From contig NZ_KN360933.1 in the NCBI RefSeq assembly GCF_000784355.1, positions 2,786 to 36,076 of the forward strand: DNA of 33,291 bases, in the 5' to 3' direction. Source of the stretch: Methanolacinia paynteri. Its GTDB lineage: Archaea > Halobacteriota > Methanomicrobia > Methanomicrobiales > Methanomicrobiaceae. A model generated the notes under the pieces. The model saw nothing but the letters and a program-made list of their open reading frames with translations. It made no database searches and was not told the DNA's origin. Of this stretch, positions 1 to 33,291 are shown piece after piece (positions within the stretch are counted from its first letter, which is position 1; the number at the start of each line of letters is the position of its first letter). The position numbers and the translations under genes were made by a program.

Positions 1-264
1 CCCCGCACCGTCCGGAACCACGGACTTTATTTCTTTTGCAGCGATCTCCGGGTCTTCGAGGACATTAGGTCTGACAACTATTCTTTTCCTCAAATCCCGT
101 GCAAGAATCTTGATAAGATCCGCTTCATCGGCGAACTTCTTGGGATCGTCGGTATATATAACCAGTTCCGGGCCTTCAAATTCAACATTGGATACATTGA
201 TCCCCGCAGGGACTTTGTCGTTGATCTTGTCCTTAAGCTCTTTAAGCCTCTCTTCTATCAGCAT
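1..264 (-). CDS. fttA: aCPSF1 (beta-CASP/KH ribonuclease), N-terminal part only
   Basis: Only the first 88 codons lie in the window; the gene continues past base 1. The start MLIEERLKELKDKIND and the later stretch RKRIVVRPNVLEDPE match the N-terminal KH region of archaeal aCPSF1, the CPSF73-like beta-CASP metallo-beta-lactamase ribonuclease that cuts transcripts at U-rich sites and drives transcription termination. The catalytic beta-CASP domain is not in view. The gene lies 39 bases after psmB on the same strand, and this pairing is known from other methanogens, including Methanococcus. The ATG at 264 follows a modest AGGA about 11 bases upstream. Identification rests on the KH-region sequence and on synteny. 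Confidence 0.9.
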   Translation of the reverse strand, partial: MLIEERLKELKDKINDKVPAGINVSNVEFEGPELVIYTDDPKKFADEADLIKILARDLRKRIVVRPNVLEDPEIAAKEIKSVVPDGAG

Positions 265-303
265 GTTAATATCGTTCCTAAAAAAGAAAAAAATATATAA
301 TTT

Positions 304-933
304 CTATTTTTGTATTCCTTTTTCCATAAATTCTTCATATTTGTCTTTCGTTATAACAACAACACTAATGTCCTCGCCTGATGCCGAGTCACGTCTCATA
401 GCAGAACGCAATGCGCGGATTGCAAGGTCGACACAGTCCTTTTCGGGCATATTTTTCTCGAACCTGTCTTCAAGGACACCGTATGCAAAAGGAGAACCGG
501 AACCGGTAGCGACGATATCATCCTCAGGGGATGCTCCGCCAAGTGCATCCACGGAATATATCGAAGGTCCGCCGGAGTCCACTCCGCCTACGAGGAGCTG
601 TACGTAGTAGGGCATCATCCTGTTGTTGTTCAAAATATTGCTGAGCACGGATGCTGCCGCTCCTACTGACATCTCTCTGCCTCTTCGTATATTGTAGAGG
701 CTGCATTCCACCTGGACCCATCTTGCCAGCTGCTGGGCGTCTCCTACACCTCCTGCAGTCGTCATCCCGATCCGGTCTGCGATCTGGTAGACCTTCTTGG
801 CTTTCTTGCTGGCGATCATATTTCCCATAGTCGCCCTTCTTTCTGTTGCCAGAATAACTCCGCCATCAAAAACAAGTCCGACTGTTGTTGTCCCTTTAAG
901 TATATTTTCAGAGGTACTCTGCATGTGCATCAT
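304..933 (-). CDS. psmB: Proteasome beta subunit
   Basis: Catalytic beta subunit of the archaeal 20S proteasome, which degrades unfolded proteins delivered by the PAN or Cdc48 ATPases. A short propeptide ends at LKG and exposes the catalytic N-terminal threonine in [16 protein letters not shown] supplies the Glu-17 and Arg-19 region of the mature chain, and the SKKAKKV segment carries the conserved Lys-33. [12 protein letters not shown] and the [10 protein letters not shown] tail are typical. The open frame extends to a GTG at 939, but GGAG at 942-945 sits 8 bases from the ATG at 933 and only 2 from the GTG, so I place the start at 933 (209 aa). aCPSF1 follows in the same direction, probably in one transcript. 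Confidence 0.96.
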
Positions 934-941
934 AAACACAC

Positions 942-990
942 TCCTAAAATTAAGATTAAAAGGTTTTAAAAACGCTTCAGATATAAAAAG
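942..990 (-). promoter_or_regulatory. psmB promoter and ribosome binding site
   Basis: On the minus strand an A/T-rich box reading CTTTTTATAT lies at 981-990, and the Shine-Dalgarno GGAG is at 942-945. With the usual archaeal spacing of about 25 bases, transcription would begin near 960 and give a leader of roughly 27 bases before the ATG at 933. This is visual matching only; no BRE was scored. Confidence 0.45.
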
Positions 991-1094
991 GACTTTATTG
1001 TTATTAAAGTTTTGCCCTTTTTACAGAAATTTCAGCGAATTCTGTAACAAAATCCGTTTTGACCCCTTAAAATATGATAAATAATTCCTTTATC

Positions 1095-2879
1095 TCAGTA
1101 CTCCGGTTTTTCAAGGCTCCACGTCTGAACGCCATAATCTCCAAGGTCCACCGAAAGGTACGCATCTTCATCATCAAATGTCTGACCGGGAATGTTTTCT
1201 ATTTCAAAGACGAGAACCGATTTGTAGATCTCTCTTCTTTCAACCTTCTTCGACTGATAAGGCTCTCCGGAGTTCTCCAGGTAATCGCTTACATCAAGCG
1301 GTGCATAATCCGTTCCACTGTACTGAAGCTTAAACGAAGATCCCGGAGGCGTGACGATTTGTTCAGGTCCGCCTCCGCGATAGCCCAAATGGGTGAAATC
1401 CACAGTGACAACCAGGAATATAGTATTATACTGCGAAGAGATGGTCTCCTGCTCTCCTGTGAGGATATTTTTAGTCAATAAACTGCTTCTCAGGTTCCAG
1501 TTATCTACCTGGAAAGAGATGTCATTTGATCCGGATGAATCCCTGTAATGGAATGTGTCAAACATGGAATATGTATTAGCCAGGGTATTTTTTTCCGAAG
1601 GTCTGTCCAGTGCGTCTATATCGACCGAAGCACCACCTGTTTCATCTAGAAGACTGTTGAGAATCGACAGCCCTGCAACTGAGTCTTCAGAAGCACCTGA
1701 CAGGGAGTCAGAATCATGATAAACCGAGAAGTGCCAGTACTCGGACGAGGCATCTGATATCAATTCAAGAGCGTTAAGATATTGCGACTTCATCCCGTAG
1801 AAATTACCGGATACAGGGATTTCATTTATGTTTTTCTTTAGTTTGTAAAGATAGTCACCGAGATCATTTGCAGTGCTTATTACCTGATCCCTTTCGCCAT
1901 TATTACAATGCTCCCCGATTTCATCCACCATGGATACGATTTTGTCATATGAAGCGGAAATGGAGTTCGTCAGAAGCGGATCATAGGATATAACATTTTC
2001 ACCGGATGAATCTGGATCTTCATCCTGATAATCGTCCGGTATCAGGTAATCTTCAGGATCCATCCAAATCCTGTTCGTATTATCTTCATAATACGCAATA
2101 TCATAATCTTCATTGAATTTCACCTCAGACCAGCCGTCAATGCCAATATATGATTCGGGACCGGTCCAATATTCCCTGTTCTCTTCTGCATCAGCCGCAT
2201 CAAGAGCCAGATGAATAATCTCATCCCCGGAATCCATATCGACAAATTTGAGATAAATTGTTCCGAATTCATCCCCGTAACCGGCTTCATAGATTTCACG
2301 GATTATATCGGTCGAATACTTCTCATAGACCTTGATCGTCTTCCCGTCGGGTTCACTGATGCTATAGACGTATAAGGTAATTTTCAATCCGTTAGGCCTT
2401 GAAAGGGAGGAAGGAGAAGAGAGGTCGTCATCTGTTACAAGCGGGTAGATGAAAATTTCAAAACCGTCCGTTGAGAAACCCTCCGGATATGAGCGTGATT
2501 CGGACAAAAGGATGTAAAGATCTCTCTGGAGAACACTTTTCCCCTCGAAAATCTCCTGGGATATCGAGCTGTTTATGTTTTCCTTAATATATTCGCCGAT
2601 ATCACCGTCAAGCCCCCTGTCTTCATATTTTACCAGATTAATACTCTCTATAGTTTCAAGAATACCATTATCTCCCGATCCTCCGTTTCCTGTTTTGCCG
2701 TCCGAACTCGTATTAAAGATGAGATCTGAAATTGCGGAAAATAAACCTGATATTTCCGAAAACGGGGGGGTATCAGATACATTTTCATCGGGTACATCGG
2801 CACCTGCAGGATAAGCAATTGAAAAAAGCAGGAAAATGAAAATGGTTGCTCTTATTATTTCTGGTATAATACGACTCAT
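1095..2879 (-). CDS. Exported protein of unknown function, 594 aa
   Basis: I do not recognise this family. The open frame runs on to 2969, but GGGAG lies 7 bases before the ATG at 2879, and that start gives a clean signal peptide (MSRIIPEIIRATIFIFLLF, cut after AGA). The mature chain is very acidic, rich in Asp, Glu and Ser, with no cysteine motif and no second membrane segment, so it is probably released or loosely cell-associated. A central segment of about 100 residues looks helical (SYDKIVSMVDEIGEHC onward). The last 130 residues are beta-rich (NTIFLVVTVDFTHLG, then KSVLVFEIENIP) and faintly resemble the DUF4352 kind of immunoglobulin-like extracellular domain; that resemblance is weak inference. 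It lies downstream of the DUF3344/PEGA gene on the same strand, with about 320 bases between, so it probably has its own promoter. Confidence 0.75.
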   Translation of the reverse strand: MSRIIPEIIRATIFIFLLFSIAYPAGADVPDENVSDTPPFSEISGLFSAISDLIFNTSSDGKTGNGGSGDNGILETIESINLVKYEDRGLDGDIGEYIKENINSSISQEIFEGKSVLQRDLYILLSESRSYPEGFSTDGFEIFIYPLVTDDDLSSPSSLSRPNGLKITLYVYSISEPDGKTIKVYEKYSTDIIREIYEAGYGDEFGTIYLKFVDMDSGDEIIHLALDAADAEENREYWTGPESYIGIDGWSEVKFNEDYDIAYYEDNTNRIWMDPEDYLIPDDYQDEDPDSSGENVISYDPLLTNSISASYDKIVSMVDEIGEHCNNGERDQVISTANDLGDYLYKLKKNINEIPVSGNFYGMKSQYLNALELISDASSEYWHFSVYHDSDSLSGASEDSVAGLSILNSLLDETGGASVDIDALDRPSEKNTLANTYSMFDTFHYRDSSGSNDISFQVDNWNLRSSLLTKNILTGEQETISSQYNTIFLVVTVDFTHLGYRGGGPEQIVTPPGSSFKLQYSGTDYAPLDVSDYLENSGEPYQSKKVERREIYKSVLVFEIENIPGQTFDDEDAYLSVDLGDYGVQTWSLEKPEY

Positions 2880-3199
2880 ATGAGGTCTCCCAAAACGATT
2901 TTTAAACATTTCTTCCGGAACGGACCGGGGTATTTCGGATTTAACGGAATGCAGCGGACTGAAATTCACGAAAAAAAGGGTCCTTAAAAAGCGGGCCTCA
3001 TCCGGTATTCACGCAATAATTTTGTTCCCGCAAGTAAATAAATTTTATTTTACAAACAGGATATGTTAACATTCAATTGAAACAAAGAAAAGGGAGGTTA
3101 AAGAGGCTTGCAGAGAGTCTCGCCATAAATTTTAACCTGATGCCGCCAGTCATATGTCCGGGCGCCATCATTAAATTTCAGCGATATCCTACAAAACGG
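2880..3199. other. Intergenic stretch upstream of the 594-aa exported gene
   Basis: About 320 bases without a convincing gene. The part nearest the minus-strand start at 2879 holds the GGGAG ribosome site (within 2887-2892). A run of A/T at about 3035-3055 (minus strand AAAATAAAATTTATTTA) is the best TATA candidate, which would imply a long leader. An open plus-strand frame over 3077-3697 lies mostly antisense to the next gene and is not credible. I see no hairpin or repeat worth naming. Confidence 0.4.
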
Positions 3200-5794
3200 T
3201 CAAATCGAATCGGGCACCTCAAGAGTGATATTGAGAATAGTGTCCCCGTATTTCTTCGAGGACTGGACTGTTATCTCCTTGTCTTTGAATATCGTTCTGT
3301 TAAACATGACTCCTACATCGTATGTTCCGATAGGAATATCCTCGAACGTGTATGGGGTTACCTGACCCGTATAATCTCCCCTGAGAAAGATCATGCACCC
3401 CTGGGGATCGCTTGTAATCATAAGATTCCCGGTAGAGATCTCCTCCAGGACAAAACTGTAAGAATCATCCACGGCATTACCTTCACATATAAACGATATT
3501 TCCTTTTCTACCGGCAAATATCCGTCTCTTATCACTTTGAGCCTGTGATAGCCGTCCCCGATATTGTCCAGGACACATGGTGTTCTGTACCCTGTTTTCA
3601 TGCCGTCAATGTAAATATCAGCATCGTCAGGATCGCTTGCAACACCGAGAGATCCCACATTTTCACCCTTCTTCAGCACGAACGATTCACCGCCTGAAAG
3701 AAAAGGAAGCGTCATCGAGTAATAATTTTCACCGTCATTAAAGGTCAGGTAACTGCCGAATGATTCGGCCTTCACCTTTGAAGGGACATCGGAATATGGC
3801 AACTCTCCGTTAACGGCAAAGGTCGCTATATATTTAGATGAAACGGATATACTGACTATTTGATTGTCGACATCAACCAGATTGAAATGAACCGGAGTCG
3901 GTTCTCCTGCAGGTACATATACTTCTTTGGAATCAGAGAATGAATTCTGCTTTTTCACCTGGATCTTGTGATATCCTTTCTTAAGGCCGTAGATCAGGTG
4001 GGGGGTGGTGTAATCGGTATCGACACCGTCTATATATATTTCCATCTCTTTGGGGTATGAGGTTACATAGACACTCCCGATCTGGGTTTGCTGCAGGCTG
4101 ACGTTCTCACCAGTTGCTTCTTCCGCGAATTCACCTGAATCATCCGTAATATTTACGCTTTCGGGCACTGCACCGGGAATGTTATTCGCAGGGATTTTTT
4201 CTTCGGAGCCGGAGAATCCTGAAGCGGCCGGAGACACGGAGGCTTCGGGACTTATTACACCGGTAATGAACGAGAAAAACTGTTCCATAATTCCCGTGTC
4301 TGTTCCTGAGGACACCGGCGTAGCGGGAGAGTCCGTCTCAGGCCCCGGTTCTATATTCGCTGTAGAATTATTGGAAACCGTTTCAAAATCATCCACGACT
4401 TCGGTTATGTTCCCGGCCGTTGACAGGTCATTTGGAGAAGTTTCAAAGAAAACCGTCGTTTCATTATCCCGGCCGACATATATTTCCTTAGAAAAGTTTC
4501 TGCCGTCCGCTGTTTTTATGGTTATAGTATGATTGCCCGTAAGAATGTCGGTAAACGTCCAGTTGGCATAACAGAGGGTTTCTTCATCGTCTATATAGAC
4601 CCTGGCGCCCCGTACGTCTGAGAGGACCGTACATCGCCCGGACGCCTGTGTCAGATTGAAATTCCGGGTTGTAATATAACCCGCCTTTATGTGGACTTCG
4701 CTTTCTGCAGGATCGTAATCCTGCAAATCCACACGAACGGTGTAATCCCCTGCAGGAAGATCTGCAAACGAGGCATTGGTCACTTGTCCTGAATCGACAT
4801 CGTCGATATATATATTCGCTCCGACAGGCCTGCTTGTTATATTCAGATTCCCTACCGAAGGAGACCATACTTCTGAGCTGGAATATGAAACCCCGCCGTC
4901 ACTGCCATAATCTATTGCCTCCGAATTTGAAAATTCACCATCCGGGGACGCTGAGGAACCCAGCAATAAGATATATCCGCTTGAAGACGTGTCGGAGTTC
5001 TTATCTGTAGTCGTCCCTTCGATCTTGTTGGTCCATGCTATCCCGTTCTGGACGGCATTGGCATTGAGGGCATACCCGTATACATTGAACACGATGGTCT
5101 CCCCGTTATAGTTTTCAATCGAATATTCGATCTTTGCCATTCCGTTATCTGTTAGGCCGGTGATTTCGCTGTTTTTACCCAGGACACCCACACCGGTATC
5201 AACAAAGAAGATGTAGAACTCATCGGATCTGCCCTGGTCGTACATTATGGGATGGCTGGCCTCACCTGACGGTTTCCAACTCTGGGGGCCATATGTAACG
5301 GAATATAATCCGAAACTGCGATCGATGGAATTCCTGGCATATGTTATCTCCGAGGCGAGCGGGGGCTGATTTTCTACTCCGCTTGATGTCCAGCGATAAC
5401 CGCTCGCTTTTATATTGATCTTCAGGTCCTCGCTGAGTTCTTCTCCCGAGTCAGGGGCTTTTATCGCCACCATGAGTATGACTTTATCAAAATATCCCCT
5501 CCCCCCGGTATCGGCAAGATAGAACGTTCCTGAATCGGAAGATACGGTCGACACCTGCCCATATGGTGAAGAAATACCTGTTGTAATATGCAGTGCATTC
5601 AGTCCTCCACCTGCTTCCCGGAACCCGACATAGTAACCGGCACCGTTTGCAGTTTCTATATTCACATGGTTATAGTCGCTGATTGTGCTGCCGGTGAAGT
5701 CCCAGGCATATACGGAGGGCGCAGCCAATGCGACTGCCGCCAATAAAAGCAGGATATATGCAAAATACCTGTAATTTTTCATAGAATTCATCAT
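3200..5794 (-). CDS. Exported DUF3344 protein with five PEGA repeats, 864 aa
   Basis: Surface protein. A signal peptide (about residues 1-30, ending SVYA) precedes a DUF3344 domain at about 34-280, marked by YYVGFREAGGGLNALHIT, the SGTFYLADTGGRG segment, the YGPQSWKP motif and FVDTGVGVLG. PEGA repeats, small beta domains typical of archaeal envelope proteins, follow at about 316-382, 386-453, 572-640, 714-783 and 788-857. Their cores read PVGANIYIDD, RGARVYIDD, PKEMEIYIDG, PDDADIYIDG and PQGCMIFLRG. A Ser/Thr/Pro-rich linker at about 455-570 separates the first two from the rest. There is no C-terminal membrane anchor, so attachment would be by protein contacts. Two ATGs in tandem begin the gene; GGGGAGAGGGG just upstream supports the first, at 5794. 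The DUF3344 ligand is unknown. Confidence 0.88.
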   Translation of the reverse strand: MMNSMKNYRYFAYILLLLAAVALAAPSVYAWDFTGSTISDYNHVNIETANGAGYYVGFREAGGGLNALHITTGISSPYGQVSTVSSDSGTFYLADTGGRGYFDKVILMVAIKAPDSGEELSEDLKINIKASGYRWTSSGVENQPPLASEITYARNSIDRSFGLYSVTYGPQSWKPSGEASHPIMYDQGRSDEFYIFFVDTGVGVLGKNSEITGLTDNGMAKIEYSIENYNGETIVFNVYGYALNANAVQNGIAWTNKIEGTTTDKNSDTSSSGYILLLGSSASPDGEFSNSEAIDYGSDGGVSYSSSEVWSPSVGNLNITSRPVGANIYIDDVDSGQVTNASFADLPAGDYTVRVDLQDYDPAESEVHIKAGYITTRNFNLTQASGRCTVLSDVRGARVYIDDEETLCYANWTFTDILTGNHTITIKTADGRNFSKEIYVGRDNETTVFFETSPNDLSTAGNITEVVDDFETVSNNSTANIEPGPETDSPATPVSSGTDTGIMEQFFSFITGVISPEASVSPAASGFSGSEEKIPANNIPGAVPESVNITDDSGEFAEEATGENVSLQQTQIGSVYVTSYPKEMEIYIDGVDTDYTTPHLIYGLKKGYHKIQVKKQNSFSDSKEVYVPAGEPTPVHFNLVDVDNQIVSISVSSKYIATFAVNGELPYSDVPSKVKAESFGSYLTFNDGENYYSMTLPFLSGGESFVLKKGENVGSLGVASDPDDADIYIDGMKTGYRTPCVLDNIGDGYHRLKVIRDGYLPVEKEISFICEGNAVDDSYSFVLEEISTGNLMITSDPQGCMIFLRGDYTGQVTPYTFEDIPIGTYDVGVMFNRTIFKDKEITVQSSKKYGDTILNITLEVPDSI

Positions 5795-5978
5795 AATCCC
5801 CTCTCCCCCAGATAATACTGATCTGAATATTCAACCGGATTTACTGAACACCAGAACATAATTAATTAAAATATGTTACTCAACCAGATAAGATTTTATC
5901 TTTAAAAAAGTTCAAAACATTTAGTTAACCGGAGTTGAACAGATAAATTCGAAATCTTCATTTTTCTCATCTATCCGC

Positions 5979-7283
5979 CTAATCGGAATATGCATCTACA
6001 AACACTTTCATTGAGACGGCCTCCGCCTGGTTGACGCAGTCGTTTATGTCTTTCGGCGCTATGGCGGTGCCGGCAATGTATATGCCGGGTCTGGGGGTCC
6101 CGGTCGGGTCCAGGACCTGTTCGTTCGGGCAGAAGAAACCGTCGACAGAAGATCTATCCAGCCCCATTATCCGTGAAATTGATTCGACATCCTTTGACGG
6201 GGCCATCCCTGCAGCGAGAACCACAAGCTCCGGCTCAAGGACGACGATGGGAGTTTCAGGAAAGCCCTTCTTCACCTTCTCGGCAACGATTCTCATGCGA
6301 TTGCCCTCTCCGTATTCTATCGAACCGGGGGTGCACCTTAAGACCTTGATCTCATAGGTCTGTTTTATCCTGTGATTATACTCCTGGTAATCTTTGCCGT
6401 AGGCACGCGTCTCGGCTTTGAGTATCGTAACATTGATCGAATCCCCATACTTCTCCTTGACTAGTCCTGCATTCTTTATAGTATACATGCAGCAGACAGC
6501 GGAGCAGAAATTCCGCCCGACTGCAATATTGCGCGAGCCGACACACTGGACGAATACAATGGATTTCGGGATTTTTCCGTTGGACAGCCGCCTTATCTCT
6601 CCACCGGTCGGGCCGTCGGGGCTGATCATTCTTTCAAATTCGAGGCTGGTGATGACGTCGGGCATGGCAAGATAACGATACCTGGGCTCGTTTCGCGGAT
6701 CGTACATCCTGTAGCCTGTGGAAACGACAACGGAGCAGATCTCTTGTATAGAGAGATCCGTTATACCGTCTTCATCGTTCCTCAGAACAGCGTCGTTGGG
6801 ACAGGCATCAAAGCAAAGGTTGCAGTTTATGCAATGATCCGAATCGCGGATCGCTGCGATTGGGACGGCCTCGTTATAAGGTTTGTATATTGCCTTGCGA
6901 ACCCCGAGGCCGGCATCGAACTCGTTATACAGTTCCACAGGGCATACATCGGAGCAGGCACAGCAGCCGGTGCATTTATCCGCATCAACAAATCGCGGAT
7001 GTTTCCTTAGATGAAGTGTAAAATTGCCGGGTTCGCCTTCGAGCCCTGTCACTTCTGTCATTGTATGGAGTGTTATTCCGGGAGCCCGGAGGACCTCGTT
7101 TATCTTTGAGGCGAGTATGCATGCCGACCAGTCTCCGGTGGGAAATATCCTCCCGAGCTGCGCAACATGCCCCCCGATATATGGCTCTTTTTCAATAAGG
7201 TGTACTTCAATACCATGTCTGCTCAGATCGAGAGCCGCCTGTATCCCGGTAATACCGGCCCCGATAACTGCAACCTTTCTCAT
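5979..7283 (-). CDS. HdrA-like FAD/iron-sulfur oxidoreductase, short orphan form
   Basis: Flavoprotein of the heterodisulfide reductase subunit A family, which in HdrABC links flavin-based electron bifurcation to ferredoxin and CoM-S-S-CoB chemistry. GAGITG at residues 8-13 is the dinucleotide-binding loop. Two ferredoxin clusters follow (Cys 104/107/110/114 and 151/154/157/161). CVGSR at 247-251, with Cys 260/264/265, keeps the HdrA-specific cysteine set in the thioredoxin-reductase-like domain. At 434 aa it is much shorter than full HdrA (about 650 aa) and nearer QmoA in size. The usual DCSxCILTPK motif reads DWSACILASK, so its first cysteine is replaced by tryptophan. No hdrB, hdrC or mvhD is nearby, so the partner is unknown. 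AGGTG lies 5 bases before the ATG. Confidence 0.88.
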   Translation of the reverse strand: MRKVAVIGAGITGIQAALDLSRHGIEVHLIEKEPYIGGHVAQLGRIFPTGDWSACILASKINEVLRAPGITLHTMTEVTGLEGEPGNFTLHLRKHPRFVDADKCTGCCACSDVCPVELYNEFDAGLGVRKAIYKPYNEAVPIAAIRDSDHCINCNLCFDACPNDAVLRNDEDGITDLSIQEICSVVVSTGYRMYDPRNEPRYRYLAMPDVITSLEFERMISPDGPTGGEIRRLSNGKIPKSIVFVQCVGSRNIAVGRNFCSAVCCMYTIKNAGLVKEKYGDSINVTILKAETRAYGKDYQEYNHRIKQTYEIKVLRCTPGSIEYGEGNRMRIVAEKVKKGFPETPIVVLEPELVVLAAGMAPSKDVESISRIMGLDRSSVDGFFCPNEQVLDPTGTPRPGIYIAGTAIAPKDINDCVNQAEAVSMKVFVDAYSD

Positions 7284-7386
7284 AAGTACACCTTTAAAAA
7301 TAATTTACTTTTATTGAAAATGAAGTAATATTATTATACACAGTGAAGTATTAATAATTCTCCAGTAAGGCGGCAAAAGAGTTACC
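7284..7386. promoter_or_regulatory. Divergent promoter region, HdrA-like and aldolase genes
   Basis: A very A/T-rich stretch of about 100 bases between two divergent starts. It contains several possible TATA boxes, such as TATTATTATA near 7330 and AGTATTAATAAT near 7346 for the plus gene, and TTTATTGAAA with A/T runs near 7300-7320 for the minus gene. The minus gene has an AGGTG ribosome site; the plus gene has no clear one. No operator-like palindrome is obvious. Confidence 0.35.
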
Positions 7387-8412
7387 ATGAGACATCATTC
7401 ATTTCGTTCGGAGGAATATGCAGGAGTCCAGCAGGAAGCAGGCAGCGCCATCGGAAAGATACAGAATGAAGACGAACTTTTTTTCAAGCTGAGAAAACAT
7501 TTTGATTACAATGTCTGTCCTTTTTATGTCCCTGACAGGAATACTGCGCTTGCACTTGCACATTCATCCATGACGGGACCGGGCGATCTGTATCTATGCT
7601 CTTCCACTTCGTATGTCGCCAGCAGGGGCCATGCAGCCATAAAAAATATCGCAGGCATCGAACCCCTGGAAGTCCAATCCGAATTCGGGAAAATCACCCC
7701 CGCTGCAATCTCCGGGTCCCTTGAATCAGCCGGGGCCGAAGACAGAGAGAGATGCAGGGTAGTCTCCATCTCACAGCCGACCGAGTACGGTATGATATAC
7801 TCCCCGAAAGAGATCTCGGAAATCTGCAGGTGTGCGCATGAAAACGGGATGCAGGTCATAATGGACGGCTCAAGGATTTTTTTTGCGGCGGCGAAGATCC
7901 TTAAGGCATTCCGCGAGCAGACAATGGATGCAGGAGTGGATGCGACAACATTCGGAGGAGAAAAGAACGGAGCTCCGGAAGGAGAGGCCGTATTGATCTT
8001 TAAAAAAGATGCCGCAGAGAAGTTCAGGGAAAACTGCAAAAAAAACAATACCGATACATCAGGCGCATCCGCTTTTTCTTCAGGAATCAACCGCCTGCTG
8101 ACCGAACGTCTCTGGAGATACAATGCAATTCACGCAAATGAAATGGCAAAAAAACTCGCAGAAGGAATCTCGGGGATTCCGGGAATCAAACTTTTCTGCA
8201 AGGTCGAGACAAATAAAGTTCTGGCAGAGGTCTCGCCTGAAATATTCCAGAAGTTAAAGGATAACTACAGTCTCAAATCGTTCAGGTGCCCTGACCAGAC
8301 TGTGAGGTTCGTAACAAACTACAAAACCTCGGAGTCCGAGATAGAAGAGCTTACAGGGATTCTACGGTCAACCGAACAAGCGGAACAGGACGACAATATT
8401 CATTCTTCCTGA
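7387..8412 (+). CDS. Threonine-aldolase-family PLP enzyme
   Basis: Fold-type I pyridoxal-phosphate enzyme of the low-specificity L-threonine aldolase/beta-eliminating lyase family, which cleaves threonine or allo-threonine to glycine and acetaldehyde. The N-terminus FRSEEYAGVQQEA is the family's usual opening. VIMDGSR (Asp160) is the aspartate that pairs with the PLP ring nitrogen, and FGGEKNGAPEGE supplies the Schiff-base lysine (Lys193). The length of 341 aa is normal. The ribosome site before the ATG at 7387 is weak; the good-looking GGAGG downstream precedes an out-of-frame ATG. The last 13 bases overlap the 3' end of the convergent gene on the other strand. True substrate preference cannot be read from the sequence. 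Confidence 0.88.
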   Translation: MRHHSFRSEEYAGVQQEAGSAIGKIQNEDELFFKLRKHFDYNVCPFYVPDRNTALALAHSSMTGPGDLYLCSSTSYVASRGHAAIKNIAGIEPLEVQSEFGKITPAAISGSLESAGAEDRERCRVVSISQPTEYGMIYSPKEISEICRCAHENGMQVIMDGSRIFFAAAKILKAFREQTMDAGVDATTFGGEKNGAPEGEAVLIFKKDAAEKFRENCKKNNTDTSGASAFSSGINRLLTERLWRYNAIHANEMAKKLAEGISGIPGIKLFCKVETNKVLAEVSPEIFQKLKDNYSLKSFRCPDQTVRFVTNYKTSESEIEELTGILRSTEQAEQDDNIHSS

Positions 8413-9914
8413 ATTTCTTCATTCACGGAGCGGACGGTTTTATCGACAAGACGCTTCGCAGTTTCGTATATTCTTACAAATTCGCTCATTTCAGGCTCCC
8501 TGTTCGCGTATACGACAGAATCGCAGACAGAGAAAACATCCGAATATGTTCCGGCATAGGGATCGCCGGCCTTTTCGAGCTGTGAGAGGGCCTCAGAATT
8601 GGTAAGACTTACATTTTCTCCCGAAGTGACAGAGACGTTCAGTCTTAAAGCCCAGCCCACCCTGCCTACGGCATCTTTCAGATCGCCGCACAGGTACCTG
8701 TCATAACCTTCGGCAAGTAGATCGGAGGGAGAAATCCCTGCTTCGACTCTGGTCAGAATATCGCCATCATCCGGCCCCGGTTTCGTCCTGCGAAGGTGTC
8801 TTAGGTATACCCTGTAAAAGACGAACGCACACACAACCGTAAGGATGATAACAATAACCGGGACGATGAAATGGATTCCGTAATCCGGTTCATGAACTTC
8901 CACGGAGATAATCGCTCCGTCCGAAACCATGACTGCAATGTCTTTTTCAAAGATTCCTTTCGTATATGTGATCCCGATCTGCGATGCATTGACGGTAATA
9001 TTCGTCACCGATCTTGTTACCGAATATCCGTCATCCGAGAATTCGCTGTCAAAGGAGATGTAGGTCGCATTCTCTTCGACACCGTATAAAAGCGGCATTC
9101 TCCCCTCCGATGCTATACCGGTGAAGAGTATTTCATCGCCCGAGATCTCCCCGGACACTCTAATATCAGATTCGTTTTCGCCTGAATAGACCTGTTCGAA
9201 CTCGTCGTTATATGCCCCCAGACCGGGGCTTATGGAAAGGACGCCGGAATTGTAACCTGATTCGTTGAGAAACTGATCGATTACCGGGTATATCGCGGAA
9301 CTGTTTACAACACCTTTTAAGCGATTCTTTTCCACGATTATGTTATTGGTCTCGTTTTCAAGTATTTTTGAAAGCGATTCCATGTTCTCATCCGTCTTTT
9401 TGATAAGGACCTGTTTACCACCCGCCCTCTCACTCCCGCTCTGCTGCGGTGCGCCTTTGTCCATCCTGATCTGAACGCTTTCGAGAACTGAAGTGGCTGG
9501 GGCAGTATCCACACTGCTGTCCGGAATGACTCTGATCCCGGTAAGAGATACATGATATGCATCATCTGCATTGACGCTGTCCGCGTAATCGAATGCTATA
9601 TCAACAAGATACTCGTGCCCGTCAGCCGGCTGAATCGCGAACGATGTCCTCTCAATATCTGCGAATATCACTCGTGCGTCCGTAGAACTCCGGGTGTTGT
9701 CCGCATCATTCAGGTCCCGCACGGTCCAGGTAAACGACCCGTAGATATCTTCGCCAAGAGTGTTCTCAACACCCAGTCCGATCGAGATCTCTTCGTCCGG
9801 GGAACTGTAGATCACCGGACTTTCTGCAGTAAAGATGATCTCTCCTGCTAGGACCGGCTGGAAAAAAAAGACGACGGCAACAAAAAATATTACATAACCC
9901 GGGAGTCTCTTCAT
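8400..9914 (-). CDS. Exported single-pass membrane protein, last gene of the MoxR/VWA cassette
   Basis: Fourth gene of the MoxR-DUF58-VWA cassette, in the position often held by BatD- or DUF4129-like membrane proteins. A signal peptide (KRLPGYVIFFVAVVFFF, cut near AG/EI) leads an ectodomain of about 325 residues. One membrane helix follows at about 347-368 (FIVPVIVIILTVVCAFVFY), a basic stop-transfer RHLRRTK, and a cytoplasmic helical tail of about 130 residues. I see no named domain with certainty; the role as a BatD analogue is inferred from position and topology. The frame opens at a GTG at 9929, but the ATG at 9914 overlaps the previous stop as ATGA, as at the other junctions of this operon, so I chose it (504 aa). 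Confidence 0.8.
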   Translation of the reverse strand: MKRLPGYVIFFVAVVFFFQPVLAGEIIFTAESPVIYSSPDEEISIGLGVENTLGEDIYGSFTWTVRDLNDADNTRSSTDARVIFADIERTSFAIQPADGHEYLVDIAFDYADSVNADDAYHVSLTGIRVIPDSSVDTAPATSVLESVQIRMDKGAPQQSGSERAGGKQVLIKKTDENMESLSKILENETNNIIVEKNRLKGVVNSSAIYPVIDQFLNESGYNSGVLSISPGLGAYNDEFEQVYSGENESDIRVSGEISGDEILFTGIASEGRMPLLYGVEENATYISFDSEFSDDGYSVTRSVTNITVNASQIGITYTKGIFEKDIAVMVSDGAIISVEVHEPDYGIHFIVPVIVIILTVVCAFVFYRVYLRHLRRTKPGPDDGDILTRVEAGISPSDLLAEGYDRYLCGDLKDAVGRVGWALRLNVSVTSGENVSLTNSEALSQLEKAGDPYAGTYSDVFSVCDSVVYANREPEMSEFVRIYETAKRLVDKTVRSVNEEIQEE

Positions 9915-10864
9915 GGAAGAACCCGCCACCTGCCGTAGCGAATAAGGTATTCTGCTATCACCAGCAACCCTGCGAGCAAAAAGAAGAGCCAGCCCACCGG
10001 AGTTTTCTCCTTTTCATGGACTATCGCATCGTCCAGCTGCGAATAGATATTGCCAAGTGTTTTTTCATCCACCGAACTGTAGAACCCGCCGCCTGTGGAA
10101 TCCGCAATATATTCGAGCGTCTCCTCGTCAACGGTCGCATACCGGGGATTGTTCGCCCAGTCGTATCCTACAAGCACCTTCTCCGAGGAGCCCATCGCGA
10201 CGGTGAATACCTGGACTCCGCTCTCCTTCGCAAATTCTGCAGCAGTCTGCGGGGATACATAGCCTGCGTTGGACTCACCGTCCGATAACAGTATAACAAC
10301 GCTTTTCCTGTTCGGGATCGACTTCGACATATCGACCGCCAGTGCAAGGCCGTCTCCTATCGCCGTGGAATCGTCGCTTGCGGCGATCATCCCGAGTTTT
10401 TCGATCACTCTTTGCTTATCGGGACTGAGATAGGCGGCAGTCGAGGCCCCGGAATCGAACGTTATTATTCCCGCGTAGTCCTTCGGGTCGAGCTGGTTTA
10501 TGAGTGTACCGATCGCCTCTTTCGCAGCGGTGATCCTGTCCGGCTGGTAATCGGCCGCCTTCATACTGCCCGAGGTGTCAAGCGCAAATACGATGTTTAC
10601 ACCCTCTTTGGTCTGTTCAAGAGGTAACTGTGGGCCTGCAAGACCAATGAAGATAAATGCAATCGCTATAAGCCCGAGGGAAAACGTGACCTTCAGGAGC
10701 CTTTCCCCCCTTTTTCCGGGATTCGCTGCCTTTATCACCGAGAGCTTCGAGAATTCAAGGGCCCTGAGATATTTTCTCTTTGAAAAGTACCGGCTGTACA
10801 GGATTATCAGGGGAACAAAGATGAGTCCTGCAAGCCAGATAGGGTCTTCGAATTCGACTATCAC
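9911..10864 (-). CDS. VWA-domain membrane protein, BatA-like
   Basis: Membrane-anchored von Willebrand factor A protein. Two membrane helices (about residues 8-23 and 56-77) precede the VWA domain and one follows it (about 292-310). The MIDAS metal site is intact: DTSGSM at 96-101, the later threonine in DDSTAIGDG, and the aspartate in LLSDGESN. MoxR ATPases paired with such proteins are thought to act as chaperones that load metals or assemble envelope complexes. The open frame begins at a GTG at 10885, but a GTG at 10864 overlaps the DUF58 stop as GTGA and gives the usual BatA-like start, so I prefer it (317 aa). It is co-transcribed with its neighbours by overlap. Confidence 0.9.
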   Translation of the reverse strand: MIVEFEDPIWLAGLIFVPLIILYSRYFSKRKYLRALEFSKLSVIKAANPGKRGERLLKVTFSLGLIAIAFIFIGLAGPQLPLEQTKEGVNIVFALDTSGSMKAADYQPDRITAAKEAIGTLINQLDPKDYAGIITFDSGASTAAYLSPDKQRVIEKLGMIAASDDSTAIGDGLALAVDMSKSIPNRKSVVILLSDGESNAGYVSPQTAAEFAKESGVQVFTVAMGSSEKVLVGYDWANNPRYATVDEETLEYIADSTGGGFYSSVDEKTLGNIYSQLDDAIVHEKEKTPVGWLFFLLAGLLVIAEYLIRYGRWRVLP

Positions 10865-11787
10865 TGTTCGGCCACCATCCCGCACAGCCTGAAGTATATT
10901 TTGAGGGACGAAAGGTCGTCGTCATCCGTATAGATCTCCAGGGGACGTATCCCGTAATTTCCGAACGCCCCTTTGATCTCTTCATCCCTTGCGGCATTTG
11001 CCTCCGCGAACTTCTCCCGGAGATCGCCGTCAGAGGTGTTTACTATCATCTCCTCTCCCGTCTCCGGGTCGCGAAGGACGAGATAGCCAATGTCCGCCAG
11101 TTCATATTCGGATCTGTCCCTGATCCATACCGGCCTGATCTCGTGCCTTGCCGACAAGAGACCGATCTCCCTTTCGAATGGCGGAGAGTCGAAGTCCGAC
11201 AGGATTACCACGAGAGACCTCTTTTTTATCGCCGGAAGGAGAGCAGAGAGTGCATTTCCCAGGTCCGTCCCCTGTGACTCCGGCCTGAAATTTATCAGCC
11301 GGCTGACAAGGTACGAGACATGCCTTCGTCCCCTGCCGGGGGGAACGAACAGCTCGACCTTATCTGTGAATATGCACATCCCCACTGGATCTCCACGCAC
11401 CGACGCCGAGAAGATCAGTGAAATCGCGATCCCGAAGATCTTTTCGTCCTTCGAGATCTCCCGCCCGAATGTCCCGGAAGCGCTCCTGTCGATTAAAACA
11501 TACACAGGGGTGTCGTGATCTTCGGTAAATACTCTGAGATATGTCTCGCAGAGTCTTGCGGTACTGTTCCAGTCTATCGCCCGGATGTCGTCCCCGAACG
11601 TATACTCCTTCAGCTCCAGGAATTCCGAACCGGTTCCCGAGAAAGCAGACCTGTGAGAGCCGGTTCCGATCTCCTCGGACAATTTTGCCACGACGATCTC
11701 GATCTCCGATGCCTTTTGCAGGGCCTCGCCTACTGTAAGAGGGGTTATCGCAGAAGGAGCGGACGGATCGATGATCTCAGGGTTCAT
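10861..11787 (-). CDS. DUF58 family protein
   Basis: Cytoplasmic DUF58 protein, a degenerate VWA-fold family nearly always encoded beside MoxR ATPases. The signature FLELKEYTFGDDIRAIDWN, followed by ARLCETYLRVF, is present at about 56-86, and the VWA-like metal loop reads LIDRSASGTFG near residue 100. The length of 308 aa is usual. The ATG overlaps the moxR stop by four bases (ATGA), and the gene's own stop overlaps the next start the same way, which suggests translational coupling through the cassette. The molecular role is unknown. Confidence 0.92.
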   Translation of the reverse strand: MNPEIIDPSAPSAITPLTVGEALQKASEIEIVVAKLSEEIGTGSHRSAFSGTGSEFLELKEYTFGDDIRAIDWNSTARLCETYLRVFTEDHDTPVYVLIDRSASGTFGREISKDEKIFGIAISLIFSASVRGDPVGMCIFTDKVELFVPPGRGRRHVSYLVSRLINFRPESQGTDLGNALSALLPAIKKRSLVVILSDFDSPPFEREIGLLSARHEIRPVWIRDRSEYELADIGYLVLRDPETGEEMIVNTSDGDLREKFAEANAARDEEIKGAFGNYGIRPLEIYTDDDDLSSLKIYFRLCGMVAEQ

Positions 11788-12761
11788 GGGACATCGACAG
11801 ACTGCAACAGTGTTGAGATTATCTCGTCAGGAATCGTGCCTGCGGCCTCCGCCTGGAACGACAGGACAATCCTGTGCCTCAGTACGGGCAGGGCGACGGA
11901 TTTGATATCGTCAGGCGTGATGTATTCTCTCGAAAGGGTCAGGGCACGCGCCTTTGCACATTTGATCAGCCCGATGGACGCCCTGGGGGAGGCTCCGGCC
12001 TTTACGGCTGATGCGACATCCGGAGCATAATCTTTCGGGTTCCTCGTCGAATCGACTATCTTCGATACGTAGTCCATCACGGTCTCGTCCGCATATATGC
12101 CGTTCAGGCATTCCTGTATTTCCGTGATTCGTCCGCGTGCAATCACGTTCGAGACCTCCGGCACATTTCCGCCCGTGTATCTCGCCATTATCTCCTTTTC
12201 ATCGCTTAAAGACGGATAATTCATCACAATCTTCTGCATGAACCTGTCGGTCTGGGCGTTGGGGAGCGGATAGGTGCCCTCCGACTCTATCGGGTTCTGT
12301 GTCGCGAGGACAAAGAACGGCTGCTCTATCGGCCAGGTCTCGCCGTGTATCGTCACCTGCCCCTCCTGCATGGCTTCGAGGAGTGCAGACTGCACCCTCG
12401 GGGGTGCCCTGTTGATCTCGTCGGCGAGGATGATATTATGAAACACCGGGCCTTTCAGTGTCTCGAACGAACTCTTGTAGAGATTGTAGATCTTGGTCCC
12501 CGTAATATCGGCGGGGAGAAGATCGGGCGTGAACTGTATTCTGGCAAAGGAACAGTCTATGCACTTTGCGATTGTATTTACGAGGAGCGTCTTTGCAATC
12601 CCGGGGACGCCTTCAAGGAGGACATGGCCTCCCGCGATCATAGTTACCAGTATGGAGTCTATGACTTCCTCCTGTCCGACTATGCATTTCCCGATCTCTG
12701 TTTTGATCTCCGATATGCTCTGCGCACAATTTTTAATATTTTCAGTATCAGTTCCGGTCAA
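11784..12761 (-). CDS. MoxR-type AAA+ ATPase
   Basis: Hexameric AAA+ ATPase of the MoxR/RavA branch. Walker A is GVPGIAKT (51-58), Walker B IILADEINRAPP (from 110), and sensor 1 is in LATQNP (near 153). The C-terminal lid domain has ASPRASIGLIK. It heads the four-gene cassette with DUF58, VWA and a membrane protein. The start is a TTG at 12761, 9 bases after a strong GGAGGGAG; no ATG or GTG occurs in frame until residue 41, after the conserved IVGQEEV motif, so the TTG is needed. An out-of-frame ATG at 12768 lies between the ribosome site and the TTG. The gene diverges from the TiaS-like gene across about 220 A/T-rich bases. Confidence 0.93.
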   Translation of the reverse strand: MTGTDTENIKNCAQSISEIKTEIGKCIVGQEEVIDSILVTMIAGGHVLLEGVPGIAKTLLVNTIAKCIDCSFARIQFTPDLLPADITGTKIYNLYKSSFETLKGPVFHNIILADEINRAPPRVQSALLEAMQEGQVTIHGETWPIEQPFFVLATQNPIESEGTYPLPNAQTDRFMQKIVMNYPSLSDEKEIMARYTGGNVPEVSNVIARGRITEIQECLNGIYADETVMDYVSKIVDSTRNPKDYAPDVASAVKAGASPRASIGLIKCAKARALTLSREYITPDDIKSVALPVLRHRIVLSFQAEAAGTIPDEIISTLLQSVDVP

Positions 12762-12768
12762 TGAACAT
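12748..12768 (-). other. Six-codon overlapping ORF at the moxR start
   Basis: On the minus strand ATG TTC ATT GAC CGG AAC TGA begins 6 bases after GGAG and straddles the TTG start of moxR in another frame. Its ribosome-site spacing is at least as good as that of the TTG. It may lower or tune moxR initiation, or be chance; only the sequence arrangement is certain. Confidence 0.25.
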
Positions 12769-12868
12769 CTCTCCCTCCTGTATTGTCAACTATTCCTCAA
12801 TTAGATCAAATGAGCTGCCATTCTTCAATAATAAGTACAGGAATATATCAAAGTTAAATGTATTTATT

Positions 12869-12924
12869 TGATAAGATGCGATATAATAACAGTGTTTATC
12901 ATCCGACAACGAGAGATCTTATCA
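12869..12924. promoter_or_regulatory. Repeated TGATAA/TTATCA sites in a divergent promoter
   Basis: TGATAAGAT at 12869-12877 and its exact complement ATCTTATCA at 12916-12924 form a 9-base inverted repeat. A third TTATCATC lies between them at 12896-12903. The region separates the divergent moxR cassette and TiaS/ECF operon, so a regulator bound here could act on both. A TATA-like TTTATAATTA follows at 12950-12959, ahead of the plus-strand gene. Confidence 0.35.
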
Positions 12925-12985
12925 TACCGGATTCTAAACAAATCAACCATTTATAATTAACAAATCAATCCCGGGAACACCGGAG

Positions 12986-13726
12986 GTGACTGAAATTACA
13001 ATATACATAGGAATAGACGATACCGACATCCCCGGTTCCCGCGGAACAGGGCGGCTTGCACACGACGTAGCGATTGCGGTCTCGGAGAAATACCGTGCGT
13101 ATGCAATAACAAGGCACCAGCTCTTTGTAGACGACAGAATCCCGTACACCTCGCACAACAGCAATGCGGTCGTTCATGTCGACGCGTCGGGACCTGAGGT
13201 ATGCAGCGAGATCTTTGAAATTTCAAAACAGGTGATGCTGGACCAGTTCCTGGAAGGAAGCGACCCGGGACTTGCGGTCGGCGATTCCGACCAGATCCGG
13301 CCTCCTCTGATTGTTATGGCCCAGGATGCGAAGACGACCGTCCTCGACCAGGAACTGCCAAGGGCACTTGCAAAGAACCTCGGAATCCGCCTTGAAGGGC
13401 TGGGCGGGACCGAGGACGGGGTGATCGGCGCAATGGCCGGACTCGGTCTTGCCGCGACAAAGGATGACGGCAGGTTCCTGCTCTTAGGCAGTCTCCGCAC
13501 AATAATGAAAGAGACCGATGTGGAAACACTTCTTGCAAACGGCGTCGATTCCGTTTATCTCCCCGACGGAAGACAGGTCACATCCGGGATCATCAGATTA
13601 GGGGGAGGGGAGAACAAAAAGAAGAAGGACAACCGGTACCCCAAACCGAGTGCTGTTGCAGGGAAGACGGTTCTGTTTGTAAAAGAGATAGAGGATGGGA
13701 TCTACCAGGCATATATGAGAAGATAG
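12986..13726 (+). CDS. TiaS-like (TCKD-fold) protein, 246 aa
   Basis: The N-terminus IYIGIDDTDIPGSRGTGRLA carries the IDDTD motif of the kinase-like catalytic domain (TCKD) of TiaS, the enzyme that attaches agmatine to C34 of tRNA-Ile2. True TiaS is about 420 aa with further RNA-binding and zinc domains; this protein lacks them, so it is a stand-alone paralogue of unknown substrate. LGGTEDGVIGAMAGLGLA in the middle is glycine-rich and may bind phosphate. It ends one base before the next ATG and so probably belongs to the ECF operon. The start is odd: the only standard start codon is a GTG lying inside the perfect ribosome site GGAGGTGA (12983-12990). A TATA-like box about 30 bases upstream would leave almost no leader. 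Confidence 0.7.
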   Translation: MTEITIYIGIDDTDIPGSRGTGRLAHDVAIAVSEKYRAYAITRHQLFVDDRIPYTSHNSNAVVHVDASGPEVCSEIFEISKQVMLDQFLEGSDPGLAVGDSDQIRPPLIVMAQDAKTTVLDQELPRALAKNLGIRLEGLGGTEDGVIGAMAGLGLAATKDDGRFLLLGSLRTIMKETDVETLLANGVDSVYLPDGRQVTSGIIRLGGGENKKKKDNRYPKPSAVAGKTVLFVKEIEDGIYQAYMRR

Positions 13727-13727
13727 C

Positions 13728-14537
13728 ATGGAAATCTCCGGACGTGTCGCAGCAGGATTTGCACTGGTCATTGTAGTAATAGGAGTACTGTTTGCAATCC
13801 AGTTCTCGGCGGAGGAGTGGCTGACGCTGAACCCGCCGGAGGATATGACGCCTGCTATAGATACGGAGCACTCGCAGGTTTTTGAAAAGGGCGATTTCAA
13901 TTATATCTCGCAGAAGTACAGGCCCTACAAGGAACCGCTGTTAATTGCGACCGGCGACGATCTGAAGGATTCGACCTGGTACCTGCTCTTTGCAGATCTC
14001 AATGTAACCCCTCCGTTCGGCGGGAATCCGCTGCTGGGGAGAACCGGTTATGTGCAGGTGGAATACGAGTTCGGGAATCTTGCCGGGACTGCCGCTTTTC
14101 ATGTCCTCGGGCCCTATACGGACGGCTCATGGAGGACGAACAGGATGGAGGGCTACGGATCGTCGGCATTATACGTGACCGGCAATTCTTCGCCGGGGAG
14201 CTCTATGAGTGCCGCACTCGATATGGAGGAGTACAATGACTTTTATCTTCTTCCGGCGGGTATGACGGCAGATGATTCTGAAATTTCGGCAGCGTATTCC
14301 TATTATGTATATTTTGATCCGACAAGAGGCGGCCTCGGGTCGCTGCATATCACACGGGACCCGTCCTCGATAAAGGGCGACATCTATTACACCGGCGAAC
14401 AGTCGGGTGTTTTCAATGTAACTCATAACGGAGGCAGCTCCGCTGAGGAGGTCCTGCTCCTTGTCGCAGTGGATGAGATGCAGCCGGACGATTTCTCGCT
14501 GTCGATAGATGCGAAGTTTATACCAACAGAGGACTGA
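13728..14537 (+). CDS. Membrane-anchored protein with circularly permuted DUF3344 domain
   Basis: An uncleaved-looking signal anchor at residues 7-25 (VAAGFALVIVVIGVLFAIQ) leads an extracytoplasmic chain. Residues about 52-126 (FEKGDFNYISQKYRP, then GYVQVEYEFGNLAG) match the second half of the DUF3344 domains elsewhere in this window (FEKDDFTYGPQVTRP; GYIKVEYEFSNL). Residues about 189-264 (GGLGSLHITRDPS, SGVFNVTHNGG, VLLLVAVDEMQPDDFSLSI) match the first half (GGVNALHITNDPS, SGEFWITHTGG, VLLLAVNGTIPDDFSVHI). The halves are therefore in reversed order. It sits one base after the TiaS-like gene and three before the ECF S component, which suggests an accessory subunit of the transporter. Its ligand is unknown. 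The permutation was judged by eye. Confidence 0.75.
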   Translation: MEISGRVAAGFALVIVVIGVLFAIQFSAEEWLTLNPPEDMTPAIDTEHSQVFEKGDFNYISQKYRPYKEPLLIATGDDLKDSTWYLLFADLNVTPPFGGNPLLGRTGYVQVEYEFGNLAGTAAFHVLGPYTDGSWRTNRMEGYGSSALYVTGNSSPGSSMSAALDMEEYNDFYLLPAGMTADDSEISAAYSYYVYFDPTRGGLGSLHITRDPSSIKGDIYYTGEQSGVFNVTHNGGSSAEEVLLLVAVDEMQPDDFSLSIDAKFIPTED

Positions 14538-14540
14538 GCA

Positions 14541-15086
14541 TTGCTTTTTAAGAGAGATTATTTTACGCTGAACGAGATCGCCCTGATGTCTCTTCTCGGG
14601 GGGCTGGTCTTCGTAATGCTTATGGCGCTCAGGATGCCTCTCCACATTCCGGGGCATACCGGAATATTCATGGTAATCCCGGTGATTATCGGGGTCGCGA
14701 TAATCCAGAAACCGGGCAGCGGGACGTATATAGGGCTTGTAGCCGGAGTTCTTCTGTCTTTCTTCGGGGTCAGCGCACTGCATGTCTTCGATGTCTTCCA
14801 GTACACGGCACTGGGAATGGTGACCGACATTATCGGGTACTCCTTCCGCTACAGGATGGACCTGACTCCCGTTTCTGTTCTTGCAGGGATTGCAGGGAAT
14901 CTTGCAAAGATGCTCGTTAACTTCGCTGTGAATCTTGCAATCGGGATTCCGCTTGTCGTGGTTATAATAGAGGCGGGGATCTCGTCGGTAAGCCATACGA
15001 TCTTCGGTGCACTGGGAGGGCTGATCTCCGCGTATCTTGTTGCAAGGCTGATCAGGACAGGAGTGATTACGAGGAATGCCGACTGA
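14541..15086 (+). CDS. ECF transporter substrate-binding (S) component
   Basis: An integral membrane protein of 181 aa with about five or six hydrophobic helices and few charged residues, the size and character of S components of energy-coupling-factor vitamin or metal transporters. PGHTGIFMVIPVIIGVAI and the Gly-rich ALGGLISAYLVARLI end fit this class. The substrate cannot be named from the sequence. The start is TTG at 14541; GAGG eight bases upstream supports it and no ATG is available nearby. The 3' end overlaps the ATPase gene by 11 bases. The identity is supported by the following A and T components. Confidence 0.85.
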   Translation: MLFKRDYFTLNEIALMSLLGGLVFVMLMALRMPLHIPGHTGIFMVIPVIIGVAIIQKPGSGTYIGLVAGVLLSFFGVSALHVFDVFQYTALGMVTDIIGYSFRYRMDLTPVSVLAGIAGNLAKMLVNFAVNLAIGIPLVVVIIEAGISSVSHTIFGALGGLISAYLVARLIRTGVITRNAD

Positions 15087-16551
15087 GACAGGGCCTGCCG
15101 TCAGGATCAGGAACCTTTCCTACAGGTATCCGGGGTATAATACAGCGCCTTCGGTCGCACTCGACGATATAAATCTCGATATCCGTTACGGCGAAAAGGT
15201 GCTTGTGTCGGGTGCTTCCGGTTCGGGGAAATCCAGTCTTCTGAGGTGCATCAACGGTATCATACCTAACTCCGGCAGAAAAGGGAGTGAATTTTCAGGT
15301 GAGGTCTTTGTCTCGGGTATGGACACCCGGTCGCATTCGATTGCAGAGATCTCCGGGACGGTAGGAACGGTCTTCCAGAACCCGGACCAGCAGATAGTTA
15401 CGAACTCGGTCGAATCGGAGATCGCGTTCGGGCTGGAGAATCTCCGTACTCCCCCGGAGGAGATCGGCAAAAGGATCGGGAATATCACCGGGCTCATGCA
15501 TATCGAACACCTGCTTGACAGGGAGACCTCCGATCTTTCATGGGGAGAGAAGCAGAAGGTCGCAATTGCTTCGGTTCTCGTGATGGAGCCCAAAATTGTT
15601 GTTATGGATGAACCCTTCTCCGGTCTCGACCCACGGTCGGCGGCGAGCCTGGGAGAACTGCTGAACACCCTGAACAGAAGGTTCAATCTTACGATCGTCC
15701 TCGCAGAGCACAGGACGGAGCAGGTGTCCGGGATGGTCGACAGGGTTGTGAACCTGGAGAAGGGCAGGATAGCATACGACGGCCCGCCGGATGATGTAGG
15801 GAGTGTTCCCATTTCAAAAGGAACCGACTATCCGTTCGTTCGCCCGGCTCCTTCCGGCATGGAATGTACTCCGGCTATAGAACTTGCAGGTGTAAGTTAT
15901 TCATACCCGGGATCGTCCTCCCCGGCGGTTGACAATATATCCGTGGGATTTTACCCCTCTATGATCACGGTTGTGCTCGGTTCGAACGGTTCGGGAAAGA
16001 GCACTCTTTCAAAACACCTGAACGGACTCCTGAGACCGGACTCGGGATGTATCTGCCTGTACGGGGAAGAGATAACAGGACAGGGAAAAGAGAGCGTTAC
16101 AAAAAAAGTGGGGCTTGTATCCCAGCATGCGGACCACCAGCTTTTCGAGGAGAGCATCCCGGGAGAGTTTTCCTTCGGGCCGGCGAATATCGGAATTCCC
16201 GAAGAAGAGATCAACCGGCGTGTTCCGGAGGTTTTGTCTGCTCTCGATCTCGGCCATATCGACCTGAACACGCCCCCGCTCAGGCTCTCCGCCGGGGAGA
16301 AGCAGAGGATAGCGATAGGGAGCATCCTTGTGATGGAGACCCCGGCGATCGTCCTCGACGAGCCTACGCTTGGCCTCGACAACAGGCTCAAAGATGCACT
16401 GGCCGCCGAACTCAGGAGAAGGGCAATGAAGGGCGGCTGCATTATAGTAATGACCCACGACCTCGAATTCGCCTCGACTCTCCGCCCGGAGAGGGTTCTG
16501 GTGATGGAAAACGGGCGAATATCTCATGATTCGAATAAAGCAGGTGGCTGA
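15076..16551 (+). CDS. ECF transporter ATPase with two fused nucleotide-binding domains
   Basis: Energizing subunit of the ECF transporter, with the two ABC ATPases (EcfA and EcfA') fused in one 491-aa chain. Domain 1 has Walker A GASGSGKSS (46-54), Q-loop QNPDQQ, signature LSWGEKQ (154-160), Walker B IVVMDEP and switch His212. Domain 2 has GSNGSGKST (302-310), Q-loop QHADHQ, LSAGEKQ (404-410), IVLDEP and His461. Both sites look catalytically complete. The QNPDQQ form of the Q-loop is typical of ECF ATPases. It is translationally overlapped with the S gene upstream and abuts ecfT downstream (stop TGA followed at once by ATG). Confidence 0.95.
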   Translation: MPTETGPAVRIRNLSYRYPGYNTAPSVALDDINLDIRYGEKVLVSGASGSGKSSLLRCINGIIPNSGRKGSEFSGEVFVSGMDTRSHSIAEISGTVGTVFQNPDQQIVTNSVESEIAFGLENLRTPPEEIGKRIGNITGLMHIEHLLDRETSDLSWGEKQKVAIASVLVMEPKIVVMDEPFSGLDPRSAASLGELLNTLNRRFNLTIVLAEHRTEQVSGMVDRVVNLEKGRIAYDGPPDDVGSVPISKGTDYPFVRPAPSGMECTPAIELAGVSYSYPGSSSPAVDNISVGFYPSMITVVLGSNGSGKSTLSKHLNGLLRPDSGCICLYGEEITGQGKESVTKKVGLVSQHADHQLFEESIPGEFSFGPANIGIPEEEINRRVPEVLSALDLGHIDLNTPPLRLSAGEKQRIAIGSILVMETPAIVLDEPTLGLDNRLKDALAAELRRRAMKGGCIIVMTHDLEFASTLRPERVLVMENGRISHDSNKAGG

Positions 16552-17370
16552 ATGGCCGGGCGTCGCAGTAAATTCAGGTGGGGGATCTCGTATATCCCCG
16601 GCGAATCATTCGTTCACTCACTTGATCCCAGGACGAAACTTTTCGCCCTGGTCATAGTCAGCATCGGTTCTCTTCTCTCCGGCAATCCTCTTATTATCGG
16701 GATCTTCCTGGCAACCGTTCTCTGTTTTGCCGCCGCGTCGGGGATCTTCAGGGAATGGATGCATTCGATGAGGATTCTCGTCCCGATACTGGTTATCACG
16801 ATCCTCGCCGACTTGTTCTTTTCAAGCTCGAAATATTCCTACGGAACTATATTTTATTCGGGAGATTTCTGGATCCTGCATGCCGAATTATCATACGGGT
16901 CGGTGATATTCGCTATTTCGATGGTTCTGCGGATTATAACGATAGGCGGCTTTTCATTCCTGTTCATCATGACCACCCCTTACAACACGTTCATCAAGAG
17001 TCTCAGCCTCTCGGGAGTGCCGAAGACGTTCACCTTCTCCCTCGGGTATGCATTGAAATCGATTAATTCCCTGTCGCACGATGCGTCCGAGATCATCGCG
17101 GCACAGAGATCGAGGGGCCTTGTATTCAGCAGAGAGCTCTTATTCAGGGAGCCTGTGCGGATTCTTTCGATCTTCGTCCCGATGGTGGTGACCGTGATGA
17201 ACAGGGCCGACCAGGTCTCTGACGCCATGCAGTGCAGGGGCTACGGCCTGAATAAAAAACCGACGATGTACATGCCTCCCGTGATGAAAAAAAAGGATTA
17301 TATTTTATTGTCTGCTGTAGTCGTCGTTTTGGCGATCAGTATCTTGATCGGATCTTTTTTTGTTTTGTGA
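16552..17370 (+). CDS. ecfT: ECF transporter transmembrane (T) component
   Basis: Membrane scaffold that couples the ATPases to the S component. About five or six hydrophobic helices flank a long cytoplasmic coupling region with the paired Ala-Arg-Gly-type motifs, here AQRSRG (184-189) and AMQCRG (225-230). HSLDPRTKL near the N-terminus is a family hallmark. AGGTGG lies 4 bases before the ATG. The last codons run through a T-rich stretch (GATCTTTTTTTGTTTTGTGA at 17351-17370) that could also serve as a U-rich terminator of the operon. Confidence 0.93.
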   Translation: MAGRRSKFRWGISYIPGESFVHSLDPRTKLFALVIVSIGSLLSGNPLIIGIFLATVLCFAAASGIFREWMHSMRILVPILVITILADLFFSSSKYSYGTIFYSGDFWILHAELSYGSVIFAISMVLRIITIGGFSFLFIMTTPYNTFIKSLSLSGVPKTFTFSLGYALKSINSLSHDASEIIAAQRSRGLVFSRELLFREPVRILSIFVPMVVTVMNRADQVSDAMQCRGYGLNKKPTMYMPPVMKKKDYILLSAVVVVLAISILIGSFFVL

Positions 17371-17467
17371 TTGGAGTTCTATACTTTCCATAGGCAATCA
17401 TTGTACAAATTCGTTACTTTCCTGTTATTATGCAAGAGATAACCTGAATTCACCTTGGATTTAGAAA

Positions 17468-17690
17468 GGGCATAAGCCCCTTCGGGGCAGCCCGGGCGCT
17501 AAGTTTCTTCGAAACTTGCGCATTGCGATAACCCGGCCTGGACACTACCCTCCGGGTAGTCTCGGCCGGGAAAAATAAAAATGAAGTTCTCTCGGAGCGG
17601 GAGGGATGCTTGTCCATCCCGACTGCGACCTATCGCAAAGAGGGGGAGGATTACAGGGAGGGGGAATCCTCCCCCTCTCTGTAGACTTGC
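17468..17690. other. Candidate structured RNA or palindromic repeat element
   Basis: A G/C-rich island in A/T-rich surroundings with nested perfect palindromes. GCCCC-TTC-GGGGC is at 17476-17488. GCGC-T-AAGTTTC-TTC-GAAACTT-GCGC is at 17496-17521. CCCGGCC (17532-17538) pairs with GGCCGGG (17564-17570) around an inner ACTACCC-TCC-GGGTAGT (17544-17560). GGGATG-CTTGTC-CATCCC is at 17603-17620. TTGCGATA (17523-17530) pairs with TATCGCAA (17631-17638), enclosing the two preceding hairpins as a multibranch. A 14-base stem closes the 3' end (17639-17652 with 17665-17678). No reading frame explains it. It could be a non-coding RNA on either strand, the 3' UTR of the ECF operon, or a dispersed palindromic repeat; the strand is undecided. 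Confidence 0.5.
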
Positions 17691-18057
17691 TGGAGTTGTC
17701 CAATTTCATCAAATGATACAGTAAAACTTAAATAATCCCTTAAAACGTCAAAATCCGGTGATTTTAGCATCCACACAGAAGCCTCAGAATCCACGATCTT
17801 TCCTTTAGTCGATATATCCATCGTCTGAAAAAAGAGAACATTCTCGTGCCGTTATATCGATGCGATCCTGCGTTTAAATGCCTTAAATCGGCCGCATTAT
17901 GGCTTGTTTTTGAACAGATTCTAAACACGGCAAAAAAGACAGAAATAAGCCCAAATTGAGGGTTTTCAGGCACCACACGCACCTTGGAAATGGGATTAGT
18001 CACCCTAAGATCAAACCTATGGCTTTTCCAAAAAACCGACTAAAAGAGTAAAAAAAA
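17691..18057. other. Gene-poor stretch after the palindromic block
   Basis: About 370 bases with no gene I can support. A minus-strand frame of 79 codons (17764-18003) has no ribosome site, no recognisable domain and unusual composition, and I do not accept it. Homopolymer runs (AAAAAA at several points) are the only other feature. Confidence 0.4.
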
Positions 18058-18382
18058 TTATTTTTTGTCGTTCTTCCTGCATCGCCGGTTCACAACCGCG
18101 ATTGTGCAGAGAAGTCCGAATGCGATAAAGACGATCATGTTGCCGAAGAGAGGCGTCGCCTTTGCGGTTGCTGCAGTTGTAGCAGTTGCTACATTCTTTT
18201 CCGCTTCTGCAAGAGTCGGCTGTTCGGTCACTTCAGACTTAAGAGATGAGGACTTCACCTGATCGAGATCGGGCACAGCGACTATCGCAAGGTGGCCAAG
18301 TGATGCGGAATCTGCATAGTAATAGCAGACTCCGTTCTTCTCAGAATCGAAGACTGTCGAGAGCTTCGTCCATTCGTTATCA
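18058..18382 (-). pseudogene. Truncated duplicate of the giant surface-protein gene's 3' end
   Basis: The minus strand encodes the tail DNEWTKLSTVFDSEKNGVCY, then the SLGHLAIVAVPDLDQV segment, a diverged Ser/Thr/Ala linker, and ATPLFGNMIVFIAFGLL with a basic end. This is the C-terminus of the 2255-aa protein whose stop is at 19022. The offset is 955 bases over most of the copy and 958 at its 3' end. A stretch of more than 80 bases (about 18257-18340) looks identical. The matching frame runs into a TAA a few codons upstream of the breakpoint near 18382 and has no start codon of its own with a ribosome site. I read it as a remnant of a second paralogue or of a tail duplication. Confidence 0.8.
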
Positions 18383-18463
18383 CTGCAAAGGTGGAAATTT
18401 TAATAAAAGGGGCAATTACCCGTTCCGGGTCTGCCGGCTTTCGAAGGAATTATTGGAGGTTGT

Positions 18464-18622
18464 ATGAGTTTTGAGGTTGAGGACAGGGGGAGTCCTCTTT
18501 TGGTGGGGGATTTTAGAGTATTATTAAGTTTTTTCTTTCTTTCCGGTCGTCTCCTTTATTGGTTCTTTTCTTTATTGGTGGTGTCATGGGACGGAAGTCT
18601 GGGTGCTCCCTCAACACTCTGA
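18464..18622 (+). CDS. Possible 52-aa hydrophobic small protein
   Basis: An ATG at 18464 stands 4 bases after GGAGG and opens 52 codons to TGA at 18620-18622. The product begins MSFEVEDRGSPLLVG, then has a hydrophobic Leu/Phe-rich stretch (LLSFFFLSGRLLYWFFSLL) that could be one membrane helix. A 6-base hairpin, GAGGAC (18479-18484) with GTCCTC (18492-18497), lies inside it. No homologue is recognised and the codon use is T-rich, so it may be chance in this gene-poor stretch. Confidence 0.25.
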   Translation: MSFEVEDRGSPLLVGDFRVLLSFFFLSGRLLYWFFSLLVVSWDGSLGAPSTL

Positions 18623-18744
18623 TCGATAGATTGTCTGTAGCGGCATATAAATGAAGAAAATAACGGGAATTATTTCATTTAACCCGCGGGTTACATGATT
18701 GAATAGAATCTGTTCCGGAATGACTTTTCCTGAGAGGCATCCGG

Positions 18745-18797
18745 ACTTATAGTATACTATAACAAAAATTGCAAAAAACTTACAGTATACTATAAGT
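18745..18797. promoter_or_regulatory. Pair of palindromic operator-like sites
   Basis: ACTTATAGTATACTATAA at 18745-18762 contains the perfect 16-base palindrome TTATAGTATACTATAA. ACTTACAGTATACTATAAGT at 18778-18797 is a 20-base palindrome with one mismatched pair. The two share 17 of 18 bases and their centres are 33 bases apart, near three helical turns, with A-rich spacer between. This looks like a dimeric repressor's double site, yet no convincing gene starts next to it. The surrounding bases 18623-18744 and 18798-18967 hold nothing else I can name apart from the palindrome AACCCGCGGGTT at about 18680-18691. Confidence 0.45.
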
Positions 18798-18967
18798 TTA
18801 TTATGACGGCGTCAGTATCCGGGTAGTTCCGATAACTGCATTCCTGCTCGATCTTTCAAAACATTTTTAGTTCCGGAGGATCTGCTTTTCCTATCCTGGA
18901 ACTCTCCATCACATCGTGACAGGCGGGCATCTCCTCCTGCTCCTGAATTTTCTTTGCCATTTCTAAT

Positions 18968-19018
18968 TTCCCGGAGAGTTGGCCGGGAGACGGTTCAAAA
19001 AAAGAGTTATGGAAAAAA
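18968..19018 (-). terminator. U-rich terminator region after the giant gene
   Basis: On the minus strand, just past the stop at 19022, come a run of six T (19018-19013) and a run of seven T (19003-18997), followed by a short hairpin TCCCGG/CCGGGA (18969-18974 and 18983-18988). Archaeal termination favours U-tracts, so the two runs are the likely signal. Confidence 0.4.
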
Positions 19019-19021
19019 TGA

Positions 19022-22000
19022 TTATTCGTTCTTCCTGCACCTGCGGTTCACAACCGCGATTGTACAGAGAAGTCCGAATGCGACAAAGACGATCATGTTG
19101 CCGAAGAGAGGCGTCGCCTTTGCGGTTGTTGAAGGTGTTGCAGCCGATGTGTTCCCTTCCGTTCCCACAGAGGTCGGCTGTTCGGTCACCGGCTCTGTAG
19201 TTGTTGAGCTAACCTGATCGAGATCGGGCACAGCGACTATCGCAAGGTGGCCAAGTGATGCGGAATCTGCATAGTAATAGCAGACTCCGTTCTTCTCCAA
19301 GTCGAAGACTGTCGAGAGCTTCGTCCATTCGTCCTTATCCTCATCGTAGTAATACAGCGAGAGGAGATCCGGCGAGGAAAGCCTGCTGTCCACCCAGTCC
19401 GAGAGGACACTGAACCTTATCGTGGATTTGCTCACGTTTTCGGCGGGTGTGTCATATAAGAACGCGGCTATATACTCGTACACGTCGCCTTCCGGAGCTT
19501 CGGCACCCTCTGGCATAATACCGGCTTCAACCGTGACGAACAACTTCGGGATATTGGTCTTTGCATAGACATCCATCTCGTAGATGCTCGTTTCATCGAA
19601 ATGAAGTGTCGCCATATCTCCGGCCTTCAGGTTCTCCGCACTGTCGATTCCGATCGCAGATGTACCTCCGCCCGATGCCGGGACATATGCCGGGGAGGCA
19701 GGCGGCTTCTCTGTCGTCGCAGCAAGTCCGAACATCGACAGACCGTTCGGAGAGTATCCTTCAAAGGTCATTATTCCGCTGCTCGTTCCGATGTGTGTCG
19801 TATCGAGAACCTCTTTCTTTCCGTCCTCGGCTATACGGATGATCTTTATAGATTCTACTCCGCCGTTGGCTTCTACCCACGACTCGGGTACTGACATCGT
19901 GATCCTTGCCTCTTTGATCTCCTGTCCGTTCGTAAGATTGCTCTTTACGATATTCATCGTGTATGCAACATTATCGACGTTCAGGCCGCTAGAACTTGCG
20001 GCTATCTGGAAGGCGGTTCCGTTTCCTGAGTTGCCCTTTTCGATGGTTACTTCAAGACCGGAATCTTCCGGCAGATCGTTTAATTCAAGGTTCACAGAGC
20101 CGCTGACGTTTCCGAGCTCGTCAAGGACTGCCTCGACAGGATCGGTTTCAAGCTCGATTCCGGCCACATCAGAAACGAGGCTGTCGCCGTCTGTCTTCGG
20201 CGTCCTGTCGGATTTAATCGTTATCGTGTAACTGCCTGAATCGATTACTATGTTGGTTCCGTTAACCTGGACTTCGGACTGGTTAACCGTATACTGTTTG
20301 CTACCGCTGCTGCTGTTAGTGAGCGTACCGTTGTTCTTTATCGATACATCCTTTGTAAGCTTCTGAACACCCTTGACGGTGATGTAATTCTTCCTCGCCG
20401 AACTGGAGTCGCCCTTTTCGTTTTTGGTAGTCAGGGTGACAGAGTAGTTGCCCACGTTTTCGAAAGTATATGCCGGGCTCTGCTCTTTGCTGTCTATCTT
20501 TCCGTCACTGTCGAAGTCCCACGCCCATTCGGTCGGGTAGTTCGAGGACGCATCTGTGAACTGTACCTTCAGGGGGTATTCTCCGTTAGTATTGCTTTTG
20601 GCGGCGACGAAGTGGGAGACCGGTGCGGATGTTTCGGTAACGAGTGTAACATTGTCGAGGTAGGCATAAATGCTTTCACCACCGCTATAATACCTGAATT
20701 TTACAGTGTGTACTCCGGAATACTCTGATACATCAGCAGTATAATATGTCCATTCTTCAGGGTTAGAATCCGGGAAGGTCTGAACAGCTGTGTCATCTAT
20801 GTAGAATTCGAATTGGTCTAACAAAACGACCCGTGGGGTTATATAACCCCAGAACGATATCTCCGAGACTCCGGTCAGGTCGACAGACTGTTCGACGTAA
20901 CCATTCTTTTTACATATGTACGCGGAGAAACTGCCATCCTGAACAACATCAGTAGAGATTACGGCTCTATCTGCATCTAATTCCCATCCGCTCAGGTCGC
21001 CGGTCTCAAAACCGGAGTTGGCCATCCTGTCAGCGGAAGAGTTTCCGGTAACTACGATATATTCCTCTTCCGTATGGGTTGTGTTTCCTCCGTCGTTACC
21101 CACACTCAGGCTGACCGTGTAAAGGCCCGGGGCATACCAGTGAGTCGGGTTCTGTTCGGTTGAGGTCGTGCCGTCACCGAAGTCCCAATACCAGTTTACA
21201 GGAGAATTTGTCGAAGTATCCGTGAAGTTTACCTCAAGAGGTGATACGCCGGATGTCACATTCGCAGTGAAAGACGGTTCCGGAAGGGTCCCTGATATCT
21301 GTTTGATCTTTATGCTCTTCGTATCGCTGCCGAGGTAATTTACGACCGTCAGGTTTACAGTATAGACTCCCGGCTTGGTATAGGTATGCTCGGAGTTCTG
21401 TTCGGTCGAGTTCGTACCGTCCCCGAAGTCCCAGTACCATGAGTACGGCGCCCCGGAGGAGGTGTCGTTGAACTGCACAGTTTCGAGAACTGTTCCTCTC
21501 AGGGTGCTTGCGTCAAACCCGGCGACAGGCGGTTCGGTAACTCCGACGACCTCGTATTCACTGCCACTGGATGACATGATGATCCCGGTCCCGTGGCTCG
21601 ATGCACTGTACCAGCCATACGCATTGAAGACTGCAAATGTCGTCAGGTTACTGAATTCATATTCAACTTTAATGTAACCATCGGGTATAGTCTGCGTGAC
21701 ACCGAGATCCAGGTCGATGAACATCAACTCGAATGTATTCGACGTGTCGTTCATATCCTGCCCGACGAATACCGGATAATCGCTGATACGATGCGGTCTC
21801 CAAGTCTGCGGACCGTAGATGAAGTCATCCCTTGTAAAGGTCTGGTTCACTGCTCCTTCGACATACTTGAGCGGTCCGATCGTATTGTTATTTTTGATAC
21901 CGGGGATTGGCGCTTCGAAATCGTAGCCGCTTGAGCGGATGTGTACGCTGAAGTCATCAGGGATCGTTCCGTTTACCGCAAGGAGCAGTACCCCGTCATG

Positions 22001-25000
22001 CATGTTTGGCTGACCGCCGGTATGCGTTATCCAGAATTCGCCTGAAGCGTTGCTTGACTTCGTAAGCTGACCATATGAATCGGAAGGATCGTTTGTTATG
22101 TGAAGTGCGTTAACTCCTCCCGAAGACTTGCCACTGAGCATGAAGTACGTGTTGTTTACGAATGTATACGTAGCTTCAAGAGTAATTCCATCCTCAACAT
22201 TGTATTTTACACCCTCGTCATTTGCGACATACAGGTTAAGGCATTGATCCACCGGGAGCGGTTTTGCATTCGTATAACTAGACTCGATGTAATCAGTCTT
22301 TGTAATCTTATCGCTGCCTGCATCATTAGATGCTTTCAGAGTAATGGTATAATTACCAATTTTAGTGTAGGTATGCACAGGATTCTGTTCGGTGGAGCTA
22401 GTACCGTCACCGAAGTCCCACTCCCATGAAGTCGGCTCAAATTCCGATTCATCGGTGAACTGAACTGTGGGATACCTGCCGTACGTCCTGTCGGCGGTGA
22501 AGTTCACTACCGGGGTGAGCATATCCCTTACCACGATCGGGCTGGTGGTCACATTGCTGCCGGCATCATTCATTACTTTCAGGGACACGGAATAATTCCC
22601 TTCAGATTCAAACGTATAAACAGGATTCTGCTCGGTCGAAGTGTTCCCTTCACCGAAGTCCCAGTACCAGCTTGTGATATTATAGCCCGTCGAGTTGTCG
22701 GTAAAGGCCACTGAAAGCGGGGGCATACCGGTCGTCTTGTTCGCCTCGAACACGGCGACCGGCTGATCCTGTTTTCCGACTGTTATATCCTTCGTGATGT
22801 TGCTGTAACCACCGTAGTTTGTCACGGTCAGGGTGACGTTGTAGATTCCATAGACATCATAGGTATGAGTCGTGTTCTGGTCGGTCGAGTTCGTACCGTC
22901 GCCGAAGTCCCACTCCCACGAGAGGAACGGAGAATTCTCGGAGAGATCGGTGAAGTTCACATTAAGCGGAGCCTGGCCCATTGTAACGGAAGAACTGAAA
23001 TTGACTAAGGGAATCGGCTGAGCGCTTATACTGATGGTATCACTAAAGGTATCACTGCCTGCCGGATTTTTTACAGTCAGTTTTACGTTATAAGTTCCTG
23101 CCGAGAGATACGTGTGAGTCGGGTTCTGCAATGTCGAGGTATTGTCGTCACCGAGGTCACCGAAGTCCCACAGCCATTCTGTCGGGCTATTCGACGAGTT
23201 ATCGGTGAAGTTGACGGTCAACGGAACCTCGCCGGATGTTACATTGGCAGTGAAGTTAGCCTTCGGTGGATTGAAGGCATTAATGTATCCCTCTCTTTTT
23301 ATGCTGAATGTCTCGTCACTGTCATGGTCTTTTATCGTAAGGTTTACGGTATATGTTCCATCGGACGAGTAAGTATGCAATGGATTCTGTTCACCCGAAG
23401 TCTCGCCGTCGCCGAAATCCCACTTCCATGATTCTACATTCCTGCCGGAAGTGCCGTTGAACTGCACGGACAGCGGACTTGATCCGGAAGTCTTGTCTGA
23501 AGTAAAATCAATGACTCTTTCGATTGCATATAAATATCCTGTGGTATAGGAAGCGACATAAAGTGTTCCGTCTGAACCAATTGTAGGACTACTATACAAG
23601 TTTGAATTTATTTGGTAAGTCCAGATATTACTTCCATCATCAGGATTTATAGCATGGACATGTCCTATTGAGGAGGAAGAATAGCTACATAAATATATTA
23701 TACCATCGGCACCGAGAACCGGTGTAGAATATACAGAATCAATATCGGTTTTTTCCCATTTGATCTCTCCATTATCCGGGTCAAGTGCCAACATTTTCTT
23801 GGAGTTATATGAAGCCAGATAGATAGTACCGTCCGATCCTATGACAGGAGAACTATATTTTATACGCATCCCAATATTTTTCTCCCATTTCAGAGTACCA
23901 TTGGGGTTAAGTGCATAAATCAGCTGATTATCCCATATGCCATACGGAGCGAAATAAATAATACCGTCCGATCCTACTGAAGGACTTGACACCAGAGTCG
24001 CTCCCAAAGCAGTATACGTCCAATTAACTGAACCATCATCAGGATTCAGTGCATAAAACGTCTGTTCTGTAGAATCAGAACTACTATCACTATTCGCTCC
24101 AATATAGATGTTTCCGTCGATGCCGATTGAAGGAGTGCCATAGATCATACCATTTGTTTCAACGGACCATTTTAAAGTCCCATCAGGATTCAGTGCATAG
24201 ACATTTCTATCTTTGCTCCCGAAATAGATCGTCCCGTCAGAACCAATAACAGCAGATCCGAAAACATCCCCCACCGTGGAATAGCTCCATTTTTCAGTCA
24301 TATCGGATGAATTAACCGCATAGAATTTGTCGTCATAGCTTCCGAAGTATATGGTCCCGTCAGAGCTGATGGCGGGTGTACCAGTTATTTCTCCACCTGT
24401 TTGAAAATTTTCAGATTTCAGGGTTCCATCAGAGTTTATCGCATGAAGTGAATAATCACCATCTCCCCCTACATATATAGTTCCGTCATTACCTATAACA
24501 GGAGATGAATATTTGAGCTTAGTTCCAAGAGAGAGACTCCATTTCTCTACTACAACATCCTCTACAAGAGCCTGAGGTCCGTTATATGGAGACTGACCTG
24601 TGTGTCTTGAGTCATGACCCCACTCAGGAAACGCCGAATCGGCAAGAAGAGAACCAGGTGATGCAGTGACCGTAATATAACCGGAAACTACAGTAGAGTT
24701 GCTGATTCCGCCTGAATTCGTTGCGGTCAGGTTTACCGAGTATGTTCCGGCACCGCTGTAGGTATGGGTTGCATTTTGTTCTGTTGAAAAAGAACCGTCA
24801 CCAAACTCCCATAACCATGATGTCGGTGAGCCGGACGAAGTATCGTTGAACTGAACCGATAAAGGAGCATCACCGCTTGTCACATTTGACGTAAAAGATG
24901 CCACAGGAGGTTCAATAGATACCGAAGTCTGATTTAGAATCTTCAGTTCGCCGTCTGTACCGATGTTGGTCCAGGATATACCTGGTTCCGGATTGTCCTT

Positions 25001-25789
25001 ACTGTCGGAGCCGGAATAGATCCACCCGTATGCATCGACGACCATCATTGATTCACCGAGATTCTCTACCTGGTAATCTACTTTCAGTTTCCCGGCGTTG
25101 TTAAGACCCGAATTTGCGATACTGGTATAGTCCCCAATCTTGGTACCGAGAATTCCCAGACCAGTATCGACGAACATGACACTAAAATTATCATCATTGT
25201 TGCCCGTATCCTGTCCGTTGTAGATCGCGGTCGTCTCCGGCGGTCTCGTTACCTGCGGACCGTACGTGAAATCGTCTTTTTCGAAAGATTCACTGACTCC
25301 GGTCTCATACGAGATATCGGAAGTTGTAAGATTATGAAGATCTCCGTAAAGGCTGGTACTGTTGTACCCGACATTATAACCGGTCGCTTCGAAATGAGCG
25401 CTGAGGTTATCCTGGATCGTACCGTTTACGGCAACCATCAGGATGACCTTCTGGACTCCTCCTTCATCACCATAGAAATCCAGGTAGAAACTCCCGCTTG
25501 TCGAACTTTTGGAAATGTTCACCCCGGTCTCGTCAGTCTCAGTGGAGTTGTCGGTCTCAAAAGTTAAACCATTTTGACTTAACTCTTTGAAACACATCGC
25601 ATAGGTGCCGTCACTATATATATCGGCACTCGCACCTCCATTGTTTGCCACATTTAGGCAGAACGAGCTTAACGAATCCGTTCCGATAGTATCAGGAAGA
25701 ATAGTATCCGCCGAGGCGGGAATAATCATAAACAGTACAATAAATATCGCTGAAATGAACAGCTTTAGCTGAGCGTCGGCTTTTTTCAA
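19022..25789 (-). CDS. Giant modular surface protein: DUF3344, PKD repeats, beta-propeller
   Basis: Cell-surface protein of 2255 aa. Domains in order: signal peptide 1-27; DUF3344 about 38-275; PKD 296-375; a PQQ-like propeller 388-758 with eight repeats of the form SSPVIGSDGTIYLA; five PKDs 760-1170; a second DUF3344 1182-1400; two PKDs 1419-1583; a jelly-roll, carbohydrate-binding-like domain 1586-1718 (NSGFETGDLSGW start); a ninth PKD 1722-1807; an unassigned beta region; two stretches resembling PGF-pre-PGF domains (about 1935-2025 and 2040-2190); and a C-terminal tail ATPLFGNMIVFVAFGLL ending RRCRKNE. The PKD cores read WDFGDGT with HTY. The many Asn-X-Ser/Thr sites suggest heavy N-glycosylation. 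The role is probably adhesion or envelope structure. The start is TTG at 25789 with GGTGA about 5 bases upstream. Confidence 0.93.
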   Translation of the reverse strand: MKKADAQLKLFISAIFIVLFMIIPASADTILPDTIGTDSLSSFCLNVANNGGASADIYSDGTYAMCFKELSQNGLTFETDNSTETDETGVNISKSSTSGSFYLDFYGDEGGVQKVILMVAVNGTIQDNLSAHFEATGYNVGYNSTSLYGDLHNLTTSDISYETGVSESFEKDDFTYGPQVTRPPETTAIYNGQDTGNNDDNFSVMFVDTGLGILGTKIGDYTSIANSGLNNAGKLKVDYQVENLGESMMVVDAYGWIYSGSDSKDNPEPGISWTNIGTDGELKILNQTSVSIEPPVASFTSNVTSGDAPLSVQFNDTSSGSPTSWLWEFGDGSFSTEQNATHTYSGAGTYSVNLTATNSGGISNSTVVSGYITVTASPGSLLADSAFPEWGHDSRHTGQSPYNGPQALVEDVVVEKWSLSLGTKLKYSSPVIGNDGTIYVGGDGDYSLHAINSDGTLKSENFQTGGEITGTPAISSDGTIYFGSYDDKFYAVNSSDMTEKWSYSTVGDVFGSAVIGSDGTIYFGSKDRNVYALNPDGTLKWSVETNGMIYGTPSIGIDGNIYIGANSDSSSDSTEQTFYALNPDDGSVNWTYTALGATLVSSPSVGSDGIIYFAPYGIWDNQLIYALNPNGTLKWEKNIGMRIKYSSPVIGSDGTIYLASYNSKKMLALDPDNGEIKWEKTDIDSVYSTPVLGADGIIYLCSYSSSSIGHVHAINPDDGSNIWTYQINSNLYSSPTIGSDGTLYVASYTTGYLYAIERVIDFTSDKTSGSSPLSVQFNGTSGRNVESWKWDFGDGETSGEQNPLHTYSSDGTYTVNLTIKDHDSDETFSIKREGYINAFNPPKANFTANVTSGEVPLTVNFTDNSSNSPTEWLWDFGDLGDDNTSTLQNPTHTYLSAGTYNVKLTVKNPAGSDTFSDTISISAQPIPLVNFSSSVTMGQAPLNVNFTDLSENSPFLSWEWDFGDGTNSTDQNTTHTYDVYGIYNVTLTVTNYGGYSNITKDITVGKQDQPVAVFEANKTTGMPPLSVAFTDNSTGYNITSWYWDFGEGNTSTEQNPVYTFESEGNYSVSLKVMNDAGSNVTTSPIVVRDMLTPVVNFTADRTYGRYPTVQFTDESEFEPTSWEWDFGDGTSSTEQNPVHTYTKIGNYTITLKASNDAGSDKITKTDYIESSYTNAKPLPVDQCLNLYVANDEGVKYNVEDGITLEATYTFVNNTYFMLSGKSSGGVNALHITNDPSDSYGQLTKSSNASGEFWITHTGGQPNMHDGVLLLAVNGTIPDDFSVHIRSSGYDFEAPIPGIKNNNTIGPLKYVEGAVNQTFTRDDFIYGPQTWRPHRISDYPVFVGQDMNDTSNTFELMFIDLDLGVTQTIPDGYIKVEYEFSNLTTFAVFNAYGWYSASSHGTGIIMSSSGSEYEVVGVTEPPVAGFDASTLRGTVLETVQFNDTSSGAPYSWYWDFGDGTNSTEQNSEHTYTKPGVYTVNLTVVNYLGSDTKSIKIKQISGTLPEPSFTANVTSGVSPLEVNFTDTSTNSPVNWYWDFGDGTTSTEQNPTHWYAPGLYTVSLSVGNDGGNTTHTEEEYIVVTGNSSADRMANSGFETGDLSGWELDADRAVISTDVVQDGSFSAYICKKNGYVEQSVDLTGVSEISFWGYITPRVVLLDQFEFYIDDTAVQTFPDSNPEEWTYYTADVSEYSGVHTVKFRYYSGGESIYAYLDNVTLVTETSAPVSHFVAAKSNTNGEYPLKVQFTDASSNYPTEWAWDFDSDGKIDSKEQSPAYTFENVGNYSVTLTTKNEKGDSSSARKNYITVKGVQKLTKDVSIKNNGTLTNSSSGSKQYTVNQSEVQVNGTNIVIDSGSYTITIKSDRTPKTDGDSLVSDVAGIELETDPVEAVLDELGNVSGSVNLELNDLPEDSGLEVTIEKGNSGNGTAFQIAASSSGLNVDNVAYTMNIVKSNLTNGQEIKEARITMSVPESWVEANGGVESIKIIRIAEDGKKEVLDTTHIGTSSGIMTFEGYSPNGLSMFGLAATTEKPPASPAYVPASGGGTSAIGIDSAENLKAGDMATLHFDETSIYEMDVYAKTNIPKLFVTVEAGIMPEGAEAPEGDVYEYIAAFLYDTPAENVSKSTIRFSVLSDWVDSRLSSPDLLSLYYYDEDKDEWTKLSTVFDLEKNGVCYYYADSASLGHLAIVAVPDLDQVSSTTTEPVTEQPTSVGTEGNTSAATPSTTAKATPLFGNMIVFVAFGLLCTIAVVNRRCRKNE

Positions 25790-25817
25790 TTATATCACCA
25801 GTCAGATCAATACCCCC

Positions 25818-25856
25818 ATGTAAACTACAAATGATTTACATGATATTTTAGTTTAC
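25818..25856. promoter_or_regulatory. Overlapping inverted repeats upstream of the giant gene
   Basis: CATGTAAA (25818-25825) pairs with TTTACATG (25835-25842). The same left arm read as GTAAACTA (25820-25827) also pairs with TAGTTTAC (25849-25856). These lie 30-70 bases before the TTG start, in the expected leader or promoter. The rest of 25857-26019 is A/T-rich, with no gene and another GTAAAC copy near 25910. Confidence 0.35.
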
Positions 25857-26018
25857 CACTACTTATTAATCAAGTAATAGTATATAGTAACATCTAATTT
25901 AAACAGAAAAAGTAAACTTAATTTGTTTAATTGAGATGCGGATATGACCTTTGGATGTCGCTTTAAGTAAAGGTCAACTGCCGGGAGAGGATAACAAATT
26001 TAATGTTTTTTAACCTGT

Positions 26019-26071
26019 CAAAAAAGAAAATCAGTTTTCACTTAAAAGGATTGAATTTCCTGTCGAGGAAA
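26019..26071 (-). terminator. Hairpin and T-run after the small DUF3344 gene
   Basis: On the minus strand, past the stop at 26097, the hairpin TTTCCT-CGAC-AGGAAA (26071-26056) is followed about 25 bases later by a T-rich run (26030-26020). This is a plausible terminator for the DUF3344 gene, ahead of the giant gene's promoter. Confidence 0.35.
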
Positions 26072-26096
26072 CTCATCCTGAATTTTGATATTAGGT

Positions 26097-26924
26097 TTAT
26101 TTATCCTCCTCAGGAGGCACAATCACTTTCCAGACGTTCGGATTGGTCCTATTTCCCTCGACATCATTTGTCCAGCGAATTCCTGGGAGATTAAATGCTA
26201 CCGAACCATTCTTCGCGCGAGTCATGTAGTTCCACGCGTAGGCATTGAATACAACTTCAGAATATTCGTCCAAACCGGATATATCATACTCTACTTTTAC
26301 ACTCCCATTATAATCCAGTGATACGTTGGATGTTCCCCCCAATGTGTCAACGAATATAAGATTGAAGTCCTTATTTCCATCAAAGATGGGCAGATCAACG
26401 TATGGGCCTGGTTTCCAGGTCTGTAATATACCGGTCAAATAATTAGAAGATGTTAATGTTACATTCTTTGTATAACCGGAAGTTACACTTGATGGTGCGT
26501 ACCCATCTGTGGCGGTGTAATCCCAAGTGTTACCGCTCACGTTGAGGGTAATACTGGGAGAACCACCAGTTGCATTCACCCCAATGAGGAGAACAATATC
26601 GTCCTGGAAACCCCTGCCTCCGAAATCTGTTACGTAGAATGTTCCAGATGCAGGCCCAGAACTAGTCACCTGACCTTTTGTAGTGCTGGCATCCGATACA
26701 TAAATCGCATTCAGTCCTCCAGTAGGTTCTGTAAAGTTTATGAAATATGTATAGTCTCCATACTCGTTTTCCCTTATATCGTTATCCGCGACCGTGATGT
26801 TGATATGATTATAGTTAGATAACGCACCAGCCGAAACCGGCAGAATGCCGAAAGCGGCGATCACGAGCAGTGCGGTAACCGCAATGCCAATTGATTTTCT
26901 CATACTTCTCTTTTGTTTTTCCAT
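26097..26924 (-). CDS. Exported single-domain DUF3344 protein, 275 aa
   Basis: A signal peptide (to about residue 32, VSAGA) is followed by one DUF3344 domain that fills the chain. The first half has YFINFTEPTGGLNAIYVSDA, the SGTFYVTDFGGRGFQDD segment and VLLIGVNATGG. The second half has LQTWKPGPYVDLPIF, FNLIFVDTLGG and VKVEYDISGLDEY. It ends PGIRWTND plus a short acidic tail, with no anchor, so it is probably secreted or held by other surface proteins. AGAGGTGA lies 4 bases before the ATG at 26924; a later in-frame ATG (residue 8) has no such site. It lies upstream of the giant gene, which has two copies of the same domain. The domain's ligand is not known. Confidence 0.87.
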   Translation of the reverse strand: MEKQKRSMRKSIGIAVTALLVIAAFGILPVSAGALSNYNHINITVADNDIRENEYGDYTYFINFTEPTGGLNAIYVSDASTTKGQVTSSGPASGTFYVTDFGGRGFQDDIVLLIGVNATGGSPSITLNVSGNTWDYTATDGYAPSSVTSGYTKNVTLTSSNYLTGILQTWKPGPYVDLPIFDGNKDFNLIFVDTLGGTSNVSLDYNGSVKVEYDISGLDEYSEVVFNAYAWNYMTRAKNGSVAFNLPGIRWTNDVEGNRTNPNVWKVIVPPEEDK

Positions 26925-26964
26925 GGTTTCACCTCTTGGTGATAGATAGTGTTCACAAAAAGCA

Positions 26965-27014
26965 GTTTACTAAGTGCCCCCTGTAAACAATAAAGGATAG
27001 ACAGGGGAGATATA
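26965..27014 (-). promoter_or_regulatory. Promoter of the small DUF3344 gene with GTAAAC repeat
   Basis: Minus-strand TATA candidate TGATATATATC at about 27003-27013. Just downstream, GTTTAC (26965-26970) and GTAAAC (26983-26988) form a 6-base inverted repeat spanning the expected start of transcription. The same hexamer recurs upstream of the giant gene. Confidence 0.35.
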
Positions 27015-27188
27015 TATCACTTTCCATCGGAGGAAAAATGTTGTCAATTGATTCGAGTTTTGAAGAAAAAAGAAATGAAAAATTTTCTCCTATATGAAAC
27101 CGGACATCATTTTTGAAAATGATACGGTACAGATAAATCGATGATTTAAACCGCAAATCCGGTTACAAACGATAAAAAAGAATTAATC

Positions 27189-28031
27189 CTATTTATCTTT
27201 GCAAAGCGACCTGATCAGCTTCCTGTCGAAGAGGATCGAGACCATACGACGGTCTCCGTTGATCACCGGGAGCTGGTCCACCCTCGACCTCTTCATCTTC
27301 AGTGCGCACTCACTGACTTCGGCATTCTGCGGGACAGCGACGACCTCTGTGATCATCGCCTCCTTTACGGGCTTGTCGGGGAGCTGGACCTTCGAGATCC
27401 CGAAGGAGATCGTGTGCATGTCGCGGATACTCTCCCACGTCCATTCGTCATCGTCGGTTCCGTTCGAGAGATCGCTGACCTCGACGCTGTCCTCGATCAT
27501 TGCATGCTTTATCAGGTCCCTCTCGGATATGATTCCCGTAAGCTTGTATTCCGAATTGAGGATAGGAATTGCATCGAATCCGGATATCTCCATAATTCTC
27601 CCGACGAGCGGAAGAGGGGTCTCCTCCCAGAGAGCGAATGTCTGGCTCGTATATTTTTCTTTGATCTCGTCCTTAAACTTCATCTGGGCTACACAGGTGA
27701 TGAGATCGGCGATACTGATTATTCCTACAAGCCTGCCTTCATCGACTACCGGAAGCCTCCTGAAATTATATTTATCCATTATGGCTGCTGCTTCCGGTAT
27801 GGTTGCATCAGGTCCGATAGTCACTGGATCTGACGTCATAAGAAGGCTGAGCTGTGTCTCCTCGGCCTTTCGCAGCATATCTTTGCGGGTAATAATCCCT
27901 ACCAGTTCGCTGTCCTTTGTTACAGGAACTCCGCTGATCCCGGTTCTCTTGAGAATCCTGAGAACATCATCCCTGTTTCCCGGTGTCTCGACCGAAACCA
28001 CATCCTCGACCATGTAGTCGCGGACCAGCAT
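27189..28031 (-). CDS. CBS-domain protein with four CBS motifs
   Basis: Cytoplasmic protein of 280 aa made of two CBS pairs, small modules that usually bind adenosine nucleotides or S-adenosylmethionine as energy sensors. CBS1 about 1-56 (VRDYMVEDVVSVE, GIITRKDML), CBS2 about 61-115 (LLMTSDPVTIGPD, RRLPVVDEGRLVGIISI), CBS3 about 125-175 (GFDAIPILNSEYKLTGIISE) and CBS4 about 220-278 (KEAMITEVVAVPQNAEVSEC). There is no fused enzyme or DNA-binding part. It follows the universal stress protein gene by 5 bases on the same strand, so the two are likely one operon and perhaps partners in nucleotide sensing; that link is inferred. Confidence 0.92.
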   Translation of the reverse strand: MLVRDYMVEDVVSVETPGNRDDVLRILKRTGISGVPVTKDSELVGIITRKDMLRKAEETQLSLLMTSDPVTIGPDATIPEAAAIMDKYNFRRLPVVDEGRLVGIISIADLITCVAQMKFKDEIKEKYTSQTFALWEETPLPLVGRIMEISGFDAIPILNSEYKLTGIISERDLIKHAMIEDSVEVSDLSNGTDDDEWTWESIRDMHTISFGISKVQLPDKPVKEAMITEVVAVPQNAEVSECALKMKRSRVDQLPVINGDRRMVSILFDRKLIRSLCKDK

Positions 28032-28036
28032 TCTGT

Positions 28037-28465
28037 CTATAGTCTCACCACCATCGTAGACACCTTGCTGTGTTTTGTTACAAAATCGGTTACGCTGCCG
28101 AGAAGAAGACGGTCTATTCCACTTTTGCCGTGCGAGCCCATTACAATGAGATCAGCCCCGATCTCCTCGGAGAGTTTGACGATCTCATCGCCTGCATGCC
28201 CTTCCCTGATATACGAGTTGTATCTCAGTGAATTCTTTTTGGCCCCCTCTTCCGCCGCTTTGAGTGCCTCGTTGCCTATGGTTTCGAGACGGTTGTAAAC
28301 GACTTCCATTGTACTGTCGGCAGGAATGTTTTCAAATCCGCCCGTTTCAATGACATATACAGCATTGAGCTCCGATTTCCAGACTCTCGCTTCTTCAAGC
28401 GCCGCTTCGAGAGCCTTCTTACTGACCTCGGAACCGTCAACTGCTACAAGAATTGTACTGAACAT
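28037..28465 (-). CDS. Universal stress protein (UspA family), ATP-binding type
   Basis: Small USP-fold protein of 142 aa. The start STILVAVDGSEVSKKALEAA and the C-terminal GSHGKSGIDRLLLGSVT fit the ATP-binding class (G-2X-G-9X-G-S/T motif). The final TMVVRL strand mediates dimer formation in the family. The frame also opens at a TTG at 28471, but GAGG lies 7 bases before the ATG at 28465, which I take as the start. It is the first gene of a two-gene unit with the CBS protein. Confidence 0.93.
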   Translation of the reverse strand: MFSTILVAVDGSEVSKKALEAALEEARVWKSELNAVYVIETGGFENIPADSTMEVVYNRLETIGNEALKAAEEGAKKNSLRYNSYIREGHAGDEIVKLSEEIGADLIVMGSHGKSGIDRLLLGSVTDFVTKHSKVSTMVVRL

Positions 28466-28500
28466 ATGCAAGCCTCGATTTTGTGTTTACAATTTTTTCT

Positions 28501-29538
28501 TTAAATCTTAAAATACATTCTCTCAATATAGGAAAAATTCATCCTGTTTGCCATTGTTTTTACAGGATCGCGACTGAACGACAGGTTGGCACGCACCGGA
28601 TCAACGACAAAGAATGACGCCTTCTTTTTCTTTTCTATGAAGTAACTGCGGCCGAAGACCTCCGATCCTCCTACAGCCGTCTCAACGACTTCCTCGGGAC
28701 CCACCCCGTAGACGGTCGACAGAAACGCCATCTCGGAGAACATGTCGGGCTGGACGAACATTACGTTGTCCGTTCCCAGGACGACTTTGCACCCGAATTC
28801 AAGCATCTTTTTTACCGGGGGATTCTCCGGGCCTGATGCGACCCCCAGTATCCAGTTCGAACGGGGGCATATTGCAATAGGAATTCCCTCATCGGCACAT
28901 CTTTTCAGCTGCCTGTCGGTCGCATGGGTGCAGTGCACGAGCAGGTCCGCACCGGCATCGATCGCCGGATCGATATCGCAGTCATCTTTCTCCCCGGCGT
29001 GAAAGGCTACAAAGCCGCCGTTTTTCTTTACACGGGCGGCCCTTTCTATAACGTCGCCGCCCTCTTTCGTGCTCGAAACGCCGATCCCGTTCGAGACCTC
29101 CTCTCCGCCCTCTCTTCCGAGAATGATTCCATCAGCACCCAAACCCTCAATAGCAGATTTAAGGATATCGACCCCTTTCACTCCCCCCTCCCTGAAATCA
29201 CAGAACCCGGTAGTGGCGGACGACATCATGAACGATATGCTCTTTCTCATACCATCCCTGAGGAGATCGTCCCCGGTCCGGGAGAGGATCCTGTGCTTGA
29301 GGCCGTCGGGCGGTGAAACAAGTTCGGACAACGATCCTTTCGCCCGGACGTCCATTGCTACGGTATCGGCCAGGTGGGTATGCGAATTGAAGAGGCAGGG
29401 GAAGATCCATCTTTCTTCTGCGGATTCGACCTCGTTTATCGAGTGTATTATTCCGTTCACGACACAGATCTCGACATCCCTCATTCCCGCATCACGGCCG
29501 AGATATGCCCTGCCCGACACCACAGTCTCTTTGTCCAT
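28501..29538 (-). CDS. Metal-dependent amidohydrolase (TRZ/ATZ-like)
   Basis: Amidohydrolase-superfamily enzyme of about 345 aa. Metal ligands are visible: NSHTHLAD after strand 1, AFHAGEKDD, LVHCTHATD and LGTDNVMF carrying the final aspartate. The pattern is that of cytosine-deaminase/chlorohydrolase-like deaminases; the substrate is not evident. An ATG at 29559 also opens the frame, but it overlaps the TATA-like TTTATATATT. The ATG at 29538 has GAGTGAT upstream and begins MDKETVVSGRAYL, so I use it. Divergent from Sec61-beta. Confidence 0.85.
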   Translation of the reverse strand: MDKETVVSGRAYLGRDAGMRDVEICVVNGIIHSINEVESAEERWIFPCLFNSHTHLADTVAMDVRAKGSLSELVSPPDGLKHRILSRTGDDLLRDGMRKSISFMMSSATTGFCDFREGGVKGVDILKSAIEGLGADGIILGREGGEEVSNGIGVSSTKEGGDVIERAARVKKNGGFVAFHAGEKDDCDIDPAIDAGADLLVHCTHATDRQLKRCADEGIPIAICPRSNWILGVASGPENPPVKKMLEFGCKVVLGTDNVMFVQPDMFSEMAFLSTVYGVGPEEVVETAVGGSEVFGRSYFIEKKKKASFFVVDPVRANLSFSRDPVKTMANRMNFSYIERMYFKI

Positions 29539-29558
29539 CCTGATCACTCTGCCTCTCA

Positions 29559-29568
29559 TTTATATATT
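29559..29568. promoter_or_regulatory. Shared TATA-like box, amidohydrolase and Sec61-beta
   Basis: TTTATATATT is nearly symmetric and lies about 25 bases from both starts: the minus-strand ATG at 29538 and the plus-strand ATG at 29589. At usual archaeal spacing both messages would begin at or within a few bases of their start codons. Confidence 0.35.
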
Positions 29569-29588
29569 CAAAACACAGACATATAAGC

Positions 29589-29765
29589 ATGGCAGCGAAA
29601 AATAAAGGAGGCCGTCTGGTATCATCCGCTGGTCTTGTAACATACTACGACAGCGAAGATAAGAGAGCAGTTCACCTGTCTCCGAAAACGGTTCTGATCA
29701 CAGCAGCGATAATCGGGATTATAATCGGTGCACTGGATCTGGCCTACAGTTTCAATATGTTCTAA
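29589..29765 (+). CDS. secG: Preprotein translocase subunit Sec61-beta (SecG-like)
   Basis: A 58-aa tail-anchored protein missed by length cut-offs. The N-terminus MAAKNKGGRLVSSAGLVTYY and the KRAVHLSPKTVL motif are diagnostic for archaeal Sec61-beta, the small non-essential subunit of the SecYEG-type channel. One membrane helix at about residues 35-55 (VLITAAIIGIIIGALDLAY) ends near the C-terminus. There is no Shine-Dalgarno before the ATG, and a TATA-like box 25 bases upstream suggests a leaderless message. It converges with cofE. Confidence 0.95.
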   Translation: MAAKNKGGRLVSSAGLVTYYDSEDKRAVHLSPKTVLITAAIIGIIIGALDLAYSFNMF

Positions 29766-29782
29766 AAAAATAATATTTTTTT
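29766..29782. terminator. Bidirectional A/T terminator between secG and cofE
   Basis: The 17 bases between two convergent stops hold a run of A followed by a run of eight or more T on the plus strand. They could supply U-tracts to transcripts from both sides. Confidence 0.45.
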
Positions 29783-30526
29783 TCAGTTTATTTTTCTCAG
29801 CGCTTTTATCGTTATATCGCATTCGGGCTCGAAATACAATTCATTATGCCCCTTCCATTCCGGACAGTTTCTGAAGACCACTGCAGGCACACCCCTGTTC
29901 GATTCTCCCATCAGGAAGTTCGAAAACGCTGCGATCTCGTCTACTACCGCTTCTTCCGTTATTTCAAGAACCCGGCCGAAGAGATCGCAGTCCCCCCTGA
30001 AGTCGTTGATCGCATCCATTCCCGCCCAGCCGATCGCGACACCGGTCTGGCCTCTCCTAAACGATCTTCCACAGGTATCCGTAATTATCACGCGGATATC
30101 TTTGCCGGAGATCTCACGAACCCTCTCCCTCATCTCTTCGGCAGCCGCCATAGGGTCCGGCGGAAGGATGATGACGTGACCTCTCTCCACGTTCGAGTTG
30201 TCGACTCCGGCCCTGACCCCGACATGTCCGCAGCTCATCTTCGAGAGGACAAACGGATATTCGAGCACGATCTCATCGGTCTGGTCGAGGACAACCTGGA
30301 TGAATCTCTCGTCCTCTCCGCACATTCCGGCGATCTCCTTCGCCTTTTCCGAAGGAACCACTTCATCGAGAGTCCTGATGTGCCCTTTTGATTTTGAATA
30401 TACCGACGAGGCGATGCAGAGGATATCGCCATCAATTAGATCGATCTTTTTGCAGATCTCTCCCGCGAGATCGTCGCCCGGGTGAAAAACAGGCAGACCC
30501 TCGACAGGAAGGACTTCAATACTCAT
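29783..30526 (-). CDS. cofE: Coenzyme F420-0:L-glutamate ligase
   Basis: GTP-dependent enzyme that adds the first and second L-glutamate to F420-0, giving the polyglutamylated deazaflavin used by methanogens. The 247-aa length is normal. LPVEGLPVFHPGDDL at the N-terminus, HVGVRAGVDNSNVERG, LPPDPMAAAEE, VIITDTCGRSFRRGQTGVAIG and the final strand around PAVVFRN are family motifs. The ATG at 30526 lies directly after a 12-base palindrome, CCTGATATCAGG, whose AGG end may serve as the ribosome site. No other cof gene is in view. Confidence 0.95.
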   Translation of the reverse strand: MSIEVLPVEGLPVFHPGDDLAGEICKKIDLIDGDILCIASSVYSKSKGHIRTLDEVVPSEKAKEIAGMCGEDERFIQVVLDQTDEIVLEYPFVLSKMSCGHVGVRAGVDNSNVERGHVIILPPDPMAAAEEMRERVREISGKDIRVIITDTCGRSFRRGQTGVAIGWAGMDAINDFRGDCDLFGRVLEITEEAVVDEIAAFSNFLMGESNRGVPAVVFRNCPEWKGHNELYFEPECDITIKALRKIN

Positions 30527-30528
30527 AA

Positions 30529-30540
30529 CCTGATATCAGG
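30529..30540. promoter_or_regulatory. Palindrome at the cofE ribosome site
   Basis: The perfect palindrome CCTGATATCAGG lies 2 bases before the cofE ATG and includes the only purine-rich ribosome-site candidate. It could form a short stem hiding that site or be a protein-binding site. Twelve-base palindromes also arise by chance. Confidence 0.3.
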
Positions 30541-30729
30541 GTTTCATGATATTAAATCCGTTCATTTAAATCAGCCGTATCCGGCAGGCAGGGATATTAT
30601 CTCAGTTAACATCATTCTTCAGGCTAAAACTCATGACGAAAGCGCAGTATTCAGGAAAATGTTTCCACAATATCATCCTGGTGCAGCCATCAAAAATTAT
30701 TATCGCTCCCAAAATAATAGTATGTTAAA

Positions 30730-30936
30730 ATGAATACAGAATCCATTTCCATGGAGGATATGAAGAAAGAGATCGATACCATCAAAGAGGAGATCAAAAA
30801 GATCAAATCGAATATGATCGATCCTGACTCAATTCTCACTGAAGAAGATTATATCTGCCTTCAGGAATACCGGAGAGAAAAGGAGACAGGAAAACTCCTC
30901 CGGGAGTCGGAAGTCATTAAAGGACTCGGCCTATAG
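30730..30936 (+). CDS. Small antitoxin-like protein, 68 aa
   Basis: The N-terminal half is a strongly charged helix or coiled coil (MEDMKKEIDTIKEEIKKIKS). The C-terminal part, ICLQEYRREKETGKLLRESE followed by VIKGLGL, resembles the ends of archaeal RelB/VapB-type antitoxins. No RelE or VapC toxin lies beside it; the next genes are a HepT/MntA pair on the other strand. There is no ribosome site before the ATG at 30730; an ATG at 30751 is the alternative start. Function by resemblance only. Confidence 0.55.
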   Translation: MNTESISMEDMKKEIDTIKEEIKKIKSNMIDPDSILTEEDYICLQEYRREKETGKLLRESEVIKGLGL

Positions 30937-31001
30937 ATGTATCAACTCCGGTTCTCTTCCCGGCCTTTTACATTAAAGAATGTATGATAATTTGGCTGCA
31001 A

Positions 31002-31349
31002 TTACCTGCCCGATGACAAAATCTCCCTGAGCTGTGAGTACAGGTCAGGAATATCTTTACGCATCATATCCAGAACCTCTTCAAGATTTACGGAAAAATA
31101 ACCGTGAATAAGCCTGTCCCGGGTGCCGGCCATCTCCCGCCACGGCAATTCAGGATGAGTGCTGCGAAACTCCGCCGAGACCTGTTTTGCAGCTTCTCCG
31201 ATAACTTCCAAAGACCTGATAACAGCGTTCTGGTATATCTTATCCGATAAAAATTCATCAGCAGTAATTCTGCCGGAAACACTCATTATTACCTCGCACT
31301 GTTCCAGAATATGGGATAAATAAGCCTCATCCCTATGATCCCTGCCCAT
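31002..31349 (-). CDS. hepT: HepT-type toxin of a type VII toxin-antitoxin pair
   Basis: HEPN-fold ribonuclease toxin of 115 aa. The active-site motif R-X4-H-X-Y is complete in TRDRLIHGYF (Arg77, His82, Tyr84); in studied pairs the tyrosine is AMPylated by the MntA partner to silence the toxin. The helical N-terminus (HRDEAYLSHILEQCEVI) and SLEVIGEAAKQVS are typical. Its ATG overlaps the mntA stop by one base (TAATG), so the antitoxin is translated first and coupled. Confidence 0.92.
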   Translation of the reverse strand: MGRDHRDEAYLSHILEQCEVIMSVSGRITADEFLSDKIYQNAVIRSLEVIGEAAKQVSAEFRSTHPELPWREMAGTRDRLIHGYFSVNLEEVLDMMRKDIPDLYSQLREILSSGR

Positions 31350-31678
31350 TATGCACCCGCACCTGCACCATACATGACAACATCTGCCATAACGTAAGGT
31401 TTGATATAAGGACTCAGGTATTTTTCAGATACGAGTTCAACCCTCCTTCCGAACAGGTTTTCAAGATATTCGGCAAGATCCAAAAATCTGCGTATTCCGA
31501 TAGCACCGTGTTTGAAAGTATAAAGCACATCGATATCACTCTCCGGCGTATCCTCTCCCCGGCTTACCGACCCGAAAATACCTATCGTTTCAATATCAAA
31601 TTCTTTCTGGAGATAAGGCAGCTCACGCTCAAGTTTTCTTAAAACATCTTCACGAATGCTGACATAAGAAGCGCCCAT
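31349..31678 (-). CDS. mntA: MntA-type nucleotidyltransferase antitoxin
   Basis: Minimal nucleotidyltransferase of 109 aa. GSVSRGEDTPESDIDV gives the GSX10DXD catalytic motif, and the third carboxylate is probably in the RRVELVSEK strand. It is expected to transfer AMP to the HepT tyrosine. The frame opens at an ATG at 31693, but GGAGGT lies 7 bases before the ATG at 31678, which I use. First gene of the pair on the minus strand. Confidence 0.92.
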   Translation of the reverse strand: MGASYVSIREDVLRKLERELPYLQKEFDIETIGIFGSVSRGEDTPESDIDVLYTFKHGAIGIRRFLDLAEYLENLFGRRVELVSEKYLSPYIKPYVMADVVMYGAGAGA

Positions 31679-31693
31679 CTGCACAACCTCCAT

Positions 31694-32039
31694 AATCTGA
31701 AATCAATATCTGGTTGTTACTGTTTAGATCAGAAATCGTAATAGAGATTTCGTAAATACACCCGGGACATAGCATGGAATTCGGGAGTAAACATACAGAA
31801 AGTGTCATGAACATACCGCATATCTCCGTTAGGGGATACTCGCCTATCCCCCGGGCATCCTGTCACCACGAAGATGCCGGGAGGGGGAGGGGTTTTCGAA
31901 TGCACTCGATGGATATCTGCCCTGAGTCGTTTGATTTGCCCGTACTGGCCTATAATAGTAGTATCAAACGATTTCGGGAAACCACCACCATGGCTCCTCC
32001 AAAAAATTTATTATGGCGCATAGAGATTACACATATATA
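31694..32039. other. Intergenic region with two inverted repeats
   Basis: About 345 bases with no gene I accept. TCGTTTGAT (31927-31935) and ATCAAACGA (31973-31981) are a perfect 9-base inverted repeat with a 37-base loop containing TATAATAGTAGTA. Upstream of that, CCCGGGCATC and GATGCCGGG around 31850-31890 form a G/C-rich hairpin with one bulge, flanked by C- and G-runs. An 88-codon plus-strand frame crossing both has no domain and no ribosome site. Confidence 0.4.
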
Positions 32040-32312
32040 GTGTACCTTATCATCCGCTGTCCCGGCTGCCTGTCATTCACCTACGTGGATAAATACCAGA
32101 AGTGGAAGCTATGCCCTATCTGCAGCGAGACGATAAATCCCTCAAAGGTCCAAGTGTACCTGGATGTGGAGACGCCGGGAGAGGCGGAGATCATCGCCCG
32201 GCAGCTCCAGAAATACCTGAAGGATAAGAGGAAAAAAGATCTCGACGAGGATGAGATACAGCAGATCAGGGAAGAATATGCAGGCTGGGTCCGCAGTCAC
32301 CCACCCGTATGA
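32040..32312 (+). CDS. DUF1922-like zinc-ribbon protein
   Basis: Small basic protein beginning VYLIIRCPGC and carrying a CPGC...CPIC zinc ribbon within its first 30 residues, then a helical charged tail (GEAEIIARQLQKYLKDKRKK). This matches the DUF1922 family of methanogens, whose members start MYLIxRC; I therefore take the GTG at 32040 as the start. The frame can also be opened at an ATG at 32013, adding nine residues. Neither start has a clear ribosome site. Function unknown. Confidence 0.7.
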   Translation: MYLIIRCPGCLSFTYVDKYQKWKLCPICSETINPSKVQVYLDVETPGEAEIIARQLQKYLKDKRKKDLDEDEIQQIREEYAGWVRSHPPV

Positions 32313-32334
32313 AAAATGATTTTTGATTTATAGC

Positions 32335-32484
32335 TTATAGCCAGGGCTTTCCGCACCCGGGGCAGATCACAGTAACCTGCCTCCCGCAGTGCGGACAGTA
32401 CAGCCCGCCTTTGTTTTCAATCAGGGGAGTCCCGCACCTTTTACAGCGCATATCCTCTTCATAACCGCACTTGTGCTTTACCAT
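32335..32484 (-). CDS. 49-aa double zinc-ribbon protein
   Basis: A very short gene. The product has cysteines at 6, 14, 17, 30, 33, 41 and 44: MRCKRCGTPL, LYCPHCGRQ and VICPGCGKPWL give three CxxC knuckles, plus HKCG near the N-terminus. This could fold one and a half to two zinc ribbons. No ribosome site precedes the ATG; an A/T box (TTTATAAAAA) lies about 20 bases upstream, so it may be leaderless. It follows the hydrogenase polyferredoxin by 48 bases on the same strand. Role unknown; perhaps RNA- or protein-binding. Confidence 0.7.
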   Translation of the reverse strand: MVKHKCGYEEDMRCKRCGTPLIENKGGLYCPHCGRQVTVICPGCGKPWL

Positions 32485-32532
32485 TGATAAATGATTATTT
32501 TTATAAAATAAAATCTTTATCTCAAAAGAGGA

Positions 32533-33138
32533 TCACTCTTCGTCCTGGGCGCCTTCGACAACCCTTGCAACCGTTATCGCACCGTTGGGGCAGGTCTCCT
32601 CGCAGGTCTTGCAGCCGGTGCACTTTTCGGGGTGAAGGAATGTCAGGTTTCCTTCCTTTACCCGCATTATGACATCGTCGTTCGAGGATGTCCCTGTCGA
32701 GCCGAGCCGCGGGTCTTCTTCCTTGTTCACCGGGCAGGCGACAGCACAGTTCCCGCAACGCATACATTTCGCGTTGTCCACGTGCAGGTGGTATGTTGCA
32801 AGGAAGTATGTCTTATCATCCTCATTTCTCTCCAGGATGTCCCCGCTCTTCAAGACATTGTCCGGGCAGGCCTCGACGCAGAGCCCGCAACGGATGCAGT
32901 GCCCCTTGTATATCACGGGCGCCCACTTGCCGTCGTCGCCCCTCAGGACTTCTATCGCACCCGGTGAAGGGCAGATCATCATGCACCTCAGTTCATGGGT
33001 GCACTCGTTTCCCGTGAGCTCAGGATAGCCCCTGAAATGATCGGGCGTTACAAGCGGAGGAGTCTTTGCGAAGAGGAACTTCCTCCACCATTCTGGCCGG
33101 CAGAACTCCTTCAGGTAATAGATTATGGACGAAGTCAT
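32533..33138 (-). CDS. Polyferredoxin subunit of an energy-converting hydrogenase
   Basis: A 201-aa iron-sulfur protein with three canonical [4Fe-4S] motifs (Cys 81/84/87/91, 125/128/131/135 and 173/176/179/183). An N-terminal fourth has CTHELRCMMICP, where spacing is canonical but position 49 is Glu instead of Cys. It follows a hydrogenase large-subunit gene by 5 bases, so it probably carries electrons between ferredoxin and a membrane-bound Ech/Eha/Mbh-type [NiFe] complex. It is longer than EchF, nearer the polyferredoxins of Eha or Mbh-like clusters. The ATG at 33138 has GAGGTG six bases upstream; frames extending to 33240 overlap the previous gene and are not real. Confidence 0.85.
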   Translation of the reverse strand: MTSSIIYYLKEFCRPEWWRKFLFAKTPPLVTPDHFRGYPELTGNECTHELRCMMICPSPGAIEVLRGDDGKWAPVIYKGHCIRCGLCVEACPDNVLKSGDILERNEDDKTYFLATYHLHVDNAKCMRCGNCAVACPVNKEEDPRLGSTGTSSNDDVIMRVKEGNLTFLHPEKCTGCKTCEETCPNGAITVARVVEGAQDEE

Positions 33139-33143
33139 CTCTT

Positions 33144-33291
33144 TCACCTCTCGTTGCACGCGATGCACGGGTCCGAACTGATGAACGTCGCCGTGATGTC
33201 GGCCGCGGAATCGATTCCCTTCAGCATGTAATGTCCGCACGCCTCGATGTTCATGATCGACGGGGTCATAATCGCGATCTCGATGATCCGC
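33144..33291 (-). CDS. [NiFe]-hydrogenase large subunit, C-terminal fragment
   Basis: Only the last 49 residues are in the window. The end SSDPCIACNER followed by stop is the C-terminal nickel-ligand motif DPCxxC of group 4, energy-converting hydrogenases, which lack the cleaved extension of other groups. RIIEIAIMTPSIMNIEACGH upstream fits the same family. It ends 5 bases before the polyferredoxin ATG, and its stop overlaps that gene's ribosome site. Confidence 0.85.
   Translation of the reverse strand, partial: RIIEIAIMTPSIMNIEACGHYMLKGIDSAADITATFISSDPCIACNER

Follow-up and report, generated by a model that had tools for sequence, protein, structure and literature searches.

A stretch of 33,291 nucleotides from Methanolacinia paynteri (hereafter the window) encodes, between a TiaS-like gene and the genes of an ECF transporter, a 269-aa protein (13728-14537, forward strand). 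Parts of this protein resemble a domain carried by other proteins of the window, where the two halves of the domain stand in the opposite order. Two questions are raised by this arrangement. How is the domain of the 269-aa protein related to its counterparts, and what would be its function within a transporter operon?

The 269-aa protein carries a circularly permuted domain

The 269-aa protein begins with a helix (residues 3-34; 13734-13829, forward strand), observed in the AlphaFold model and by hydropathy, which would act as a signal anchor or a signal peptide and whose orientation across the membrane is presumed. The following domain has the order B-A. Its B half (residues ~45-151; 13860-14180, forward strand) corresponds to the C-terminal half of the domain found elsewhere in the order A-B, and its A half (residues ~172-266; 14241-14525, forward strand) to the N-terminal half, as seen by BLAST and profile alignment. 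Among relatives of the 269-aa protein, the B half is marked by the motif YGPQxW[RK]P and the A half by the motifs LHIT and GxFYxTxTGG. Copies in the normal order A-B had been assigned to three proteins of the window and all of them could be located, on the reverse strand. They occur at 5027-5671 in an 864-aa PEGA protein (gene 3200-5794), at 24965-25660 and 21572-22243 in a 2255-aa PKD protein (first and second copies, respectively; gene 19022-25789), and at 26205-26810 in a 275-aa single-domain protein (gene 26097-26924). The second copy of the 2255-aa protein was delineated by BLAST and with an AlphaFold model; the other copies were read in the island.

When the 269-aa protein is compared by BLAST with this second copy, the halves match crosswise, residues 49-152 with the C-terminal half (E 3.6e-11) and residues 173-260 with the N-terminal half (E 1.6e-13). 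The same relationship is found with family profiles, built from 26 permuted and 32 normal-order sequences. The N-terminal half of the permuted form matches the normal-order B half with a probability of 99.8%, and its C-terminal half matches the A half, also with 99.8%, as compared to 0.1% for the cross pairs (N-terminal half versus A, C-terminal half versus B). With both profiles in their native order, the hhalign alignment covers the A half only, with a score of 152. After rotation of the normal-order profile, the whole domain is aligned in a single continuous piece, with a score of 292 (E 1.9e-53). Scanning the rotation point gives a sole peak at the A/B junction, the other points yielding the score of a half-domain. 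Moreover, the same conserved residue occupies 43 columns in the permuted and normal forms, many of these residues being polar or aromatic. The swap of halves initially proposed is therefore borne out, and the 269-aa protein contains a circularly permuted version of the normal-order domain.

The predicted structures show a matching fold. AlphaFold models give a single compact beta-sandwich for the permuted protein (pLDDT 82.5, pTM 0.79) as well as for the normal-order domain (pLDDT 86.8, pTM 0.89). When the secondary structures of these two models are compared, the strands pair one to one after rotation: normal strands 137-148, 154-157, 182-188, 202-209 and 214-226 correspond to permuted strands 48-53, 59-61, 84-90, 107-116 and 121-130, and normal strands 58-61, 72-74, 78-85, 94-102 and 110-119 to permuted strands 206-209, 219-222, 226-233, 243-248 and 257-266. 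Different folds, or two tandem partial domains, had been named as outcomes that would speak against a permutation; the compact models and the continuity of the rotated alignment uphold it. It may also be imagined that two independent half-domains were reordered by shuffling, without any circular permutation, since the halves do align separately as long as no rotation is applied. This is very improbable and was discarded, because profile comparison finds the A and B halves mutually dissimilar, because the normal domain is modelled as a single compact body, and because the domain copies are whole in the ten islands read.

The identity given to the domain in the original prediction, DUF3344, has to be abandoned. 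Pfam finds no DUF3344 (PF11824) in the 269-, 864-, 2255- and 275-aa proteins. The true DUF3344 copies of the M. paynteri genome are located on a different contig, and in profile comparisons they match the new domain with probabilities of 0.9% and 0.4%. Both domains are found in archaeal surface proteins, but they have no profile similarity. On that contig, one 3531-aa protein (L004:2887-3495, contig C29 of genome G000) contains true DUF3344 copies as well as the new domain, once, in its normal order, and a protein bearing both is likely the source of the mislabelling. The new domain has no Pfam name. The 269-aa protein itself matches no Pfam or NCBIfam family, hence no known SBP family of the classical ABC importers. 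Searches of the PDB with both models retrieved weak generic beta-sandwiches only (best E 0.009 and 5e-4, TM ~0.2).

The origin of the permuted form is suggested by genome G123, where two normal-order copies occur in tandem, separated by a 33-aa spacer. Across the junction, the B half of the leading copy followed by the A half of the next one gives an uninterrupted alignment with the permuted profile (E 5e-30) and thus reads as a permuted domain. The permuted form probably arose by such a tandem duplication, followed by loss of the outer halves. This offers a clear natural case of circular permutation, related genomes holding the domain in its normal order, in its permuted order and as an intermediate tandem.

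An ECF operon conserved in Methanomicrobiales

All the genes of the operon lie on the forward strand. The first one (12986-13726) encodes the TiaS-like soluble protein of 246 aa (NCBIfam methan_mark_11, E 4e-11; solved TiaS chains, E 1e-4 over residues 2-152). The gene of the 269-aa protein starts one base past it and ends three bases short of the gene of the S component (14541-15086). The latter was assigned by Pfam and a family alignment to PF09819 (ABC_cobalt), a family to which YkoE also belongs. The S gene overlaps that of a fused double ECF ATPase (A-A; 15076-16551; Pfam and NCBIfam, with ECF_ATPase_1 and ECF_ATPase_2 above cut-off), which itself abuts the gene of the T component (16552-17370; PF02361, CbiQ; Pfam and NCBIfam). 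The close packing that had been noted is therefore correct, with spacings of 0-3 bases or an overlap. The S, A, A and T modules are encoded together, as in group I ECF systems (dedicated module), and the S, fused A-A and T genes are arranged as in YkoEDC. No riboswitch was found in the operon region.

Full-length permuted genes occur at 40 loci in 39 of 232 Methanomicrobiales genomes. A dedicated subfamily of S components, delimited by a cut-off of E up to 1e-10, likewise has 40 loci, distributed over these same 39 genomes, and each locus adjoins a permuted gene. Thus, the permuted gene stands beside an ECF S gene at 40 of 40 loci, and the possibility raised at the outset that it would mostly be found away from ECF genes is refuted. 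The order TiaS-like, permuted, S, A-A was observed in 29 of the 30 loci read, the remaining locus ending at the end of a contig. The operon is present in Methanofollis, Methanoculleus, Methanogenium, Methanoregula and other Methanomicrobiales. The same gene order was retrieved in Ca. Argoarchaeum ethanivorans by a search of genome contigs with the S component, and all five genes are also present in a genome of another family, G257. A literature search found no paper on DUF3344 with ECF transporters, nor on this operon.

Two particular cases were encountered. Methanoculleus sp. UBA303 has two whole ECF islands on one contig (L090, L092), one resembling that of the window and the other resembling the Methanoculleus type. 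In Methanogenium cariaci JCM 10550 (L093), the permuted, ATPase, T, MoxR and DUF58 genes are frame-split, probably because of assembly errors.

Surface proteins bearing the normal-order domain

The normal-order domain was found in 47 of the 232 genomes, namely all 39 that have the operon and 8 others; no genome among them has the operon only. The co-occurrence is strong (Fisher p 1e-36 when related genomes are treated as independent), and the presence or absence of both operon and surface domain varies within genera. When only genomes at least 90% complete are considered, 30 of 30 with the operon carry the normal-order domain. Most copies are clustered around the operon, no farther than tens of kilobases away. 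Outside this set, G257 has the operon and no normal-order copy at the cut-off used, which indicates that the surface proteins are not obligatory and that the operon can stand alone.

The host proteins are of ~275-300 aa, ~870 aa or up to 3500 aa. In the window, the representative of the ~870-aa class has PEGA domains and the 2255-aa protein combines PKD with propeller-like domains. A C-terminal helix resembling an anchor closes many of the long proteins. In genome G156, two proteins of 339 and 387 aa (L082) combine the normal-order domain with dockerin-like repeats at their end (FDFNGNGIIDFNDIVRLFKEL). Elsewhere in the window, a 624-aa protein (1095-2969) has no Pfam match; in genome G103 (L073), a relative is encoded next to the operon and to a normal-order protein.

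Divergent from the ECF operon, the window also carries an operon encoding MoxR, DUF58, BatA-VWA and 509-aa proteins (8400-12761, reverse strand; Pfam), which shares the island in 9 of the 10 genomes inspected. MoxR/VWA operons of this kind are linked to protein maturation. The MoxR/DUF58/VWA operon also occurs in genomes devoid of the ECF operon.

Possible function and substrate of the system

Small extra subunits beyond the S-A-A-T core are already known in group I ECF operons, such as CbiN in the cobalt system CbiMNQO, and NikN and NikK/NikL in nickel systems. CbiN and NikN are built on two membrane helices (PMC2667541), with an outer loop. In contrast, the 269-aa protein has a single helix and a large permuted beta-sandwich; it is unrelated to them in sequence, and no match to the CbiN or NikN Pfam families was found. 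Its strict association with one S subfamily, its N-terminal membrane helix and the conserved residues shared with the normal-order domain favour an outer, ligand-holding subunit. On balance, we lean towards the view that the 269-aa protein belongs to a group I ECF importer as its dedicated extracytoplasmic subunit, anchored in the membrane, with a ligand shared with the surface proteins. A capture role comparable to that of CbiN, as originally suggested, is plausible and appears as the best reading. In such a model, the normal-order surface proteins and the permuted subunit would bind one same scarce ligand, the permuted subunit would keep it beside the S component, the S component would import it and the TiaS-like protein would handle it inside the cell. 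The location outside the cell, the binding of a ligand, its handover and the inward direction of transport are all deduced here, and they have to be weighed against other schemes.

The main rival is an export role. An outward ECF system would deliver a small cofactor, and the permuted protein would attach it to the normal-order domains carried by the surface proteins. A precedent exists in Listeria, where ECF-related subunits (EetB/FmnA) export flavin for surface flavinylation and co-localise with the genes of the flavinylated, hence cofactor-carrying, surface proteins (PMC9973259). Here too, the transporter has genes of surface proteins as neighbours, and the nearby MoxR/VWA operon is of a maturation-linked kind. 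The S component is different from that of the Listeria system. Against an export role, the Pfam scan of the window genes recognised no ApbE-like or other transferase and no flavinylation enzyme, the genes are arranged as in YkoEDC, which is an importer, and the operon of G257 comes without the surface proteins that would be its targets. An export function is therefore unlikely. Another scheme would dispense with any small ligand: the permuted domain would pair with normal-order domains and act as a docking or assembly hub, tethering the surface proteins near the membrane. One domain family is indeed present on both sides, with strict co-occurrence and clustering, and heterotypic pairing could be promoted if one partner is permuted. 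But such a hub leaves unexplained the one-to-one tie to an ECF S subfamily as well as the G257 operon devoid of surface copies, and we consider it rather improbable.

If the 269-aa protein is indeed an importer subunit, the nature of the substrate is the next question. The S component matches none of the solved S components and has no close solved relative in the PDB, so that the substrate cannot be read off it. The TiaS-like gene gives a lead. Its product is a homologue of the kinase domain of TiaS, with the invariant DDTD motif in the alignment; by this kinase-like region it comes closest to TiaS, the tRNA(Ile2) agmatidine synthetase, and to methanogenesis marker 11. Unlike TiaS, whose chains have ~420 residues, the operon protein has the kinase-like region alone, the match stopping at residue 152 of 246, and is devoid of the tRNA-binding parts; its family is linked to MoSto and ECF genes. 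TiaS-like genes of this family occur in 113 of the 232 genomes. There are 47 non-operon loci in genomes having a MoSto-like gene, the best solved relative of which is the molybdenum storage protein (E 4e-63). The distance to this gene is under 200 bp for 22 of these loci and under 10 kb for 36. WtpA, ModA, MOT1 and MoeA are encoded nearby. Stand-alone TiaS-like genes directly adjoin the MoSto-like gene in many Methanomicrobiales (L134:5629-7215, L135, L136, L140, L141 and others), among Mod/Wtp/Tup, MOT1 and MoeA genes, and their role is undescribed in the literature found.

Given these neighbours, which serve the storage and uptake of Mo/W, our leading guess for the substrate is a species of molybdenum or tungsten, a possible rather than a probable one. 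In the TiaS-like tree, operon and non-operon copies are interleaved among close relatives. A Mo/W substrate remains only a lead, given that none of the 25 operon TiaS-like genes lies within 10 kb of MoSto and that ModB/WtpB-type permeases are kept in all 30 operon genomes searched. The latter observation also rules out that the ECF system replaces the Mo/W ABC importers. MoSto is not a required component of the system either, the M. paynteri genome having none. Alternatively, the operon may encode a YkoE-type importer of thiamine or a thiamine precursor, the TiaS-like and permuted proteins being accessory and unrelated to Mo/W. The assignment of S to PF09819 and the S, fused A-A, T layout shared with the B. 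subtilis thiamine transporter YkoEDC would fit this idea, as would the possible presence in YkoEDC operons of an extra thiamine-binding protein, YkoF (PMC5037267). YkoF is soluble and differs in kind from the 269-aa subunit. Nevertheless, the S profile matches no YkoE chain of the PDB even at E 1, the operon region is devoid of a riboswitch and the TiaS-like gene points toward Mo/W loci. We thus find thiamine transport improbable. A more elaborate relay, where the surface proteins would capture Mo/W species and hand them to the permuted ECF subunit, would make this system the first ECF importer of an oxyanion, served by an antenna at the cell surface; we give little credence to it at this stage.

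Returning to the favoured outer subunit of an ECF importer, its domain is an otherwise undescribed one, a predicted beta-sandwich that the same cells would display on exported, often large and anchored proteins. If this reading is true, ECF importers would gain an outer subunit of an undescribed kind, and a large class of unannotated archaeal surface proteins would acquire a testable role in nutrient capture rather than in adhesion.
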